NCBI RefSeq assembly: GCF_016887565.1
Contig: NZ_CP069396.1
Coordinates: 13,064,001 to 13,128,000, forward strand
DNA: 64,000 nucleotides
Direction of reading: 5' to 3'
Source: Archangium violaceum
GTDB lineage: Bacteria; Myxococcota; Myxococcia; Myxococcales; Myxococcaceae
Below, in pieces: positions 1-64,000 of the stretch. How positions within the stretch are numbered: the stretch's first letter is position 1; each line of letters begins with the position of its first letter. The translations under genes and the position numbers were made by a program. The notes under the pieces are model-generated. The model did not search any database. It was given only the letters and a program-made list of their open reading frames with translations, and was not told where the DNA came from.

Positions 1-45
1 AGCGCTCCGCCCTGCCCTGGAACTGAGCCACTCGAATCAGCTGGC

Positions 46-1086
46 TCAGGCCGGCAACGGGGCGGTGAGGGCCGCGAACATCATCTTCAGCACCGAGTCG
101 CGCGCCACCAGCAGCTTCGTCGAGCCCAGCACCCACTTCACCGTCCGCCGGGAGATCTTCACCGGCTGCTTCTCCAGCACCGCCTTGTTCCCATACACCT
201 TGCGCAGCGTCATCACCGCCAGGAACAGCGGCCAGAGGCAGAACAGCCGGATGCCGTGCTCTTCCCGGGGCAGCGCCATCACGTACTCGAAGGCCTGGCG
301 CAGCTCCCGGTGCGCCACCGCCACCAGCTTCCCGTGCGCCTTCATCGCCTCGTCCCGCTTGTCCGGCTGCAGCAGGGACTCCGGCGTCAGCCCGTACTCC
401 GCCAACACCGTCCTCGGCAGCCAGCAGCTCCCCCGCTCCAGATCCTCGCGCACGTCCTTGAGGATGTTCACCAGCTGCAACGCGTTGCCGAACGCCACCG
501 CCCGCGGCTCCAGCTTCTCCGCCCGCTCCGCCACCGCCGGCGAGTACCAGGTGAACAGCCGCGTCAGCATCTCCCCCACCGTCCCCGCCACGTAGTAGCA
601 GTAGCGCATCGTCTCCTCGAGGCTCTCCAGCCCCAGGCCTCCTCCCGAGACGCGGCCCTTGTCCCCCATCCTCCCCATCCCCTCCGTCATCGTCGCCACG
701 CACGCCGCCACGTGCCCACGCACCGGCGCCTCGTGCACCGCCAGCGCCTCCAGCACCCTCGGCGTCCCCTCCAGCAGCCGCAGCTCGGCCGCCGGCGTCT
801 GCGCCCGCAGCACCCGCAGCGCCTCCTGGGTGAAGCGCTTCGCGTCCGCCTGCCACCCCTCCGGCAACGTGCTCAACCGCGCCAGCTCCGTCAGCAGCGC
901 CGCGCTCGCCGGGCCGTGCGCCTCGTCCTCCAGCGTGTCGGCGATCCGACACAGCAGGTAGGCCACCATCACCGCCGTGTCCAACGGGCCGGGCAGCACC
1001 GGGATGTTCAACGCGAAGGTGCGCGACACGGCGGGCAGCACCTCGCGACAGAAGGAGACGGCGTCGGGTTCGTTCCGCGGCGACAT
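46..1086 (-). CDS. Squalene/phytoene synthase family prenyltransferase
   Basis: Probable head-to-head condensing prenyltransferase (squalene or phytoene synthase fold), acting on farnesyl or geranylgeranyl diphosphate for sterol, hopanoid or carotenoid synthesis. Both Asp-rich metal-diphosphate motifs are visible: DTLED near residue 50 and NILKDVREDLERG near residue 205, the latter followed by SCWLP as in squalene synthases. The full frame opens with a TTG at 1110; the ATG at 1086 (MSPRNEPDAVSF) is preferred because homologous sequence begins just after it. The length (346 aa) is normal for the family. Which product is made cannot be told from the sequence; the squalene-synthase-like second motif favours squalene or hopanoid/sterol precursors. 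Confidence 0.85.
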   Translation of the reverse strand: MSPRNEPDAVSFCREVLPAVSRTFALNIPVLPGPLDTAVMVAYLLCRIADTLEDEAHGPASAALLTELARLSTLPEGWQADAKRFTQEALRVLRAQTPAAELRLLEGTPRVLEALAVHEAPVRGHVAACVATMTEGMGRMGDKGRVSGGGLGLESLEETMRYCYYVAGTVGEMLTRLFTWYSPAVAERAEKLEPRAVAFGNALQLVNILKDVREDLERGSCWLPRTVLAEYGLTPESLLQPDKRDEAMKAHGKLVAVAHRELRQAFEYVMALPREEHGIRLFCLWPLFLAVMTLRKVYGNKAVLEKQPVKISRRTVKWVLGSTKLLVARDSVLKMMFAALTAPLPA

Positions 1087-1256
1087 GGTCGGCGAGAGGC
1101 TCAGCTCCAAGAGACGACCACCCCTCGCTCCCTGGCTGCTCCCACCCCCGGAACCGGGCTCCCCGGCTGTCGCTCGTCCATCGCTCTCCCCTCACGTCAC
1201 AGAGGCGCGGGATTCAACCCCACCCGGGCTCCAGGTGCACGGAATCCCTTCGCCCC

Positions 1257-1751
1257 TCACCGCTCCGGCGCTTCTCGCTGCTCCGTGCCCGACTTCTGCC
1301 CGGATGCGTCACGCTTCAGTGGCTCGAGGGCGTTCACCACATAACCCTCCTCCTCCAGGGTGAAGCGCGCCCGCACCTCCTGCCCGGGTTGGAGTGCCTG
1401 GCGCCGGTCCGGGCTGAAGCGCGTGTCCTCCGTCAGCTCGAGCGGGAAGACGGCCCCTCCGTGCCGCAGCCAGAGCTGGTCCCCTCGCACGTTCACCACC
1501 TCGCCGTGGAGCTCGCCCTCCTCGCCGGTGCCGGCCAGGCCGGAGCCACCCGTGCCCTCCTCGGACTCCAGCGTGACGGGCGAGTCGTCCGACTGCGGCG
1601 TCTGGCGGAAATCGTCCATGTTGTCGGGAATGTCCTCTGGCAGCTGCTGCCCGTCGACCTTGCCGCGATCGCCGCTCAGCACCTCCTGCGCGCCCGCCAC
1701 CGGGCCCACCAGCCCGAGCACCGCGAGCCATGCCAACGCCTTGCCTGCCAT
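1257..1751 (-). CDS. Exported protein with OB-like C-terminal domain
   Basis: A 164-residue protein with a clear signal peptide (AWLAVLGLVGPVAGAQE, cleavage after GA). The ATG at 1751 is chosen because an AGGAGGT ribosome binding site lies just upstream; the longer open frame adds only an Arg-rich non-exported leader. The middle is acidic and low in complexity (EDIPDNMDDF). The C-terminal 80 residues (GEVVNVRGDQLWLRHG through EVRARFTLEEEGYVVNAL) resemble a small beta-barrel of the kind found in periplasmic repeat/OB proteins. It lies 28 bp downstream of the next exported protein on the same strand, so the two are probably co-transcribed. No specific function can be given. Confidence 0.75.
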   Translation of the reverse strand: MAGKALAWLAVLGLVGPVAGAQEVLSGDRGKVDGQQLPEDIPDNMDDFRQTPQSDDSPVTLESEEGTGGSGLAGTGEEGELHGEVVNVRGDQLWLRHGGAVFPLELTEDTRFSPDRRQALQPGQEVRARFTLEEEGYVVNALEPLKRDASGQKSGTEQREAPER

Positions 1752-1779
1752 GGGTACCTCCTGTGCTGCCTCTGCCCTC

Positions 1780-2451
1780 CTATGGAGATGGAGCGCCCGC
1801 GCCGCCCTGGCCCGGCGACTCCCCCGCGGAGGAGGCCGGCGGGAGGGCCTCGTCCGAGAGCAGGAGGGCCAGGAGGGCACCCTCTTCGATCTGCGCGAGA
1901 GGAATGACGTTGCTGGGAATGCGCAGCGTCACGGGGACGGGAGGGCCTCGGGTCTCATCGCAGGTGCGCCAGCCAGAGTAGTGATTGCCGGCCAGGGGCA
2001 GCGAGTAGCCGCAGCCTCCCACCGAGCCGGCGATTCCCGTGGGTGTCAATGACAGCTCGGCGGTGTCCGCGCCGAACCAGCCGCGCAGCTCCATCCCGGG
2101 CTGGGGCGAGCGAGGAAGGGCCACGAGCTCCACGGACGCGCCGGCCGCCCGGCCGGTGATGTTGCCGTCCTCGTCCCACGTCAGCTCCACGGGGAGGTTT
2201 CTCAGGGTGCCCCGGAGGCCATTGCCGGTGCGGCGCAGCTCGAGGCCTCCACCGGAGATGCGCTTGGACTCGACTCGAACCTGGAGGCGGCGCTCACCGA
2301 CCGCGAGGAGAAGGAGCGCTCTACCGGAGACGGTGACCTCGGCCGCCGCGGAGGAGCCGAGGCCCAGCGCGAGCACCAGCACGAGCGAAGCGAGGACACC
2401 ACGCCTCGGGGAAGCGGGCTGCGTCAAGGTGGACCTGCCTTTCGTCACCAC
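1780..2451 (-). CDS. Secreted protein of unknown function
   Basis: A 223-residue predicted exported protein: basic N-terminus (MVTKGRSTLTQPASPRR), hydrophobic core (VLASLVLVLALGLGSSAAAE), then a beta-rich body with 'LRGTLRNLPVELTWDEDGNITGRAAG' type strands. The start is a GTG. The C-terminal 25 residues are Gly/Pro/Ser-rich. It is the first gene of a likely two-gene unit with the exported protein ending at 1257. No family is recognised; the pattern of short strands suggests a periplasmic beta-sandwich, which is only an impression. Confidence 0.7.
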   Translation of the reverse strand: MVTKGRSTLTQPASPRRGVLASLVLVLALGLGSSAAAEVTVSGRALLLLAVGERRLQVRVESKRISGGGLELRRTGNGLRGTLRNLPVELTWDEDGNITGRAAGASVELVALPRSPQPGMELRGWFGADTAELSLTPTGIAGSVGGCGYSLPLAGNHYSGWRTCDETRGPPVPVTLRIPSNVIPLAQIEEGALLALLLSDEALPPASSAGESPGQGGAGAPSP

Positions 2452-2723
2452 CTCTCAAGCTAGGGGCGCGGGTGAGGGGCAGGCACGCATGCTCCCTCGG
2501 ATGCTCCGGGAGCGGGCCCCAGGAACTCCGAGGCCCTTGGGAATCAACCCTCAAGCCGAGGGGAGCACCTGCTCCAACGTCGTGAGCAACAGGCCAAGCT
2601 CGGATTCCCGCTCCGACTCGAGGCCAGGTACAGGAAGTTCGACCTTCCCCAGAACATGGTTCAGGGACTCCGTGCCCAGGCCCCTGCCGCTCACCTCATG
2701 GGAGCGCGGCGGGGATTCCACCC

Positions 2724-3149
2724 TCAGTAGCCGCGGTTCCGGACCACGAACGCGCTGTACAGCCCCATGGCGCCGACGAACAGAAAGGCGCCCGGCAGGA
2801 GCCAGAGCTGGCTCGCGTCCCCGTAGCGCGCGGTACCGACCGGGTCGTACTCCTTGTACAGAACCTTGACGGTCTTCCCCAGCCGATGGAGGCCCGGCTG
2901 CCCATAGTAGATGGCGGCGGTGTGCTCGTTGCCGGATGAATCCGAGAACGTGACCCTCTCCGGGTAGCCCTTGAACATGAGGTATTGGCCGCGCTCCCGG
3001 CTGCTAGAGACCACCACTGCTTGCGCCGCCTCGGCGTACAATACGAACCGAAAGGTGCGCAGGAATTCGAAGCCGCTAAACGCCAGGGTGGCCACGGCGA
3101 TGACGATCATGACCCAGAATAAGCGACTCTCGGAGTCGGAAGAGGACAT
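2724..3149 (-). CDS. DUF3592-like membrane protein
   Basis: A 141-residue protein with a transmembrane helix at each end (VMIVIAVATLAFSGFEFL near residue 13 and LWLLPGAFLFVGAMGLYSAFVV near 115) around an extracytoplasmic beta domain. The centre has the pattern of DUF3592 proteins: 'RVTFSDSSGNEHTA', then 'GKTVKVLYKEYDPVGTARYG', where V-x-V-x-Y-x-x-x-x-P is the family hallmark. DUF3592 has no known biochemical role. It stands alone, separated by 272 bp without visible genes from the exported protein at 1780-2451, and is followed on its upstream side by IS debris. Confidence 0.7.
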   Translation of the reverse strand: MSSSDSESRLFWVMIVIAVATLAFSGFEFLRTFRFVLYAEAAQAVVVSSSRERGQYLMFKGYPERVTFSDSSGNEHTAAIYYGQPGLHRLGKTVKVLYKEYDPVGTARYGDASQLWLLPGAFLFVGAMGLYSAFVVRNRGY

Positions 3150-3253
3150 TGAGAGAGCCTAGCAGCTCATCACTGGCGGCGGCCACGAATGGCGATCCAG
3201 AGCAGCAGCGCGCCCAGAGATGGTGTCCCAGAGACGGTGTCAAAGGATTCGAA

Positions 3254-3273
3254 TTCGACCTTACCCATTTTTT
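3254..3273 (+). repeat. 20-bp dispersed repeat, copy 1 (inverted relative to copy 2)
   Basis: The 20-mer TTCGACCTTACCCATTTTTT occurs here and, inverted, at 12788-12807. In both places it is preceded by a TTCGAA-containing palindrome-like stretch, with one extra T in copy 2. It sits next to transposase debris, so it may be the end of a mobile element or a REP-like sequence. Confidence 0.6.
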
Positions 3274-3394
3274 TGGGCCCGAGGGTGCGGGCCCAGGCCG
3301 CGGGTGAGAAGCTCGCGGGTTCACGGCGAGATCAGTACCTGACACCGCAAGTGGGCGCAGGGCGGGCGAGTGGGCAGTAGCTCATCCCGCCCTG

Positions 3395-3835
3395 TTGCGT
3401 TTCCGGAAGAGCCTGCTGACGGATGGGCGAGGTGCACCCTTGGGCGTGGCTGTCGGAGGCGCCAACGTCAACGACCACAAGCTGATGGCCAGACGCTCCA
3501 GTCGCTGCCGGTGCGGCGCCCTCGTCCTGGCGTGCGACGCAAGCAGGGGCTGTGCGTGGACAAGGGCTATGACTACGACGAGGTGCGTGCCCTGGCCCGC
3601 CGGTATGGCTTCACCCTGCACCAGCCTCGTCGCGGTGAGCCGCACGAGCCACTTGAGCGAGGCGGGCTCAAGAAGGCGCGCCGCTGGGTGGTGGAACGCA
3701 CCCACTCCTAGATTCAACCGGTTCCGTCGTTTGCTGGTACGCTGAGAGAAGCGTGAGGACACCTACTTGGCGATGCTCCACTTCGCCCTGGGCATCATCA
3801 CTCGCCTAAACGCACTGCGACGACAGCTCCGGCTC
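3395..3835 (+). pseudogene. Degraded IS5-family transposase (C-terminal half)
   Basis: Remnant of a DDE transposase spread over shifting frames. Frame 2 gives 'LLTDGRGAPLGVAVGGANVNDHK' (catalytic-core strand), frame 1 gives 'LCVDKGYDYDEVRALARRYG' with the D-x-GYD motif and 'RRWVVERTHS' with the catalytic E region, then frame 2 resumes with 'FNRFRRLLVR', a TGA, and 'REDTYLAMLHFALGIITRLN'. At least two frameshifts and one stop make it non-functional. The N-terminal half is missing. It is not the same sequence as the intact element at 18465-19455, though of the same family. Confidence 0.8.
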
Positions 3836-3895
3836 CGAAGTCTCCTTGGGCCGGGGCTTTTCTTTCGTCTCTGCGCGGGCTGGGTCCCTGCGCCA

Positions 3896-4516
3896 TTACT
3901 GGCAGAGGTTGACGGTTCCGAAGCATTGAAAGGAGTAGCTCACCTCTGCTGCAAATTCCTTCCACGAGAGCCGTGTGCAGCTCGTCTCTTGTGTCGTCGC
4001 ACCACAGAGTCCAGCTGCCCCGCACGTCGCGGCAGCTTGGTTCTTTGCATTTTGTAAAGCGCGGTGCTCTGCCGTGTAGCACGAAGTGTTGAATGCAACT
4101 CCATAAGTTCCGTACGTGGTGCTGGGACACCCTGGCCGTGCGCTGTCTGGTGGCTGGAAGTCGAAGCTCAGGGGCGGCGGCTGATTGCTACAGCCACAGC
4201 ACAGACACGCCGACAGCGTAACCCTCGGCACTCCGGGCGACCATTCCCCGGCGTAGAGGAGGACCATGCCTGAGAGGTTTCGGGACGAGCGAAGTGCAAC
4301 GTACATGGGCGGGCTCGGGTTGCCATTCCCGTCCGGTGGCACCTTGAGCCAGCCGTGGTCCGGGGGCGTTGAGGTGCAGGGAACCGGGACGAGTTCGAGG
4401 TAGCCAAACTCTGGGCTGGTGGCCGTCTCCTGGAAGCACTGGCACGCGGCGAGTGCGGACTGGAGGGGTGCAGCCAGAGCAACGAGGAGGACAACGAGGA
4501 AGTGGTGGATGGGCAT
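3896..4516 (-). CDS. Cys-rich secreted protein
   Basis: A 206-residue exported protein: signal peptide (HHFLVVLLVALAAPLQSALAA) followed by a Cys-rich body with 14 or so cysteines, including CQCF, CLCCGC and a C-terminal NLCQ. The start is the ATG at 4516; the open frame runs on upstream, but that part is transposase debris rather than part of this protein. Its C-terminal portion (VAFNTSCYTAEHRALQNAK...CGAAG) recalls the small Cys-rich secreted proteins common in myxobacteria. It lies alone between two IS remnants. Function unknown. Confidence 0.65.
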   Translation of the reverse strand: MPIHHFLVVLLVALAAPLQSALAACQCFQETATSPEFGYLELVPVPCTSTPPDHGWLKVPPDGNGNPSPPMYVALRSSRNLSGMVLLYAGEWSPGVPRVTLSACLCCGCSNQPPPLSFDFQPPDSARPGCPSTTYGTYGVAFNTSCYTAEHRALQNAKNQAAATCGAAGLCGATTQETSCTRLSWKEFAAEVSYSFQCFGTVNLCQ

Positions 4517-4599
4517 GCCGCCATTGTCGCCTGAGGCTGTGCAACTAGGCACCATCGCGGCGTAGTTGGCGCACGGAAGTGAACGGCCAGGGTGTTGGC

Positions 4600-4720
4600 A
4601 GCACCAACGCCCCGAACTGCTCAGCTTGAGTCCTGAAGCACGGTGCCTGCCTTCCTCCAAGCCATGGGCCGCTGCCAGCACGCGCAGCTTCTCCTCCGCC
4701 GTCCACCTCTTGGGCGCCGC
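4600..4720 (-). pseudogene. Transposase OrfA-like fragment
   Basis: A stretch reading RWTAEEKLRVLAAAHGLEEG on the minus strand matches the N-terminal helix-turn-helix pattern of IS3-type OrfA proteins (RR-W-T/S-x-EEK-L-R-I/V-L). Nothing of the rest of such an element is visible. The 348-bp stretch 4517-4864 otherwise holds no gene; it separates two genes transcribed away from each other. Confidence 0.4.
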
Positions 4721-4864
4721 AGTTGCTTCTGGCCTCTTCGCTAACGCGTGGGTCCAGCGAATTGTTTTCGTCGTGGTGGAGTGAGCGCGCTGCCACATCT
4801 GACGCACAGCGCTGGCCGCTCCGCGTGCGGCATCTGCTAGGGTAGACCGGCGAGGTCACCCCCA

Positions 4865-5749
4865 CTGACATTACCATCACCCCTTCTCCTGGCCCTCCTC
4901 CCCCTCTCCCTGGCGACGCCGGCGGCAGCGCAGACTCCGCCGTCCGCCCGCGAGCAGCAGCAACGCCAAGTCGTCCTCCCCAGCAACCCCAACGAGCCGG
5001 TGCCGGAGGCGCGGGTGGCAGCCAACGTCGCCACGTACCTGCGCTTCGACGCCCCCATTGAGAGGGCCTCGGTGGAGGTAGAAGGCCGGCCGGCGCGTTT
5101 CCGGTGGGTGGACGTAGGCGAGCGCCTCCTCGCACTGGAGCCCTCCGTGGATTTGGGCGCCGAGGAGAAGCTGGTGGTGCGGGTGCGCTACCGGGACGGG
5201 GCCTCCCCCACGGTGGCCACGCTCGTGCTCGTCTCCCACCCCTCCCTGGTGGACAAGGAGGTGGAGGTGGTGCGCCGCCCACGCACGGTGGAGGCGCTGG
5301 AAGCGGCCCTGGCGGAGAGGGAGGCGGCGCTGGCGGCGCTGCAGGGCGCGAGTGGGCCCGCCGGGCTCGTCTTCTCCGGGCGGTTGGACCTCGAGGGCGT
5401 ACAGGCCCGGCCCATCGAGCTCGTTCCCACGGGGCCTCAGAATGGGCTGAAGGTGGTGAAGGGGGAGGCGTACCGCGCCAGCACCTGGGCGCTCGCCGTC
5501 GTCCGCGTGCGCAACCTCCCGGGACAGAAGCCCTGGGGGCCGGGAGAGGCGCGGCTCACTCGGCCAAACGGCACGCCCGTGAAGGTGCGCTCCGTGGACA
5601 TGGACAAGGCGCAGCTCGGGCCCGGGGAGGAGGGCCTCGTAGCCCTGGAGACGGAGGCCCCCTTCTGGGATGCGGGCGAATTCCTCCGCCTGGAGCTGCT
5701 GGACAAGAGCGGCACCCGGCGTCTCTCCCTTCCCCAAGTGAAGCTGTAG
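4865..5749 (+). CDS. DUF2381 family exported protein, probable CTG start
   Basis: Matches the DUF2381 / TIGR02268 family, a paralogous exported family expanded in Myxococcales and usually found beside a Ser/Thr kinase, as here (12 bp upstream of the kinase at 5762). Visible features: a signal-like stretch LLLALLPLSLATPAAAQ, then the conserved VATYLRFD, 'VGERLLALEPSVDLGAEEKLVVRVRY', a coiled Glu/Ala-rich segment (EALEAALAEREAALAAL) and a C-terminal beta domain ending in SLPQVKL. No ATG, GTG or TTG precedes the signal peptide after the in-frame stop at 4838; CTG at 4865, 9 bp after GCGAGG, fits. Otherwise translation would begin at an internal codon and lose the signal. Role unknown; possibly the extracytoplasmic partner of the kinase. 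Confidence 0.75.
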   Translation: MTLPSPLLLALLPLSLATPAAAQTPPSAREQQQRQVVLPSNPNEPVPEARVAANVATYLRFDAPIERASVEVEGRPARFRWVDVGERLLALEPSVDLGAEEKLVVRVRYRDGASPTVATLVLVSHPSLVDKEVEVVRRPRTVEALEAALAEREAALAALQGASGPAGLVFSGRLDLEGVQARPIELVPTGPQNGLKVVKGEAYRASTWALAVVRVRNLPGQKPWGPGEARLTRPNGTPVKVRSVDMDKAQLGPGEEGLVALETEAPFWDAGEFLRLELLDKSGTRRLSLPQVKL

Positions 5750-5761
5750 GAGCGCCAGCCC

Positions 5762-7558
5762 ATGACGGCGGAAGCCCTGCATCCCGACCTCCTCCAACCC
5801 GGCCACATGGTGGGGCCCTGGCGCATCGTCCAGGTACTGGGCCGTGGCGGCTCCTCCCGCGTCTTCTTGGTGGAGCGCGACAACAGGCCCTACTCCCTGA
5901 AGATGGGGCTCCTCCCCCTCTCCGAGGCCCAGGAAGAGCTCTCGGAGGAGGAGTACGTGGAGGAGAAGAGCGCCTACCGGCGGCTGGCGCGAGAGGCGGC
6001 AGCCCTCTTCACCTACGCCTCCCACCCCAACCTGGTGCGCCTGCACGCGGTGGACTGCTGGCCCAACCCCACCCAGGGCTACCCCTTCCTCGTCACCGAC
6101 TACGTGGACGGGGACAACTGGCACCAGTGGCGCTGGCGCACGCCCCCTCACGCCGCCAGGCTGGTGGACACCTTCTCCGACGTGGTGCGCACCGTGGGTG
6201 TGTTGCACCAGCGCGGCGTGTACCACCGGGACTTGAAGGCGGAGAACCTCCTCATCCGCCGCGAGGACGGGCGCCCCTTCCTCATCGATTTCGGCACCGT
6301 GCGGCTGCCCGGCACCCTCACCAAGACGCTGGGCGTGCCCGAGGGCGTCATGCACCTGCTGCCGCCCGAGCTGCTGGCCTACACACGCTCCGCGGCGTGG
6401 AAGAAGGGGGTGCCCTTCCACGGGGGCGCACCCGCGGACCTGTACGCCTTGGGGGTGCTGCTCTTTCAGGCCCTCACGGACCTGCACCCCTTCAGCCCGG
6501 AGTTGCCGGACGAGCAGCTGGTGGCCGCCATCGCCACCGTCTCCCCGGCCCCGCCCCACCTCCTCAACCCCCTGGCGCCGCGCTCCCTCAGCGAGATTGC
6601 TTTAAGGCTGCTGGAGAAGAAGCCGGAGGACCGGTACCCCAGCACCGGGGCACTGCTGCAGGCACTGGAGCAAGCAGCCGAGCAGGAGAGGCGCTCCTCC
6701 GCCTGGAAGGTGCCGCTCTTCGAGGCCGAGCTGGGCCCGGTGGAGCCGGCGCCCCAGGAAGAGGTGGCTCCGCCGGCCCAGCCGCCCGAAACGGCCCACG
6801 CGGCCCCAGAGGCCCAGCCACCCGAAGCGGCCCGCGTGGCCCCGGAGGAGGCTCCGCAGCCGCAGGAGGCCCTGGCGGCTACTCCTGGCAGTCCCCGGCA
6901 CGCAAGGTGGCCCCGGGTGCTGTTGGCGGGCCTGACTGTAGTCGGCCTTGTCTTGTGGCTGGCGCGCTCCACACTCGCGCCTCTCCCCGAGGCGCTCCCG
7001 CCTCGGTCTGGCCATGCCGAGAAAGGAAGTCCGCCCGTGTCCACCACTTCCCCCTCCCCCTCCTCGAGTGTCCTCGCCGCCTGGCTGTGCGCCGTCGCCG
7101 GCATTGGCTGCCCCGCCGTGCAGGTGAGGCCCCCGGAGCCCGAGGACTGCCCCAAGGAGGCGGCCGAGGCCATGGCGGAGCTGAAGCTTCGGACGGGCAG
7201 CCCGCTTCGGGCCGTCGTGGACATCAACCAGCCCGGCGACGCCAGCGAGGCCGGTATCTACCAGGACGGTCCCGTCACCGGGCGTCTCGTGGAGGGAGAC
7301 GGCAACCTGCCCGAGGGGACGGTGCTCCACGGACGCCTCTGGACGGGAGCTGGCATCTACGAGGTTGCCGGGACTGAGAAGTTCCCAGCTGTCCTGGGCC
7401 GCTACACCCAGGCCGTGCTGCCCGATGGGCGGAAGTACCCCGTGTGCATCGTGCTGGGAGACAGGGACGGGCGGGTGCCCATGGTGGAGGGCTCCAAGCC
7501 CGGCGCCACCGTGCTGGCGCGCGAGTTGCCGGTGAGCCCCGTCTGGCGCTGGCCGTGA
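5762..7558 (+). CDS. Ser/Thr protein kinase with single transmembrane helix
   Basis: Hanks-type kinase of 598 residues. Gly-rich loop GRGGSSRVF at about 28-35, ATP lysine in YSLKMG (K47), catalytic loop HRDLKAEN at about 155, DFG near 176 (IDFGTVRLPG) and a PPELLAY activation-segment end. A long Pro/Glu/Ala-rich linker (PEAQPPEAARVAPEE) follows, then a transmembrane helix (VLLAGLTVVGLVLWLA, about 385-400) and a 150-residue extracytoplasmic domain with CPAVQV, DINQPGDAS and 'PDGRKYPVCIVLGD'. This outer domain resembles that of other kinases coupled to DUF2381 genes. Likely a membrane sensor kinase whose partner is the upstream protein; the ligand and substrates are unknown. Confidence 0.9.
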   Translation: MTAEALHPDLLQPGHMVGPWRIVQVLGRGGSSRVFLVERDNRPYSLKMGLLPLSEAQEELSEEEYVEEKSAYRRLAREAAALFTYASHPNLVRLHAVDCWPNPTQGYPFLVTDYVDGDNWHQWRWRTPPHAARLVDTFSDVVRTVGVLHQRGVYHRDLKAENLLIRREDGRPFLIDFGTVRLPGTLTKTLGVPEGVMHLLPPELLAYTRSAAWKKGVPFHGGAPADLYALGVLLFQALTDLHPFSPELPDEQLVAAIATVSPAPPHLLNPLAPRSLSEIALRLLEKKPEDRYPSTGALLQALEQAAEQERRSSAWKVPLFEAELGPVEPAPQEEVAPPAQPPETAHAAPEAQPPEAARVAPEEAPQPQEALAATPGSPRHARWPRVLLAGLTVVGLVLWLARSTLAPLPEALPPRSGHAEKGSPPVSTTSPSPSSSVLAAWLCAVAGIGCPAVQVRPPEPEDCPKEAAEAMAELKLRTGSPLRAVVDINQPGDASEAGIYQDGPVTGRLVEGDGNLPEGTVLHGRLWTGAGIYEVAGTEKFPAVLGRYTQAVLPDGRKYPVCIVLGDRDGRVPMVEGSKPGATVLARELPVSPVWRWP

Positions 7559-7597
7559 GGCCCGGGGCTCCGAAGAGGCGGCTCCGAGCTCGAGCGA

Positions 7598-8149
7598 CTA
7601 CAGCCCGACGAATTCACACTCTCGCACGACGACGTTCATGAGCAGCCCGTCCACCCGCCCGCGGACGGTAACGCGCGCGCCCTTGGAGAGGGAGGCGGCC
7701 TTCTGCACGTGGGCATCATCGAAGAGGCACTGCACCACGGGGATCTCAATCTGCCGGCCGGTGCCCACCGTGACGTAGATTTGGTCCACGATGTCGCGCT
7801 TCACGTCGTCCACGATGCCCGTCGTCTCGATGATGCGGCCCTTGTAGTTGGCGTCCGCGCGCACCTCGTTGTCCCGGTACTCGGAGAGGAGGGTGCGGAT
7901 ATCCACGGACTTGGCGGCCTCCGTGGGCCTCAGGCTCGCCCTGGCGGCGGAGGTGGAGCCGCCGTTGAACGCCGACACCACCCCGCCGATGAGGCAGGGG
8001 ATGAAGCAGAGCGCGCCCAGGCTCACTCCCACGATGGCCAGCACCTTGCCCGTGGAGACGCCTCGGGGCCGCGCTGCTCCGCACTGAGGGCAGGCCGCCG
8101 CGTTGGGTGCCACTTCACCACCACACTGCTTGCACTTCACCACCGCCAT
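7598..8149 (-). CDS. Zinc-ribbon membrane protein with OB-fold (tRNA_anti-like) domain
   Basis: 183 residues: an N-terminal zinc ribbon (CKQCGGEVAPNAAACPQCG, four Cys ligands), a transmembrane helix (VLAIVGVSLGALCFIPCLIGGVV), and a C-terminal OB-like domain (ANYKGRIIETTGIVDDVKRD ... ALSKGARVTVRGRVDGL..VVVRECEFV) of the tRNA_anti-like type. Such zinc-ribbon/membrane/OB proteins are widespread and have no assigned function. Convergent with the kinase at 5762-7558, divergent from the regulator at 8254. Confidence 0.75.
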   Translation of the reverse strand: MAVVKCKQCGGEVAPNAAACPQCGAARPRGVSTGKVLAIVGVSLGALCFIPCLIGGVVSAFNGGSTSAARASLRPTEAAKSVDIRTLLSEYRDNEVRADANYKGRIIETTGIVDDVKRDIVDQIYVTVGTGRQIEIPVVQCLFDDAHVQKAASLSKGARVTVRGRVDGLLMNVVVRECEFVGL

Positions 8150-8188
8150 TTGTGCTCTCCGGGGAGGGGGCTGCTGCCACGTTCACGG

Positions 8189-8240
8189 CGCTAGCGACAC
8201 GACGCTAGCGACGTGGTCCGCCCGTTGTAGGCGCTCCTAC
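8189..8240. promoter_or_regulatory. Repeated palindromic sites in divergent promoter region
   Basis: The 104-bp divergent region between the zinc-ribbon gene and the XRE gene holds two copies of CGCTAGCGAC (8189-8198 and 8203-8212; the core CGCTAGCG is itself a palindrome) and a further inverted repeat GTAGG-cgct-CCTAC (8227-8240) just before the XRE start. The arrangement suits operators for the adjacent small XRE regulator. No protein-binding evidence exists. Confidence 0.4.
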
Positions 8241-8253
8241 GGTCCGCCGCAAG

Positions 8254-8544
8254 ATGCCACGGCCCCGCCGAAGCCGGCCTGAGCGGGCCGAGCAGTACGA
8301 GAGCGCTGCCTACCGCGACCTACAGGCGCGGCTGGCAGCGGCCGTACGGCGTCTCCGCGAAGAGAAGGGCTGGACGCAGGAGGAGGCGGCGCACCGCTGT
8401 GGCATGACGACTCGCCTCTTCCAGCGCGTGGAGGGGGAGGACGTGAACTTGACCTTCACCTCACTCGCCCGCCTCTGCGAGGGCCTTGAGGTGGATGTGG
8501 TGCAGCTCTTCAAATACCCAAGCAAGGCCCACGCGGACGAGTGA
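8254..8544 (+). CDS. XRE-family transcriptional regulator
   Basis: A 96-residue single-domain helix-turn-helix protein. The HTH lies at about 25-85: '[48 protein letters not shown]', matching the Cro/C1 fold (first helix, T-Q-E-E-A-A turn, recognition helix, then the conserved L-x-x-L-x-x-x-L-x-V-D). The start is ATG at 8254 with no strong ribosome binding site. It is followed after 137 bp by the repeat-tail operon and could regulate it as well as itself. Confidence 0.85.
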
Positions 8545-8681
8545 TGCCCCAAAGCATGGACTTGTTCTGCTGAGCATGGTCCCGGTGCGACTTATCGCCG
8601 AGTCCTCGCACATCATTACTGGCAAAAACCATCGAAATATGCCTATAAGTGGCCGAGTAGGTATCCGACACCGAGGGCCGG

Positions 8682-9509
8682 ATGGCGAAGCGCTATGTGG
8701 GTGCACGTAAGATTTTCGAGCAACATGTACCCAGTAAATTCATCGACGACTGGCTGAGACTCTTGGTCAAACGCATCAAGCGCGCCAAAGAGTTGGTGAG
8801 CGGGTCGATGTCCCCGGAGATGGCCCGGGATGCCCTCCCCCATTTTCGTCGAGGCCTCATTGAGGACCTACTCTTCCATCTGGTCGGGCTGCATGGAGGA
8901 GAAGCGCATCGAATGCCCAATGCGTCCGACAACTCGAAGCACACCGAGGGCATATTTGGTCCGGTTCTTCTGACTGTGCACGCGGTTCGGGAGTTGAGAG
9001 AACTGCCTCGCTACGCAATTTTTCGTGAGGGGTTGACCCACGAGTCAGCACAGGGGCGCTTCTACTTCATGGAGGAAACGCCGTCGCGCCCTGACAAGGA
9101 GAGGCCGTCTGGAGTTTACGCCCAGTTGCTCTATGGTCCAGTGGATGAGAGGACCGGTTTTCCTGCTTTCGCTAGGATTGCGTTTCCTCTCCCGGGTGGT
9201 CGCGAGTTGTTCACGGAGTCCATAGACCTCACCGCGCGGCTGTCACAGCTCCTTTACCGGCAGATCGCGGAGGAGGTCATCGGCGATGAGCTCCAGATGA
9301 ACTTGGCGGCCCCGCAGAAGGTTGGGGAGGAGGTCATCGGCGATGAGCTCCAGATGAACTTGGCGGCCCCGCAGAAGGTTGGGGAGGAGGTCATCGGCGA
9401 TGAGCTCCAGATGAGCGTTTCGACTCAGCAGCATGATGAGGAGATCATTGACGATGAACTCCAGATGAACCTGTTTGCCCAGAAGAAAGAGGGGCAGGGT
9501 GAAGGATGA
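8682..9509 (+). CDS. Unknown protein with four tandem 19-residue C-terminal repeats
   Basis: A 275-residue protein with no family I recognise. Residues 1-195 look like a folded alpha/beta domain (KFIDDWLRLLVKRIKRAKEL, a helix; later 'SGVYAQLLYGPVDE' and 'AFARIAFPLPGGRELF'). Residues 197-271 are four near-identical copies of EEVIGDELQMNLAAPQKVG; the last two diverge (SVSTQQHD; EEIIDDELQMNLFAQKK). The start is ATG at 8682 with GAGGG 5 bp upstream. Its stop overlaps the start of the XRE-ImmA/IrrE gene (ATGA at 9506-9509), so they are translationally coupled. G+C is visibly lower than in flanking genes, suggesting acquisition by transfer. Confidence 0.8.
   Translation: MAKRYVGARKIFEQHVPSKFIDDWLRLLVKRIKRAKELVSGSMSPEMARDALPHFRRGLIEDLLFHLVGLHGGEAHRMPNASDNSKHTEGIFGPVLLTVHAVRELRELPRYAIFREGLTHESAQGRFYFMEETPSRPDKERPSGVYAQLLYGPVDERTGFPAFARIAFPLPGGRELFTESIDLTARLSQLLYRQIAEEVIGDELQMNLAAPQKVGEEVIGDELQMNLAAPQKVGEEVIGDELQMSVSTQQHDEEIIDDELQMNLFAQKKEGQGEG
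9270..9494 (+). repeat. 57-bp in-frame tandem repeat, four units
   Basis: Units at 9270-9326, 9327-9383, 9384-9437 (54 bp, second half diverged) and 9438-9494. The first two are identical in DNA, which points to recent duplication. Each unit encodes the constant E-E-x-I-x-D-E-L-Q-M core. Confidence 0.95.
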
Positions 9510-10750
9510 AACTTGGGACTCCTGGCTTCGTGCGTACGCGCCTGATAGAGGCGCGGGAAGCACGGGGCCTCACTCAGCTTGCGCTTGCCGACCAGGTGAC
9601 TGGATTGACGCAAGAAGTGACTCGACTGACACGGTCGGGCATTGCCAGCTTCGAACTCGGAGATAGCACTCCTCGCCCAGAGACACTCACGCGCATTGCC
9701 ACAGTGCTTGGCTTGCCCGAGCGGTATTTTTTTTGGCCGGATAATGCACCAAAGCCGAGCACGACATTTTGTCGCGCACCCCGTTCGGTCTCTCCCATTT
9801 TGAGCACGCGCGCAGATCGCCAAGCCAAGTGGGCAGGTGATGTCGCGAGTGAACTCTCTGGTGTGATGGGTCTCCAGAAGGTGGATTTCCCCAAGTTCGA
9901 TATTCCCAACCCAGAAGCCCTTACCGGTGAGCGCATCGAAGAGTTGGCTACCCAGGTGCGAAGATACTGGGGACTCGGGGATGGCCCCATCAGCAACGTC
10001 GTAAAGTTGCTTGAAAATAAGGGCGCTATTGTCGTGCGTTGCGAGCTTGGAGAGCCACGGCTGGACGGTCTTTCTCATTGGCGCGGTGAGAGGCCGACCA
10101 TCATGCTGGCAGCAGATCGCGGTTCAGGAGCTCGCTCGCGATTCGATGCTGCACATGAATTGGGTCACCTCATTCTCCACCGAGCGGTGCCTGCAGAGCG
10201 ACTCAGGAATGGAGCGGACTGGCGGCTCTTCGAGGACCAAGCACACCGTTTCGCGGGTGCATTTCTCTTCCCGCAGAGCGCATTTATGGAAGAGGTGTTG
10301 CTTGTGGACCTCGACGCTCTTCAGCCACTGAAGCTGCGCTGGAAGGTCTCCATCAAGATGATGGTCAAGCGGGCAGCCACGCTCGGGCTAATCCCCCCAG
10401 AGCGTGAACGGCACTTGATGGTGAACTACAACCGTCGAGGCTATCGGCTAAATGAACCGTTCGAGAACGCCGTGGAGGTAGAGAAACCACGATTGCTGAA
10501 ATTAGCTATCGAACTGCTTGTGAATGGAAGGGGACCTGATGCGGCATTGGACCTCCTTCCGTACCCACTAAGCGATTTGGAGCGATTGACGGGGATCTCC
10601 CCCAACCTTTTCAGCAAAAATCATGGAGCCGTAGTGAGTGACGTAATTGTACTGAGCTTTAAAACACCATCGGAACCACCATCAGAGCCAACGCCAACTC
10701 GACATGAGCGCGGCACGCTCGGGGAGATCGTTCCATTTCCCCGTCGATGA
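9506..10750 (+). CDS. XRE-ImmA/IrrE metallopeptidase (DUF955)
   Basis: A 414-residue fusion: N-terminal helix-turn-helix (about residues 8-75: 'REARGLTQLALADQVTGLTQ ... IASFELGDSTPRPETLTRIATVLGLPERYFF') and a central ImmA/IrrE zinc peptidase with HELGH at about 216 inside FDAAHELGHLILHR, preceded by PTIMLAA and followed by 'QAHRFAGAFLFPQSAF', the usual second helix carrying the third ligand. The C-terminus is a helical tail. Known relatives cleave a repressor (ICEBs1 ImmA, Deinococcus IrrE) or act in toxin-antitoxin-like pairs. Here the coupled partner is the repeat-tail protein, the obvious candidate substrate or toxin. An insertion (GLTQEVTRLTRSG) lengthens the HTH turn. Confidence 0.9.
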   Translation: MKLGTPGFVRTRLIEAREARGLTQLALADQVTGLTQEVTRLTRSGIASFELGDSTPRPETLTRIATVLGLPERYFFWPDNAPKPSTTFCRAPRSVSPILSTRADRQAKWAGDVASELSGVMGLQKVDFPKFDIPNPEALTGERIEELATQVRRYWGLGDGPISNVVKLLENKGAIVVRCELGEPRLDGLSHWRGERPTIMLAADRGSGARSRFDAAHELGHLILHRAVPAERLRNGADWRLFEDQAHRFAGAFLFPQSAFMEEVLLVDLDALQPLKLRWKVSIKMMVKRAATLGLIPPERERHLMVNYNRRGYRLNEPFENAVEVEKPRLLKLAIELLVNGRGPDAALDLLPYPLSDLERLTGISPNLFSKNHGAVVSDVIVLSFKTPSEPPSEPTPTRHERGTLGEIVPFPRR

Positions 10751-10774
10751 CGGCAGCTCATATGTCCGTGACAT

Positions 10775-12019
10775 TCACGGCCCCCCGTCCATGGTGGCCC
10801 GGAGAAGCTCGCCAATGCCCTCGAGCAGCCGGTAGTACATGTACTCCGGCACTGGGCCGAAGGCCTTGAAGGTGGAGGCAATCCGCTCCACCTGCGCCCG
10901 CGGCCCGTGCACCAGCAGCGCGAGGAAGCCGTACGCAAGGTGGACGAGCTGCACCATCCGCTTCAGCCCCGTCCACGTGAGGGCGCGGACCATCTCCAAC
11001 TTGAAGCCCTGCTTCAAGAACCTGTTGGCCTCCTCGATGCCCCACCGCTCCAAGTAGATGTCCACCACCCTCGCCGCGTCCTCCTTCGTCTGGACGTCCT
11101 CGGTGGTGAGGATGACGAGCGGCTTGAGCCCTATGCCCTGGGCGACGACGAGGGAGTAGCGCCTCTCGCCCAGCTTTCTCTTGGAGGGGCGGCCCCCGGA
11201 AGTGTACTTGGGCAGGTGCACGTCTCGGACGAAGCCGAGTTTGAGAGACTGCCTCCTGCCCGTGATGTCGGGGCGGTGGTACTTCGTGCGGTGGGTGTGC
11301 GGCTGCGGCAGCAACTCCACCAGCTCGCGCACCTTCATCTTCCCCTCAGGGGTGTGGACGAAGCGGTTGTTGCTGAGCTTGACGCGCACCGCGTAGGAGA
11401 TACCGAGCCCGTCGAGGCGCTCCAGAAAGACGCGTCCGTCGAAGCCGGAGTCGAACACCCAGAAGGCGTCCTCCGGGACGTGCGGGGCGACGGTGGCGAC
11501 GGCTTCCAGGGTGGTGGCGTTCTGGCTTTTGAAGCCCGGCGCGGACTGCGAGAAGAGCCGGGAGACGAGCGGAAGGCGCCGGCCTCGCACGCCCACAGCT
11601 TCTATCGAGACGACCTGGTACCCCTTGGCTATCTCGTCCTTGGAGCCGTCGTGGACCTTGTAGAGGTACGGCATTTTCCGGGCGCGGGACTTGGCGATGT
11701 CGGTGAGGTCCACGGCAATGACGGGCCGCGGGTAGCGCTCGTCCCGGAGGATGGGGGCCACGAGGCGCAGGTAGTCCTCCTCCACGGCGGCGTCGTCGTA
11801 GCGCTTGTTGGCCAGGTTGCGCGAGAGGCGCTTCTCCGTGTGAATGAGGCGGGAGTCCTCCCTCAGCGCCCGGCCGATTTGAGAGAGGAGGACGCTCCTC
11901 TTGTCCACGAGCCCGAAGAGGGCCTCGCGCAGAAAGCGGCGGCACGGCTTGTACAGCCGCCCTCCCACCCTCTCCACGTAAGCGTCGAAACGCTCAGCGA
12001 TGGACTTCTCGCGAGGCAC
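10775..12019 (-). CDS. IS4-family transposase
   Basis: A 414-residue DDE transposase. First Asp in AVDLTDIAK, second in FDSGFDGR, and the IS4 signature Y-(2)-R-(3)-E-(6)-K is complete in YLERWGIEEANRFLKQ. The start is GTG at 12019. The protein appears intact and full length. No convincing terminal inverted repeats were found by eye at 10750-10775 or 12020-12070, so the element ends are not called. It may be a solitary domesticated-like or recently trimmed copy. Confidence 0.9.
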   Translation of the reverse strand: MPREKSIAERFDAYVERVGGRLYKPCRRFLREALFGLVDKRSVLLSQIGRALREDSRLIHTEKRLSRNLANKRYDDAAVEEDYLRLVAPILRDERYPRPVIAVDLTDIAKSRARKMPYLYKVHDGSKDEIAKGYQVVSIEAVGVRGRRLPLVSRLFSQSAPGFKSQNATTLEAVATVAPHVPEDAFWVFDSGFDGRVFLERLDGLGISYAVRVKLSNNRFVHTPEGKMKVRELVELLPQPHTHRTKYHRPDITGRRQSLKLGFVRDVHLPKYTSGGRPSKRKLGERRYSLVVAQGIGLKPLVILTTEDVQTKEDAARVVDIYLERWGIEEANRFLKQGFKLEMVRALTWTGLKRMVQLVHLAYGFLALLVHGPRAQVERIASTFKAFGPVPEYMYYRLLEGIGELLRATMDGGP

Positions 12020-12787
12020 ACCTCTCCCGACGCTGGACTCGTGCGCCGAAGGTGCCTACGTTCCCCGTGTCCCCTAGCAAGGACGGGAGCAGGCATTCCA
12101 GTGCCGGTTCCAGCTGTGAATGGGTAGGCAGGGCTGTTCCAGCAGCTCCGCCGCCCGGAGTGAGGGTCGGACTTTCCAGGTCCGGCCCTTTTTCTTCGCC
12201 CGTCTCCTTCGGCTGCACCTCCTCAGTGCCAGGCCCTCAGCCCCGTGTTTTTGCCGAACGGCAAGCTCTCGTGGCCTCAGTGAGCTCCGTGCCAACCCCA
12301 CTCACGCGGTAGCCCACCACCAGTTGCCCCCGAAGATGGGGACGCCGCACTCCACGTCAATAGCCGTCTATTATTGAACGGCAGCGCGGAAGCCGCATTG
12401 CTGACACCACGCCCCTCGCGGCCTGGAGCGACTGCACGGCGCCGCGCAGAAGAGCGCACCCGGGCCTTCCAGGAAGAGAGGAGTGGAGACCCTTACGCGT
12501 AAGGGCAGCGGAGAAGAGGCGTCAGCGCTCGGCCGCAGCACGCAGAGTGCCGGGGGCGCACGACGCAGGAGGGAAAACGGGAGGGGAAGCGGGCTCACCA
12601 CTGCAGTTGGAGAGCTTGCCCGAGAAAGGCCTCGCCCCTGCCGCAAAAAATGACACTCGCAATTCGAGTCAATTACTTACATTTCGGTACCGACATCCAT
12701 GTAGTGGAATTGGAGGGGCGCCCCGGCGTGGAATGAAACCTCCCTGGGTCAGGCGCCGCGGCGGGTGCGGCTGGCCGCGGGCGGCTC

Positions 12788-12807
12788 AAAAAATGGGTAA
12801 GGTCGAA
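12788..12807 (-). repeat. 20-bp dispersed repeat, copy 2
   Basis: Exact inverted copy of the 20-mer at 3254-3273; see that entry. About 9.5 kb separates the two copies. Confidence 0.6.
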
Positions 12808-12903
12808 ATTCGAACTTCGACCCAAGCCAGCTGGAGCAGGTTCTTTCAGGGGCGCTCTTGCAGGCAGGAAAGGATGGGGCACCTTCCGGGCGCGCTCCGG
12901 ACG

Positions 12904-12928
12904 AACTGGTCCGACAGTCAGACCAGTT
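12904..12928. promoter_or_regulatory. 25-bp dyad AACTGGTCCGAC/GTC(A)GACCAGTT, copy 1
   Basis: Left arm AACTGGTCCGAC (12904-12915), central A, right arm GTCAGACCAGTT (12917-12928), one arm mismatch. A perfect version lies at 45525-45549. Both sit 75-110 bp upstream of a plus-strand gene, here the lipoprotein at 13038. No T-run follows, so it is more like an operator than a terminator. Confidence 0.55.
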
Positions 12929-13037
12929 GCTCCCGAGCGCGACCGGGACCTCCCTCCTGAAAGGACTTCCCCCACCTGGCTTAGACTGATGCAGCTCATG
13001 GTGAGCAACAGGCTTCAGTCCCAGGTGGGGTGTCTCG

Positions 13038-13463
13038 ATGCGGTTCTTTTCGACTCTGGCAGTGCTGACAGCATTGGTGGGATGCGGAGAGCTCTTGAAG
13101 CAGGAAGAACTGGCGGATGTACCGATGAAGGTCGCCAGTGATGAGTGTGGGCCGAATACAAGAGTCTATTGTGGTTGTGGCATCTGCTACGACACCCTCA
13201 CGCAGTGCCCGATTCTGCCAGATTGCGGCGACCTGACCGCACCACCCGTGCAAGAGCAGGCCACCATTCAGTCCGGGCTGACGTGTGGCCCCACGTATAC
13301 CGCGGTCTCCTCCATCTCCTCCGAGGAAGCCTGCGCATTGGCCACGGACCAGGCCGAACAGTTCTGCGCGGATTACGGAGGGCTTCGCCTCAGCTCCCGC
13401 AGGTGCATGATGACAGACGGTCCGCCTTACTACGGCCAGGTGAGAGCCTGTTGTAACCAGTAG
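13038..13463 (+). CDS. Cys-rich lipoprotein
   Basis: A 141-residue lipoprotein: signal MRFFSTLAVLTALVGC with lipobox LVGC at residue 16. The mature part has about 14 cysteines, including CGCGIC and ending in ACCNQ. The pattern (CGPNTRVYCGCGICY..., later EEACALATDQAEQFCADYGG) resembles small myxobacterial Cys-rich lipoproteins of unknown role. Convergent with the large lipoprotein ending at 13504. Confidence 0.8.
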   Translation: MRFFSTLAVLTALVGCGELLKQEELADVPMKVASDECGPNTRVYCGCGICYDTLTQCPILPDCGDLTAPPVQEQATIQSGLTCGPTYTAVSSISSEEACALATDQAEQFCADYGGLRLSSRRCMMTDGPPYYGQVRACCNQ

Positions 13464-13503
13464 AGTCCTTCGAGCGCCGAGGCAACGCCTCCAGGCGCTC
13501 CTC

Positions 13504-15684
13504 TCACGGCACCGCGCGCACCGGATCCTCGTGATGATCGTGCCCCGGTCCGCCGAACGTACCCGGCCAGGGCGCCTCCGCCGGTTCCAGCTTCGGCAGC
13601 ATGAAGCGCTGGAAGCGCGCCCTGCTCTCCGCGAAGGGTGGATCGCACTCGCCGCACGTCGTCGCTCCGTCCATCAACGTCAGCGACCCCGGACCCAGCT
13701 CGAACAGCTGCGGCACCGTCCTCGGGGTGTAGCCCAGCTCGCAGCGGAAGGCCTCGCTCCCGTCCTTCGCCCTCACCCCCACCAGCACCGGCTTCACTCC
13801 CTCCGCCGCGAAGCCCAGCACCAGCGGCTGCGCCACCCCACCCTCCGGCCACGTCCCCAGCCGCAGCTCCTTCGACGTGAAACTCGCTCCCCCCGGCAGC
13901 GTGTACGTCCACGCCGGCGCCAGCCCCGGCACCGTGTACCCCCGCAGCCGCGTGGACTCCGGTGGCACCACGTCCGGGTTCACCGTCGCTCCCTCGGGGC
14001 TCGGCACCAGCACCTCCTGGGTCGCCACCGCCCGTCCCAGCTTCGACGGCAGCGTCCCCGCCACTCCACCGTCCGACGTGCGCAGGGGCTCCGTGCCTCC
14101 CTCGGGTATCAGCAATCCCCGCACCAGCCCCAGCTCGCCTCCTCCGAAGGCCAGCGTCCTCCTCCAGCGCGGCACCCCGTCCGACGAAAACGCCATCACC
14201 AGCGTCGGAGACCCCGGCCTCAGCGGCGCCCCCGTGTTCAACGTCGGCGAGAACGTCACGTACAAGTCCCCCACCGTGTCCGACGCCAGTCCGAACGGGT
14301 GCGGGTGGTTGCACTCGGACAGCAGCGGATCCTCCAGGGCCTGCGCCGACACCATCCCTCCCATCGCGTCCAGCACCACCAGGTAATACAGCCGGCACTG
14401 CGTCCTCGAGTCCTGCCCCACCGGGTATGCCTCGAAGAGCGCCGCCAGCCGATCCGGCGCCATCACCGCCAGCCTCGCCAGGAAGAGCGTCGACGTCTTC
14501 GCCGCGATGTCCGGCCGCGCTCCCGCCAGGTCGAACGACCACCGCGGTGTCCCCGTCGCCCGCTCCATCAGCGACACCTGCCCCTGCCTCGGCACGTCCA
14601 TGCACAGCAGCCGCTCGTTCCACAGCATGCATCGCCGACCCGACATCGGCGTCTCCAACCGCGAGGCCTCCGTCGCTCCCAGCACCGCTGGCGCGAAGTA
14701 GCCCGACAGCGTCAGGTCCCCCGTGGGGCCCACCATCAGGTCGTGCAGCTTCTTGCCCTCGGCCGCCGCGTCGTACGTCCAGCCCGGCTCCAACACCTTC
14801 GCCGGCGGCCGCATGCACACCGAGCCCTGGCATCGGCCCTCGTCCTGGCACGGCGAGGCCGGCGCGCACACGAAGCGGTCCGGCGGATCCCTCTTCACGC
14901 ACGCGCCCTCCACGCACACGTCCGCCAGATCGCACCCGCGCGCCTCTCCACAGAAGGTGCCATTGGCCGCTGGCCGCAGCTGGCACCCCTTCCGGGCGTC
15001 GCAGTAGCCCTCCTGGCATGCCCCATCCCCCGGGCACGGCGGCGCCGGCACCGACTGGCACCCGTCCAGCGGGGCGCACACATCCGTGGTGCACGCATTC
15101 CCGTCATCACAGACGCGCTCGCGGCCCTTGCACCGGCCCTCCCGGCACACCGCGTCCAGCACGCACTGGTTGCCCGGATCGCACCCCGTGCCGTCCGCCA
15201 GCACCTCCTCGACGCACTCCTCCTTCACCACGTCGAAGCGGAAGCGGTGGCAGGCCACCGGCGTGGGACAGGCGGGCACCGGCCGGCCCTCGCCCGACAG
15301 CCGCAGCGTCACCGTGCGGCCCTCCTCGTCCCGGCCCACCAGCGTCACCTGCACCGGCTCCGCCGCCGTGGGGGCGAAGCGCACCCGCACCGTGGGCTCC
15401 CCCGTGGGCTCCACCCGCTCGGGCAGCCCCTCCACCCGGAAGGGCTCGGGCACCGGGTCCCATTCGACCCGCACCGGGGCCCGGCCCGCGCTCACCAGCC
15501 GCACCGTGCCCTCCCGCGAGGCACCCACGTACGTGGCCGGAAAGGCCAGTGCCTGCTGCGAGAAGCGCACCTGGCCAGAGGACCCCACCAGCGGCGGCTT
15601 CTCCTCATGGCAGGCCCCCAGCAGCCCCGTGAGCAGGACCACCCACACCAGCTTCCACCCTCCTTCTCTCGTGTCGCGCGTCAT
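13504..15684 (-). CDS. Large lipoprotein with ASH-like and Cys-rich domains
   Basis: 726 residues. Signal peptide with lipobox LGAC (VVLLTGLLGAC, about residue 25). Residues 35-135 form a beta-sandwich of the ASH/HYDIN-like 'choice-of-anchor D' kind ('GQVRFSQQALAFPATYVGASREGTVRLVSAG ... VTLVGRDEEGRTVTLRLSG'). Residues 140-295 are a Cys-rich repeat region (DDGNACTTDVC, CDLADVCVEGAC, CQDEGRCQGSVC). The rest reads like a PQQ/beta-propeller-like body (WSFDLAGARP, LYVTFSPTLN, PRWRRTLAFGGG, 'VKPVLVGVRAKDGSEAFRC'). This domain order is common in myxobacterial cell-surface proteins. Function unknown. Confidence 0.8.
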   Translation of the reverse strand: MTRDTREGGWKLVWVVLLTGLLGACHEEKPPLVGSSGQVRFSQQALAFPATYVGASREGTVRLVSAGRAPVRVEWDPVPEPFRVEGLPERVEPTGEPTVRVRFAPTAAEPVQVTLVGRDEEGRTVTLRLSGEGRPVPACPTPVACHRFRFDVVKEECVEEVLADGTGCDPGNQCVLDAVCREGRCKGRERVCDDGNACTTDVCAPLDGCQSVPAPPCPGDGACQEGYCDARKGCQLRPAANGTFCGEARGCDLADVCVEGACVKRDPPDRFVCAPASPCQDEGRCQGSVCMRPPAKVLEPGWTYDAAAEGKKLHDLMVGPTGDLTLSGYFAPAVLGATEASRLETPMSGRRCMLWNERLLCMDVPRQGQVSLMERATGTPRWSFDLAGARPDIAAKTSTLFLARLAVMAPDRLAALFEAYPVGQDSRTQCRLYYLVVLDAMGGMVSAQALEDPLLSECNHPHPFGLASDTVGDLYVTFSPTLNTGAPLRPGSPTLVMAFSSDGVPRWRRTLAFGGGELGLVRGLLIPEGGTEPLRTSDGGVAGTLPSKLGRAVATQEVLVPSPEGATVNPDVVPPESTRLRGYTVPGLAPAWTYTLPGGASFTSKELRLGTWPEGGVAQPLVLGFAAEGVKPVLVGVRAKDGSEAFRCELGYTPRTVPQLFELGPGSLTLMDGATTCGECDPPFAESRARFQRFMLPKLEPAEAPWPGTFGGPGHDHHEDPVRAVP

Positions 15685-15884
15685 CGGTGAGCTCCCGGGT
15701 GCCCGGGAGATAGGCCTCCGTCTTCCGGACCGCGAGGGGGCTCCCCTGCTTTCCGGACTTACCCGTTCACCGCATCACCCTCGGGGGCACTGGCGTTTCT
15801 ACGGTCTCCCGGGGTGGGGAGCCTCGCCAACCCCCCGGAAACACTGGAACCGGTGCCGGTACGGTTCTCGCACGGCTCCCGGAC

Positions 15885-16172
15885 ATGGCTTCCATCGAAT
15901 CCGCCATTTCCGAGCAACTGGCGCAGGCCTTCACCGTCTACATCCCGCTCGCGCTGCAGCCGCGGATGGATCAGCTGCCCGCGGACGTCCGCCACACCCT
16001 GCTGGGCGAGCTCTTCCGGCTGGCCGTCCAGGCCTGGCACGAGCGCTGCCTGCTGCCGCGCCAGGGCCCCGTCACCCTCGAGTTCTTCCTGGCCGGCTGC
16101 GACGTGGGCATCGAGCTGGATGCCTCGCGCGCCCTGCTCTCGCTCGTCTCGCTGGTGCGGGGCCGGCACTGA
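15885..16172 (+). CDS. Small protein of unknown function
   Basis: A 95-residue soluble, mostly helical protein (ISEQLAQAFTVYIPLALQPR, 'HTLLGELFRLAVQAWHERC', 'ASRALLSLVSLVRGRH'). No signal peptide and no recognised family. Start ATG at 15885 after CTCCCGGA. Codon use follows the high third-position G+C of its neighbours, which supports it as a real gene. Confidence 0.6.
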   Translation: MASIESAISEQLAQAFTVYIPLALQPRMDQLPADVRHTLLGELFRLAVQAWHERCLLPRQGPVTLEFFLAGCDVGIELDASRALLSLVSLVRGRH

Positions 16173-16282
16173 GCCACCCGGCTGCCTTTCCACAACTCCC
16201 CGTTGTCCCCAGGCCCCTCTGTTTCTTCACTAGAGTAAGAGAGGTATTGATCAAACAGGGGTAACAGCAGGGGCTGTGGGCT

Positions 16283-16435
16283 TGTGGAAAAGTCTGGAAG
16301 CACTCGGAATCATTCAGGATTCCAGAATGTGCTACATGTGGGGAAGTTGGCGCTTATCCCCGGGCTTCCACAGGGGTGGGTGAGGTGGCCGGGTTATCCA
16401 CAGGGAGACCCACAGCCATCCACAGGCCGTCCACA
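16283..16435. promoter_or_regulatory. Cluster of DnaA-box-like sites
   Basis: Upstream of the kinase at 16462: a perfect DnaA box TTATCCACA at 16394-16402, an inverted TTTTCCACA at 16283-16291 (one mismatch, fits TTWTNCACA), and weaker direct copies GCTTCCACA (16364-16372), CCATCCACA (16416-16424) and CCGTCCACA (16427-16435). Four of them share the direct repeat TCCACAGG. No dnaA, dnaN or AT-rich unwinding element is nearby, so this is not called an origin. Confidence 0.5.
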
Positions 16436-16461
16436 GGGTGTGTGGGCTATCCTCCGCGGCC

Positions 16462-18333
16462 ATGTCCGGACCGGCCAAAGAGCCTCAGACGCTGAGCTCC
16501 CCCAACATCGATCTGCACTTTGGCGAGCGCATCGGAAGGTACCAGGTGCTCGCGCAGCTGTCGGTGGGGGGGATGGCGGAGCTCTTCCTGGGCTTCACGT
16601 CGGGACCGGGCGGGTTTCGCAAGTATGTAGCACTCAAGCGGATTCTTCCGGACGCGCGCAGCAACGAGCAGTTCGAGAAGATGTTCCTGGATGAAGCGCG
16701 GATCACCGCGGCGCTCAACCACGCGAACATCGGGCAGGTGTTCGAGCTGGGGCAGGACGAGGAGGGCCTCTTCCTGGCGATGGAGTTCATCGCGGGGCAG
16801 AACCTGAACCAGATCAGCTCCGTGTGCCGCCGCAGGGGCGTGGCGCTGCCGGCGGGCTTCAGCCTGTCGGTGGTGAGGGACGTGTGCCTGGCGCTGCACT
16901 CGGCGCACACCTTCACGACGCCGAGCGGCAAGCCCTACCCCGTCATCCACCGGGACGTGGCGCAGAAGAACGTGATGGTGGCGTACGACGGGGTGGTGAA
17001 GCTGCTGGACTTCGGGATCGCCAAGGCGCGAGACGGGGCCAGCCGCACGCAGGTGGGGATGGTGAAGGGTACCGCGGGGTACATGTCACCGGAGCAGGTG
17101 CGGTGCGAGCCGCTGGATGGGCGGAGCGATCTGTTCGCGGTGGGGGTGATGCTCCACGAGCTGCTGACGGGCAGGCGGCTGTTCGCGGGGGAGAGCGAGC
17201 GTCAGGAGATGGAGATGATCCTCGACGCGCCGATTCCGGTGCCGACGGCGCTGGTGCCGGCGATTCCGTCCGAGGTGTCGACGGCGGTGCTCAAGGCGTT
17301 GGCGCGCAAGCGGGAGGAGCGCTACGCGAACGGCCGGGAGATGGCGAGGGCGATCGAGGCGGCTGCGGGTCCCCTGCTGTTCGACGCCGAGCAGCGAGCG
17401 GCCTTCATGCGCGAGCACTTCCAGGATCGGATGGAGGTAACGCGCCGGCTGCTGGAGAGCGCGGACGAGGCGAGCGCGCAGGTGGACACGGGGACGGCGC
17501 GGATGCTGGGAGGCGCGGTGGAGGTGGGTACCGGCGGGGAGCCGGCGGAGCCGAGCCCGGCACGAGCGGAGAGGCAGCCCGCGGCGCGCGAGCGCTCGAA
17601 GCAGCCGGTGCAGGGACGGAGGCGTGAGGAGGTAGGGCGGGAGCCGGGCGACACGGCCAGGCTCGAGGCGCCGGCGGCGGGTACGCGGGCGGTCGCCACG
17701 ACGGGCCGGAGGGTGATGCGTGCCACGAAGGAGGAGGAGGGCCCGAAGGAGCCCGTGGCGGCGAAGGAGCAAGGGGCCACGGAGCCGCAAGGGAAGGCGG
17801 GGGCGGGAAGGTTCTGGGGGGCGATCCTCGTGTTGCTGGTGGTGGGAGGAGGCCTGGGTTTCGGCGCGGTGAAGGTGGTCGCGATGATGAAGGAGCAGGA
17901 GGCGACCGGGGCGCCGGCCGTGTTCGTGGGAGACCCATCGCCGATGACGCCCATCCAGTTGGAGGGCGGGGATCGGAAGGCGGGCGGAGCGGAGTCGTCG
18001 GCGGGAGCCAGCGCGCAGGCGGACGCGAAGCCGCAGGCGGAGACGAAGGATGGGAAGGAGACGCCGGCAGCGGCGAAGAAGGACGGTGACGGCGAGTCCC
18101 CGAGGAGTGTGAAGCAGGGGGCGCTGACGCTGGTCATCCTGCCGGAGGCGGAGGTGTTCCTGAACGGGCGCTCGTTGGGCAAGACGCCGCTGTTCAAGGT
18201 GCCGGTGCCGGTGGGCAAGCACCTGCTGTTGATCAAGGGAGCGGACAAGAAGAAGAGGGAACTCTCGGTGCCCATCGAGGTGGGCAAGACAGCGCAGTTC
18301 AAGCTGGCGCTGACGGACATCCCCGAGAAGTGA
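16462..18333 (+). CDS. Ser/Thr protein kinase with PEGA domain
   Basis: 623 residues from the ATG at 16462 (the frame opens 8 codons earlier at 16438, but homology begins at MSGP). Kinase domain about 20-290: VGGMAELFLG loop, YVALKRI lysine, catalytic loop HRDVAQKN (about 162-169), DFGIAK (about 183), MSPEQ. Then a charged, low-complexity linker, one transmembrane helix (ILVLLVVGGGLGFGAVKVV, about 453-471) and a C-terminal extracytoplasmic PEGA domain (552-623: 'LTLVILPEAEVFLNGRSLGKTPLFKVPVPVGKHLL'). PEGA is a surface-associated beta domain. The HRDVxxxN loop in place of HRDLKPEN is common among myxobacterial kinases. Preceded by the DnaA-box-like cluster. Confidence 0.92.
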   Translation: MSGPAKEPQTLSSPNIDLHFGERIGRYQVLAQLSVGGMAELFLGFTSGPGGFRKYVALKRILPDARSNEQFEKMFLDEARITAALNHANIGQVFELGQDEEGLFLAMEFIAGQNLNQISSVCRRRGVALPAGFSLSVVRDVCLALHSAHTFTTPSGKPYPVIHRDVAQKNVMVAYDGVVKLLDFGIAKARDGASRTQVGMVKGTAGYMSPEQVRCEPLDGRSDLFAVGVMLHELLTGRRLFAGESERQEMEMILDAPIPVPTALVPAIPSEVSTAVLKALARKREERYANGREMARAIEAAAGPLLFDAEQRAAFMREHFQDRMEVTRRLLESADEASAQVDTGTARMLGGAVEVGTGGEPAEPSPARAERQPAARERSKQPVQGRRREEVGREPGDTARLEAPAAGTRAVATTGRRVMRATKEEEGPKEPVAAKEQGATEPQGKAGAGRFWGAILVLLVVGGGLGFGAVKVVAMMKEQEATGAPAVFVGDPSPMTPIQLEGGDRKAGGAESSAGASAQADAKPQAETKDGKETPAAAKKDGDGESPRSVKQGALTLVILPEAEVFLNGRSLGKTPLFKVPVPVGKHLLLIKGADKKKRELSVPIEVGKTAQFKLALTDIPEK

Positions 18334-18362
18334 GTCCCCCCACCGTCACACCCCGCTCCAGG

Positions 18363-18464
18363 ATGGAAAAGCAGAATTCCAGTCCGCGCCTCTGGGTAGT
18401 TGTCCTCATAGGTGGGCTCGTGTCGGGTTGTGCAGCGGCCATCGCATGCCGACCAGGAGACTCA
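18363..18464 (+). pseudogene. 5' part of lipoprotein gene interrupted by an IS
   Basis: Encodes MEKQNSSPRL followed by a signal core (WVVVLIGGLVSGC, lipobox VSGC) and ACRPGDS. The frame enters the insertion sequence at 18465. Removing the IS and one copy of the TCA duplication joins codon TCA (18462-18464) in frame to ACA (19459), giving a 127-residue lipoprotein with the 3' part at 19459-19740. Confidence 0.85.
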
Positions 18465-19455
18465 GAGCTCGTTTCAAAAATGGACCTGAGAGGTCAGGTA
18501 ACATGCCCTGCCTATTCAGGGCCATTTCGTAAATGGCGCTCAAGCACGCGATAGAGAAGGAGGCAGTGGCCAAGGCGAAGGAGTGCCAGGTGCATCTGTG
18601 GGTTCCGCTCTTCGCGAATCCGCAGGCGTTTCATCTGGTGGAACCAGTCCAGGGAGCGCTCCACCACCCAGCGATGGCGTCCCAAACGCTCCTTCGACTC
18701 CACGCCTCGGCGGGCGATGCGGGGAACGATGTGGCGCTTCCGTAATCCCCGGCGGGTATCGGCATAATCGTACCCCTTGTCGCCGTGCCCTTTCGCCGGA
18801 CGCCTGCGTGGCCTGCCTCGTGGCCCCTTGATGGGGAGGATGGCGTCGAGGAGCGGCAGCGCCTCGCGCTTGTCGTGCACGTTGGCGGCCGACAGCAAGG
18901 TGGCCAGCGGCAGGCCCCGGCGGTCTACGACCAGGTGGTGCTTGCTGCCCGCCTTTCCTCTGTCCGTTGGATTCGGGCCTGTTTGGGCCCCCCTTTTATC
19001 GCCCGTAGGCTGCTGGAGTCGAACGAGGCCCGGCTCCAGTCAATGAGCCCCTTGTGCCCCAACTCGTTCAGCAACACCCGCTGGAGCTTCTCGAAGACTC
19101 CTGCTCGGCTCCACTTTCGCAGCCTCCTCCAGCACGTCGCCCCGCTGCACCCGAACACCTCGGCTGGCAGGTCTCTCCAGGCGATGCCCGTCCTGAGCAC
19201 GAAGATAATGCCCCGCAGGCACGCCCTATCGTCGCGCAATGGACGACCTCTTCTCCCTTTGCGGCGATGTCGTGGCAGCAGCGGCTCCACCCTCGCCCAC
19301 AGCTCGTCCGGGACCAGTTCGCGCCTCATGCTTGCGAGGATGAGCACCAGGTACGTAGAGGGAAGTCTGGATACCTCTGCGGTTCATTTATGAAACAATC
19401 CCGGGGAGGCAGGTCAGATGACCTAGGCTCCCTGGTCCATTTTTGAAACGAGCTC
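18465..19455 (-). mobile_element. IS5-family insertion sequence, IS1031-like, complete
   Basis: 991 bp, bounded by perfect 22-bp terminal inverted repeats starting GAGCTCGTTTCAAAAATGG (18465-18486 and 19434-19455) and by a TCA target duplication (18462-18464, 19456-19458). TIRs beginning with GAG and a TNA target are typical of the IS1031 group of the IS5 family. The transposase runs on the minus strand. It has inserted into a lipoprotein gene. Confidence 0.92.
18512..19329 (-). CDS. IS5-family transposase, two frames joined by -1 frameshift
   Basis: The upstream frame (19329 to about 18990) has 'RRELVPDELWARVEPLLPRH', FVLRTGIAWRDLPAEV and the first catalytic Asp in SFDSSSLRA. The downstream frame (about 18993 to 18512) has 'GSKHHLVVDRRGLPLATLLS', the second Asp in HGDKGYDY, and the Glu region RHRWVVERSLDWFHQMKRL. 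The switch is by -1 at the run AAAAGGGGGG (minus strand; 18988-18997), a typical slippery sequence for IS5 elements. Both frames are otherwise uninterrupted, so the product is probably functional. Confidence 0.85.
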
Positions 19456-19458
19456 TCA

Positions 19459-19740
19459 ACAGTGGACTGCTGCATAAAGAAGTACCCGCTGAGCCCTCTG
19501 GAGAACTGCACCGCCAGCCGTTCGGACGTGATCCTGGTCCTACGGGACATTTCGCTGAAAATCGACGATCAGGAGTTCGAGAACAACGAAGACCTTCCGG
19601 AGTGGAAGCAGGAGTGCATCAAGAACTACGTCCATTGCGTGGACGACAATTGGGGCGGGCCCTGTTACGACTGCATCCGCCGCTGTGAGGGCCAGCACAA
19701 ATGGCCTGCGGATATGTGCCCTCCCCCGGAAGACGAGTAA
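19459..19740 (+). pseudogene. 3' part of the IS-interrupted lipoprotein gene
   Basis: Continues the frame of 18363-18464 with TVDCCIKKYPLSPLENC and ends CEGQHKWPADMCPPPEDE. About ten Cys are spaced as in the small Cys-rich lipoproteins elsewhere in the window. A GTG (19462) could start translation here, but without a signal peptide. Its stop lies 2 bp before the DUSAM gene. Confidence 0.85.
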
Positions 19741-19742
19741 TC

Positions 19743-20531
19743 GTGTCGGCCAAAATCAGTTGGGATTCCATTCGTGAACTAGCCCGACGAGTGTTTGAAC
19801 ACGGCGAGTCGCTGGAACTGACGGAAGGCACGCGGGCCCTCCTGCTCAGGACCGCGCAAGAGGTGGGCATCAGTCAGCAGGAGGCAGAGGATGCCCTCCG
19901 AGACGTGAACATGGCCACCACGCTGCTAGAAGAGACCATGCGGCGCATCAACGACGGCTCCGACCGGGTTACCAGAGCACTACGCCAGAGTTCTGGCCTT
20001 CGTGACAAAGGGGACCTTGATGGGGCGTGCCAGCAACTGCGCGACGTGCTCGCCGTGGAGGTTGTTCCCCTCTACATCAAGCAGGTTGAAAAGAGACTCA
20101 AAGAGGTGACTCAACTGGCAGAGGTGAGCGCAACCGGGCGCGTGAGTGCGAACCTACCTGACCGGGACCAGCTCGCCGTTCTTGAACGCCGTGTTCAGCA
20201 GGGGCACGCACTAGAACTCACTGACGACCTGATCGCCCTTCTACGCCGGACCGCGCCCACGGCTGGAATCAGCGAGGCCGAGACGGAAGAGGCCCTCGAG
20301 AGCCCGGGAGGCGCAGAGGCCATCATGGCGATGATTCTCTCTCGCTTCCGAAATGGCAAGAAGAGGCTCACTCACGCTCTGTTCCGGATGACGAGCCTCC
20401 GGGACGCAGGAGATCTCGAAGGTGCGCGCCAGCAGATGCGTGACGTGCTCGCCGTGGAGACGGTGCCGCGATTCCGTCAGGCGGCCGAGGAACAACTAAG
20501 GGGCCTCGACAGTCCACCCCTGGAGTCGTAA
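19743..20531 (+). CDS. Tandem DUSAM-domain protein
   Basis: Start GTG at 19743, two bases after the lipoprotein stop, so the two were co-transcribed before the IS insertion. Two copies of the Myxococcales DUSAM domain (TIGR02267): residues about 5-115 ('SWDSIRELARRVFEHGESLELTEGTRALLLRTAQEVGIS ... ALRQSSGLRDKGDLDGACQQLRDVLAVEVVPLY') and about 140-255 ('DRDQLAVLERRVQQGHALELTDDLIALLRRTAPTAGIS ... DLEGARQQMRDVLAVETVPRF'). Soluble and helical. DUSAM has no known biochemical function. An IS polar effect may now lower its expression. Confidence 0.8.
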   Translation: MSAKISWDSIRELARRVFEHGESLELTEGTRALLLRTAQEVGISQQEAEDALRDVNMATTLLEETMRRINDGSDRVTRALRQSSGLRDKGDLDGACQQLRDVLAVEVVPLYIKQVEKRLKEVTQLAEVSATGRVSANLPDRDQLAVLERRVQQGHALELTDDLIALLRRTAPTAGISEAETEEALESPGGAEAIMAMILSRFRNGKKRLTHALFRMTSLRDAGDLEGARQQMRDVLAVETVPRFRQAAEEQLRGLDSPPLES

Positions 20532-20549
20532 CCCCAGGGATTATTGTGA

Positions 20550-20684
20550 GAGCACCTAAAGCTACTTTCATTATATCATCCAGATAAAGTTGATTCACTT
20601 GGCCCTAAAATCAAAGAAGTGGCCATCGAAATGACGAAGGAACTGAATGAGGCTTGGGCGAAAATCGAGTCCAACCAAGCCTAA
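20550..20684 (+). pseudogene. Remnant of a J-domain protein (3' end)
   Basis: A 44-codon frame without a start codon reads LLSLYHPDKVDSLGPKIKE and continues to a stop, with ELNEAWAKIE near the end. HPDKV is the HPD motif of a DnaJ J domain, and KELNEAW matches helix IV. The sequence begins just after a TGA (20547), so the upstream part has been lost or frameshifted. It is AT-richer than the surroundings. The DUF2019 gene begins two bases after it. Confidence 0.6.
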
Positions 20685-20686
20685 TC

Positions 20687-21139
20687 GTGACGAATCTCGA
20701 AAAGTGGGTTGAGGACTTCGCGCGGCATGTGGAAGCGCAGACGGCGGCGATATGGCGCGGAGACGCCAAGACCGGGAACAAGCATGCGGAACGGTGCTTG
20801 GCCGCGTTCGATAAGTTGTGCGCGCATGGGGATTCTGGACGGGATGCGCTTGCTACTCTGTTTACGCATCCAAACATGGATGTGAGGACCACGGCGGCGG
20901 CTCGAGCAATCTTGGAGGAGGCAGCGAAAGGTGAGGGTCTGGTAGCGTTTGCCGCCTCTCAAACGTTGAAACGCTGGGAGGAGGGCTCCTGGGCCCTGGA
21001 CCCTGCCGAGGATGCCGCGGGGCAGCCGGAATCACCCCGCGCGGCGCCGCCTGGTAAGCGCAGTCGACCACACACCGAGCGCGCCGTTGCCGCTACTGAC
21101 AGACGCAGGGGCGGCAAGCGCGATAAACCCGGCGGTTGA
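20687..21139 (+). CDS. DUF2019 domain protein
   Basis: Start GTG at 20687 (a longer frame from 20654 runs into the J-domain remnant and is rejected). Residues 1-100 resemble DUF2019: 'EKWVEDFARHVEAQTAAIWRGDAKTGNKHAERCLAAFDKLC', then 'ALATLFTHPNMDVRTTAAARAIL' and 'GLVAFAASQTLKRWEEG', a HEAT-like helical repeat arrangement. Such proteins are often immunity or accessory partners next to toxin genes in proteobacteria. The C-terminal 50 residues are Arg/Pro-rich with no family similarity and may be an accidental extension. Convergent with the DUF1330 gene. Confidence 0.7.
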   Translation: MTNLEKWVEDFARHVEAQTAAIWRGDAKTGNKHAERCLAAFDKLCAHGDSGRDALATLFTHPNMDVRTTAAARAILEEAAKGEGLVAFAASQTLKRWEEGSWALDPAEDAAGQPESPRAAPPGKRSRPHTERAVAATDRRRGGKRDKPGG

Positions 21140-21181
21140 TCTTGAACGGGGCGTGTTGCGGCTCGCGGAGGATGTCTTTCC

Positions 21182-21496
21182 TCACTTCCTGGTGGGATCC
21201 GCGCCCGGGGGTAGACCCTCGACGAGGAGCATCTCCGTGTGCGTACACGCCTGCCGGAGGGCCTTGGCCGCGGCGTACTCGGGAGAGGCCCACCAGGCGC
21301 GGGCCTGCTCGGTGGAGGGGAACTCCAGGATGACGAAGCGCTTGGGGTGCCACGAGCCCTCGAGCGCCTCGGTCGCGCCGCCGCGCACGAGGTAGAGACC
21401 GCCATAAGCGGCGATCGCCGGCGGAGCGAGCAGCTTGTACCGCTCGTAGGTCTCCGCGTCCTTCACATCGATCTGCACGACCACATAGGCAGGCAT
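21182..21496 (-). CDS. DUF1330 family protein
   Basis: A 104-residue dimeric ferredoxin-like protein: 'MPAYVVVQIDVKDAETYERY' opening, 'AAYGGLYLVRGGATEALEGSW' and 'RFVILEFPSTEQARAWWASPEY' are all DUF1330 signatures. The family (related to ABM/EthD folds) has no established reaction. It lies 20 bp downstream of the large ATPase and could be the last gene of that operon or a separate unit. Confidence 0.85.
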   Translation of the reverse strand: MPAYVVVQIDVKDAETYERYKLLAPPAIAAYGGLYLVRGGATEALEGSWHPKRFVILEFPSTEQARAWWASPEYAAAKALRQACTHTEMLLVEGLPPGADPTRK

Positions 21497-21516
21497 TCAC
21501 TTCCCTTTCGTCGCAA

Positions 21517-24500
21517 TCAGGAGCCGGTGCGTCGGGCCTCGGCCTGGGGCAGTGTACGGGCGGCGAGGCGCAGCAGCTCATCATCCGGAATCTGCTCGGT
21601 GGAGAGCACGGACGGGTCGGCCTTGACGGGCTGCACATGGCCCGCGTTGACGACGTGGAAGTGGCCGGTGGCCTGGCCGGGGATCTTCGCGGTGAAGTCC
21701 ACGCGGGCCTCGCTGAGCATGGGCTTCATCTTCTCGAGCGAGTTCTTCTCCCGCACGCGGCCGACGAACCAGGAGCGGATGGTGTCACGGCACTTGTAGT
21801 CGAAGTCACCGGGGCTCTGGGTGGCGAGCATCAAACCCAGACCGGCCGAGCGCGCACGCCGCAGCAGGTTCTCCATGGGCTGCTTGGTGGCGGGCTGCCG
21901 GGTGGCGGGCAGGTACATGTCGGCCTCGTCGAACATGAGCACGGCCTGCAGGCCACTGGAGGGGTTGCGGCCGAGCCAGCGAGACACCTCGATGAGGAGC
22001 TGGGACACCCAGAAGAGGACGCGGTCGGTATCTCCGAGGAACTTGGTGCTGATGACACTCAGGCGCGTCTTGCCGGGGAGCGCGTGGGCACCGCGGCCGA
22101 GCAGCAGATCCATCTCGAGCTTCTCGCCGCCGCTGCCCAGCAGGGCCTCGTTGTTGATGCGCAGCGTCTCGAGATCCTGCACGAGCCTGTCGAACAGCTT
22201 GATGTCGAGCCTCCCCACGGCGTTGACCAGCCGAGGATCCTTCTCGTCGATGAAGTAGACGAGCTTCTCCAGGGTGACGCCGGCGGGGGAGAGCTGGACG
22301 AGCTGATCGATGGCCTGGATGAGGATGGTGCGCAGGGACTTGTCGCGCCCGGTGTGCTTGTAATTGAGCATGCCGCCGAGGGCGTCACCCGCGAGCTGGG
22401 TGGCCTGCTTGCGATCGAACTCGGGCAGGGAGTCGAGCCCATCCGGGACGATGGGGATGGCGAGCGGGCGGCCATGGGGGTGCCCGGGGGTGAAGAGGGC
22501 CACGTCGAGCCGTTCACGCAGCAGGGCGCGGCGCTCGGAGCGGCGCGGATCATCGAGCTGGCGTGACCAGAGGGTATCGGTGGCGTAGCCGGCGAGGTCA
22601 CCCTTGCGGTCGATGAGGATGGCGGGGACGCCCTGGATCAGCAGCTGCTCCACGGCGTTGAGCGCGACCGTCGTCTTGCCACTGCCGGTGCCGCCGAGGA
22701 ACGCGGCGTGCTGCATGAGATCGCCGGGAGAGAGGAGGACGGAGTCCTTGGAGAGACTGTCCAGCTCGCCGATGCGCAGGGGCTCCAGCTTCCGGGCAGG
22801 CGCCGGGGGAACGGGCGCGGGCTGCACCGGAGCGGCGGGCTTCGGCGCGGTGCGGATCGCGGGGAGCGGCTGGGCGGCCTGCGGTGCGGTGGTCTGCTGG
22901 ATCGCGGGAGCCGGACGCGCCGCGGGACGCAGACGATCCAGATCGAGGATGTCACGCAGCGCCTTGATCTGCGTGAGGGGCCGGGCCGAGCGCAGCCAGG
23001 CGGCGAAGTCGGCGCGGGACTCGTGGCGCCCGCGGAAGTCCCTCAGCGCGAGCAGGGTGCGGTGATCGCTGTCCTCGATCACCGAGCGGCGCCCACCCTG
23101 GCTGATGAGCCGGCCGAGCTCCTCGGCGGCCTGGGTCTTCGGGTTGTTGGGGAAGGCGGTGGTGCGGACGACGACGGGGGTGCGGCCCTTCTTCTCCTTG
23201 CGGGCCTGTTCGATCTGCCGCGCGAGCGCCCCACCCTGCGGCCTGCCATTGCACAGGGCGACGTGGAGCTTCCCGTCCCCGGGAGAGACCTCCACGTGGA
23301 TGGACTCACCAAGAGTCGTGGCCTCGAAGCGGTGCCCGCTGTCCACCTCGTCGGTGCTGGCACGCAGGGCCCAGGCGAGGAGCACCGCCAGCTCGGAGTC
23401 ATCATCGGGCGGCGAGCCCTTGTACCCGGCGCGGAAGTCGTTCCAGAGCTGGTCCAGAGCCGAGCTGATCGGCTGGGGATGCTGGGTGATGCGCTGCTCC
23501 ACCTTCCCGGGCAGGTCCTCCACGAGGGGGAAGTGCTCGGGGAGACGGCCCTCGCGGATGGCGCGCTCGCGGTAGCGGCGGCACTCGTTGAGCACGTCGC
23601 GGGCACGCATGCCAGCGAGGGCCTCGAAGCCCTCATGCGGGAAGGGGTACGTGGGCTCCGCCGCGTCGAAGGGCGCGTTCTCCTGGTCGTAGAGGTACTC
23701 GAGGCGGCGCTCGGCGATGAGCCGGGCCTCCTCGGCGGTGCGCAGGCTCTGCAGGATGATGGGCGCGGGGTCCAACAGGATGCGATCCAACATGGGCCGC
23801 GTGAGCTGCGTGTTCATGCTGTCCCAGAAGTCGCGCAGACAGCTGATGACGATGAGGGACGAGGGGACCCGGTCCGCCAGATCGCAGATCGTCTGCATGG
23901 CGCGCCGGAAGGGCATGCCCGCGTCCTGGGGCTCGTAGATGTCCTCGAGCTGGTCCACGCACAGCACCAGCGAGTGCCCCAGCGCCCGCATCAGCCGGCC
24001 GAGGTGCTCCACCATCTTCTTCGGATCGTCATCGTGGATGCGGGGCACCATCCCGCCGAGCACCTTGCGATCCGGATCCGAGAGATCCTCGCAGCGCAGG
24101 TACTTGAGGACGCGGCTCTTGATCTTCGGCTCGTTGCGCTGGAGGTAGAGGATGGCGCGCATCAGATCCAGATCGATGTCCGTGAGCTCGGGCAGGGAGA
24201 TGAGCTCGTCGGTGGCGTCGCTGATGATCTGATGAACGTCCTCGACGTCCGTCTCGTGCTGCGTCAGGCCAGCGGCCCACTTGCCACAGCGGGAGAAGAG
24301 CGCGCTGGAGAGCTTCATCAACCCGGAGCCGGGCTGCGAGGGCTCGCAGTAGGGCTGGTCGAGCGAGTCGATGAGGTTGGCGAGGACGTAGCGCCCGTAG
24401 TTGGGCGTGGCCGTCGTCATCTGCATGTAGCCGACGAAGCCCAACGACTTCTCGTGCACGCGGGCGCGGAAGGCGCGCACCAGGTGCGTCTTGCCGCAGC

Positions 24501-24717
24501 CGGACTCGCCGAGCAGCAGCAGGATGCGCCCCGAGTCCAGGCCGGGCGGCGTGGTGGCGCGGGTGAGCAGACGCTCGAAGGAGGTGCGCGCCTCCTGATG
24601 CACATGCTCCACGTCGAACGGGTCGGGCCGCCAGATCTCATGGCGGTGCTGGATGGAGTGGAAGACCTCGGTGCGATCCGAGAGGAATGCGGCGAGACGG
24701 AGATCGGGCTGGCTCAT
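21517..24717 (-). CDS. Tandem-ATPase protein: AAA domain plus HerA/FtsK-like domain
   Basis: 1066 residues, apparently soluble. N-terminal AAA ATPase (about 35-360) with Walker A GESGCGKTH at 70-78 and Walker B in LVLCVDQLEDIY near 260. The middle (about 400-640) is charged and holds a Pro-rich spacer (AAPVQPAPVPPAPARK). The C-terminal HerA/DUF87-like motor has Walker A GGTGSGKTT near 672-680 and Walker B LMFDEADMYLPA near 929, then 'RRARSAGLGLMLATQSPGDF' (sensor-type motif), as in HerA, VirB4-like and DptH proteins. Predicted to bind and move along or pump DNA. It is the third gene of a minus-strand operon with a winged-helix-like protein and a nuclease, 34 bp downstream of the former. Confidence 0.85.
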   Translation of the reverse strand: MSQPDLRLAAFLSDRTEVFHSIQHRHEIWRPDPFDVEHVHQEARTSFERLLTRATTPPGLDSGRILLLLGESGCGKTHLVRAFRARVHEKSLGFVGYMQMTTATPNYGRYVLANLIDSLDQPYCEPSQPGSGLMKLSSALFSRCGKWAAGLTQHETDVEDVHQIISDATDELISLPELTDIDLDLMRAILYLQRNEPKIKSRVLKYLRCEDLSDPDRKVLGGMVPRIHDDDPKKMVEHLGRLMRALGHSLVLCVDQLEDIYEPQDAGMPFRRAMQTICDLADRVPSSLIVISCLRDFWDSMNTQLTRPMLDRILLDPAPIILQSLRTAEEARLIAERRLEYLYDQENAPFDAAEPTYPFPHEGFEALAGMRARDVLNECRRYRERAIREGRLPEHFPLVEDLPGKVEQRITQHPQPISSALDQLWNDFRAGYKGSPPDDDSELAVLLAWALRASTDEVDSGHRFEATTLGESIHVEVSPGDGKLHVALCNGRPQGGALARQIEQARKEKKGRTPVVVRTTAFPNNPKTQAAEELGRLISQGGRRSVIEDSDHRTLLALRDFRGRHESRADFAAWLRSARPLTQIKALRDILDLDRLRPAARPAPAIQQTTAPQAAQPLPAIRTAPKPAAPVQPAPVPPAPARKLEPLRIGELDSLSKDSVLLSPGDLMQHAAFLGGTGSGKTTVALNAVEQLLIQGVPAILIDRKGDLAGYATDTLWSRQLDDPRRSERRALLRERLDVALFTPGHPHGRPLAIPIVPDGLDSLPEFDRKQATQLAGDALGGMLNYKHTGRDKSLRTILIQAIDQLVQLSPAGVTLEKLVYFIDEKDPRLVNAVGRLDIKLFDRLVQDLETLRINNEALLGSGGEKLEMDLLLGRGAHALPGKTRLSVISTKFLGDTDRVLFWVSQLLIEVSRWLGRNPSSGLQAVLMFDEADMYLPATRQPATKQPMENLLRRARSAGLGLMLATQSPGDFDYKCRDTIRSWFVGRVREKNSLEKMKPMLSEARVDFTAKIPGQATGHFHVVNAGHVQPVKADPSVLSTEQIPDDELLRLAARTLPQAEARRTGS

Positions 24718-24751
24718 CGGGAATCCCTTGCACCCGCGAGAGAGGAAGCGA

Positions 24752-25807
24752 CTACAGGGCGATGAAGTGGAAGGTGGCGCCGAGGTAGCGCGTCTCCGAG
24801 TCGGCGACGTCCGCCGGATCCATGGCCTCCACCAGGTCGGCCCGGCTCAGCGAGAGGAACCGCTCGCGGTTGGCCGCGATCAGCCTGTCCTTGAAGCTCT
24901 TCTCGTCCAGGCCCTGGAGCTGGTCGCGCAGGGAGCGCCAGACGTGGGAGATGAAGATCTTGTCCTCGCCGAAGCGCCCGCTCGTCGAGGCCTTCGCCGC
25001 CTCCCGCACCCGCTCGGCGAAGCCGCGCAGGTCCTCCTGCTTCGGCTCCGAGTCGAAGAGCGGCGGCTCGGGAGGAGCGGCGAGCTCGTTGCGCCGCGCC
25101 GGGGAAGTGGAGGGAGCCGTGGGGGCCTGGGTGACGGGCTCCGAGGAGGGTACGAGCCAGGAGCGCATGGCGGCCAGACGGAGGCTGTCCGCGTCCGAGC
25201 GCCGGGCGCCGACGCTCTTGGCCGCGAGCTGCCGCATGGCCTGGGTGGGCTCGGCCTCGCGCGAGGCCTGGAGGGCGCGGGCGAGCAGCACGGCCTGCAC
25301 GGCGGCCAGGGTGAAGGGCTTGTCCGTCTCGATGCCGAGCTGCTTCCAGCACAGCGCGTCACGCACCTGGGTGAGGCTCCTGGAGCCAGGAGCCTCGTTG
25401 CCCAGGTGCTTCTGCACGAGCACCGCGCGCATGCCATCGGCGGTGCCGAGCCGGGCCAGGTTGCCGGAGGACGGTGGCAGCTCCAACACCCGCGCCAGCA
25501 GGTGCGTGTTCTTGAGCTTCTTCCAGGAGGTGCCCTCCAGGCGCTTCACCCCGAGCCACGCGAGGGCATGGGTCCGCCCCTGGGAGGTGAGCTCGAGACC
25601 ATTGCGCGCCGTGCGCCGCGCGAGTCCGCCGGCCTCCAGGGCCGCGAGCGTCTCGTCGAGCCGCGTGTTCCACTCGCTGGCGCTCCAGCGGTGCTCGGTG
25701 AACGGCTTCAGCGCGCGAGACAGGTCGCTTCGAGCCCCCTTGCCTTCCGCGCGCGTCGACAGCCACGCGAGCGCCAGCTCACCCAGACGAGAAACGTGCC
25801 CCTCCAT
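24752..25807 (-). CDS. Two-winged-helix-like protein of HerA operon
   Basis: A 351-residue protein in no family I recognise. N-terminal region 'RLGELALAWLSTRAEG ... LAALEAGGLARRTARNGLELTSQGRTHALAWLG' reads like a winged helix. A long helical middle (TLAAVQAVLLARALQASR) and a Pro/Ala-rich spacer follow. The C-terminal 85 residues ('FAERVREAAKASTSGRFGEDKIFISHVWRSL ... RADLVEAMDPADVADSETRYLGATFHFI') resemble a second winged helix with a basic patch. No catalytic motif is visible. It overlaps the nuclease gene by 29 bp and precedes the ATPase by 34 bp, which marks it as an obligate partner, perhaps the DNA-recognition subunit. Confidence 0.75.
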   Translation of the reverse strand: MEGHVSRLGELALAWLSTRAEGKGARSDLSRALKPFTEHRWSASEWNTRLDETLAALEAGGLARRTARNGLELTSQGRTHALAWLGVKRLEGTSWKKLKNTHLLARVLELPPSSGNLARLGTADGMRAVLVQKHLGNEAPGSRSLTQVRDALCWKQLGIETDKPFTLAAVQAVLLARALQASREAEPTQAMRQLAAKSVGARRSDADSLRLAAMRSWLVPSSEPVTQAPTAPSTSPARRNELAAPPEPPLFDSEPKQEDLRGFAERVREAAKASTSGRFGEDKIFISHVWRSLRDQLQGLDEKSFKDRLIAANRERFLSLSRADLVEAMDPADVADSETRYLGATFHFIAL

Positions 25808-27086
25808 GATGATCTACCTCCCCCCGCGAGGGCTCCTTCATGAGGGCCTCGCGTCGTTGCGAGATGACTTCCGAGATAGTGTCGAGGATTTCCTCGAGCC
25901 GCGCCACCACGTCCTGGGCGAGGAAGCGCAGCACCAGATACCCGTGCCGTTGAAGTGCGAGATCCTTGCGCCGGTCGCGCCGGTAGTCCTCCGGATCCTT
26001 GAAGTGATGGTAGCCGTCGATCTCCACCGCGAGCGAGAGCCGACGGGCGAGCAGGTCCACCTCGACCTGCCTGCCCCTCAGGAGGAAGCCCGGTGACGCG
26101 TTGAGCTCGAACAGCCCGTGGGTGGTGGGGTGCTCTCCGAGGCAGGCGTAGAGGAACCGCTCCTCGGCGCTGCGCGCGCGATCCTCGGGCCCGTCTCCCC
26201 GAGAGGGCCGCTGGTGCTCGCGGACCACTTCGCCGAAGAGCGTGAGCACCTCGTCCGACACGCCGTCCCGCGCGAGCCGGGCCAGCGGGGCGGAGAGCTC
26301 CTTCGACGGCTTCACTCCGAGTGCTTCCAGCTTTCGACCGAGTGTCTCGGCGGAAGGAGCGTCGAGCTCGAGGAGGCCCTCGCGCACCATGGTGAGGGCC
26401 TTGGACGCCTCGCCGTGCAGGTAGGCGTCGAGCGTGGGCCGATCCGCGGTCAGGGCGATGACGAGGGAGGGAATGGAGGCACACAGCTTCGAGGCGATGC
26501 GGGCCGCGCGTGCCAGTCCCTCGGCGCCGGAGCCGGTGAGCAGCAGTGCGGGGGCGGTGGCCGGGGGGAGGATCGCATGAAGTGCCGCGAGCGCGCGGAT
26601 GGCGTCCCGGCCACAGGCCTCGAGCACCGCGTCGAGGGGGACACCTGGATTGTGGACAACTTGTGGTTGGAGGAGACACCTGCACACGCGGGTGGAGTCT
26701 CCATCGGGAGCCGAGGGGAGCAGCTCCTGGAGGAGGACGTCTCGCTCGTGGGACGTCTTCGCCTTCAAGCGGGAGGGCAGCTCGCCCGGAGCGAGGCCAG
26801 CGGCCCCACCGAGGAAGTCCGCCGCGGCGGACTCCAGACTTCCGAGGCGTGCGAGCGTCTCCAGCCAGGCGCGGGTGACCTCGACCTCGCTGGTGGCGAG
26901 CACGGTACAGACGGGCCGGTGGAGGGAGTCGAGCCAGCGACGCCAGAGGGAGGAGGCGAGACCGGGAGGGCCTGCGAGCACGGTGAGCGTGGGGATGCCC
27001 TGCTCACGCCGACGCTGATGCCGTTCCAACTCGTGGAGGGCGAAGGCATCGCTCCGTGTGTCGGGTCCGCCAAGGGGCACGGACAC
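25779..27086 (-). CDS. DUF559-like nuclease with degenerate P-loop N-terminus
   Basis: 435 residues from a GTG at 27086. N-terminus has LTVLAGPPGLASSLWRRW, a P-loop-like GPPG turn lacking the GK[ST] signature, so ATPase activity is doubtful. Residues 50-310 are helical with no recognised domain. The C-terminal ~110 residues are a restriction-like nuclease of the DUF559/Vsr group: conserved E in EERFLYACL, D in VEVDLLARR, ExD in AVEIDGYHHF, then 'DRRKDLALQRHGYLVLRF'. It opens the operon with the winged-helix-like gene and the HerA-like ATPase. The combination nuclease + DNA motor suggests a DNA-cutting defence or repair complex (inference). Confidence 0.8.
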   Translation of the reverse strand: MSVPLGGPDTRSDAFALHELERHQRRREQGIPTLTVLAGPPGLASSLWRRWLDSLHRPVCTVLATSEVEVTRAWLETLARLGSLESAAADFLGGAAGLAPGELPSRLKAKTSHERDVLLQELLPSAPDGDSTRVCRCLLQPQVVHNPGVPLDAVLEACGRDAIRALAALHAILPPATAPALLLTGSGAEGLARAARIASKLCASIPSLVIALTADRPTLDAYLHGEASKALTMVREGLLELDAPSAETLGRKLEALGVKPSKELSAPLARLARDGVSDEVLTLFGEVVREHQRPSRGDGPEDRARSAEERFLYACLGEHPTTHGLFELNASPGFLLRGRQVEVDLLARRLSLAVEIDGYHHFKDPEDYRRDRRKDLALQRHGYLVLRFLAQDVVARLEEILDTISEVISQRREALMKEPSRGEVDHHGGARFSSG

Positions 27087-27230
27087 GAGCGTCCTTGAAG
27101 TCGAGGCCCGGCATCAAGGGGGGCTACCCGGGTCCGGTGTCAGGCAGTGGGCATCCCACGATGGAGAGTCGCTCCCTCCACTTCGAGGTCCATCGAGCGT
27201 TTGAGGCATCATCCAGCCAGGGGGGAGTTC

Positions 27231-27524
27231 ATGGGTCAACGCGCCATGCTCACAGCCGCGATGGGGCTGCTGGTCCTGGGAACCGGGTGCCCGCATACCT
27301 ATCGAAAGGGCGGTACGCTCGATCGGGCGATGGAGAAGGACGAGCGGGAGAATCGCCAGCAGCGCAATCAGGAGTTCAGGGAAGAGGCGCTCCGACAAGA
27401 GGTGAAGCAACGAAACAATCAACAAGAGAAGGAGGAGGAGGAAGACGAGGAGAGGATCTGCCCCGATGACAAGGTAGAGGACTGGAATTGTAGGACCCTG
27501 CCCTGTCAGGTGACTTGCAAGTGA
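27231..27524 (+). CDS. Small charged lipoprotein
   Basis: 97 residues. Start ATG at 27231 behind GGGGGGAG. Signal MLTAAMGLLVLGTGC with lipobox LGTGC, then a strongly charged Glu/Lys/Gln-rich stretch (EKDERENRQQRNQEF, EEALRQEVKQ, QEKEEEEDEE) that may be a coiled coil, and a Cys-containing end (EDWNCRTLPCQVTCK). Its TGA overlaps the next gene's GTG (GTGA), so the two are translationally coupled. Confidence 0.75.
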   Translation: MGQRAMLTAAMGLLVLGTGCPHTYRKGGTLDRAMEKDERENRQQRNQEFREEALRQEVKQRNNQQEKEEEEDEERICPDDKVEDWNCRTLPCQVTCK

Positions 27525-28405
27525 ATCGAAGCACTCTCCTTGCCCTGGCTCTTGGGTTCTTGCTCCCGTTACCGCTCGTGTTCGTTGCCGGCACGGCGTA
27601 TCGGGAATCCTGGAATGACTCTCGTTGGAGAGCCGCACAAACGGCTCCCGTATTGCCAATGGAGGAGACCTGGAAGCTGCAGACCTACGGAAAGCACTGT
27701 TCGGGACGTGGGGATTGTGAACATCCCCTCGGGTGTTTGAGCTTCATCCTCGACGAACGCGATGGGCTCTGTACCGACAGCAGATGTCAGACGGACTCAC
27801 AATGCGAACAGGGAGAGACCTGTCAATCATTCCGCACGTTGGATGAAGGTCCTCTGGTTCGTGTGTGCGTGAACCCGGGATTGAGAGCAGAGGGTGAGTC
27901 GTGCGTGCACACGACGGATCGTGAAGAGAAGACCTGCGCACCGGGTCTGCGCTGCAACGAGGGATGGTGTGGCCGCCCCTGCCTGTTGGACGAGCCACCG
28001 GGTTGCCCGGAGGGCTTCTTCTGCCAGGACGGCCTGAATGGACCCTCGTGCTTGCCCACCTGTGAGCGCGGGGTCTGCTCCAAGGGTCAGCAATGTGTCC
28101 GGATGAAGGGCGGCGCCTCGGTGTGTGGCGTGCTGCGTGGGAAGGGATGTCTCAAGAAGGCCTGCCCCGAAGGCCAGCAGTGCGTCCTCGGAGAACCCCT
28201 CCAGACGGATACGGGCCTGGAGATATGGATGTCGTGCGCCCAGTCTTGTGGCACGGACAAGCCCCTTTGCGCTAAAGGCTCGGTCTGTATCCTGGGAGTG
28301 TGCCGCTCCACCTGTGATCCCGAACGGCCAGAGGCCTGCCGTCCGGACGAGCTGTGCCTTTCCTACCCCCGGGGTGCTGGATCCGCTGTGTGCTGGCCGC
28401 GGTAG
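27521..28405 (+). CDS. Cys-rich secreted protein
   Basis: 294 residues starting at the coupled GTG (27521; a TTG at 27515 is also possible). A signal sequence (STLLALALGFLLPLPLVFVAG) is followed by about 30 cysteines in EGF/Dickkopf-like spacing (CSGRGDCEHPLGC, CEQGETC, CAPGLRCNEGWCGRPC, CPEGFFC, CSKGQQC). Such Cys-rich surface proteins are frequent in myxobacteria; their function is unknown. It forms an operon with the preceding small lipoprotein. Lower G+C than its neighbours. Confidence 0.8.
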   Translation: MNRSTLLALALGFLLPLPLVFVAGTAYRESWNDSRWRAAQTAPVLPMEETWKLQTYGKHCSGRGDCEHPLGCLSFILDERDGLCTDSRCQTDSQCEQGETCQSFRTLDEGPLVRVCVNPGLRAEGESCVHTTDREEKTCAPGLRCNEGWCGRPCLLDEPPGCPEGFFCQDGLNGPSCLPTCERGVCSKGQQCVRMKGGASVCGVLRGKGCLKKACPEGQQCVLGEPLQTDTGLEIWMSCAQSCGTDKPLCAKGSVCILGVCRSTCDPERPEACRPDELCLSYPRGAGSAVCWPR

Positions 28406-28541
28406 TGATGCCGGGCCCTCGGTGTGTCAACCGCGTCACCCGGAATCCTCGCCCCGCGTGCTTTTTCTCTCGCGCGGCCGCCTCCGTGCGTCTACTCAAC
28501 GGGTATCATCTTCGTCCCCGCTCAGGAGGCACCCGCACCCC

Positions 28542-29501
28542 ATGGCCGCGCTCACCATCGGCTTCCTCATGGACCCGCTCGAGGGCGTTCGGGTGGATCA
28601 TGACTCCACCTTCGCCCTCATGCTCGAGGCCCAGCGACGCGGGCATCAGGTGCGCTACTTCGAGCAGCCCTGGCTCCGCTTCGGCGGCACCTCCGCCGAG
28701 GCCCGCATGCGCACCGTCACCGTGCGCCGCGAGCCCGGCAACCACTTCGACCTGCTCGACGAGCAGATCCGCCCGTTGTCGAGCCTCGACGTGCTCTTCC
28801 TGCGCAAGGATCCGCCCGTCGACGCCGACTTCATCCAGGCCACCCAGCTGGTGGAGCTGTGCAACGGCCGCGAGCCCGTCTTCCTCAACAACCCCACCGG
28901 CATCCGCGATGCCAACGAGAAGCTCTTCGGCCTGCGCTTCCCCGAGCTCATGCCCGAGACGCTCATCGCCCGCGACATGGTGGCGCTCTCCCGGTTCGTC
29001 GCGAGCCATCCCCAGGGCACCATCCTCAAGCCCGTCGAGGGCTTCGGCGGCCAGGGCATCGTCTTCCTCCAGCCCGGAGACCGCAACACCCGCTCGCTCC
29101 TCGAGGTCCTCACGCTCGGAGGCCGCAAGGCCATCGTCGCCCAGGCCTACCTCCCGGAGAGCCGCCAGGGTGACAAGCGCATCATCCTCGTGGACGGCGA
29201 GCCCTGTGGCGCGGTGCTGCGCGTCCCGGCCCAGGACGACCACCGCGGCAACATGGCCGCGGGTGGCACTCCGGTGAAGACGCAGCTCACCCCGCGCGAG
29301 CTGGAGATCTGCGCCCGGCTCAAGCCGTCGCTCCAGGCGCGGGGCCTGTACTTCGTGGGCATCGACGTGATTGGCGACTGGCTCACCGAGGTCAACGTCA
29401 CCAGCCCCACCGGCATCGCGGAGGTGGACAAGCTGGACAACACCAACGTCGAGGCGAAGGTCATCGACGTCGCCGAGCGGCTAGCGGGCAGCAGGCGCTG
29501 A
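28542..29501 (+). CDS. gshB: Glutathione synthetase
   Basis: 319 residues, the usual length. Start ATG at 28542 after AGGAGG; the frame extends upstream without similarity. It joins glycine to gamma-glutamylcysteine using ATP. The GshB hallmarks are clear: N-terminal 'TIGFLMDPLEGVRVDHDSTFALMLEAQRRGH', 'DVLFLRKDPPVDADFI', 'FLNNPTGIRDANEKLF', ATP-grasp loop KPVEGFGGQGI, 'RIILVDGEPCGAVLRVPA', metal-binding 'WLTEVNVTSPTGI'. No gshA is in the window. Confidence 0.95.
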   Translation: MAALTIGFLMDPLEGVRVDHDSTFALMLEAQRRGHQVRYFEQPWLRFGGTSAEARMRTVTVRREPGNHFDLLDEQIRPLSSLDVLFLRKDPPVDADFIQATQLVELCNGREPVFLNNPTGIRDANEKLFGLRFPELMPETLIARDMVALSRFVASHPQGTILKPVEGFGGQGIVFLQPGDRNTRSLLEVLTLGGRKAIVAQAYLPESRQGDKRIILVDGEPCGAVLRVPAQDDHRGNMAAGGTPVKTQLTPRELEICARLKPSLQARGLYFVGIDVIGDWLTEVNVTSPTGIAEVDKLDNTNVEAKVIDVAERLAGSRR

Positions 29502-29522
29502 GCGCCGTGGGGACGACGCACC

Positions 29523-30860
29523 ATGTGGGTCAAGGAACTGATCATTCATAACATCCGCAGCTTCGAGAGGCAGGAGTTCTCCTTCACTCACGAAGACAAG
29601 CCTTACCGCTGGGTGACCTTGCTGGGTGAAAATGGTGGCGGCAAGAGCACGGTGCTTCAGGCACTTGGCCTTCTCATGGCAGGGCCGGAGGGAGCGCAAA
29701 CGTTGATTCCCCGCCCGGTGGGATGGTTACGGGATGAGTCGAAGCAAGGCCTTCTGCACGTTCGCTTTCACCAAGGGAAAAAGGACCCGGGAAAGGCGAA
29801 GAAGCCATCGAAGCTGTTTCACCACGACTTGATGGTGACAGGTAGGAAACCCCTATCTTTGAGGGGCCGGGTTTATACGGAGCCCACCATCGTAGGGTTT
29901 CCCTCACCGCACCTGTCGTGGCTGCGCGAGCACGCCTTCTCCTCAAGGGGACAGGGGTGGTTCGCAGCCGGATACGGCGCCTTTCGGCGTCTGACACGTT
30001 CTCAGCAGGTCATTGTCCCAGCACTAGAGCCCCAGGCGCGTTACACGAACTTCCTCACCCAGTTCAACGAGGACGAGCCCCTCGCGACATTCGAGCGGTG
30101 GATGGTCTACCTCGACTATGTCAGCGCCAAGAGGCGTCAAAGCTCCCGTCAAGCCGAGCGCCAGCGCGACCTGGGCATTAATGCGATCAATAGCATGCTG
30201 CCTAGAGGGACTCGCTTCGATAGCGTAACTGAGCAGGGACGCATCCTCTTCGACGTGGGAGGTCGGAAGGTGCCAACGATCGCGATGAGCGATGGCTACC
30301 GGAGCGTCCTGGCGCTCGCCGGAGATCTGGTCTGGAGGCTCATCCAAGCCTTCCCCAAGAGTGCCAATCCCCTTCATGAGGAAGGGGTGGTGCTCATCGA
30401 CGAATTGGACATCCACCTGCACCCCCGCTGGCAGCGGTACATCGCCGGCTGGCTGCGTGAGCAATTCCCGAAGCTCCAGTTCTTCGTCGCGACGCACAGC
30501 CCCTTCGTGGCCGCCGGGGCCGGGGAGGATGCCCTCACCTTGCGGCTGACACTCGATCAGGGCGTCACCCGGGTGGAGCAGGTGGAGACCCTTGCGGCCC
30601 TCAGCGTGGACGGCATCCTCCAGAGCGAGGCGTTCGGTCAGTTGTCACCCTACTCGCCTCCAACACAGGCCGCTATTGACCGGTATGACGCTCTGGCTCG
30701 CAAGAAGAGGCGCAGCCAGGCCGAGCAGAAGGAATTCGCGCGGCTGCGCGCGTTCATGCAGCAGGCCAGGCCCCTCGGAGGTCCACCTGAGCCGGGCTCA
30801 CTCGATGCGAAGCTGGATGCCTACATCGACAAGGCGCTCCAGGGGAAAGGCCGGGGATGA
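29523..30860 (+). CDS. PtuA-like SMC/RecF-type ATPase of a Septu-type defence system
   Basis: 445 residues. Walker A GENGGGKST at about 35-43, an ABC-signature-like segment AMSDGYRSVLALAGDL, Walker B VVLIDELDIHLHP near 288, and the H-loop ATHSPF. The insert between is short and lacks a long coiled coil, as in PtuA and the ATPases of retron Ec78-like systems. Its final ATGA overlaps the HNH gene (30857-30860). PtuA forms large rings that hold the nuclease in check until infection. No reverse transcriptase is next to it, so it is the stand-alone (Septu) type rather than a retron. Confidence 0.85.
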   Translation: MWVKELIIHNIRSFERQEFSFTHEDKPYRWVTLLGENGGGKSTVLQALGLLMAGPEGAQTLIPRPVGWLRDESKQGLLHVRFHQGKKDPGKAKKPSKLFHHDLMVTGRKPLSLRGRVYTEPTIVGFPSPHLSWLREHAFSSRGQGWFAAGYGAFRRLTRSQQVIVPALEPQARYTNFLTQFNEDEPLATFERWMVYLDYVSAKRRQSSRQAERQRDLGINAINSMLPRGTRFDSVTEQGRILFDVGGRKVPTIAMSDGYRSVLALAGDLVWRLIQAFPKSANPLHEEGVVLIDELDIHLHPRWQRYIAGWLREQFPKLQFFVATHSPFVAAGAGEDALTLRLTLDQGVTRVEQVETLAALSVDGILQSEAFGQLSPYSPPTQAAIDRYDALARKKRRSQAEQKEFARLRAFMQQARPLGGPPEPGSLDAKLDAYIDKALQGKGRG

Positions 30861-31534
30861 TCCGGGTGAGGCGTGGACGCGCGCCCGACGTCCTGACTCG
30901 CAATCGGGCGCGGTGGTTGAGGGACCTCCAGACGGCACGTACGCCGAAGGAGCGCCAGCGCGTCCTGGACAGGTACCGGCACGAGGACGTGAAGGATGCG
31001 CTCGTCACGCTCTTCCACGGCAAGTGCGCATACTGCGAGAGCTCCATCCTGCACGTCGACTACGGACACATCGAGCACTACCGGCCGAAATCGAAGTACC
31101 CGAAGCAGGCCTTCACCTGGTCCAACCTCGTCCTGGCCTGCGGCGTGTGTAACGGCAGCGAGCACAAGGGTGACGAGTTCCCGCTCAAGGCTCAGGGAGG
31201 CCCTCTCGTCAACCCCTGTACCGAGGACCCGGAGCTGCATCTCTCCTTCGAGTACGATCCCGTGACGAGGCTCGCCAGCGTGCGGGGAAGGACGACACGG
31301 GGGGACACCACGGAGAAGTGTCTCGGGCTCAATCGCCAGGATCTGCGCAGACACCGATCGACCCGCGTCAAACAACTCTGGTTCATTGCCCAGCGTGCCA
31401 CGATCGATCCCAACGCGCGGCGCCTGCTCGACGAAGCGGCCTCGGCATCCGAGGAGTACTCCGCGTTTGCGAACCTGCTTCGGGATGCTCTCTTGAAGGG
31501 AATACCGCTCTCGTCCGTCCCGCTGACGAGCTGA
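30857..31534 (+). CDS. PtuB-like HNH nuclease (TIGR02646 family)
   Basis: 225 residues, translationally coupled to the ATPase. The HNH/zinc core runs CAYCES (about 57-62), GHIEHYRPKSKYP (H and the RPK of this family), 'FTWSNLVLACGVCNGSEHKGDEFPL' (second Cys pair and the Asn/His residues). This is the TIGR02646 pattern found in Septu PtuB and in retron-associated HNH effectors. Expected to cut DNA or tRNA when released by the ATPase. The C-terminal helical region (KQLWFIAQRATIDPNARRLL) is normal. Confidence 0.85.
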   Translation: MIRVRRGRAPDVLTRNRARWLRDLQTARTPKERQRVLDRYRHEDVKDALVTLFHGKCAYCESSILHVDYGHIEHYRPKSKYPKQAFTWSNLVLACGVCNGSEHKGDEFPLKAQGGPLVNPCTEDPELHLSFEYDPVTRLASVRGRTTRGDTTEKCLGLNRQDLRRHRSTRVKQLWFIAQRATIDPNARRLLDEAASASEEYSAFANLLRDALLKGIPLSSVPLTS

Positions 31535-31647
31535 CCACTTCGAGTCCGTACTGCTGGCCGATCCACTCCAGGTCCCTTCCGTCAATATGGAAACACCGCG
31601 TTCCCTGCTGGCCGGAGTGGGAAGCGGAGGAAGGACACCTGGAAAGT

Positions 31648-33516
31648 ATGAAGCGTTGGGCCGTGGTGTTGGCGCTGTGTGGACTGTCTGGGTTTTGGGG
31701 CTGTGGTGGCGATACACCCGGGGCGCAGCCGCCCGTGGCATCGGAGAGTGATGCCGGAACCGGTGGGACCCCCAGTGACGGAGGTAACACCCAGGGTGAT
31801 GGAGGTACTTCGGAGGACGATGCGGGCATGGCGGTGGGGAATGCCTTTCCCCTCTGCAACGCGGAGGGCTGGTGCTGGGAGAACCCCCGGCCGCAGGGCA
31901 ACCATCTGAAATCCGTCTGGGCCGCCAGTGCCAGTGACGTGTGGATGGTGGGTGAGCGCGGCATCCTCCAGCGCTGGGACGGGACGGGCTGGACGTACTT
32001 CCCCTCGCTGACCACCGGCACGCTGAACTCGGTGTGGGGCAGCAGCCGGCGCGACGTGTGGGCCGTGGGCGAGGCCGGCGTCGTGCTGCACTGGGACGGT
32101 ACCGGCTGGAAGTCGGTGCAGAGCGGCACGAGCAAGGTGTTGTACGGCGTGTGGGCCAGTGGCCCGAGCGACGCGTGGGCCGTGGGCGAGGCCGGCACCC
32201 TGCTGCATTGGAACGGCTCGGCCTGGACGTCGGTCACGAGTGGAGCCACGACCACCTTCCGCTCCGTCTGGGGCGCGAGCGCGAACGACGTGTGGGCCGT
32301 GGGCGGGGCCGCCTCGGGTGGCTGGGTGCACCACTGGAACGGGACGGAGTGGACGTCCGTCTCCATTCCCATCACGGTCAGCTCCCTCTACGACGTCTGG
32401 GGCAGCGCGCCCGGTCATGTCGTGGCGGTGGGCACGAGCGGCAAGGTGCTGCGCTGGAATGGCAGTGCGTGGTCCGTCGTCACCACGCCCTACAGCGCGG
32501 ACCTGACCTCCGTGTGGACCCGGGGTCCCGACGACATCCGGGCCACCGCTCCGACCGCGGTCATCCGCTATGACGGCTCGAGCTGGTCCGCGGCTTCGTT
32601 CCCGGTGCAGAAGGTGAACGCCGTGGGAGGCACGAGCGCGGGGGATCTCTGGATCGTCGGGGATTATGGCGACGTGCGGCACTTCGACGGGCTGGGCTGG
32701 GCGCGCAGGTCCGAGGGCGAGAGCAACCAGAACCTCCAGGGTCTGCTGGCCTTCGGGTCCAACGACATCTGGGCGGTGGGTGGCACGGATGCCGGTGTCC
32801 TGCACTACGACGGCGAGGCCTGGCGGACGGTCTCGACGGGCAGTGACTACCGCTTCAAGGCACTGTGGGGCAGCGCCCCCAACGATGTCTGGGCGGCCGG
32901 GGAGATCCTCTACCGGTGGAACGGCGCGACGTGGAGCTCCGCCGCCGCGCAATCGGGGCTGTGGCTGGGCGGTTACAACGACGTGTGGGGCAGCGGCCCG
33001 AGTGACGTGTGGACGGTGGGCACCAACAAGGTGGGGCGCTGGAACGGCTCCACCTGGAAGGTGACGCAGGTGACCTCCACGACGACCCTCACGGGCCTGT
33101 GGGGCAGCGGACCCGACGACGTGTGGGTGACGGGCAGCGATGGCCTGCGCCGCTGGAATGGCACCGCGCTGACGACGGTGACACTGCCGTCCACGGCCTG
33201 GCTCAACGACGTGTGGGGCAGTGGGCCCGGCGACGTGTGGGTGGTGGGCAAGGCGGGCAAGGCCTTCCACTGGGATGGCACGGCCTGGACGGATGTCTCC
33301 ACACCCCTGGGCGTGGAGCTGTTCTCCGTCCGTGGCAACGGAGCGGGAACGGTCTGGGCCAGCGGGGACAGTGGCACCCTGCTGCGCTGGACGGGCAGCA
33401 GCTGGGCCACCGAGGACACGGGGGTGAACCGCCCGTTCCGGGGTGTGCTGCCATTGGGTGACCAGGGCCTGCTCGTCGTCGGCCCCGGTGGCACCATCCT
33501 GCGCAAGAGGCCCTGA
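31648..33516 (+). CDS. Lipoprotein of repeated VWGS/DVWAVGE motifs
   Basis: 622 residues. Start ATG at 31648 behind GGAAAG. Lipobox-like FWGC (SGFWGC), then a Gly/Ser/Asp-rich spacer (GGTPSDGGNTQGDGG). The rest is about 12 repeats of roughly 40-45 residues of the form S/L-x-VWG-(S/A)-x(3,4)-DVWAVGE-x-G-x(3)-HWDG-T-x-W, a beta-propeller-like architecture akin to Asp-box/YVTN repeats and common in large myxobacterial lipoproteins. One repeat (VWTRGPDDIRATAPTAV) is degenerate. Function unknown; likely surface-exposed. Confidence 0.8.
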   Translation: MKRWAVVLALCGLSGFWGCGGDTPGAQPPVASESDAGTGGTPSDGGNTQGDGGTSEDDAGMAVGNAFPLCNAEGWCWENPRPQGNHLKSVWAASASDVWMVGERGILQRWDGTGWTYFPSLTTGTLNSVWGSSRRDVWAVGEAGVVLHWDGTGWKSVQSGTSKVLYGVWASGPSDAWAVGEAGTLLHWNGSAWTSVTSGATTTFRSVWGASANDVWAVGGAASGGWVHHWNGTEWTSVSIPITVSSLYDVWGSAPGHVVAVGTSGKVLRWNGSAWSVVTTPYSADLTSVWTRGPDDIRATAPTAVIRYDGSSWSAASFPVQKVNAVGGTSAGDLWIVGDYGDVRHFDGLGWARRSEGESNQNLQGLLAFGSNDIWAVGGTDAGVLHYDGEAWRTVSTGSDYRFKALWGSAPNDVWAAGEILYRWNGATWSSAAAQSGLWLGGYNDVWGSGPSDVWTVGTNKVGRWNGSTWKVTQVTSTTTLTGLWGSGPDDVWVTGSDGLRRWNGTALTTVTLPSTAWLNDVWGSGPGDVWVVGKAGKAFHWDGTAWTDVSTPLGVELFSVRGNGAGTVWASGDSGTLLRWTGSSWATEDTGVNRPFRGVLPLGDQGLLVVGPGGTILRKRP

Positions 33517-33636
33517 GCGGGACTCCAGGCGTTGACCTCCGAGGCCCGCTCTGGCCTCGGAGGAGTGTCACGACCCTCCGCATCCGTACGTCCTCCCGGC
33601 AGCGCTTTTCACGGCTGCACGCTCAGGACGCCACCG

Positions 33637-36600
33637 ATGCCCAACATCGTCACTCCGCAGATCGCTACATCCGCAGAGCTCTGGTTCGATCCCTCCGGGG
33701 GCACGGAGCAGCCAACGCGGATCGACTTCTCCATGACGCAGACGGATGGGGTCAATGCCCCCTATCCCGGCGGTGGAACGATCACCCGCAGCCGCGAGGG
33801 CATCGACCTCTACCTGGACATCGCCTGCACGCAGAAGCTCAATTTCTCCGAGAACCAGGCGCGCCTCACCCCCGCCCAGCTCAAGACCCAGGACTTCGGC
33901 GGTGGCAAGACGGGCATCACCTGTTACATGAAAGGGATTGTCGCCACCGGCATCGTCCCGATCCGTCTGACCCTGGTGTTGGATCTCCTGGAGACGTCGG
34001 AGCGGAAGCAGACCGACTTCATCACCGGCGCCAAGAGCAACCGCATCAACGTCATCCAGAACGACGCGGGCGCCTCCAAGGACATCACCGTCAAGGCCGC
34101 CGCCGTATTGACCCCCAAGGTCCTGATCGGCAACACCGAACCGTTCGACCCTCGGGTCTACCCCAGCGGCGCTCCCACCGTCGTCACCCTCACCTACGAG
34201 AGGACCGACAACGACTCCACCGCCGCCTACAACGGCACCGGCGAGCTCTCCCTCTCGCCGAAGGACGCCAGAATCCAGCTCTACACCGACGCCTCCTGCA
34301 CCACGAAGCTGGCGGTGACCGACGGCAAGGCGGTGATTCCCTCCGCCAACCTGGCGCTGAATGCTCCCCTCCCCTTCTTCATGAAGGCGGCACCGGATGT
34401 CTCCCCCGCCACGGTCATCCTGACCCTGGGCCTCAAGCCCCACAGTGACCCCAAGCAGGTCGTACCGGCCGGAACGGCGGCCCGGCAGGTATCGTTGCTC
34501 CCCGTCAATACCGTGACGCCCCGCGTGGCGCTCGACCTTCCCCGGGAGCATGACGGCGCCCTCTGGTTCCCTTCGCTCGTTGGCACCTCGCCCAAGGTGC
34601 TGCTGTCGATCGATCAGACCGCCGGCAAGGTCCTCCCCTACAAGGGCGCCGGAGTGCTGCAGCGCGGTTCCCCCAGCCTCCAGTTGTTCTGGAACGAGGA
34701 ACGGACCCGGCCGGTCGCCTTCTTCGACAACCAGGCTGTCATCCCCAATGCTCTGCTCACCGCGGGCAAACCCCTCGAGCTCTACCTCGTGGGCACGGCC
34801 CCCGGTGATGTGGCGTTGAGTCTGTCCCTGCATGATCCCAAGGACAGGGCGTTCGCGCTGGCCTCTCCCGCCTCCGTCACGGTCCCCGTCAAGGCAGCCA
34901 ACTTCATTGGCAAGACGCTCGCCCCTCAAGGAACGGTGGCGCCGGGGCGGTTGACTCCCGTCAAGGTCGCCATCACCCAGAGCAATGCGTCCGCGTCCTA
35001 TGGTCAGGATGGCACGTTGGTGCGCGGCGATGCCCGGCTCCTCGTCTTCGCCGCCCTCGATGGGACTGGAAAGGGCAAGGATCCGCTCTTCGCGGACAAG
35101 AAGCTGGATGCTCCCATCTCCAACGTCGACCTGAAGGCGGGCAAGACCTTCTACCTGACCTGGGACGGTCCGCTGGACAAGGAGGTCTCCTTCGCCCTCG
35201 AGTTGCCGGCGCCGAACAAGCCCTACTTCATCATCCAGCCCTCCAATCAGCTCAAGCCCGAGACGGTCAACGGCGCGGTGCCGGTCTTCGTCGAGGCCAC
35301 CAACACCGTGACGCCGGTCATCGACACCGAGTACGACCTGGTGTTGCTCGACACCTCCTCCGAGGCGAAGAACAGGACCACGCCGGTGCGGGCGCGGTTC
35401 TACGTCACGCAGAGCGCGCCCAACACCCCCTACACCTGTGACGGCGAGCTGAAGCGGGACAACGGCAACGTCCGGGTCTACCTCGACGAGGCTTGTACCC
35501 TCGAGCTCAACTTCCGCGACGACAAGGCCCTCATCCCCAATGCGGCGCTCGTCGACCCGACCCGGGTCTACTACTTGCGAGGCGTTGCGTCCGGAAAGAG
35601 CACGCTGACCCTGAAGGCCAAGGCGCCGGAGCCGTCCGTCTCCGCTCCGGCTGTCACGGTGGCCAGCGAGGCGAAGCGGGAGCTCGCCGTCATTCCCTTG
35701 AAGCTGACGGTCCATCGCGACGACGGCGGCACCTCGCCCATCACCGAGGTGCCCATGACCCCCCGGGGCATGCGCCAGGAGGGCCGCTTCCTCCACGTCC
35801 AGAACGTCCAGAAGCAGTACGGTCGCGCTAAGTTGGTGCTCAAGAAGGTCGACACCAGCACCTGGCCGGTGGCGGCGGCCTCGTATCAGGTGCTCGTGAG
35901 CGTCGTCTCCACCCAGGACCGGTTGACCCTCTACGACAGCGAGGCCGGAAGCACCGTGGCCGCGGACAAGGATCACCCGCTCGCCCTCGGCAAGACCGAC
36001 GTGGGCGCCAGCGACAAGTCCTATTGGGCCGAGGGCAAGGCGGTGAGCGCCGACCTGTGCGACGTCCGCGTCGAGCTCGGCCTGCGCCGCGACGACCGTG
36101 TCGGCGAGAGCTGGCCGGACCGCCAGCCTTCACTGCGCAATGGCGACTGGGCGGCGATGACCGTGGTCAAGATCGTCCGGGTCACCCCCGATATCGATGG
36201 CTGGAAGCAGTATGTGAACCAGCCGCCGGATCGCTCCCTGCTCGCCAACGACAACGGCAATCCCTCGAAGAACGGCCGCGGCGTCCTGGTCACCGCCGAG
36301 GTCGAACCGGCCAAGGCGGGCATCGATGTCGACTTCATGCTGTGGGGGTTCAATGGCAATGGCAACGCCGCCGTCGGGACCCCCCGGGTGCCCAACGTCC
36401 CGGACGAGCTCAAGGCCGCTGACAAGCACGTGACCGCGGCGACCGGCTCCGATGGCAAGGCCAGTGCCCGGATCAAGCTCTCCCGCTACGGTGGTGACAA
36501 GTTCCACGCCGTGGCCTTCCTCGCCGATGACGCCCGCAAGGGCGAGACCGAGCTCGGGGCGAAGGGAGACACCGCGCCGGCCAACACCCGGTCCAAGCCT

Positions 36601-37659
36601 CTCCAGGTCTGGCAGAAGATCTTCTATACGCTCGCGGTGATGCGGCGCCATGGCGGTGGCGACTACACCAACCGCGCCAATGAGCCGACCTTCATCAACC
36701 AATACGCCGCCTCCTTCCTCGAGATGGAGCGCAAGGGCAATGTCCTGGTCGTTCCCCATACGGGAGTGGTCACCAAGGCCAATGCCACGGGTGCGTGGTG
36801 GAATGGCAACGGGCTGCCCGCCCCGACCGAGCGCACGTTCGACCTCGTGCTCATGGATACCATCGCCTCCGGCGCCCCCACCCCCAAGCAGATCCAGATC
36901 ACCGCTCCCACGCTGGTGATGGTGTCGAAGGTGCTCAATGACCCCTACGACCTCTCCGCCAAGGCCAACTGGCTCGTCGCGGGAAGTGGGAAGGTGCTGG
37001 CGCTGGACAACAGTGTGATCAACGCCATCCCGGATGACCGCGTCTCCCTCACCTACGAGGGCGAAGCCAGCTTCAAGCTGAAGATCAACATCTTCGACCT
37101 GTTGGGCGGGCGCGCGCTCGACCAGGTGAAGGTCCAAGTGACCTTGAGGAGACAGACCATCGTCTCGGGCTTCTCCTCGGGGAGCAAGACCTTCGTGGGC
37201 ATCCGCAACCGGGAGCAGAAGGCGGCCACCCTCGCCGGCTACGACGCGACCGCGTCCGCCAACCACACCATGTGGCACGAGACCGGCCATTACCTCGGCC
37301 TCACCGCGAACAAGGTGCCGAACCAGGGACAGAACGGCAATGTCCATTGGTATCTCGGTCGCAACAACCAGACCCGCTACAACTTGAAGAACCCGCCGCC
37401 GCCGGACAGGGTGAGCGAGGTCGCTCCTCCCTACGGCGCCCAGATCGGCACGGGCAATCATTGCAGGTCCGCGGTCGAGACCTTCGTCGCGGCCCAGCTG
37501 GACACCGGCCAGCTCGTCGATGTGGGAGTCTCGCCCTCGTGCATCATGTACCACTCACTCTCCACGCCCATCACGGTGAACTACTGCCCCAACTGCGGCC
37601 AGGCCCTGCGAGCGAGGGATCTCTCCGTCCCCAAGGTGGTGGGAGACACCGACTTCTAG
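33637..37659 (+). CDS. Large Ig-repeat protein with HExxH metzincin-like end
   Basis: 1340 residues from ATG 33637; no signal peptide. The first ~700 residues comprise about six beta-sandwich repeats of ~115-120 residues, each with a 'Q-[ST]-x(5)-Y-x-G-x-G-x-L-x-R' strand set, then L-x-x-C-[TL]-x-x-L-x-[FV] and IPNALL (examples: NAPYPGGGTITR, AAYNGTGELSLS, LPYKGAGVLQRG, TPYTCDGELKRD). The C-terminal third has HTMWHETGHYLGL (HExxH zinc site, near residue 1213) and later SCIMYHSLS, which reads like a metzincin Met-turn, then CPNCGQ. It resembles a carried toxin or protease of a secretion or phage-like system, although no such machinery is in the window. The next gene, 41 bp on, may be a partner. 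Confidence 0.7.
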   Translation: MPNIVTPQIATSAELWFDPSGGTEQPTRIDFSMTQTDGVNAPYPGGGTITRSREGIDLYLDIACTQKLNFSENQARLTPAQLKTQDFGGGKTGITCYMKGIVATGIVPIRLTLVLDLLETSERKQTDFITGAKSNRINVIQNDAGASKDITVKAAAVLTPKVLIGNTEPFDPRVYPSGAPTVVTLTYERTDNDSTAAYNGTGELSLSPKDARIQLYTDASCTTKLAVTDGKAVIPSANLALNAPLPFFMKAAPDVSPATVILTLGLKPHSDPKQVVPAGTAARQVSLLPVNTVTPRVALDLPREHDGALWFPSLVGTSPKVLLSIDQTAGKVLPYKGAGVLQRGSPSLQLFWNEERTRPVAFFDNQAVIPNALLTAGKPLELYLVGTAPGDVALSLSLHDPKDRAFALASPASVTVPVKAANFIGKTLAPQGTVAPGRLTPVKVAITQSNASASYGQDGTLVRGDARLLVFAALDGTGKGKDPLFADKKLDAPISNVDLKAGKTFYLTWDGPLDKEVSFALELPAPNKPYFIIQPSNQLKPETVNGAVPVFVEATNTVTPVIDTEYDLVLLDTSSEAKNRTTPVRARFYVTQSAPNTPYTCDGELKRDNGNVRVYLDEACTLELNFRDDKALIPNAALVDPTRVYYLRGVASGKSTLTLKAKAPEPSVSAPAVTVASEAKRELAVIPLKLTVHRDDGGTSPITEVPMTPRGMRQEGRFLHVQNVQKQYGRAKLVLKKVDTSTWPVAAASYQVLVSVVSTQDRLTLYDSEAGSTVAADKDHPLALGKTDVGASDKSYWAEGKAVSADLCDVRVELGLRRDDRVGESWPDRQPSLRNGDWAAMTVVKIVRVTPDIDGWKQYVNQPPDRSLLANDNGNPSKNGRGVLVTAEVEPAKAGIDVDFMLWGFNGNGNAAVGTPRVPNVPDELKAADKHVTAATGSDGKASARIKLSRYGGDKFHAVAFLADDARKGETELGAKGDTAPANTRSKPLQVWQKIFYTLAVMRRHGGGDYTNRANEPTFINQYAASFLEMERKGNVLVVPHTGVVTKANATGAWWNGNGLPAPTERTFDLVLMDTIASGAPTPKQIQITAPTLVMVSKVLNDPYDLSAKANWLVAGSGKVLALDNSVINAIPDDRVSLTYEGEASFKLKINIFDLLGGRALDQVKVQVTLRRQTIVSGFSSGSKTFVGIRNREQKAATLAGYDATASANHTMWHETGHYLGLTANKVPNQGQNGNVHWYLGRNNQTRYNLKNPPPPDRVSEVAPPYGAQIGTGNHCRSAVETFVAAQLDTGQLVDVGVSPSCIMYHSLSTPITVNYCPNCGQALRARDLSVPKVVGDTDF

Positions 37660-37700
37660 GCACCTTCCGAAGAGATTCCCTCGACTGAGCGGAGCAAGAC

Positions 37701-38618
37701 ATGAGCGACGATTTCCGCATCCCCGCGACCCTCTGGTACGACCCGCAGCCCTCCTCACCGAAGTTCACCCAGGCCTTCGCCAACCTGGCCTTCACGCTTC
37801 AGCCCGGGCAGAGCGCCAATGGCCCGAGCGTCGCCTTGCTCGGTGTGTATGAGCTGGGCTGGCCCTACACCGAGCTCTACGGCGAACAGCTTCCCAAACC
37901 CGTCACCGTGGTGGCGATCCACTCCACCAGCGGGCAGGTCTTCCTGTCGGACCTCAATCCCGCCATCGAGGACGAGGAGGAGGACGCCATCCTCCCGCTG
38001 ATGAGCGACGAGGATGCCGCCGGCCCCGGGCCCGCCCGCAATGCCTTGCGCGAGAGCGGCTACTTCAACGTCGACCTCTGCGCCCTGCTCAACCTTCCGC
38101 CGGATCAGGCCTACTACCAGGTCTTCCTCTGGTTGGATGATCTGGTGACGCCCATCCAGACCGTCCAGGTTCCGGCCAATCCCGCGCGCAAGGGAACCGG
38201 GCAGTCGCCCTACGAGGTGAAGAACGGCGACCTCCTCGCTTTCGGCGCGTCGCCCAAGTCTCCCAAGGCCGTGGCCGGGGTCATCCGGACGGATCTCGAC
38301 TTCCAGGCGGGCAAGTCCTACCGCGTCCAGGGCACGCTGCCGCCGGGAGCCCTGGACACTCCGCCGACAGGAGGAGCCTCTGGAAGCCCGGTGCTCACGG
38401 TGCTGGCCTTCGATCGGCAGAGCCGTCTGTACGCCTGGAACGCCAGCACGGCGGCCTACGGCAAGATGAAGAGCAGCGCGGCGCCCTATTTCAACTTCGA
38501 CCCCTTCCGCCTCATCAGCCAGCCCAGATCGCCCGAGAACATCTACGTCGTCACCGTGCTCGGCAACGTCCGCAACGAGGTGCTGGTCATCTTCACCGAC
38601 TACCAGCGCGCTCCCTGA
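37701..38618 (+). CDS. Unknown protein, partner of the Ig-repeat HExxH gene
   Basis: A 305-residue protein of no family that I recognise. No signal peptide or membrane segment. Composition and the motifs 'LWYDPQPSSPKFTQAFANLAF' and FQAGKSYRVQGTLPPGALD suggest a beta-rich protein; its opening LWYDPQ echoes LWFDPSGG of the upstream giant, so the two may share a fold or origin. Start ATG at 37701; the 41-bp gap from the upstream gene suggests co-transcription. Function unknown. Confidence 0.65.
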   Translation: MSDDFRIPATLWYDPQPSSPKFTQAFANLAFTLQPGQSANGPSVALLGVYELGWPYTELYGEQLPKPVTVVAIHSTSGQVFLSDLNPAIEDEEEDAILPLMSDEDAAGPGPARNALRESGYFNVDLCALLNLPPDQAYYQVFLWLDDLVTPIQTVQVPANPARKGTGQSPYEVKNGDLLAFGASPKSPKAVAGVIRTDLDFQAGKSYRVQGTLPPGALDTPPTGGASGSPVLTVLAFDRQSRLYAWNASTAAYGKMKSSAAPYFNFDPFRLISQPRSPENIYVVTVLGNVRNEVLVIFTDYQRAP

Positions 38619-38633
38619 CGTCTGGAGCCGCGC

Positions 38634-39143
38634 TCAGCTCCCCTCGCCCGTGATGGCGAGGGAGATGCTGCAGCCGGTGTTCGAGCCGTTGGTGATGTCC
38701 GTGGTGCTCAGCGTCGCGGACAGCACGCGGCGGCCCTCGTGCAGCGACACGGAGCCCGTCGCGCTCACGTCCAGCACCCTCGGCTGGGTGTCGGACTGGC
38801 TGGCGGAGCGCACCACCGAGGAGTTGAGCTGGAACGAGCCGAGCAACGCGGCGTCCTCCTTCGGTCCGCGCGCATAGACATCGCCCGTCAGGTGCACCTC
38901 GAGGTTCGAGGACGGATCGATGACGTCGAGGGTGGCCTTCCGCCCGCTGTCGCTCTGCAACAGCTGCACGGTGGGCGCCAGCAGGTAGGGGCTGAAGGGG
39001 CACTGCCCCACCGGTGTGGCGTTCTGGACGGTGTACACCCCGGAGATGTCCGGACAGCCCTCGGTGCAAGGCTCCAGCTGGCTGCCACAACCACTGGAGG
39101 CCAGCGCCAGGAGCACGACGGGAAGGGAGACGTGGCGGACCAT
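38634..39143 (-). CDS. Lipoprotein of unknown function
   Basis: 169 residues. Signal peptide VSLPVVLLALASSGCG with lipobox SSGC. The mature part has CTEGCPDISGVYTV near the start, then a beta-sheet-rich domain (PTVQLLQSDSGRKATLDVID, LEVHLTGDVYARG, 'VLSATLSTTDITNGSNTGCSISLAITGEG'), compatible with a lipocalin-like fold. Convergent with the plus-strand gene ending at 38618. Confidence 0.75.
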   Translation of the reverse strand: MVRHVSLPVVLLALASSGCGSQLEPCTEGCPDISGVYTVQNATPVGQCPFSPYLLAPTVQLLQSDSGRKATLDVIDPSSNLEVHLTGDVYARGPKEDAALLGSFQLNSSVVRSASQSDTQPRVLDVSATGSVSLHEGRRVLSATLSTTDITNGSNTGCSISLAITGEGS

Positions 39144-39236
39144 GGTCGGGCAAGCTGTGCATCACTCCGGGTGAAGCCAGCCCCGGCCCCCCGGAGGGCG
39201 TGCGCGCTGTGCACGGCCGGATAGAGTGACGGCCGT

Positions 39237-40022
39237 GTGCCCGACAGTTCCGAGGACCCCGTGATGCCCGCGCCGGACGAGACGCTCGACTCCATCGGCA
39301 CCGCGGGCGTGCGGGTGTTGCAGCGCCGGAGCGGCTACCGCTTCACGTTGGACGCGGTGCTGCTCGCGGCCTTCGCGGCCACCGAGGGCTCCGACGCGGG
39401 AGGCCCGTTGTTGGAGCTCGGCGCGGGCAGCGGCGTGGTGTCCTTCCTGCTGGCGTGTCAGTTCGGCCTGGGACCGGTGGACGCGCTGGAGCTGCAGCCC
39501 GAGGTGCACGCGCGGCTGATGCGTGCCGTGGCCCTCAATGCCTGTGAGGGACGGGTGCGGCCCGTGCTCGGGGATCTGCGCGAGGCGCGCTCGCTGTTTC
39601 CTCCCGGGGCCTACGCGCACGTGGTGTCCAACCCTCCGTTCCGCCCGGCGCACGCGGGGGTGCGCAGCCCGGACGAGGAGCGTGCCGTGTCCAAGCAGGA
39701 GCTGGCGTGTGACGCGCCCTCGGTGGTGGCGGCGGCCCGGCATGCGCTGGGCCCGGGGGGACGGGTGAGCCTCGTGTACCCGGCGGCGCGCGTGGCGGAG
39801 GTGCTCGGGCTGCTCGTGGCGGCGAAGCTGTACCCGGTGGCCCTGCGCTTCGTGCACGCGCGCGTGGAGGCTCCGGCCACGCGCTTCCTCGTGCACGCGG
39901 TGCGCGACAGGCAGCGGGGGCTCGCGGTGCGCCCGCCGCTCATCGCTCACGGAGAGGGCCCCGGGGGCTACTCGCCCGAGGTGGCCTCGCTGATGGAGCC
40001 ACCCCGGGCCGAGCGGGACTGA
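39237..40022 (+). CDS. TrmN6-like tRNA/rRNA adenine-N6 methyltransferase
   Basis: 261 residues (GTG start at 39237). Class I SAM methyltransferase: LLELGAGSGVVSFLLA (motif I), a later acidic strand VDALELQPEV, and the catalytic NPPF in HVVSNPPFRPAHAG, as in N6-adenine or N4-cytosine enzymes. The pattern 'YRFTLDAVLLAAFA' and 'LDAVLLA' before motif I is that of the TrmN6/YfiC family (tRNA1(Val) A37). The exact base target is not provable here. Confidence 0.8.
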   Translation: MPDSSEDPVMPAPDETLDSIGTAGVRVLQRRSGYRFTLDAVLLAAFAATEGSDAGGPLLELGAGSGVVSFLLACQFGLGPVDALELQPEVHARLMRAVALNACEGRVRPVLGDLREARSLFPPGAYAHVVSNPPFRPAHAGVRSPDEERAVSKQELACDAPSVVAAARHALGPGGRVSLVYPAARVAEVLGLLVAAKLYPVALRFVHARVEAPATRFLVHAVRDRQRGLAVRPPLIAHGEGPGGYSPEVASLMEPPRAERD

Positions 40023-40028
40023 GAGGGA

Positions 40029-41594
40029 TTACCGGGGCGGGTAGAGGTACTGGAGGATGTCCCCGAAGCGCGCGGCCCAGGACGCCTCGTTGTGACCTGC
40101 GCCCTCCTTCTCGGTGTACTTCAGGTCGGAGCCGGCCACCCAACCCTCGCCCACCAGCGCGTCGTACAGCTCCCGGGTATCGGCCACCGTCTCTTGCCCG
40201 TTGCCACCCTCCTCGGTGCCGATGTCCAGCCAGATGCGCAGCGCCGGCTTCTGTTCCAGCGCCTTCACCTTCGTGATGATGTCCTTCTGGCCCCAGAACA
40301 CCGAGGGAGAGACGACGCCCAGCCGGCCGAAGGTCTCCGAGCGCGTCATGCCCAGGTACATGGACACGAGGCCCCCCAGCGACGAGCCCGCCAGGCCCGT
40401 GGACTGCGCGTCCGTCTTCGTGTGGTACTTCTTGTCGATCATCGGCTTGAGCTCCTCGGCGAGGAACCTGCCGTAGTCATCCGCCCGGCCGCCGTTGGCG
40501 CCATCGACCTCGGGGTACCGGGGATCCGGCACCTGCGTGTACTCGGGGCCTCGGTCCGAGGTGTTGTAGACGCCCACGATGATGAGCGGCTCCACCTTGC
40601 CCTCCTCGACGAGCTTCTGCGCCGTCTCGTCCACGCCCCACTCGAAGCCGTACGCCGCCGTGGTGGCGTCCATCAGGTTCTGCCCGTCGTGCATGTACAG
40701 CACCGGGTAGCGCGTCGTGGTGTCATTGGCGTCGTAGCCCGGCGGCAGCCAGATGATGACGTCCCGCTTCTTGAGCGTGGTGAGGGTGGACGTCACGTCC
40801 TTCAGGTACTCGATCTTCCCGGTGAGCACCTGGGGCGGCGGCACGCTGCCGAAGTCCGCCCACGAGCCCACCGTGATGGAGACGCGCTCGAAGCCTCCTC
40901 CCGTCTTGAAGGTGTGGTCGCCCACCTCCCGGCCCTCGGCGCTCTTCTCCACCGTCTCCCACGAGCCGCGCGTCGCCTTGAATGCCAGCGAGGTGCCCGC
41001 CGCGAAGGTGAGCGTGGTGGCGTAGCTGTTGTTGACGGCCTTGTAGAGCTTCACGCCCGCCCCGTTCCAGTTGCCCAGCTCGGGCTGGTTGCCAGACAGC
41101 CAGACCTCCGCATCCGGCGGGGTGATGTCCGGGACCGCGACGATGAAGACGGTCCGTGCCCCGGTGGCGCCACCCTCCGGGCCCCAGCGCTCCACCTCGA
41201 AGCCCACCTTCTCCTCGTTCTCGTGCACCTGGACGGTGCGAGCGGGCACCGCCACCCCCGCCGAGTCGAGCGCCACCTGCGCGGACGGCGCGGTCATCTG
41301 GATGGTGTAGGTGAGCTCCTTGTCCTTGGGCAGCCTCGCCTTCACCGAGAAGGTGGTACCGCCCTGGTAGATGAGCTCCAGGCCCTTTCCAGAGGAGCCC
41401 TTGAACGACGGATCCGAGCCCACGAGCAGCAGGGTGGCGTCGACGGGCGTCTCGGGCGGCACCGTCACGTCGAACTGGACGTCGGAGTGGGTCTGCTCGG
41501 TGGGGGTGGTGGGAGGCTTGGGCTCACAGCCGGCCAGGGCCGTCAGTGCGAGCAGCAGGAGGAACGTGGAACGCGAGGGGTGTGGGTGCGTCAT
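40029..41594 (-). CDS. Lipoprotein esterase with starch-binding-like domain
   Basis: 521 residues from ATG 41594. Signal and lipobox LTALAGC. Residues about 30-240 hold two beta-sandwich domains, the second CBM20/48-like (AEVWLSGNQPELGNWNGAGV, 'YATTLTFAAGTSLAFKATRGSWE'). The C-terminal domain is an Esterase/enterochelin-esterase alpha/beta hydrolase: 'LKKRDVIIWLPPGYDAN', PVLYMHDGQNLMD, nucleophile elbow GLAGSSLGG (Ser about 401) and His in GAGHNEASW (about 503). Likely hydrolyses ester-linked substrates at the cell surface; whether glycan-, polyphosphate- or siderophore-related is open. Confidence 0.85.
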   Translation of the reverse strand: MTHPHPSRSTFLLLLALTALAGCEPKPPTTPTEQTHSDVQFDVTVPPETPVDATLLLVGSDPSFKGSSGKGLELIYQGGTTFSVKARLPKDKELTYTIQMTAPSAQVALDSAGVAVPARTVQVHENEEKVGFEVERWGPEGGATGARTVFIVAVPDITPPDAEVWLSGNQPELGNWNGAGVKLYKAVNNSYATTLTFAAGTSLAFKATRGSWETVEKSAEGREVGDHTFKTGGGFERVSITVGSWADFGSVPPPQVLTGKIEYLKDVTSTLTTLKKRDVIIWLPPGYDANDTTTRYPVLYMHDGQNLMDATTAAYGFEWGVDETAQKLVEEGKVEPLIIVGVYNTSDRGPEYTQVPDPRYPEVDGANGGRADDYGRFLAEELKPMIDKKYHTKTDAQSTGLAGSSLGGLVSMYLGMTRSETFGRLGVVSPSVFWGQKDIITKVKALEQKPALRIWLDIGTEEGGNGQETVADTRELYDALVGEGWVAGSDLKYTEKEGAGHNEASWAARFGDILQYLYPPR

Positions 41595-41626
41595 GTTCGT
41601 GCGTGTGCCTGGGGGTGGGGGGGAAG

Positions 41627-42397
41627 TCAGAAGAAGAGCTCGCCGAGGATGCCGAGGACGAGGACGATGCCATCGCCGACCAGATCCATGTTTTTCAGCT
41701 CGCCCTCCACGTACTGTCGCTGCTGCGACGAGGCGAGAAGGACATCGACGTTCGGAATGGCGTTCGAGCGGTGGTGCTCGGGCTTGCGGTGGAAGTCGTC
41801 CAGCTTCGTGTGTGTCATCAGCAGCTGGGCGGCCACCTCGGGTGTCACGTCCCTGCGCGAGCCCGCCATCCTCTGGGCGTCCTGGACGGTGGTGCGCACG
41901 CAGTCCGGATCCAGGAGGGAGAGGGGCGCCTGGCAGCGCACGCAGGCGGTGAGGTTGGCGATCCGCACGGGCTCGCCGCAGTCCGAGCACATCAGGGTGT
42001 CCACGTGCTTGCGCAGCTCGGCGAGCTCCTTGGGCTTCAGGCTCCGGGCGATGCCCTTCTCGCGCAGGAAGTGGAAGAAGGTGATGAAGTGCCCATGTCC
42101 CCGGGTGCAGCGCGAGTACTGGAAGCGGTTGTTGTGCGCCAGGTCATGCGTCGGCTCCAGCTTCGAGTCGCAGCGCGGACAGGACAGGAAGGGGGTGCCC
42201 CGCTGGCGGCGCTCGCCCGGCCGGCCGTGCATCTCGCGGAAGAGCCGCAGGGTGCCCCCCGGCGCGAGCTGCCGGCTCTCGTGCCTGTCGAACCACAGCC
42301 CCCGGCAGCCGTGGCACACGTCCACGGCGACGCGGTTGCCGGCGACTCCCTCGAAGGACTGCTCGGCCATCGGCTGCTTGCACTCCGGGCACTTCAT
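41627..42397 (-). CDS. Zinc-ribbon (TFIIB-type) protein
   Basis: 256 residues from ATG 42397 (GGAGGTGCG before it). Starts with a zf-TFIIB ribbon (CPECKQPM ... CHGCRGLWFDRHE), then a second (CPRCDSKLEP ... CTRGHGHF) and a third (CSDCGEPV ... CVRCQAPL) metal site. Ends in a hydrophobic tail (LVGDGIVLVLGILGELFF) that may insert in the membrane. Its start overlaps the acetyltransferase stop (ATGA), so they are coupled. Function unknown, perhaps RNA-polymerase- or membrane-linked regulation. Confidence 0.8.
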   Translation of the reverse strand: MKCPECKQPMAEQSFEGVAGNRVAVDVCHGCRGLWFDRHESRQLAPGGTLRLFREMHGRPGERRQRGTPFLSCPRCDSKLEPTHDLAHNNRFQYSRCTRGHGHFITFFHFLREKGIARSLKPKELAELRKHVDTLMCSDCGEPVRIANLTACVRCQAPLSLLDPDCVRTTVQDAQRMAGSRRDVTPEVAAQLLMTHTKLDDFHRKPEHHRSNAIPNVDVLLASSQQRQYVEGELKNMDLVGDGIVLVLGILGELFF

Positions 42398-42945
42398 CGC
42401 ACCTCCAGCGCGCGGCGCATCACGTGGAACACGCTCTGCCTGTTGCCGAACTCGGCGATGACCTGCTTCACGGGCTGGAAGCCCAGGCGCGTCCAGAAGC
42501 GCTGGCCCGCCGCGTTGTGCTCCGACACCGCCAGGCGCAGGTACGCGGCCTCTCGCCGCCGCAGCCACCCGATCAGCGCGTCCATCAGCTTCTCTCCCAG
42601 TCCATGATTGCGATGGCCGGGGTCCAGCACCAGCAACCCCAGGTACCACTCACCTGGCTCCGGGTAGTCACGGATGACGTCGATGCCTCCCACCAGCCGG
42701 CCCGTGCCATCGAAGACGCCCATGCCGAACTTGTCCGCGAGCGTCTTGTTCGGAGGCAGGTCCGACAGCAGCTCGCGAATCATCTGCGCGGGGTCGGGCG
42801 GCGAGCCGTAGTGCAGCTCGATGTGCTCCAGACAGCGCTCTCCCAGCTCGCGCAGGAGCGGCGTGTCCTCCTCCGAGACCCGTCGCACCCGGTACTCCCC
42901 GACCTCGAACAGGAACTCGCTCCTGGGAGCTGTCGTCCGCCACAT
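42394..42945 (-). CDS. GNAT family N-acetyltransferase
   Basis: 183 residues, starting ATG 42945; the frame extends upstream into the next gene and is trimmed. The acetyl-CoA binding motif is GLLVLDPGHRNHGLGEKLM (R/Q-x-x-G-x-G/A), preceded by strand VGGIDVI and followed by LRLAVSEHNAAGQRFWTRLGFQPV, the classic motif B. Substrate unknown. Coupled to the zinc-ribbon gene downstream. Confidence 0.88.
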   Translation of the reverse strand: MWRTTAPRSEFLFEVGEYRVRRVSEEDTPLLRELGERCLEHIELHYGSPPDPAQMIRELLSDLPPNKTLADKFGMGVFDGTGRLVGGIDVIRDYPEPGEWYLGLLVLDPGHRNHGLGEKLMDALIGWLRRREAAYLRLAVSEHNAAGQRFWTRLGFQPVKQVIAEFGNRQSVFHVMRRALEVR

Positions 42946-42977
42946 TCGGGGGGCAACCCTAGCAGGTGGCGCGAGCC

Positions 42978-44165
42978 TCAGCCCACCCGGGCCCGGGGCC
43001 GGCGCACCTTCACCGCGCCGCAGGCCCTGGCATGACGCGTCAGGGCCTCGTCGAGCGCCGCGTCGTCCAGCTTCACGCCCTTCTCCCTCCACAACTTCTC
43101 CACACGCAGGACGCCGTCCTGGATGCGTGCCTCGAGCCGCCCCACCAGTTGCCCCCGGTGCAGGAGGGGGCACACGTACCAGCCCCAGCGGCGCTGCTCC
43201 TCGGGCTTGTAGACCTCCCAGGTGTACTCGAAGCCGAAGAGCTGCTTCACCAGGGCGCGGTCCCACAGCAGAGGATCCAACGGGCCGAGTATCCGCATCC
43301 GCTCGTCCGGCGGTGTCACGGGCCGCGAGCGGAAGCCCCGGGGCGCGAGGTAGCGGCGAGGCGAGTCCGGCAGGGCGATCTCCTCCAGGACACCCTCGCG
43401 CACGAGCGTGTCGGGCAGCGGCGAGGTGCGCACGGGGGACAGCGTGGACCAGTGAGGCCCGGCCACCCGGGAGAGCAGACCCGCGGCCTCGACGCGCTCC
43501 CCGAGGCCCCAGCGGGCGAAGCCCTCGTCACCGGTGTATCCGACGGAGGCCCGCGCCACGTCCGGCAGGGCACGGTGCGGCACGTCGTAGCGCTTGCCCC
43601 CGGGACCCCGGCCGCACACGACGATCTGACAGCGCGTCCACAGCACCTCGAGCGCCATGGAGGTGGCCTTGCCGGTGCCCTTCCACCCGCTCCAGTCCAG
43701 GGGCTGCACCGCGCCGTGGTCGGTCAGCTCCGAGGCGGTGAGGGGGCCATGGGCCTCGAGCTCCTCCAGCACGGCGCCGAGCACCTTCTCGGGCAGCCGC
43801 TCCAGGCGGGTGGCGAGGTGCCACCAGGGTGTTTCGAGGGAGCGCTCGCGGTAGTGCGGGAAGGCACTGGCGGGGAGGATGCAGCGCTCCTTGGCCCAGT
43901 GCTCGAAGGCGTGGCCCGGGTAGAGGTGGCGGTACACGTCGCCCTTGGAGATGCCATCCACGCGCGCCAGTGCGACCAGGTCCGCGTTGGTGCCGATGAC
44001 GTCCAGCGGATCCAACTGGATGTGACGCAGGTGCAGCAGCAGGGAGCGCACGCCCTCGGCGCCCGGGGGGTACGCGGGTGTGGCGAGCCCCAGGTGGCTG
44101 ACGAGGAAGGCTCGCGCCTCGTCCAGGGGCAGCGTCACGGGAGAAGGAGAGGTTGGCTTGGGCAT
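42978..44165 (-). CDS. YcaQ-type winged-helix DNA glycosylase family protein
   Basis: 395 residues. The HTH_42/YcaQ (AlkX) family signature is clear: LRHIQLDPLDVIGTNADLVALAR (the QLDP catalytic motif), 'YRHLYPGHAFEHWAKERCILP', then 'ELTDHGAVQPLDWSGWKGTG' and the C-terminal 'ILGPLDPLLWDRALVKQLFGFEYTWEVYKPEEQRRWGWYVCPLLHRGQLVGRLEAR'. YcaQ unhooks interstrand crosslinks and removes N7-alkylguanine; Azinomycin B-linked relatives protect producers. This copy may be a repair enzyme. Lies 32 bp upstream of the acetyltransferase gene on the same strand. Confidence 0.88.
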   Translation of the reverse strand: MPKPTSPSPVTLPLDEARAFLVSHLGLATPAYPPGAEGVRSLLLHLRHIQLDPLDVIGTNADLVALARVDGISKGDVYRHLYPGHAFEHWAKERCILPASAFPHYRERSLETPWWHLATRLERLPEKVLGAVLEELEAHGPLTASELTDHGAVQPLDWSGWKGTGKATSMALEVLWTRCQIVVCGRGPGGKRYDVPHRALPDVARASVGYTGDEGFARWGLGERVEAAGLLSRVAGPHWSTLSPVRTSPLPDTLVREGVLEEIALPDSPRRYLAPRGFRSRPVTPPDERMRILGPLDPLLWDRALVKQLFGFEYTWEVYKPEEQRRWGWYVCPLLHRGQLVGRLEARIQDGVLRVEKLWREKGVKLDDAALDEALTRHARACGAVKVRRPRARVG

Positions 44166-44183
44166 CGAGAGGTGGGGGCGAGT

Positions 44184-44681
44184 CTACCTGCCGAGCTTCG
44201 CGAGCTCGCACGCTTCGGAGATCTGCTTCGACTGGGGAAAGACCCCACGGGCGTTCTCCGCGATTCGCGCCGCCTCGTCCGTCTTTTCCTGCTCGCCAAG
44301 CGCCTCGATGAGGCCCGCCCATGACTCTTCCAGCAGCTCCAACGCCCTCGTCGAAGCCTCCCGATAGAGAGCCTCGGCGTCTCGAGGTGAATCACGCACG
44401 ACGCTCATGAAGCGGGCCAGTCCGATGAGGGCCGCGGGTTCCCGGCTCGATGCCTCGACGGCGTCGTGGAGCATCCGCTCGACCTCGTCGAAGAAGGCCT
44501 CGGGTGGGCCGGCGCCTTCCTCTCCCCAGAGCTCGGCCCTGCTCGAAACCAGGAGCGCGGGGACGAAAGCTGGGCAGTGTGTCCGAAGGTTCTCCAAGAG
44601 CTGCAACTGTCGGGGGCTTCCCAACTCCAGGATACTGGCTTCGGAGAGCATCTGCTGCAACTCGCGCGGGCTCGGGTGCAT
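44184..44681 (-). CDS. TPR-like small protein
   Basis: 165 residues starting at ATG 44681, seven bases after the preceding lipoprotein's stop; a longer frame from 44729 overlaps that gene and is rejected. Helical, with a TPR-like array ('FFDEVERMLHDAVEASSREPAALIGLARFMSVV', 'DAEALYREASTRALELLEESWAGLIEALGE', 'ARIAENARGVFPQSKQISEACELAK'). Co-transcribed with the lipoprotein. Function unknown. Confidence 0.65.
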   Translation of the reverse strand: MHPSPRELQQMLSEASILELGSPRQLQLLENLRTHCPAFVPALLVSSRAELWGEEGAGPPEAFFDEVERMLHDAVEASSREPAALIGLARFMSVVRDSPRDAEALYREASTRALELLEESWAGLIEALGEQEKTDEAARIAENARGVFPQSKQISEACELAKLGR

Positions 44682-44688
44682 GATTTTC

Positions 44689-45144
44689 TCAGATCTTCTG
44701 AAGAAGCCGCGAACTGTCCTTCGCGACATCCTTCAAGAGCTTCAACGCGGTCTGGAGCTCTTTCTTCGAGGCAATGCTGAAGTCATTACCGTCGTACATC
44801 TTCTGGATTTGAAAGCGAGTGAAGTCCTTGTGTTTCGCTGGAAAGCTCGGGACTCGCTGCAGCCGGGCGGGAATCTCTCCCAGCTTCATCGAGAGGTCCG
44901 CGATCTGCCTCCGCAGAGCGACCGCGGTCGCCTGCTCGATCAGACTCGAGGAGGCGGATTCGGAAATGAGCGCCTCGGCCTCCGCGAACTGACCTTCGGA
45001 GATGAGGTGGTTGATTCGTGCTTCCGCGGTGTTGCGTCCAAGATCCGCTCCTCCACCCGTGTCGCGAGGATGTGCGCAGGAAGGCAGAGCGCCCACCAGC
45101 AGAAGCGCCATCAAGAACGCGGCCATGCGTGGAGTCAGGGCCAT
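44689..45144 (-). CDS. Helical lipoprotein
   Basis: 151 residues: signal FLMALLLVGALPSC (lipobox LPSC), then a helical domain (ARINHLISEGQFAEAEALI, ASKKELQTALKLLKDVAKD). It is the first gene of a two-gene unit with the TPR-like gene. Both are helical repeat-like, so they may act together at the envelope. No family recognised. Confidence 0.7.
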   Translation of the reverse strand: MALTPRMAAFLMALLLVGALPSCAHPRDTGGGADLGRNTAEARINHLISEGQFAEAEALISESASSSLIEQATAVALRRQIADLSMKLGEIPARLQRVPSFPAKHKDFTRFQIQKMYDGNDFSIASKKELQTALKLLKDVAKDSSRLLQKI

Positions 45145-45357
45145 GTCGCGGCTCCGGTGGATTCGAGTAGATATGACGCGGATGTCGCAGCGGCGAGTGT
45201 GCCCCGAGGAGCGGTCAGCGTCACGGGAGGGGGGGTCGTCGTCGTCCTGGGCATGGGGCGCGCCGGGAGTCTACAGGGCCGCATGAGAGGCGGCACGGTG
45301 ATTGCTTGGTTTCGGGCGAGCTGCTACCTGGCTTTCACTTTCGAGGGGGGATACGAG

Positions 45358-45459
45358 ATGCGTCATCTGGTTCGTCTGTCTTTGGGGCTGGTACTGGTCG
45401 CCTGCGCGGTGGTGCTCGCGACCGATGAGGAGTACGGCTACTTCGCTCCGATGCCCTGA
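45358..45459 (+). CDS. 33-residue exported peptide
   Basis: A short gene with a clear start, GAGGGGGGATACGAG upstream of ATG 45358. Encodes MRHLVRLSLGLVLVACAVVLA, a complete signal peptide with a lipobox-like LVAC, followed by ATDEEYGYFAPMP. Either a tiny lipoprotein or a secreted acidic peptide. The strong ribosome binding site and signal pattern support it; nothing indicates function. Confidence 0.5.
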   Translation: MRHLVRLSLGLVLVACAVVLATDEEYGYFAPMP

Positions 45460-45524
45460 GCCATCGGCCATCGAATCGTCGAGAGACCGAGCACGGCGCC
45501 GACCCTCCGGACGCGCGCCGCGCG

Positions 45525-45549
45525 AACTGGTCCGACTGTCGGACCAGTT
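45525..45549. promoter_or_regulatory. 25-bp perfect dyad, copy 2
   Basis: AACTGGTCCGAC (45525-45536), central T, GTCGGACCAGTT (45538-45549): a perfect inverted repeat, 75 bp upstream of the kinase gene at 45624. Its near-twin is at 12904-12928. Confidence 0.6.
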
Positions 45550-45623
45550 GCCGGAATCCGCGCCCGGAGGGTCCCCTCCTCTGCCTACACGGACCTCCCT
45601 GGCAGGGGCGGGCGTTTCCGGGT

Positions 45624-47273
45624 ATGGCCCCCGCCATCATGCGTCAAGTCGTTGAAATCCCGCCCGTCATCTCCCTGGAGACACGGGCGGCCCTGTCCGC
45701 CAGCAGTACCGAGGACGGGCGTGCACTGCTTCAGGAGCGCCTCGGGTTGTTCGGAAAGGTGGGCCTCCTCAGCGCCTTCGCCTACCACGTCGCCTTCCTC
45801 CTGGTGTTGTGCTCGCAGGATCTGACGATGGGCCTCGAGACACTCTCGAGGGGGTTGCTCCTCATCGAGATGCTCAGCCAATACGTCCTCTTTGGAGGGG
45901 TCTGGCTGCTGTGCCGCACCGGGAGGCGCTCGCAGCGGGTGCTGGAGGCCCTCGACACGGGCAACACCGTGCTCATCGGAGCGGTCATGGCGCTCTCGCC
46001 CTTCGATCATCCCTACCCGGTCGCCGGAGCGTACGAGATGGTGCTGGCGCTGATGGCGGTGTTGTGCCTGCGCGCCATCATCGTCCCGAGCAGCGCCCGC
46101 CGCACGTTGTTGCTGAGCATCGGCGTGGTCACGGTGGGAATGGCGGCGCTCCTGGTCGCCACGCGCATCCGGGACACGTCCCCGTTCGCTCCCAGGCTGC
46201 TCTTCCTGTTGGTGCTCTGCTGGAGCGCCCTGGCGGTCACGGCCGGTACGGTGGCCTCGGCGGTCATCTACGGGCTGCGCAAGCAGGTGCGCGACGCGCG
46301 CAAGCTGGGCCAGTACACGCTGCTGCAGCGGCTGGGCGCCGGCGCCATGGGCGAGGTCTACCTGGCCAGTCATGCCATGCTGCGCCGCCGCACCGCCATC
46401 AAGCTGCTGCGCGCGGGCTCGGATGGTCAGGGCCTCGAGCGCTTCGAGCGCGAGGTGCAGCTCACCAGCCAGCTCACCCACCCCAACACCATCGCCATCT
46501 ACGACTACGGCCACACCGCGGATGGTCTCTTCTATTACGTCATGGAGTACCTGGAGGGGGTGGACCTGGATGGGCTGCTCGCCGTCTCGGGGCCGCAGCC
46601 GCCCGCGCGTGTCATCCACCTGCTGCGTCAGGTGTGCGACGCGCTGGAGGAGGCGCACGGGCAGGGACTGCTGCACCGGGACATCAAGCCCGCCAACCTG
46701 TTCCTGTGCCGGCGGCGCGGCGTGCCGGATCTGGTGAAGGTGCTCGACTTCGGGCTGGTGAAGGACCTGGGAGAGTCCCGGGACTCGGCGAGCTCCCGGA
46801 GCGGCACCCTCACCGGCTCGCCGCTGTTCATGGCCCCCGAGGCCATCTCCACTCCCGGGAAGGTGGATGCGCGCAGTGACCTGTACTCCCTGGGAGCGGT
46901 GGGGTACGCGCTGCTCACGGGCACGCACGTCTTCGAGGGCCGGGGCATGGTGGAGGTCTGCGCCCACCACCTGCACACGCCCCCCGAGCCGCCGAGCCAG
47001 CGGGTGGGGCACGCCCTGCCGGAAGACCTGAGCGGACTCCTGCTGCGCTGTCTGGCGAAGCGGCCCGAGGAGCGCTTCGCCAGCGTGCAGGAGCTGCGAG
47101 ACGCGTTGGAGGCGTGCGCGGACGCGGGGAAGTGGACGAAGGTGGACGCCGAGCGCTGGTGGCTGCAACACGGTGCCGCGGTGGACGCGGCCGGGTCCAC
47201 CCGGCGCGTCGCTCCGCCGCTCACCGGGGCCCAGACGGTGGTGGCGAAGGATCCGATGTCGCGCGCGGCGTAG
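45624..47273 (+). CDS. Ser/Thr protein kinase with N-terminal polytopic membrane domain
   Basis: 549 residues. Residues about 40-215 hold six hydrophobic segments (VGLLSAFAYHVAFLLVLC, YVLFGGVWLLC, VLIGAVMAL, 'MVLALMAVLCLRAII', LLLSIGVVTVGMAALLVAT, 'LLFLLVLCWSALAVTAGTVASAVIYG'), reminiscent of 7TM/MHYT-like sensors. The kinase follows: GAGAMGEVYLA loop (about 236), AIKLLR, HRDIKPAN (about 351), DFGLVK (about 374), MAPEA. The C-terminal ~45 residues are a short tail. A membrane-embedded sensor kinase, unusual in having the sensor N-terminal rather than C-terminal. The 25-bp dyad lies upstream. Confidence 0.9.
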   Translation: MAPAIMRQVVEIPPVISLETRAALSASSTEDGRALLQERLGLFGKVGLLSAFAYHVAFLLVLCSQDLTMGLETLSRGLLLIEMLSQYVLFGGVWLLCRTGRRSQRVLEALDTGNTVLIGAVMALSPFDHPYPVAGAYEMVLALMAVLCLRAIIVPSSARRTLLLSIGVVTVGMAALLVATRIRDTSPFAPRLLFLLVLCWSALAVTAGTVASAVIYGLRKQVRDARKLGQYTLLQRLGAGAMGEVYLASHAMLRRRTAIKLLRAGSDGQGLERFEREVQLTSQLTHPNTIAIYDYGHTADGLFYYVMEYLEGVDLDGLLAVSGPQPPARVIHLLRQVCDALEEAHGQGLLHRDIKPANLFLCRRRGVPDLVKVLDFGLVKDLGESRDSASSRSGTLTGSPLFMAPEAISTPGKVDARSDLYSLGAVGYALLTGTHVFEGRGMVEVCAHHLHTPPEPPSQRVGHALPEDLSGLLLRCLAKRPEERFASVQELRDALEACADAGKWTKVDAERWWLQHGAAVDAAGSTRRVAPPLTGAQTVVAKDPMSRAA

Positions 47274-47290
47274 CCCGGAGGTGTCTGTCT

Positions 47291-48184
47291 TCAGGGTCCG
47301 GCGCGGCGCAGCGATTCCACGATGAAGGACTTGAGCGCCCTCGCCGCCGCCGTGAGGTACTCCTCGCCCCGGTGCACCAGCACCACCTGACGCCTCGGGC
47401 CTCCCTTCGTCACCTCCACCACGTCGAAGCCCCGGGCCTCGTGCTCCCGCGCCATCAGCGCCGGCAGCAGCGCCACCCCCAACCCCTGCTCCACCATCCG
47501 CCGCAGCCCCTCGGCGTTGTCCACCTCCACCGCCACCCGGGGTTTCACCCCTCGCGCCTCGCACGCCGCCTCCAGCGCGTGCGTGCCCGACATCCCCGGA
47601 ATCACCACCAGCGGCTCCTCCACCACCTCCGTCAGCGCCACCGGCCTCTTCAGCCTCGCCAGCCGGTGCCCTCCCGGCACCACCAGCACCATCTCCTCCT
47701 CCCACAGCTTCTGTGCCACCAGATCCACCCGCCTCAACGGCAGGCTCATGATGCACAGGTCCAGCTCTCCACTGGCGATGCCCGCCTCCAGTGCGTCGTG
47801 CATCCCCTCGCTCAGCCTCGGGAGCACCTCCGGGTAGCGGCTCTTGAACTCCCGCACCAGCTCCGGCAGCAGGTACATCCCCACCGTTTGAAGCGCCCCC
47901 AGCGACACCGTGCCCCTCGGCGTCGTCGTGAGCTCTCCCAGCTCGGCCGTCCCCGCCGCCAGCGCGTCCAGGGCCCGCCTCGCGTGTGGCAGGAAGCGCT
48001 CCCCCGCGTCCGTCAGCACCGCCCCGCCCGGTGTCCTCACGAGCAGCCGCACCCCCAGCTCCTTCTCCAGCGCCTGCAGCTGTCTCGACAGCCCCGGCTG
48101 CGACATCCCCAACTGCTTCGCCGCCACCGTCAGGCGGCCCTCCCGCGCCACCTGCGCGAAGGCCCTCAGCTGCTCCGTGTTCAT
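47291..48184 (-). CDS. LysR-family transcriptional regulator
   Basis: 297 residues, standard LysR length: N-terminal HTH ('QLRAFAQVAREGRLTVAAKQLGMSQPGLSRQLQALEKELGVRLLVRTP') and a periplasmic-binding-like effector domain ('GTVSLGALQTVGMYLLPELVREFKSRYPEVLPRL', LDLCIMSLP, 'QGLGVALLPALMAREHEARGFDVVEV'). Divergent from the MFS gene, which it likely controls in response to a small ligand. Convergent with the kinase gene, 17 bp away. Confidence 0.93.
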   Translation of the reverse strand: MNTEQLRAFAQVAREGRLTVAAKQLGMSQPGLSRQLQALEKELGVRLLVRTPGGAVLTDAGERFLPHARRALDALAAGTAELGELTTTPRGTVSLGALQTVGMYLLPELVREFKSRYPEVLPRLSEGMHDALEAGIASGELDLCIMSLPLRRVDLVAQKLWEEEMVLVVPGGHRLARLKRPVALTEVVEEPLVVIPGMSGTHALEAACEARGVKPRVAVEVDNAEGLRRMVEQGLGVALLPALMAREHEARGFDVVEVTKGGPRRQVVLVHRGEEYLTAAARALKSFIVESLRRAGP

Positions 48185-48254
48185 GCGCTCTCCGCATGCA
48201 CTCTATGCAAGAGATGCGCTTTCCGCATGCCCCCAGGTTGGTTACTCCACCCCC
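48185..48254. promoter_or_regulatory. Divergent lysR-MFS promoter region
   Basis: 70 bp only. Contains TCCGCATGC twice (about 48187-48195 and 48221-48229), and the dyad CGCAT...ATGCG with 16 bp between the arms. These are candidate sites for the LysR regulator; a LysR T-N11-A box was not clearly made out. Confidence 0.4.
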
Positions 48255-49628
48255 ATGGACGCGAGCATCTCCGAGCTTCAGCCGGCCGCACGCCCCGGCA
48301 CCGCCCGCCGCATGGCCACCTCCGCCGTGCTGCTCGGCCTCGTGGTCGCCGCCTTCGAGACCACCGTGGTCACCAGCGCCATGCCCACCCTCACCCGCGA
48401 GCTCGGCGGCCAGGAGCTCTACTCCTGGGTCTTCTCCGCCTACCTCTTCGCCTCCACCGTGGGCGTGCTCCTCTTCGGCAAGCTCGCCGACCACCTCGGC
48501 CGCAAGCCCGTCTTCACCCTCGGCATGGGCCTCTTCCTCCTCGGCTCCGTCCTCTGTGGCGCCGCCTGGTCCGTCCCCTCCCTCATCGCCTTCCGCCTGG
48601 TGCAGGGGCTCGGCGCCGGCGCCCTCCAGCCCACCACCATGACCATCAGCGCCGACCTCTACACCCTGCGTGAACGCGCCGCGATTCAAGGCGTCTTCAC
48701 CGCGGCCTGGGGCGGCGCCAACGTCATCGGCCCCCTCATCGGCGGCTGGCTCGTCATGCATGCCTCCTGGCGCTGGGCCTTCCTCGTCAACGTCCCCGTC
48801 GGCCTGCTCGCGCTCGTCATGCTCCACGTCTCCTACCGGGACCCCGCACGCCGCCCCGGCCGCGTCGACCTCTGGGGCCCCGCCCTCATCGGCGCCTCGC
48901 TCGGCCTGCTCCTCTTCGCCCTCGAGCGTGGGGGCGCCAGCGGCCTCCGCTCCGCCTTCGCCCTCGCCGCCTGTGTCGGCCTCGTCGCCGTCGTGCGCCA
49001 GCAGCGCACCTCCCCCTCCCCCCTCGTCCCCCTGGAGCTGGTGCGCGACCGCACCGTCCTCAGTGGCGTGCTCGGCGGCCTGCTCGGCGGCGGCCTCCTC
49101 TACACCACCACCGCCTTCGTCCCCCTCTGGATGACCGAGCGCGGTGGATACAGCCCCCTCATGGCCGGCGTCGCCCTCGTGCCGCTGCTCGCCGGCTGGG
49201 CCTTTGGTTCCACCTTCGGCGTCCGCGTCTTCATGCGCGGCGGGCTCCGCGCCAGCGCCGGGGGCGGCTTCGTCATCGCCCTGCTCGGCGCCTCCCTGCT
49301 CGCCCTCGGCGTGGCTCGCGGCTGGGGCATCCCCGCCACCTTCGCCAGCCTCGCCCTCCTGGGGCTCGGGCTCGGCCCCGCCGCCTCCACCTCCCTCATC
49401 GGCCCCCAGACCCGCGCCCCCTGGCACCACCGCGGCATGGTCACCAGCGCCATCTACGCCACCCGCATGCTCGGCGGCTCCTTCACCATCGCCCTCGTGG
49501 ACCTCGTCCACGGCGGGTTCCCCCTCCGCTTCGCCCTCATCGCCCTCGTCGCCGGGGTCGCCGCGCTGTCACTCGGGGGGTTCGCCCCCGGCCGGGTCGT
49601 CACCGACGCCGAGCCCGCCGCCTCCTGA
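48255..49628 (+). CDS. MFS drug-efflux transporter (DHA2-like)
   Basis: 457 residues, start ATG 48255. Proton-driven efflux family: motif A GKLADHLGRKPVF in loop 2-3, 'FETTVVTSAMPTLTREL' in helix 1 (motif D1), RLVQGLGAGALQP (motif B), 'GPLIGGWLVMHASWRWAFLVNVP' (motif C). Twelve to fourteen hydrophobic segments. Exports a hydrophobic drug or metabolite; substrate unknown. Presumably regulated by the divergent LysR. Confidence 0.93.
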   Translation: MDASISELQPAARPGTARRMATSAVLLGLVVAAFETTVVTSAMPTLTRELGGQELYSWVFSAYLFASTVGVLLFGKLADHLGRKPVFTLGMGLFLLGSVLCGAAWSVPSLIAFRLVQGLGAGALQPTTMTISADLYTLRERAAIQGVFTAAWGGANVIGPLIGGWLVMHASWRWAFLVNVPVGLLALVMLHVSYRDPARRPGRVDLWGPALIGASLGLLLFALERGGASGLRSAFALAACVGLVAVVRQQRTSPSPLVPLELVRDRTVLSGVLGGLLGGGLLYTTTAFVPLWMTERGGYSPLMAGVALVPLLAGWAFGSTFGVRVFMRGGLRASAGGGFVIALLGASLLALGVARGWGIPATFASLALLGLGLGPAASTSLIGPQTRAPWHHRGMVTSAIYATRMLGGSFTIALVDLVHGGFPLRFALIALVAGVAALSLGGFAPGRVVTDAEPAAS

Positions 49629-49730
49629 GCCCCAGCCCCCGACACGCCCGCCTCCTCTCCTCCCGTGCGCCCTTGCCTCCCTGACGGGTTTCTTCGCTCT
49701 CGGGCCCGGGACACTGCATGATGCGCCGCC

Positions 49731-50693
49731 ATGGGAAGTACGAGGTCTTCATCCAAGCGGCTCCCGTCCCCCCTGGTGTTCCTCTTGGGAACGCTGGTGC
49801 TGGGCTCCGCCGCGCACGCCCAGGACGCGGGCACCCCGGACACCGGTACTCCGGACGCCGGTCAGGCAGAGTTCCAGGCCCCCGCCCCGGCTTCGGCTCC
49901 GGCACAGCCCGCCTTCGTGGAGACGGAAGTCACCCAGTGTGGCGCCAAACAGGTCGGCACCGGCGAGGGCATGCTCCGGCCCCTCGGGCATGGTTTCTAT
50001 CTCGATGGCCACCGCGTCCGCCGCGGCTGCACCCTCCTCCTCCAGCGCCCCCTCAAGAACCGCCCTCCCGTCCCCTTCGCTCCGGATTCCTTCCGCCCCC
50101 TCGGCTGCGGCTTCTTCCGCTACGCCACCAGCATCTATTGGAGCCAGTCCCTCGGCGGCGATGACCATGTGAAGGAGCCCAACGGCCAGCTCGCCGACGT
50201 GCTCACCCGGCTGGATCTCGCCGACGCCGAGTCCTTCGAGGTCGATCGCGAGTGCCGGCCCCGCGACGTCCGCTTCTTCTATCTCAACCACACCAGCCGC
50301 CCCGAGTTGCCTGCCTTCGTCGCCGTCCCCCGCGGTGATGGTCAGGGTTATGAGGAGCTCGGCTGCGGCTTCGTGCGCTACGAGGGCCGTGTCTTCTTCG
50401 GCACCCGGCTCGTCGAGGGCGCTCATGTCCCCTCCTTCACCTCGGTGCTGGGCCGGCTCCCTTATGTGGAGTGTGGCTCCGCCATGTACGGCAGGGACCG
50501 CGCCAAGGTCTGGTGGCAGCACCTGATGGTCCGCGGCGCCAAGGCCAAGACGTTCCGCGTTCCCAAGGACGAGAACCCCGAGCTCCGCATCGCCTGTGAC
50601 GGGCGCCGCTCGTTCCAGCAGGCCTCCGTCGACAAGAAGCCCAACCCCCTCTGCCGCCCCGCGAGGAAGGTCACGGTCAAGAAGCGCAAGTGA
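49731..50693 (+). CDS. Secreted DKNYY-like protein
   Basis: 320 residues. Signal peptide SPLVFLLGTLVLGSAAHAQ, then a Pro/Ala/Asp spacer (GTPDTGTPDAGQ). The body has repeats like the DKNYY family (GFYLDGHRV, 'GFFRYATSIYWSQSLGGDDHVKE...LDLADAESFEV', 'GFVRYEGRVFFGTRLVEGAHVPSF...', 'SAMYGRDRAKVWWQHLMVRGAKAKTFRV'). DKNYY repeats have no known function. Its last codons lie inside the first 48-bp direct repeat. Confidence 0.75.
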   Translation: MGSTRSSSKRLPSPLVFLLGTLVLGSAAHAQDAGTPDTGTPDAGQAEFQAPAPASAPAQPAFVETEVTQCGAKQVGTGEGMLRPLGHGFYLDGHRVRRGCTLLLQRPLKNRPPVPFAPDSFRPLGCGFFRYATSIYWSQSLGGDDHVKEPNGQLADVLTRLDLADAESFEVDRECRPRDVRFFYLNHTSRPELPAFVAVPRGDGQGYEELGCGFVRYEGRVFFGTRLVEGAHVPSFTSVLGRLPYVECGSAMYGRDRAKVWWQHLMVRGAKAKTFRVPKDENPELRIACDGRRSFQQASVDKKPNPLCRPARKVTVKKRK

Positions 50694-50733
50694 GCGCCCC
50701 TCCGCGCTGGGTTCACGGGCGGGAAGACGGGGA
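50686..50733. repeat. 48-bp direct repeat, left copy
   Basis: Identical to 53216-53263 over 48 bp, starting GCAAGTGAGCGCCCCTCCGC. It begins in the final codons of the preceding secreted protein (TGA at 50691-50693). With the right copy, 2530 bp away, it brackets the toxin/immunity cassette. Confidence 0.95.
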
Positions 50734-50813
50734 CGAGAACGTCTCCGCCTTGCCTGCCCACTCCTCGATGGACTCCGAGCGTCAGTGCCAGAACGCCGTG
50801 GCCGGGTACGCCT

Positions 50814-51428
50814 CTACATGACGACCCGCGGCACCTGCTCCAGGACTGTGCGGAGCTCCTCGGCCGTCGTGTCCAACTTCTCCGCGATGGTGGGGGCGTG
50901 CCACGTAGTGGCCACAACACCTTCGAGTTCCTCGGCAAGCCCCTTGATCACGACCTGACCGAAGAGGCCGGGCCACTCGTGGCGGCCCAGCTCCGCCGCG
51001 TGCCCCCTCGGGTCCATGAAGGTGAAGCACGGCCAGCGTGGCAGCCGAATCGTGCTCATGTCGCAGTTGAAGAACCGGCACCCATGGAGCCGGGCTTCGG
51101 TGAAGTCGCAGTCCTCAATCCCGCCGAGCCGCCACTTGTCGAGATCGTCCTCCCGGAAACCGAAGTCGTTGCCCGTGAACCGGCCCGTGAACCGGCAGCC
51201 CTTCAAATTCATCGTCCCCCACCGCAAGGTGGTCAGCTCGCTCTTCGCCTGGATGGTGCAGTCGATCAGGTTGCCCGACATGAGAGTGAGCCAGCGCGCC
51301 GCGACGCTGATGACCAGGGTGCTGCGGCGAAACGTGACGTTCGGGCCGAGCCAGTAGATGGCGTGCTTGGGCAGCTCCACCCGCTCGCCTTCAATCACCC
51401 GGTCCTCGTAGTGGATGTTGGGAGTCAC
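50814..51428 (-). CDS. Putative immunity protein, pentapeptide-like
   Basis: 204 residues, starting ATG 51428, seven bases after the toxin gene's stop. The central region has pentapeptide-like strands (NLIDCTIQAKSELTTLRWGTMNLKGCRF, 'EDCDFTEARLHGCRFFNCDMS'), as in many myxobacterial immunity proteins. No signal peptide. Its place after a lipoprotein toxin, in the same direct-repeat-bounded cassette, makes it the likely SitI-type immunity partner. Confidence 0.6.
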   Translation of the reverse strand: MTPNIHYEDRVIEGERVELPKHAIYWLGPNVTFRRSTLVISVAARWLTLMSGNLIDCTIQAKSELTTLRWGTMNLKGCRFTGRFTGNDFGFREDDLDKWRLGGIEDCDFTEARLHGCRFFNCDMSTIRLPRWPCFTFMDPRGHAAELGRHEWPGLFGQVVIKGLAEELEGVVATTWHAPTIAEKLDTTAEELRTVLEQVPRVVM

Positions 51429-51435
51429 TCGGACC

Positions 51436-53082
51436 TCAGAAGAAGATCATGCGAAAGAAGGTGCTCGCCATCCGGCGCCCGTGCAGCGCGAAGTTGGACT
51501 CCGTACCAGACAGGATCTCGTAGTGGTAGCTCTGCCCTGCTGGGCCAGTGATATCAACGCCCCGCTCGTTCCAGGACAGCTTCGGAAACAATCTCTGCAG
51601 GCGTGCCTCGACCCAACGGCCTCGAGCCTGTCTCTCCAGCAGGTTCGCGCGATGCTCCAACCCGCGAGCCCGCATCCGGTCGATGGCGGCGCGCTCCGGA
51701 CCCGTCAGCTCTCCCAAAGACCACTTCGCCGCCGCTTCCTTCACGGCTGCCTGCAACTCGTCACCGAGCCGGTCCTCCGCCGCAATGTCGTTGAGGCCCT
51801 TCCCGCGTGGGAGGTGCCACCGCTCCCCGTTGCCGAGGACCACCTGCTTGTTGCCGCCGCGGTGCTGAATGGCCACGGTGCCTGAGTGCCCTCCAGCAGC
51901 TCCGCCGACGCCACTCTTCGCAAGGACGTTGATGGCCACCGGCGCCTGCGGAGACGTGAGGACGACGAGCGCGCGGCTCTCCACCACCACCACCTCCACC
52001 GCTGCGGCCTCCTCCATGGCCACCGCCACCGAGCCCTCCATGCCCTGGGCCGCCCACTGCGCCTGCACCTGGTTGAACCTCGGCAGCGAGCGCACGTGCG
52101 TGGCCACCTCGCCGAGTGTCCGCCCGCTGAGGGTAGCCACCGCGAGAATGAGAGCTCGAGCCGCGTCCGTCCCAATCACCCGGCCGAAGGCCTCACCCGC
52201 CTCGCGCAGCTCCTCGAACGTGGTGGCCTCGTGCGCCCGGTGCGCCATGCTTGCCCATCCGTCCATGAGGCCCCACATGGCGTCCAGGCCCAACCAGGCC
52301 AGCAGCACCACGGAGAGAGCGGCCGCCACGGCCTTCGTGCTCGGCTCTGGTAGTAGCCAGAGCGCCAGGTACAGGCCCGCGGCCCACACCAGCGAGGAGA
52401 GCAGCGCCTGCGGGCTGAGTTCGCGACTCAGGGCCGCCCGCGTCTCATCGAGCACCGTGCCGAAAGCCAGGGCCAGAGCCAGGGTGCGCCTGTCGTCCGT
52501 GCGCAGGTAGGGCCCGTCCGTGAAGAGGCCCAGGCAGTCACCCCCTCCGCGTTGCTCGCACCAGCGCAGGTACTTCTCTTTCAGCGCCGCCTCGGCCTCG
52601 GGTACGAGCGGCCCCTTGTCGTTGAGCGGCACCAGGGTGAGGACCCGGTCGCGATACACCTCGGCGAGCAGTTCCTCCTCGGGCATCGCCTGGAGCAGTC
52701 CCTGGGCTGTCTCCTGGGGCGTCCCCTGCACCTGAAAGTGGTGGCCGAGCTGCGCCACCGCGCGCTGGTACTCCTCCGGGGTGAGCGCCACCACTCGCGT
52801 CTTCCCTCGCGCCTCGAGGAGGTTCGCGTAGACGACCACCACCGGCTGCAAATCCCTCGGCGTCGAGCGCGCCTCGCTCCCCGCTTCCGGATCCCTTGAG
52901 CGGCCGTCCCCTGCCACTCGGCTTGCCATGGGCGCCTGTGTCGCGCATGCGGCATGGAGGAAGAGGACGATGAGGGAGAGGGCGCCTGCCGACGCCCACC
53001 GGGGCGAGCCTCGCGAGCTCCGCCGCGCCTCGAACTGCGTACCACCCTCCCCCGCCCCAGGACTCCGGTGCTCCTCTGCCAT
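51436..53082 (-). CDS. SitA-like lipoprotein polymorphic toxin
   Basis: 548 residues from ATG 53082 (a longer frame from 53160 is less likely). Long basic n-region, then signal GALSLIVLFLHAAC (lipobox HAAC, Cys about 46). Residues about 75-260 are a conserved-looking soluble domain ('VVVVYANLLEARGKTRVVALTPEEYQRAVAQLG'), followed by a hydrophobic pair (LLSSLVWAAGLYLALWLLP, AALSVVLLAWLGLDAM) and a C-terminal toxin: RARGLEHRANLLERQARGRW then GVDITGPAGQSYHYEIL, a D-x(n)-ExL pattern typical of restriction-like Tox-REase domains. The layout (lipoprotein, hydrophobic hinge, C-terminal toxin, downstream immunity gene) matches Myxococcus SitA toxins delivered by outer-membrane exchange. Family name is from memory of the layout. 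Confidence 0.6.
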   Translation of the reverse strand: MAEEHRSPGAGEGGTQFEARRSSRGSPRWASAGALSLIVLFLHAACATQAPMASRVAGDGRSRDPEAGSEARSTPRDLQPVVVVYANLLEARGKTRVVALTPEEYQRAVAQLGHHFQVQGTPQETAQGLLQAMPEEELLAEVYRDRVLTLVPLNDKGPLVPEAEAALKEKYLRWCEQRGGGDCLGLFTDGPYLRTDDRRTLALALAFGTVLDETRAALSRELSPQALLSSLVWAAGLYLALWLLPEPSTKAVAAALSVVLLAWLGLDAMWGLMDGWASMAHRAHEATTFEELREAGEAFGRVIGTDAARALILAVATLSGRTLGEVATHVRSLPRFNQVQAQWAAQGMEGSVAVAMEEAAAVEVVVVESRALVVLTSPQAPVAINVLAKSGVGGAAGGHSGTVAIQHRGGNKQVVLGNGERWHLPRGKGLNDIAAEDRLGDELQAAVKEAAAKWSLGELTGPERAAIDRMRARGLEHRANLLERQARGRWVEARLQRLFPKLSWNERGVDITGPAGQSYHYEILSGTESNFALHGRRMASTFFRMIFF

Positions 53083-53215
53083 GACGCTGCCCTTTCCCTC
53101 AGGTGCAACAGCCCTGAAGGATAGGACGCGTGGAAGCCAATCAGTCAGCCGCTTCATCACCGCTATGTGTTGAGTCCCTCGTCGACTGCTCGGGCGCGCG
53201 GCCCCGCCGCTCGGT

Positions 53216-53263
53216 GCAAGTGAGCGCCCCTCCGCGCTGGGTTCACGGGCGGGAAGACGGGGA
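53216..53263. repeat. 48-bp direct repeat, right copy
   Basis: Exact copy of 50686-50733. Here it is preceded by no coding homolog of the DKNYY gene and is followed six bases later by a REP-like hairpin. Confidence 0.95.
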
Positions 53264-53268
53264 TACTT

Positions 53269-53303
53269 ACCCTCACCCCGTCCCTCTCCCAGAGGGAGAG
53301 GGG
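53269..53303. repeat. REP-like hairpin element, copy 1
   Basis: ACCCTCACCCCG followed by the hairpin CCTCTCCC-aga-GGGAGAGG. Lies 20 bp past the 3' end of the gene at 53324 and may terminate it. Two more copies are at 60467-60500 and 61842-61875. Confidence 0.8.
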
Positions 53304-53323
53304 TTGTTGTTGCTCAGCGTTGT

Positions 53324-54571
53324 TTAGAAGGGATCCTCCAGCGGTCCTGGCATCACCCAGAGCGCCTCGGGCTCCTCGTAGCCCCCCTCGAATGAGTCCA
53401 GGATGGGCTCCCAGCGATCCCAGAACGTCGCCCAGCCGTACTCCGTCGGCGGCGCCGTGAGCACGTTGCCGTCTCGTTCCGGTCGGTCGTACGCGTACTC
53501 CGCCAGCGTCCACTCCAGCGTTCCGAAGTGCACCACCAGCATCGGCGTCATCGCTCGCATCACCTCGGGGCGTGACACCTCGTCCCCGTGCTCCGTTGCC
53601 GGCGTGAACGCCAGCTGCACCGCGTCGTGCTGCTCCCGCCATGCCAGGTAGTTGTTCGCCACCGCGATGAGGGCCTCGCGCTCGCCGGGCTCGGACGTGA
53701 GCCGCGCCCGCTCGTAGAGAGCGAACGCCGCCACCACCAGACTCCGCCCGTCCATCCCCGGGAAGAGCGTGTCGAAGGCGAAGGGCCTCGGCGTGTCGTG
53801 CACGTGGGCCAGTGCGTAGCCGTAGGCGAGCCGCGTCTCCTCTGGCCTCGCGCCAGGCAACTGGAAGTCCGCCAGCACGCGCTCGGGTGTCACCGCTCCG
53901 GCTGTCTGCCGCCAGTCGAGGTACGCATTCGCCGCGCCCCCGATGTCCGCGAAGATGGCCACGTTGCCCTCGTGCAGGGTGCGCTCCAGCGTGCGCACCA
54001 CGGCCTCCGCCTTGTCGAGGGGATGCACTCCCGGCGCGCTCCAGTACAGCGAGGCGAGTCGTGACGCGGTGGTCAGCAGGGTTCGCGCATCCGCCAGGGC
54101 CTGGCCATTCATCCCCGTGGTGAGCGCGCCGAGTGCCGTGGCCGCGTCCGTGGGCAGGCCCTGGAGCACGAGCTCCAGCGAGAGCTGCTCCACGGAGAGG
54201 CGAAGGATGCCCGTGAGTCCCAACCGGTCGAGCGCCCCGGCCACCGACAGCGACGGCTGTCCCCGGGCCGCGTCGAGCAGGTGCCGCGCCATGGCCGCGT
54301 TGAGCATGCCCTTGCCGGCCTCGTGCGAGGCGTGGGGCGCGAAGCCGAACCAGTTGGGGCGGACGCTGCTCGTGCCTCCGGGTTGCAGGCCCGGGTCGAG
54401 CAACGCCTGGAAGGCGTAGGCGAGCTGGATGTAGCCCGTGGTGATGCGGTGGTTGTCCTCCAGCGGCGTGGGGCTCTCGTCGGCGCGTGCTGGCGGAGGC
54501 ACCAGCACGGAGAGCAGGAGGATGGAGAGGACGAGCGCGCGGGGGGAGGCGTGCGAGGAACCTTCGGCCAC
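53324..54571 (-). CDS. Secreted protein of unknown function
   Basis: 415 residues from a GTG at 54571 (GGGAG upstream). Signal peptide (LVLSILLLSVLVPPPARADE), then a helical protein (HLLDAARGQPSLSVAGALDRLGL, LALYERARL-like repeats, 'YANNYLAWREQHDAV'). No cofactor or catalytic motif seen. Conserved family not recognised; a surface or periplasmic role is likely. Ends just before the REP-like hairpin. Confidence 0.7.
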   Translation of the reverse strand: MAEGSSHASPRALVLSILLLSVLVPPPARADESPTPLEDNHRITTGYIQLAYAFQALLDPGLQPGGTSSVRPNWFGFAPHASHEAGKGMLNAAMARHLLDAARGQPSLSVAGALDRLGLTGILRLSVEQLSLELVLQGLPTDAATALGALTTGMNGQALADARTLLTTASRLASLYWSAPGVHPLDKAEAVVRTLERTLHEGNVAIFADIGGAANAYLDWRQTAGAVTPERVLADFQLPGARPEETRLAYGYALAHVHDTPRPFAFDTLFPGMDGRSLVVAAFALYERARLTSEPGEREALIAVANNYLAWREQHDAVQLAFTPATEHGDEVSRPEVMRAMTPMLVVHFGTLEWTLAEYAYDRPERDGNVLTAPPTEYGWATFWDRWEPILDSFEGGYEEPEALWVMPGPLEDPF

Positions 54572-54684
54572 GAGGGTGCTCCCGATGTCGATTCAGGGGA
54601 GTCGAGGGTAGTCATCGCGAGGAGCACTCCAAGCCCACCCCGGGCCGCTGCGTTCCCCTGGATGTTCAGGGGACGACTGTCTGT

Positions 54685-56043
54685 CTATGGAGGCCCGGAG
54701 CCCGCCGAGGCCCCCGCACCACCCGGGAGCACGCCGCCGAGCTTCGCCTTCAACGTGCTCAGCCCCTGGTTGCCCGCCTCGAGCGCCTTGTCCATCACTC
54801 CCCCGGCCTCGCGCACCACGTCCTCGCTCTTCACCGCGGCCAGTCCGTGCACCACCCGGTCCATCCACGCGACGGGCGCGTACACCTGCCGGGCCCGCTC
54901 CTCGCCCAGCAAGGTGACCAGGATCTCCTCCATCCCGCCTGCCCTCGCCACCAGCGCGCGCACCAGGATGAGCGCCGCGCGGTGCTGCCGGAAGATGGGC
55001 AGGCTCTTTCCGTGCTGGCGCAGCTCCTCCGCGCTGGTCTGGAGCTCCTGACGCGTCGGCTCGTCCAGGTACGGGCTGCGTGCCAGCTTGTCGAGGTTCA
55101 CCGCGGCCTCCGCGTAGTTCTCGCGGCGGTAGTGCACGAAGGCCCAACCCCACCACGTCAGCTCGTTCTCGATGCCGAGCTTCTCCAGCGACTTCAGCCC
55201 CCGCTCCACGTCGTCCGCCGCCGGCTCGTCGCGCTTCAGCTGCATCCGGTTCCACGCGCGCAGGAAGTAGCCCGCCGCCAGCAGGCCCTCGCGCGTCCGC
55301 TCCGGAGTCGCTCCCCTCTGGCTCAGCTGGCCCAGCAGGCGCAGGTCCACCTCCGGCAGCGCCTCCACCTCGGTCACGTAGGCGGTGAGCTCCTCCTCGG
55401 AGGCGTAGTGGTAGCGCCCCTGCATGAAGGACAGGCCGCGGCCCGCCCGGGACACCGTGCGCAGGAGGGCTGGCCACTCGGGCCGTGGCGTGGCGCGGGA
55501 GAACTCGTAGAGCGTCAGGTCCGTCATCGGCAGCCGGTTGCCCTGGTCCGCCGTGTCCAGCATCACCAGCAACAGCCCCTCGAACAGGTGCTCCATGCCG
55601 TTGTCGTAACCGGGGAACAGCGGCTCGGGCGCCGTCTGCTTCGCGAGCTCCAGCTTCGTCCACAGCAGCGGGTAGTCGTCCTCGTCGTGCTCCCGCAGCG
55701 TCTGCTTCGCCCGGTAGAAGGCGATGGCCAGCTTCAGGTACGTCGCCGCCGCCTGGCGCGTCTCCTCCTGGGTGAGCTCCCGCTGTGGCAGCTTCTGCGT
55801 CTCCAGCACCATCTCCCAGAGCGCCGTCACCGCCTCGGGCTGCTCCGCCGTGCCATATGCCCTCAGCGTCAGCTTGAGCGCGCGGTAGGGCACCAGCGTG
55901 TTCGAGTCCCGAATCTGTTTCTCGATCTTCGCCCGCTCCTCCGCGGCACGCTCGGCGTCCGTCTTGTGGCAGCCCCCGCACGCCGTGAGCAGCGCCAGCA
56001 TCAGCGCGGCCAGCCGGGAGGCTCCTCGGGAAGGCGACCTCAC
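54685..56043 (-). CDS. Helical-repeat lipoprotein
   Basis: 452 residues from the GTG at 56043, which overlaps the TGA of the upstream 72-residue gene (GTGA). Short signal (SRLAALMLALLTACGGC, lipobox LTAC), then an alpha-helical solenoid (AFYRAKQTLREHDEDDYPLLWTKLELAKQ, 'GRGLSFMQGRYHYASEEELTAYV', 'WWGWAFVHYRRENYAEAAVNLDKLA'), TPR-like. The C-terminal tail is Gly-rich. The frame upstream of 56043 to 56397 is not part of the protein. Function unknown. Confidence 0.7.
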   Translation of the reverse strand: MRSPSRGASRLAALMLALLTACGGCHKTDAERAAEERAKIEKQIRDSNTLVPYRALKLTLRAYGTAEQPEAVTALWEMVLETQKLPQRELTQEETRQAAATYLKLAIAFYRAKQTLREHDEDDYPLLWTKLELAKQTAPEPLFPGYDNGMEHLFEGLLLVMLDTADQGNRLPMTDLTLYEFSRATPRPEWPALLRTVSRAGRGLSFMQGRYHYASEEELTAYVTEVEALPEVDLRLLGQLSQRGATPERTREGLLAAGYFLRAWNRMQLKRDEPAADDVERGLKSLEKLGIENELTWWGWAFVHYRRENYAEAAVNLDKLARSPYLDEPTRQELQTSAEELRQHGKSLPIFRQHRAALILVRALVARAGGMEEILVTLLGEERARQVYAPVAWMDRVVHGLAAVKSEDVVREAGGVMDKALEAGNQGLSTLKAKLGGVLPGGAGASAGSGPP

Positions 56044-56258
56044 TTCGCCTCCACGCCCGCGTGATCGTGGACGCTCGGGGCTCGCGCCGTCTTCTTCCCG
56101 CGCGTCTCGTCCCAGATGTGGTTCAACGTGTCGGACAGGATGACGAGGGCCCGGTGGGCGATGCGGTTCTCGTCGGAGCTCTCCTTCTCGCCGAGGCCGT
56201 CGAGGCTTCCGTCCGCCAGTCTTTGCACTTCGCTCAGGACCCGGTCCTTGCTCGCCAA
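56040..56258 (-). CDS. Small protein coupled to a lipoprotein gene
   Basis: 72 residues, TTG start at 56258 behind a strong GGAGGT (about seven bases). Acidic and helical (VLSEVQRLADGSLDGLGEKE, 'IAHRALVILSDTLNHIWDE'). Translationally coupled to the helical lipoprotein. Without the ribosome binding site and coupling, it would not be called. Function unknown. Confidence 0.6.
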   Translation of the reverse strand: MASKDRVLSEVQRLADGSLDGLGEKESSDENRIAHRALVILSDTLNHIWDETRGKKTARAPSVHDHAGVEAK

Positions 56259-56336
56259 TGCCTACCTCCAGGTAACTACTGTACGCGAAAGTGCATCCTT
56301 CCGCTTCTGGTGGACGGTGAGCGCCCGGGGTGGGCG

Positions 56337-57233
56337 TCAATGACAGACGCCCTGGCCCCGGTCCTCGAAGCCGCCCTCCGCGGAGAGGAACTCCCACGAG
56401 TAGGTGCCGTCCTCCAGGGTGAGCTTCAGCACCCCGAAGGTATCGGCCTGGCGCACCTCGCTGTTCGGCAGGGGATCGCCGAAGACGTAGGACTCCTTGC
56501 CTCCCGTTCCCACCACGAACTCCCGCAGGCCCCGCTCCGGATCCGCGCGACCGTCGGGAGTCTGCGGGGCGAAGCGCTCGTAGAAGTGGTCATGGCCCGA
56601 CAGCACCACGTCCGCTCCCGCCTCGTAGAGCGCGTCCCACATCTCCTTCACGCCCGGGTTGTCCCGCTCCCACCCCGAGCTGAAGAGCGGCCGGTGCCAG
56701 TAGGCCAGTGTGCACCGCGCCGGGTGCGCCTTCAGGTCCTCGCGCAGCCAGCGCTGCTGCTCGGCGCGCGCCTCCTCCGGAAGCTCGGTGTTGAGCACCA
56801 CCACGTGCCAGGTTCCCGCCTCGTAGCTGTAGTAGCCCTGGCCCGGCTTGCCCGCCGCCTCGCCGAAGTACTCGAAGTACGGGTGGGCCCGGGTCGTGTG
56901 GTACTCGTGGTTGCCCGGCGTCGGGCGCGTGCGCTGCTTGTGCCGCCCCCATGAAGGCGCGTAGCACTTCGCGTAGTCTTCCGCCGAGCCATCCGGATAG
57001 GCGTTGTCCCCCAGCGTGAACACCGTCCCGTCGATTCCATCCAGCAGCTTCGCCGTGGCCTCGTCCTGGTCCGACTCGCAGCTCGCGATGTCTCCGGCTC
57101 CCACCAGCACCGCCGGTGGCGGACGCACCTGCGCGGCGCCCCCTCCCGTCGAGACTCCCGCCGTCTGGCAGGCACCGAGTGACAACAGCAGGGCCGCGCT
57201 CCCCGCGCGGCGCAGAAGGTGGGGCAGGTTCAT
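56337..57233 (-). CDS. Lipoprotein calcineurin-like metallophosphoesterase
   Basis: 298 residues from ATG 57233. Signal and lipobox SLGAC. All motifs of the family are present: GAGDIAS (D-x-H position is DIAS here, with the loop GAGD), GDNAYPDG (GDxxY), GNHEY (GNHE), then 'LAYWHRPLFSSG' and GHDHFYER (GHxH). Likely a phosphodiesterase or purple-acid-type phosphatase at the envelope. The longer frame to 57266 has no added similarity. Divergent from the lipoprotein at 57304. Confidence 0.9.
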   Translation of the reverse strand: MNLPHLLRRAGSAALLLSLGACQTAGVSTGGGAAQVRPPPAVLVGAGDIASCESDQDEATAKLLDGIDGTVFTLGDNAYPDGSAEDYAKCYAPSWGRHKQRTRPTPGNHEYHTTRAHPYFEYFGEAAGKPGQGYYSYEAGTWHVVVLNTELPEEARAEQQRWLREDLKAHPARCTLAYWHRPLFSSGWERDNPGVKEMWDALYEAGADVVLSGHDHFYERFAPQTPDGRADPERGLREFVVGTGGKESYVFGDPLPNSEVRQADTFGVLKLTLEDGTYSWEFLSAEGGFEDRGQGVCH

Positions 57234-57303
57234 GGGATCCACTCCGGAGGGTTTCGAGCAATGCACTGCGAGGCACCGAACGGTAGCGTTGGGAGGAGCG
57301 GGG

Positions 57304-58065
57304 ATGTCACATCGCGCAAGGGCACTGCTCGGTCTCGTGCTGATGGGAACGATGATCTCGGGCTGCTGGGTGCTCGAGCCCGGCGTGGCGGTAGATCCCG
57401 GCTATTACCCCCAGGACGATGGCTCCCCGGACGAGGGGGCCTGTGCCTCCCGGCTGTCGCCCTCGGGCATCGTCCAGGCGGGCGGGGTGCCCATCGACTA
57501 CAGCGGGGGGAAGGTGACGGTGACGGCCGTGCACAAGATGGACGTGGACGCCATCGAGGACCGGTGTGTGGCCCGGCTCGAACTCACAGTGTCACTGGCC
57601 GAGGGGCAGTGTCCCCTGCGGCTCGTCTTCACGGGGAGGAACGGTGTCCAGGGAGGGCTCGCGGAAGCGCGGCTCACGGCGGACTCGGCGTGCCCGGGTT
57701 TCCTGGATGCGGTGGAGGGGGTCTACAGCGCTCCGGCGGGCTTCGCGCCGTGGAAGCCACTCGGGCCCCAGGAGGTCCCCGAGCGCATGGCCGAGCGGGT
57801 GTGCATGCGCACGGTGCGGGTGGGCTTTCCGGCGCGTCCCCTGCGCCTCTACCGCACGAGCCCCTCGCCCGCGGAGCTGACGGTGAACCTCGAGGGCCTG
57901 GAGTTGCGCGGAGACCTGCTCAGCACGGGAGACCCCGACGCGAAGTGCTTCGAGGCGTCGGCCTGCGGGCCCGGCCTGCACGACGGAGGCGATGGCTGGT
58001 GCGTCGAGGCGGGCAGCTGCTCCCCGGGCTACCGCCTGTCGCTGGAGGGAAGCTGCACGCCGTGA
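57304..58065 (+). CDS. Lipoprotein of unknown function
   Basis: 253 residues, start ATG 57304 behind GGGAGGAGC. Signal ALLGLVLMGTMISGC (lipobox ISGC). The body carries six or more Cys pairs (EGACASRL, EDRCVARLEL, EGQCPLRL, 'DAKCFEASACGPGLHDGGDGWCVEAGSCSPGY') with a Cys-rich C-terminus of EGF-like look. Convergent with the gene at 58096. No family recognised. Confidence 0.75.
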   Translation: MSHRARALLGLVLMGTMISGCWVLEPGVAVDPGYYPQDDGSPDEGACASRLSPSGIVQAGGVPIDYSGGKVTVTAVHKMDVDAIEDRCVARLELTVSLAEGQCPLRLVFTGRNGVQGGLAEARLTADSACPGFLDAVEGVYSAPAGFAPWKPLGPQEVPERMAERVCMRTVRVGFPARPLRLYRTSPSPAELTVNLEGLELRGDLLSTGDPDAKCFEASACGPGLHDGGDGWCVEAGSCSPGYRLSLEGSCTP

Positions 58066-58095
58066 GGGAGCGGCCCTTCCGCTCCAGGGGACGGC

Positions 58096-58482
58096 TCAGC
58101 CCGGGAGGACGAGCTTCACGGACTCGGTGTGAACGTGACACTCGTCCTCGGTCACGGTGACCTGCTGCTGCACGGTGCGCTGGCCGTCGGCGCTCGTGGC
58201 TTTGATGACGAACTGGCCCGGCCGCTCGTACTCCGTCACCCACGTGTCGCAGGAGCCCTGCTGCGGGGCGCTACCGCCATTGCAGAGGGCCTGCTGCTCG
58301 GGGCCGCCGTCGCGCGTGAAGGTGACACGGGCGTCCCGCTGGGGATTGCCCTGGGCGTCCACCACCGTCACCTGCACCGAGGAGCGTGCCTCGAGGGTGC
58401 AGAAGTGCTCCTCCCCCAGGGAGGCACAGGCGGGAGCGAGGGTAGAGACGGCGAGCACCACGGCGATGGGGAAGAAGCGCAT
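58096..58482 (-). CDS. Lipoprotein with Ig/carboxypeptidase-regulatory-like domain
   Basis: 128 residues from ATG 58482. Signal VVLAVSTLAPACASL (lipobox APAC). The rest is one beta domain (SVQVTVVDAQGNPQRDARVTFTRDG, 'GQFVIKATSADGQRTVQQQVTVTEDECHVHTESVKLVL') of the CarboxypepD_reg/Ig-like kind, with a disulphide-like Cys pair. Convergent with the gene ending at 58065. Function unknown. Confidence 0.75.
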   Translation of the reverse strand: MRFFPIAVVLAVSTLAPACASLGEEHFCTLEARSSVQVTVVDAQGNPQRDARVTFTRDGGPEQQALCNGGSAPQQGSCDTWVTEYERPGQFVIKATSADGQRTVQQQVTVTEDECHVHTESVKLVLPG

Positions 58483-58562
58483 GGGGAATCCTCGTGAGGA
58501 TGGGGAACAATCCTGATGCCGACCCTCTCGCAGTGGAAGAGGGTCTGTCCACGGCCCAAAGC

Positions 58563-59696
58563 TCATTCCTCGCGTTCCTCTGGCTTCAGGACGAACTGAC
58601 GTGGGCGGCGCAGGACATGGGCGCGGCCCTCGCGGACGAGCTCTCCTTCACAACGCACGGGCCGTGCTTTGAGATGTGCTTCGATGGCTGTCAGGTAGTC
58701 GTTGGCTTCCAATTCCAACCTCACCTTGCGGAGGCTGGCGTCAACCACCCCCGCGATGATGACGATGCCCGTGGTGGCTCCCTCCCCTCGTTCGAGCCGG
58801 ATGACGAGCCCCTCCAGCTCGAAGTCCTCGCGAGGGGCGCTCGCGCGGAAGACGCGCGCCGCTTCCCGGAGCACGGGGGCCACATCCGCCGAGAAGGAGA
58901 CGTGCCGCTCCTCCAATCCGGGGCGGCTGGGGGCCCCGGCCACGGTGACCTCGCACGTGCGTGCCCCACTTCGCGCGACGAGCCCGGCGAGTGCCTCGCA
59001 CAGGTTGGCGCTGACACCCGATGCCACCTCCTGGTGGAAGGGCTGGAAGGTCGCACCGGAAGCCGCGCGGATGGCGGCGCGATGTGCGCTCGCGAGCGAA
59101 GTGGCCAGCGTGGAGATGACCCGGCGCTCGAAGGGCTCATCCGCCTCGGAGAGAAGAGTTGCCTGATGGGCCAGCGTCGGTGGCACTGGAGAGCGCACCG
59201 TGACCACGTAGCTTCCCCTTGCTGGAGGCGCGAGCTGGACGGTGGTGAGGTATTCGAGTGCCCGTGTGGGCTTGCGAGTGGAGAAGACCGGGCGGGGCCC
59301 AACCGTCGCGCACGCCGCGGCGAGCAACAACTCCCTCACGTTTTCGTAGATGTGCACCCCGTGCTCGACGGTGACCGGGTGTTGCTCGAAGGTGTGACCC
59401 AGGAAGCGGAAGCGGACGGTGTCGGCTGTCGTTGCCGCTACGTCTTCGAGGATCTCCGAGCGTGGACGTGCCTCGACCGCTTCCAGAGACGAGACGACCT
59501 CCGCCATCCGTGACACGTAGTCGCCTGGCGTGGGGTCCAGGGGCAGGAGGAGCTCCAGCTCCTCTCCTCCCCGCTTCGCCAGCCAGAGGGAGGCACGCTC
59601 GCCCAGACGCTCGGTTTCCCGCCATCCCCGGCTCCGCAGATAGGCGGCCAGCTCCAATGGACGCAGGGCCATCAAGGATTCCGTATCGGGTTTCAT
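58563..59696 (-). CDS. Unknown protein formerly coupled to a DUF4365 gene
   Basis: 377 residues from ATG 59696. No family recognised. Alpha/beta with segments 'LELAAYLRSRGWRETERLGERASLWLA', LLPLDPTPGDYVSRMAEVV, 'VHIYENVRELLLAAACATVG', ending in an Arg-rich tail. Soluble, no signal. Its start overlaps the stop of the decayed DUF4365 gene (ATGA at 59693-59696), showing it was the second gene of an operon. It is intact although its partner is not. Confidence 0.65.
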   Translation of the reverse strand: MKPDTESLMALRPLELAAYLRSRGWRETERLGERASLWLAKRGGEELELLLPLDPTPGDYVSRMAEVVSSLEAVEARPRSEILEDVAATTADTVRFRFLGHTFEQHPVTVEHGVHIYENVRELLLAAACATVGPRPVFSTRKPTRALEYLTTVQLAPPARGSYVVTVRSPVPPTLAHQATLLSEADEPFERRVISTLATSLASAHRAAIRAASGATFQPFHQEVASGVSANLCEALAGLVARSGARTCEVTVAGAPSRPGLEERHVSFSADVAPVLREAARVFRASAPREDFELEGLVIRLERGEGATTGIVIIAGVVDASLRKVRLELEANDYLTAIEAHLKARPVRCEGELVREGRAHVLRRPRQFVLKPEEREE

Positions 59697-59964
59697 GGTG
59701 CCTCTCCCCGGTCGATGCGCTCCATCATCATGTGGAGTGCCTCTGGACTCAGCACCTGATGGCGAGGGAGCACGACCGTGACGGTTCCGGTATTGGAGGT
59801 CGGGGCCTGCGGCGCAACACTTCAGTGCCTCGCGCGGCGATGCCCCAGTCCACGCTGTCATCATCGACCTCGGGCCTGTACAGCGTGAAACCAGCCACCG
59901 TGGTGACAGCGCGGAGGTACGCCTCGCCAAACTTCTCCTTGCGCTGGTTGATGTCCATCCCCAT
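59693..59964 (-). pseudogene. Decayed DUF4365 gene with internal deletion
   Basis: Opens MGMDINQRKEKFGEAYLRAV and runs TTVAGFTLYRPEVDDDSVDWG, the conserved N-terminus of DUF4365 (Vsr/PD-(D/E)XK-like nuclease fold). After about 50 codons the frame changes. The other frame picks up TVVLPRHQVLSPEALHMMME and RIDRGEAP, the family's C-terminus, and ends in the ATGA shared with the next gene. About 80 codons of the core, with the predicted catalytic residues, are missing. Confidence 0.7.
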
Positions 59965-60204
59965 CCCCTACCCCTTCCATCCGATCCACCGAACCCGAGA
60001 GGTGGACTGTAGGGGGCTTTCCTGGCCAACTCAAGCGGTCAGGTGAGGCCGTGGGTGGATAGGGCCCAGGGTGCTCTGCTCGCCTCCTTCGGGACATCGG
60101 GAATTTCCTCTACCTCACTCCCGGAAGCCCGCCCGGCTGCTCCGCCGTCGAGCGCTGGACGTGTGCGCACGCTTTCCTCTGTCCGTGGGCCTGGGAACCG
60201 TAAG

Positions 60205-61803
60205 ATGCGCGCCCTCATGCGCTCCCGCTCCCTTCTGCTCTCCGTGCTCGCGCTCTCCGCCCTCGGCGGTTGCGCGACCGCTCGCGGTCCCTCCGTGGCC
60301 GAGTCCGAGTCCGCTTCCCGCTCCCAGCCCACCGATTCGGGTTCCGCGAGCAGTGCCGCTCCCGCTCCCGAGGCGCCTGCTGCTCCCGCGGCCCCGGCTG
60401 CTCCCGCGGCTCCTGCTGCTTCGGCCGCTCCCGAGGCACCCGCCGCTCCCGCCGCTCAGGCCCAAGACCCTCACCCCAACCCTCTCCCAGGGGGAGAGGG
60501 AGCTGACGCGCTCTACGCCCGGGGCGTCGAGGCCCTCAAGGTCAAGGACGCCAACGCCGCCATCGACTCCTTCTCCGCCTGCACCCGCGCCGCTCCCTCC
60601 CGCATCGACTGCCATTGGGAGCTCGGCTGGGCCTACTCGCTCGTCAACCGCTGGTCCGACGCCCTCTCCGAGTGGACCCAGGTGCAGAAGCTCGACCCCA
60701 ACCATCCCGACCTCGAGGACGCCCTCACCCAGGCCCGCGGTCAGTCCTCCCTCCAGCAGAAGCTCGCCTCCGTCGACTCGGGCAAGCCCGCTCCCCGCCC
60801 CGCTCCTCCCAAGAACGCCCGCCTGCGCATCCGCGCCGTCGGCGACGTGATGCTCGGCTCCTCCTTCCCCGAGGGGCTCCTTCCCCCAGACGATGGTGTC
60901 GCCAGCCTCGCCACCGTCGCCCCCCTCCTGCGCGACGCGGACCTCACCTTCATCAACCTCGAGGGCCCCCTCTGCGACAACGGCGAGACCAAGAAGTGCC
61001 GCAAGGGCGGCAACTGCTACGCCTTCCGCTCCCCTACCCGCTACGGCAAGTACCTCCAGGACGCCGGTGTCGACCTGGCCTCCACCGCCAACAACCACTC
61101 CGGTGACTTCGGCGAGCTGTGCCGCCGCGAGACCGAGGCCACCCTCGATGCCCTCGGCATCCGCTGGAGCGGCCCCGCCGGCACCGTCGCCACCGTCGAG
61201 CGCAATGGTCTGCGCATCGGCATGATTGCCTTCCACACCTCCGCCAACTGCAACTACGTCAACGACACCCCCAGCGCCGCCGCCCTCGTGCGCTCGGTGA
61301 AGCAGAACCACGACCTCGTTCTCGTCTCCTTCCACGGCGGCGCCGAGGGCTCCAAGGCCCTCAACATCCCCCGTGGCCCCGAGATGTTCTTTGGCGAGAA
61401 CCGCGGCAACCTGCGCGTCTTCACCCACGCCGTCATCGACGCTGGCGCCGACCTGGTGCTCGGCCACGGGCCCCACGTCGTGCGCGCCATGGAGTTCTAC
61501 AAGGACAGGCTCATCGTCTACTCCATGGGCAACTTCGCCACCTACGGCACCTTCAACCTCAAGGGTCCCCAGGGACTCGGCATGGTCGTGGACGTGGAGC
61601 TCGACTCCCAGGGCCGCTTCCGCTCCGGCCGCATCCTCCCCACCCGCCAGGAGGGCCGCGGCATCCCCCAGCCTGATCCCTCCGGCGAGGTCATCCCCCT
61701 CGTGCGCCGCCTCACCTCCGAGGATTTTCCCGACACCGGCGCCATCGTGGGCACGGACGGCGTCATCACTCCTCGCAAGGCGATCGCCACCGGCGCGGAG
61801 TAG
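60205..61803 (+). CDS. CapA-family (PGA_cap) lipoprotein with TPR region
   Basis: 532 residues from ATG 60205. Signal LSVLALSALGGC (lipobox LGGC). A long Ala/Pro/Ser linker follows, including the REP-derived segment PHPNPLPGGEG. Residues about 105-180 form a TPR-like pair (LYARGVEALKVKDANAAIDSF). The C-terminal ~330 residues are CapA/PGA_cap metallophosphatase-like: RAVGDVMLGSSF, FINLEGPLC, 'LASTANNHSGDFG', IGMIAFHTS, LVLVSFHGGAEG, 'LVLGHGPHVVRAMEFYKDRLIVYSMGNFA'. CapA proteins act in poly-gamma-glutamate or exopolysaccharide handling. Confidence 0.85.
   Translation: MRALMRSRSLLLSVLALSALGGCATARGPSVAESESASRSQPTDSGSASSAAPAPEAPAAPAAPAAPAAPAASAAPEAPAAPAAQAQDPHPNPLPGGEGADALYARGVEALKVKDANAAIDSFSACTRAAPSRIDCHWELGWAYSLVNRWSDALSEWTQVQKLDPNHPDLEDALTQARGQSSLQQKLASVDSGKPAPRPAPPKNARLRIRAVGDVMLGSSFPEGLLPPDDGVASLATVAPLLRDADLTFINLEGPLCDNGETKKCRKGGNCYAFRSPTRYGKYLQDAGVDLASTANNHSGDFGELCRRETEATLDALGIRWSGPAGTVATVERNGLRIGMIAFHTSANCNYVNDTPSAAALVRSVKQNHDLVLVSFHGGAEGSKALNIPRGPEMFFGENRGNLRVFTHAVIDAGADLVLGHGPHVVRAMEFYKDRLIVYSMGNFATYGTFNLKGPQGLGMVVDVELDSQGRFRSGRILPTRQEGRGIPQPDPSGEVIPLVRRLTSEDFPDTGAIVGTDGVITPRKAIATGAE
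60467..60500. repeat. REP-like hairpin element, copy 2 (inside a gene)
   Basis: ACCCTCACCCCAA then CCTCTCCC-agg-GGGAGAGG. It lies in frame in the CapA-like gene, where it encodes PHPNPLPGGEG in the low-complexity linker. Confidence 0.8.
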
Positions 61804-61841
61804 CCCTCTTCGCTTCACGGGGAAAGGGCACGGGGACGGAT

Positions 61842-61875
61842 ACCCTCACCCCGGCCCTCTCCCGGTGGGAGAGGG
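61842..61875. repeat. REP-like hairpin element, copy 3
   Basis: ACCCTCACCCCGG then CCTCTCCC-ggt-GGGAGAGG, 39 bp past the CapA-like stop; a likely terminator. The same GGGGAxxGGATACCCTCACCCC lead-in is shared with copy 1. The remaining bases to 62066 contain nothing recognisable. Confidence 0.8.
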
Positions 61876-62066
61876 AGTGCTTTTCCGACGTCCAGACGTT
61901 GCTCGCTCTATTTCCCTGGCTCTGTGAAGAACCACCAGGCCTGGGTGCTCGGCTGGGGCAGGCTCAGTGGCGCTCCCCTCCCTGCGGCAGTTGTCGCGAC
62001 GTAGTGTGCCGGTGGGCACGTAGCAGCCGTGGCGACCTTGTCCAACTGTGCTTCCCGACATGCCGG

Positions 62067-63323
62067 CTACACGGCTGCTCGCCTGTTGGCGCGCGATACG
62101 TGCTCCTCCCCGCTTTCCGCGAAGCGCCGTGCGAGCTCGGCCGCGCCCTCCGCGCCACGCATCAACACGTACTCCAGTTCCGCGGGCAGCAGGGCCTTGA
62201 CGGTGACGAGCCGCACGTCACCGAACGGCGTTGGAAAGTGCCTCGGCAGTGTGCGCGACTCCAAGCCGAGCAGCACGCCCACGCGACCCTCAGTGGTGAC
62301 AAGGGACGCGGGCATGCCCATCACCCCCACCTCCAGCGCGAGAAGGCCCGTTTGGGCCCCCTCCCGCACGTGCTCGTGGGCCACCACCTCCTTGGAGACT
62401 CGCTCCAATAGGTTGTAGGGCCAGCTCCCCTCAATGGCATCGAGAGGAAGCTCCGTCCCCTCAGTCTCCAGGGCGAGCTCCAGACCAAAGCCGACCGAGG
62501 GCTCCAGCTTGGTGATGAACGGGTCCGAGAGGCCTTCGGAGACGAGGAGAATACGCCCTGCCTCCCGATGGATGATGGCCCAATCCTGGCGGTGTCCCGG
62601 CCATTCATAGCAGATGGCCCTGGGAGCAACGGCCAGTTCGTCCAGCACGCCGAGCGACTTCCACGCTGCCCGTCTGGCGGCCGGTGGGGGCTCCAGAAGC
62701 TCACGGCACCGCTGCTTGTAGGCGCGCTCCTCGTCGCTGATTGGGCTGGGTCCGGTGACTTCCGTGAACTTCAGTCCCGTGGCGCCGGTGCGCTCAAGGG
62801 CGTCCTTCACATCCTCGGCAACGAGAAGGGCGGCTGGATAGCCCCAGGGCCGGAAGATCCTGGCATCACCCACTTTGGACGGGTCGATCCGCATGCCGTA
62901 AACGGACAGATAATATCCAATCTTGTCGGGCAAGTTGTCTTCCGGTTCCCCGTAGCGCACCTCCTCCGAGGCTGCCTCATCAATGCACCTCACCATCCGC
63001 GCGACATTGACGAGGAAGTAGGGCTCGGGCCGCGAGTCCACCTCGGCGGGGTAGAGTTGCACGTCGCCAGGAGCCAGTTCGGCGAGGGTGCTGGCGACCC
63101 TTTCGGTGACAACGGGGAAATCCCCGGCGTCCGCCAAGGAAAAATCCAGCGGGCTGCCGGGATGGAGGATGGGAACCCGGAGGCGACCATCGAAACGAGT
63201 GGGCGCCTCATTCAGGTACAGCCGCGCTCCCACCTTCTTTCCCTGGGCGTCCAGGGTGTCGTGTAGCACCCAACGCTCCGGGCTGCTCATGTCCTCGTTC
63301 AGCCTGAAGTACCTCTTCGACAT
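62067..63323 (-). CDS. Fused Imm11-like / SUFU-like immunity protein
   Basis: 418 residues. N-terminal ~215 residues match the Imm11 (DUF1629, MXAN_0049) immunity domain: 'RYFRLNEDMSSPERWVLHD', 'PILHPGSPLDFSLADAGDFPVVTERVA', 'YFLVNVARMVRCIDEA', ATGLKFTEVTG. Residues about 230-400 match a suppressor-of-fused (SUFU)-like domain: 'ICYEWPGHRQDWAIIHREAGRILLVSEGLSDPF', VGFGLELALET. Both are common immunity modules; here they are joined in one polypeptide. It follows the truncated AHH toxin gene by 15 bp and presumably protects against its family. Confidence 0.75.
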   Translation of the reverse strand: MSKRYFRLNEDMSSPERWVLHDTLDAQGKKVGARLYLNEAPTRFDGRLRVPILHPGSPLDFSLADAGDFPVVTERVASTLAELAPGDVQLYPAEVDSRPEPYFLVNVARMVRCIDEAASEEVRYGEPEDNLPDKIGYYLSVYGMRIDPSKVGDARIFRPWGYPAALLVAEDVKDALERTGATGLKFTEVTGPSPISDEERAYKQRCRELLEPPPAARRAAWKSLGVLDELAVAPRAICYEWPGHRQDWAIIHREAGRILLVSEGLSDPFITKLEPSVGFGLELALETEGTELPLDAIEGSWPYNLLERVSKEVVAHEHVREGAQTGLLALEVGVMGMPASLVTTEGRVGVLLGLESRTLPRHFPTPFGDVRLVTVKALLPAELEYVLMRGAEGAAELARRFAESGEEHVSRANRRAAV

Positions 63324-63338
63324 GTCGCTCTCCTAGCC

Positions 63339-63750
63339 TCACTCGGTCCGGGTAACGAGCTTGTTGAGCCTGGAACCCGCCTCCTGAAGTTCCGTGGCCA
63401 GCCGCTTCAATGCCCGGGTGAGGGCCACCCGACACTGCTCCGTGGTCTCGCAGTGCTTGACTGCCTTCCCAAGCCGTTGAAAGACCTCCTGATGGTACTC
63501 CTCGGGGTGAGGACCCTTGTGCCCCGGGACTCGGACCTTGTTGGCCAGGTCCTCCATGGACATACCGGCCTTGTCGAAGAACTCCTTGAGTCTTGGAGTC
63601 CACGGCCCGCCACGCGCGGAGGACTCGTTGTTCCTCACGGTGCCGATGTGGTGGATGTGGCCCTCGTCGCCCTCCCCCTGATTCTGCATGGCGAGGATGG
63701 CACCTGAGCCCGCTGGAAGCGTGAGCGCGAGCCTGCCCTCCACCACCGAC
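63339..63750 (-). pseudogene. 5'-truncated toxin with AHH nuclease domain
   Basis: The minus-strand frame has the AHH (HNH-like) toxin end: GEGDEGHIHHIGTVRNNES (AHH/HxH motif), 'GGPWTPRLKEFFDKAGMS', 'VRVPGHKGPHPEEYHQEVFQRLGKA' (GHKGPHPxxYH). Upstream of about 63750 it stops matching such toxins (its start region is Arg/Pro-rich nonsense from the adjoining insertion), so the delivery domain and signal are missing. It lies 15 bp before the Imm11/SUFU gene. Whether it can be translated is unknown; most likely an orphan C-terminal toxin fragment. Confidence 0.75.
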
Positions 63751-63751
63751 A

Positions 63752-63877
63752 CCGAGGTTGCTGCGCACCCTGGAGGCGGACGGACGGCTGGAGGCGGGCG
63801 CGGTGTCGGCGGCCACCGTGCGCCGGCTGCTGCGCGAGGCGGGGCATACGCGCCAGGTTCTGCGCGACTCCTCCTAG
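63752..63877 (+). pseudogene. Fragment of a transposase/integrase
   Basis: Plus-strand frame reading LLRTLEADGRLEAGAVSAAT then VRRLLREAGHTRQVLRD and a stop; this is the HTH region of DDE integrases/transposases. It adjoins the broken toxin. The final 123 bp (63878-64000) has an open frame AGHLAGRVVTLCRCLVDAQV running off the window; it is not recognised. Confidence 0.45.
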
Positions 63878-64000
63878 CCTCGGGGGCGAGGATTATGAAA
63901 TGGACGCCGGCCACCTGGCCGGCCGCGTGGTGACGCTCTGCCGCTGCCTGGTGGACGCGCAGGTGCCCTCCTCCAAGAGCGCGCTGGTGGGGGAGCCCTG

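Follow-up and report, generated by a model that had tools for sequence, protein, structure and literature searches.

A three-gene operon of Archangium violaceum joining a HerA-type motor, a winged-helix protein and a Vsr-type nuclease: a candidate DNA-capture system

The window analysed here, a stretch of 64,000 nucleotides from Archangium violaceum (contig NZ_CP069396.1), holds a compact operon of three intact minus-strand genes, called A, B and C in their order of reading. These genes and the domains recognised in their products are as follows.

25779..27086, minus strand: gene A, 435 aa, GTG start; Vsr/DUF559-type nuclease at the C-terminus, preceded by a domain of no named family
25863..26060, minus strand: nuclease domain of A, residues 343-408; DUF559 E 8.8e-9, profile matches 3hrl E 6.7e-4 and 3r3p E 0.052
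24752..25807, minus strand: gene B, 351 aa, ATG start; winged-helix protein, its first 29 bp shared with A
25547..25807, minus strand: N-terminal winged helix of B, residues 1-87; AlphaFold2 mean pLDDT 88.8, VIA Z about 11, MarR/PadR-type
24758..25030, minus strand: C-terminal winged-helix-like region of B, residues 260-350, from the helix/strand order in the model
21517..24717, minus strand: gene C, 1066 aa, ATG start; AAA+ domain, middle domain and HerA motor
23518..24717, minus strand: predicted Orc/CDC6-type AAA+ domain of C, residues 1-400; VIA Z 15.5 to Aeropyrum pernix ORC2
23023..23469, minus strand: middle domain of C, residues 417-565; in the model, element order like that of an inactive restriction-endonuclease (REase) fold
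21568..22785, minus strand: HerA-type motor of C, about residues 645-1050; PADLOC mad8, HerA_C and DUF87 matches

ORF analysis of the window places the A/B overlap at 25779-25807 and a 34-bp gap between B and C at 24718-24751. A first, sequence-only reading of this DNA had described the same genes and spacing, and the motifs it quoted are all present: GESGCGKTH, GGTGSGKTT and LMFDEADMYLPA in C, and EVDLL...AVEIDGYHHF in A. A purine-rich stretch precedes the ATG of B, and scans of the locus for promoters and terminators returned nothing useful.

The largest protein, C, matches AAA_22 (1.6e-10), AAA_16 (1.2e-9), HerA_C (1.7e-7) and DUF87 (6.4e-6) in Pfam. A fold search with its AAA+ domain places Orc/Cdc6 proteins in the top nine rows, with A. 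pernix ORC2 superposing at an rmsd of 3.7 over 258 residues, followed by TnsC (Z 14.0), while BrxC scores Z 12.5; judged from the structural model, the N-terminal domain is a member of the Orc/CDC6 family. The HerA domain matches PADLOC mad8 (3.9e-24) across residues 666-1032 and the HerA profile 8wiv (2e-7). Residues K76, T77, D255 and Q256 of the AAA+ domain and K681, T682, D930 and E931 of the HerA motor are each conserved in 58/58 homologs, a set that omits the partial C of locus L037. The protein had been proposed to be a two-ring motor; its two ATPase domains are borne out, and ring assembly found no confirmation. Between them, residues 440-518 adopt a helix-strand-strand-strand-helix-strand order in a confident model (mean pLDDT 89.3 for residues 1-600; the fold search was largely confined to residues 1-416), and no catalytic lysine was seen by eye in the alignment of this region. 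From its predicted secondary structure, the middle domain may resemble an inactive REase. A PDB search with its sequence returned only designed repeat proteins, which were judged spurious. Behind it the model, built up to residue 600, shows no winged helix, only two short helices at 571-591.

The DUF559/Vsr-like (EDxHD) nuclease motif consists of a conserved E-x-D-G-x-x-H followed by a later D. In A, the Pfam DUF559 match lies above the cut-off, in agreement with the earlier assignment of its end to this nuclease type, and E355, D357, G358, H361 and D371 are invariant in all 54 aligned A proteins (the partial A of L037 and L093 are left out here and kept in the 56-locus linkage count below). 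The same pattern is invariant in 18 A proteins of a mainly actinobacterial group. By these residues, A carries an EDxHD nuclease motif with a predicted intact active site. The protein matches DUF559 and MTES_1575 in the Pfam search, and not DUF4297. The inactive P-loop that had been read into its N-terminal part found no confirmation in the alignment, G39 being the sole invariant residue of that stretch. A paralogous AAA domain there was rejected, a profile comparison of A with C being empty (probability 0.5%), as was N-terminal homology between the myxobacterial and actinobacterial A proteins, whose profiles align only over the nuclease domain (probability 98.6%).

B has no Pfam match above the cut-off, and Foldseek rows pointing to IdeR, MukE/F and JetC were disregarded, with E values all above 0.04. 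Of the two winged-helix regions originally proposed, the N-terminal one is upheld by a fold search (VIA Z 11.5, rmsd 2.2, 76 residues), and the second appears as a predicted order of elements only. B is thus a winged-helix protein, probably with two such domains. Its actinobacterial-group counterpart, B', gives a weak profile match confined to the N-terminal part (probability 69%).

The three genes are linked in 56 of 61 Myxococcota loci, namely the window and 60 loci fetched for a B match, a sample that does not take in every matching genome. Two of the 61 are without the trio: all that L038 retains is a remnant of B interrupted by a stop codon, and L039 lacks all three genes, the weak B match of its genome G053 (E 8e-4) not being reproduced by profile search. 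In 40 of the 56 linked loci the A/B overlap is 14 bp. Over 54 loci the three proteins show correlated pairwise identities (0.92-0.96), and dN/dS ranges from 0.08 to 0.58 (15 pairs per gene), values that indicate purifying selection on the trio genes. B and C are fused in one Polyangiaceae MAG, and the 8.7-kb contig of L106 carries a B-like gene but lacks C. Very diverged trios recur in Actinomycetota, Planctomycetota, Cyanobacteria and one alphaproteobacterial MAG; Tsukamurella keeps the A-B-C order, and A-B-C likewise occurs in Planctomycetota and Cyanobacteria. Because gene order recurs across phyla, the trio is not a chance assembly, and the earlier view of one linked unit holds.

Within the host family, the trio B is found in only 7 of the 20 listed genera, with scattered occurrence elsewhere, yet it is present in 27/27 sampled species of Myxococcus (g19) and 16/16 of Corallococcus (g5), both genus names being inferred; the Myxococcus records include one titled M. 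xanthus. Single-linkage grouping of upstream flanks covered 37 fetched loci, from 24/27 g19, 11/16 g5 and 2/2 g4 genomes, and 35 of them fall in one group. Some genera have two copies, one set of which is A-less, as in three second copies in g6.

B and C appear to form the core of the system, with A coming and going. On the C tree, the presence of A changes at least 14 times; this tree omits L175, L176, L180, L182, L183 and L185 (Myxococcus/Corallococcus) and C frames below 900 aa, and it leaves L170, L171 and L178, where the available sequence ends close upstream, unscored for A. In the mainly actinobacterial group, B' adjoins C in 59 of 63 loci, the remaining four having less than 120 bp of upstream sequence, and A accompanies 29 of these 59 pairs and is absent from 30. 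Seven mycobacterial loci carry an A-less B'-C pair beside one same gene, ferredoxin-reductase-like by eye. Defence-candidate or protease genes sometimes seem to replace A: its place is taken in some relatives by the PADLOC candidates PDC-M02A/B (M02B 1e-123, M02A 2.7e-65) or PDC-M55B (9.5e-92), and in Polyangiaceae EAD5-CHAT and caspase-bDLD3 genes flank B-C. An E-x-D-G-like motif in one frame of L167 was dismissed as a chance match. By eye, the gene preceding B' looks HEPN-like in L143 and TOPRIM-like in L145, and no weight is placed on either likeness.

Could the neighbours of the operon belong to it? The Septu pair noticed nearby at first reading is real (PtuA 2.2e-167, PtuB 1.8e-60) and lies 2.4 kb from A, but PtuA/PtuB homologs occur in only two of the 60 loci fetched, L074 and, with a weak match, L081, so Septu is not part of the system. 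A DUF1330 gene 20 bp behind C (21182-21496) is an unlikely component, with homologs in three of 60 loci, one of them about 1 kb away. Among 16 window proteins scanned with Pfam, no methyltransferase was identified. An IS4/5 transposase gene lies 2.2 kb from C.

An origin on a phage or plasmid was likewise considered and set aside: C has no homolog among 50,697 phage records and only two weak matches in viral contigs, and B has no match in plasmid records. The C protein of Tsukamurella did match three plasmid records, from Tsukamurella, Nonomuraea (11.85 Mb) and Methylobacterium (a 1.57-Mb replicon). The Tsukamurella record carries ribosomal protein genes and therefore looks chromosomal; the Methylobacterium replicon may hold a true plasmid copy of C. 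The Tsukamurella copy sits in an island flanked by ribosomal protein genes.

Is the trio a known system? No PADLOC (2023), Pfam or NCBIfam entry names it among the matches listed, and the literature searched, to which preprint servers and most subscription journals do not belong, describes no system uniting DUF559 and HerA/DUF87 genes. MADS consists of eight linked genes, mad1 to mad8. The HerA-type ATPase of C falls in the sequence group of mad8, but that match is limited to the HerA part of the protein; a marginal match of the C P-loop to mad3 (0.00062) is the only other one to a mad family among the matches listed for nine window proteins, and no methyltransferase turned up among the window proteins scanned. 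MADS membership is thus unsupported. HerA motors are also paired with a nuclease in HerA-DUF4297, which is not known to contain an Orc/CDC6 domain. Two reports (PMC11291478, PMC12198126) describe HerA-DUF4297 as a two-component motor and nuclease; the trio shares that pairing, and differs in its winged-helix gene and in a nuclease of another family.

Other likenesses extend to more parts. DndFGH and DptFGH, like the trio, comprise three proteins with a HerA/FtsK motor, and DndG has winged helices, but DndH and DndF carry many further domains, as outlined in PMC10853773; a match to DndH is marginal (E 0.0099, C of one relative). BREX-Related Capture (BRC), as described in PMC12839542, combines HerA/FtsK with an Orc/CDC6 ATPase and DNA-binding winged-helix proteins, in keeping with the BrxC score, whereas its PglZ, DUF6079, DUF4007, GNAT and TGT components are unmatched in 16 window proteins (Pfam). 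FtsK-type ATPases appear only in other conflict systems in the portions consulted of PMC7159879 and PMC8195603.

The closest counterpart is the Orc/CDC6-coupled "HerA/FtsK capture" class predicted by Rakesh, Aravind and Krishnan in 2024 (PMC10853773). In the passages that define it, its parts are an Orc/CDC6 AAA+, an inactive REase, an active REase, HerA/FtsK and a wHTH, spread over one or several polypeptides; a subset has a separate protein with two to four winged helices, and the Orc/CDC6 chain has a winged helix C-terminal to the inactive REase. By sequence and model, the trio has an Orc/CDC6 AAA+, a HerA/FtsK ATPase and a predicted active REase-type nuclease; the middle domain of C is a candidate for the inactive REase, and B, encoded separately, probably has two winged helices. 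Unlike the class as set out there, it carries AAA+, middle domain and HerA on a single chain, its nuclease is Vsr/DUF559-type with an N-terminal domain of its own, and no winged helix follows the middle domain of C as far as residue 600. The operon had been called undescribed, which holds for PADLOC 2023, where no named trio is found among the matches listed, and fails against this class of nearly the same parts.

With moderate confidence, we favour a model in which the operon acts against invaders by capturing their DNA and represents a fused variant, equipped with a Vsr-type nuclease, of the predicted Orc/CDC6-HerA/FtsK class. The motor would be C, whose Orc/CDC6-type ATPase would load or gate the HerA DNA translocase with which it shares a chain; C may assemble into a ring on DNA. 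B would read or position DNA through its winged helices and recruit C, and A would cut the DNA, presumably double-stranded, that the motor feeds to it. B-C would then be the sensing and motor core and A one among several outputs. The target, and with it the putative defence role, would be foreign DNA, whether phage, plasmid or conjugating.

What counts most against a typical defence gene is the near-fixation seen in some genera: the presence of B throughout the sampled Myxococcus and Corallococcus species, together with the shared flank, is unusual for such a gene and compatible with a housekeeping role. Could the trio be a domesticated chromosomal machine for repair, replication restart or segregation, with HerA as the DNA pump and the Vsr-like nuclease as the trimming enzyme? 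HerA-NurA is reported to act in archaeal end resection, and purifying selection, the recurrent mycobacterial neighbour of A-less B'-C and the Orc/CDC6-like AAA+ of C would all suit such a function. The patchy distribution over genera, the double copies with one set A-less, the repeated gain or loss of the nuclease and the protease or defence-candidate genes adjoining B-C in some relatives speak against it, and we consider it rather unlikely.

Two further explanations appear improbable. The trio could belong to a larger named system such as MADS, Dnd/Dpt or BRC whose other genes lie elsewhere, or be a relative that works within one, as mad8, the best PADLOC match of C, and the resemblance of its AAA+ to BrxC might suggest; yet other components are absent among the matches listed for nine (PADLOC) and 16 (Pfam) window proteins, and gene order is kept across phyla without such partners. 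Little credence also goes to a DNA-mobility or uptake module whose motor and nuclease process DNA in mobile-element transfer or integration. Its HerA domain does match the conjugation and secretion coupling proteins TrwB, TraD and DotL, and the Tsukamurella island and the nearby transposase gene would fit, but neither the 16 window proteins nor the annotated Tsukamurella surroundings include a relaxase, integrase or transfer gene, and the loci have long been shared within Myxococcaceae.

If the operon is a capture system, a class so far proposed from genome comparison gains a compact, intact three-gene candidate member. With a candidate in every sampled species of the tractable genus Myxococcus, the capture hypothesis becomes testable by gene deletion. 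Where caspase- and CHAT-type genes adjoin the constant B-C core, they would tie a DNA motor to cell-death outputs. Tentatively, B-C could even be a general sensor-motor platform in which a DNA reader and an Orc/CDC6-HerA machine seize or detect foreign DNA. Its exchangeable outputs would be the Vsr nuclease, proteases of the EAD-CHAT and caspase types, and PADLOC candidate modules, and in the Myxococcus lineage it would have become a fixed barrier. Plasmids are rare in myxobacteria, according to statements in PMC11705834 and PMC11237760; such a barrier may help to explain this rarity, which thereby offers a concrete prediction for the trio.

Three minus-strand genes with intact frames lie at 21517-27086, as the sequence-only reading had placed them, A overlapping B by 29 bp and 34 bp separating B from C:

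25779-27086, minus strand: gene A, Vsr/DUF559-type nuclease, 435 aa, frame intact
24752-25807, minus strand: gene B, winged-helix protein, 351 aa, frame intact
21517-24717, minus strand: gene C, AAA+ domain, middle domain and HerA motor, 1066 aa, frame intact

One copy of C was found in this genome (13.2 Mb, one contig). Searched by sequence, B turns up in 63 of 145 genomes from the order; searched by profile, in 64/195 genomes and 10/90 genera of the phylum. Across 61 Myxococcota loci (the window's and 60 others fetched because they matched B), 56 show the order A-B-C, though in two of them the contig ends within A; with start codons chosen by script, 40 of these 56 have a 14-bp overlap between A and B, and 8-38 bp separate B from C. 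The other five are three second copies in genus g6, which have B-C without A, one B remnant, and one locus that lacks all three. In 54 loci, A, B and C vary together in pairwise identity (correlations of 0.92-0.96), as would be expected of genes travelling together, shared ancestry contributing too. The proposed linkage thus holds in other genomes and recurs beyond Myxococcota: the trio is one unit, with A its looser member. Two more Myxococcota genomes (G159 and G160) are mixed, with A-B-C at L104, B-C at L103 and L105, and B alone at L106, where a B-like gene (705-1607, E 2.1e-6) sits on an 8.7-kb contig with no C.

The C-terminal nuclease attributed to A is borne out by a Pfam DUF559 match above cut-off (E 8.8e-9, residues 343-408) and by active-site residues E355, D357, G358, H361 and D371, invariant in the alignment of 54/54 A proteins. 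A profile built from 21 A proteins matches two solved structures within the nuclease region, the endonuclease-like 3hrl (E 6.7e-4) and, at E 0.052, the mobile intron protein 3r3p. No family scores above its cut-off in the N-terminal 300 residues; the inactive P-loop suggested there is possible, yet G39 is the sole invariant residue of that stretch. For B, a confident model (pLDDT 88.8) runs from an N-terminal winged helix through a helical middle part and a disordered segment to a C-terminal region. Of the two winged-helix-like regions seen earlier, the N-terminal one is upheld by its fold match (VIA, Z 11.5, rmsd 2.2, 76 residues), and the C-terminal region looks like a second by its predicted order of helices and strands.

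C does combine an AAA domain with a HerA-like motor, and the Walker residues of both engines are invariant in 58/58 C proteins. In the model of residues 1-600 (pLDDT 89.3), residues 1-400 best match Orc/CDC6 (ORC2, Z 15.5, rmsd 3.7, 258 residues); the top nine rows of fold matches are all Orc/Cdc6, followed by TnsC at Z 14.0. The residue after the AAA+ Walker-B aspartate (256 in window numbering) is glutamine, not acidic, in 58/58 proteins, so ATP use by this first engine may be switch-like rather than processive. Residues 417-565 are modelled in the order helix-strand-strand-strand-helix-strand, which reads like that of restriction endonucleases in secondary structure, as distinct from a fold match; inspection of the alignment by eye found no catalytic lysine there. 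The HerA motor runs from about residue 645 onward.

Searching plasmid records with C recovered a Tsukamurella record in which a DUF559 gene is followed by a small gene and then by a DUF87 gene, as in the window, their ends overlapping; its C aligns full-length with that of the window at 25% identity. This locus (NZ_LR134464.1, 3477-12515) is an island of VapB/PIN toxin-antitoxin genes, the trio and a DEAD/DEAH helicase gene, set between rplN and rpsQ; the record is labelled plasmid yet has a ribosomal protein operon. Scanning genome contigs gave at least 80 loci. Among the matches listed, the Tsukamurella-led group holds 63 loci, that one included, mainly from Actinomycetota, plus two alphaproteobacterial MAGs; in 59 loci a gene of ~210 aa (B') lies immediately before C, the remaining four having <120 bp upstream, and 29 of these 59 loci carry A as well. 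The window's own group extends A-B-C to Planctomycetota (L174, L184) and Cyanobacteria (L177, L186). Its B-C loci include Verrucomicrobia (L179, and L171, where the contig stops shortly before B), Polyangiaceae (L172) and a Planctomycetaceae MAG (L169); B and C are fused into one chain in L173 (Polyangiaceae). Between the two groups, A matches only in its nuclease domain and B matches B' weakly. At L158 (1792-6996), a 1734-aa open frame carries B' as its last 200 residues; it may be a natural fusion or, the DNA being GC-rich, a frame left open by chance.

On a FastTree phylogeny of C, scored for A in 87 proteins (present beside 50, absent beside 37), A was gained or lost at least 14 times, a number that several long branches make approximate. 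Other genes may stand in its place. Four actinobacterial loci (L126, L140, L156 and L167) share a gene family whose member lies 12-40 bp before B'; in L126 this member matches the PADLOC defence candidate PDC-M02B (1e-123) and is preceded by PDC-M02A (2.7e-65); the pair occupies 4701-7010, immediately before B'-C, where relatives have A. The gene before B' in L145 is another such candidate, PDC-M55B (9.5e-92). Same-strand genes also lie close to B-C in L172 (Minicystis, 4956-11348), where B follows an EAD5-CHAT gene and C is followed by an EAD5-like one, and in L173 (a MAG, 5720-12452), with a caspase-bDLD3 gene 13 bp behind the fused B-C; the genes behind C match EAD5 below the Pfam cut-off. 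A is present in 3 of 16 mycobacterial loci and missing from 13; in 7 of the 13, B'-C adjoins the same ferredoxin-reductase-like gene (named by eye), and the available flanks show no DUF559-like motif. A is thus common yet optional, with B-C as the constant core. Closely spaced same-strand neighbours are frequent in bacteria, so in this control-free comparison the genes in A's place are suggestive of replacement and short of proof.

Around the trio, the window holds:

29523-31534, plus strand: complete Septu pair (PtuA 2.2e-167, PtuB 1.8e-60), 2.4 kb from A
21182-21496, minus strand: DUF1330 gene, same strand as C and 20 bp behind it
18512-19347, minus strand: IS4/5-type transposase, split across two reading frames

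The Septu pair noticed earlier is therefore real; it also lies beside the operon in the relative G045 (L074), is weakly similar in L081, and is absent from the other fetched loci. With homologs in 3/60 fetched loci, the DUF1330 gene is probably a bystander. The flank alignable with L074 ends at 18333 and restarts at 21184, so the stretch with the IS4/5 element and a DUF2379 gene is not common to both.

B is present in 27/27 genomes of g19 and 16/16 of g5, genera we infer to be Myxococcus and Corallococcus. Among the fetched loci of g4, g5 and g19, one single-linkage group holds 35/37 by upstream and 34/37 by downstream flank, which indicates long vertical inheritance at one site. The window's allele is divergent: against L074, flanks are ~91.5% identical and the aligned block 21184-28090 ~74%, with identity jumping from 57% to 95% at ~28.4 kb and dropping behind the DUF1330 gene at ~21.5 kb. 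The operon is similarly distant (72-77%) from the other three compared members of its genus. Replacement of the allele by recombination, or rapid local change, would explain this block. The divergence is not specific to the trio, because a neighbouring Cys-rich gene (27515-28405, plus strand, 296 aa, no Pfam match) diverges even faster than the operon, at ~48% identity; part of the Septu region is lower too (77-82%). dN/dS ranges from 0.08 to 0.58 (15 pairs for each of A, B and C).

The trio had been put forward as an undescribed defence system. No entry naming it appears among the matches listed from PADLOC (2023), Pfam and NCBIfam, the best listed PADLOC match of C being mad8, the HerA-type component of MADS, confined to the HerA domain. 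Its kind has already been predicted: the closest description is the Orc/CDC6 "HerA/FtsK capture" class of Rakesh, Aravind and Krishnan (PMC10853773), whose neighbourhoods, in the available part of that paper, combine an Orc/CDC6 ATPase with a HerA/FtsK domain, a winged helix and two REases, one inactive and the other active and drawn from one of two families, a subset adding a protein with 2-4 winged helices, in one or several chains. Its authors, working from comparative genomics, put forward a model in which the motor, together with its HTH partners, goes to invader DNA at the time of segregation, transfer or packaging and delivers it to the nuclease (PMC10853773). The trio shares the Orc/CDC6 AAA+ domain, the HerA/FtsK ATPase and a REase-type nuclease predicted active from its conserved active site, but it fuses domains, its nuclease is Vsr-type and its output may be exchangeable. 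It is probably a variant of this class, short of a proven member. In the literature searched, we found no description of the fused Vsr-nuclease form with exchangeable output, nor of its universality in Myxococcus.

Domains, active-site residues and linkage are observed, and from these we infer the remaining steps: most likely, B would bind DNA and set the position of C, the Orc/CDC6 domain would load or gate the HerA motor, and translocation by C would bring DNA to A, which would cut it. Such capture is favoured by the patchy distribution elsewhere, by turnover of A and, in some relatives, by neighbours of B-C that are defence candidates or of cell-death type. Near-fixation in several genera is the main point against it and would suit a housekeeping DNA machine; the frequent lack of A also counts against capture. 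Myxobacterial plasmids include pMF1 in M. fulvus, pSa001 and one in M. stipitatus (available part of PMC11237760), so a DNA barrier in these bacteria would not be absolute. As plasmids are very rare there (PMC11705834 and PMC11237760, in the parts available), a bold, testable reading is that the trio acts as a fixed DNA barrier in myxobacteria.
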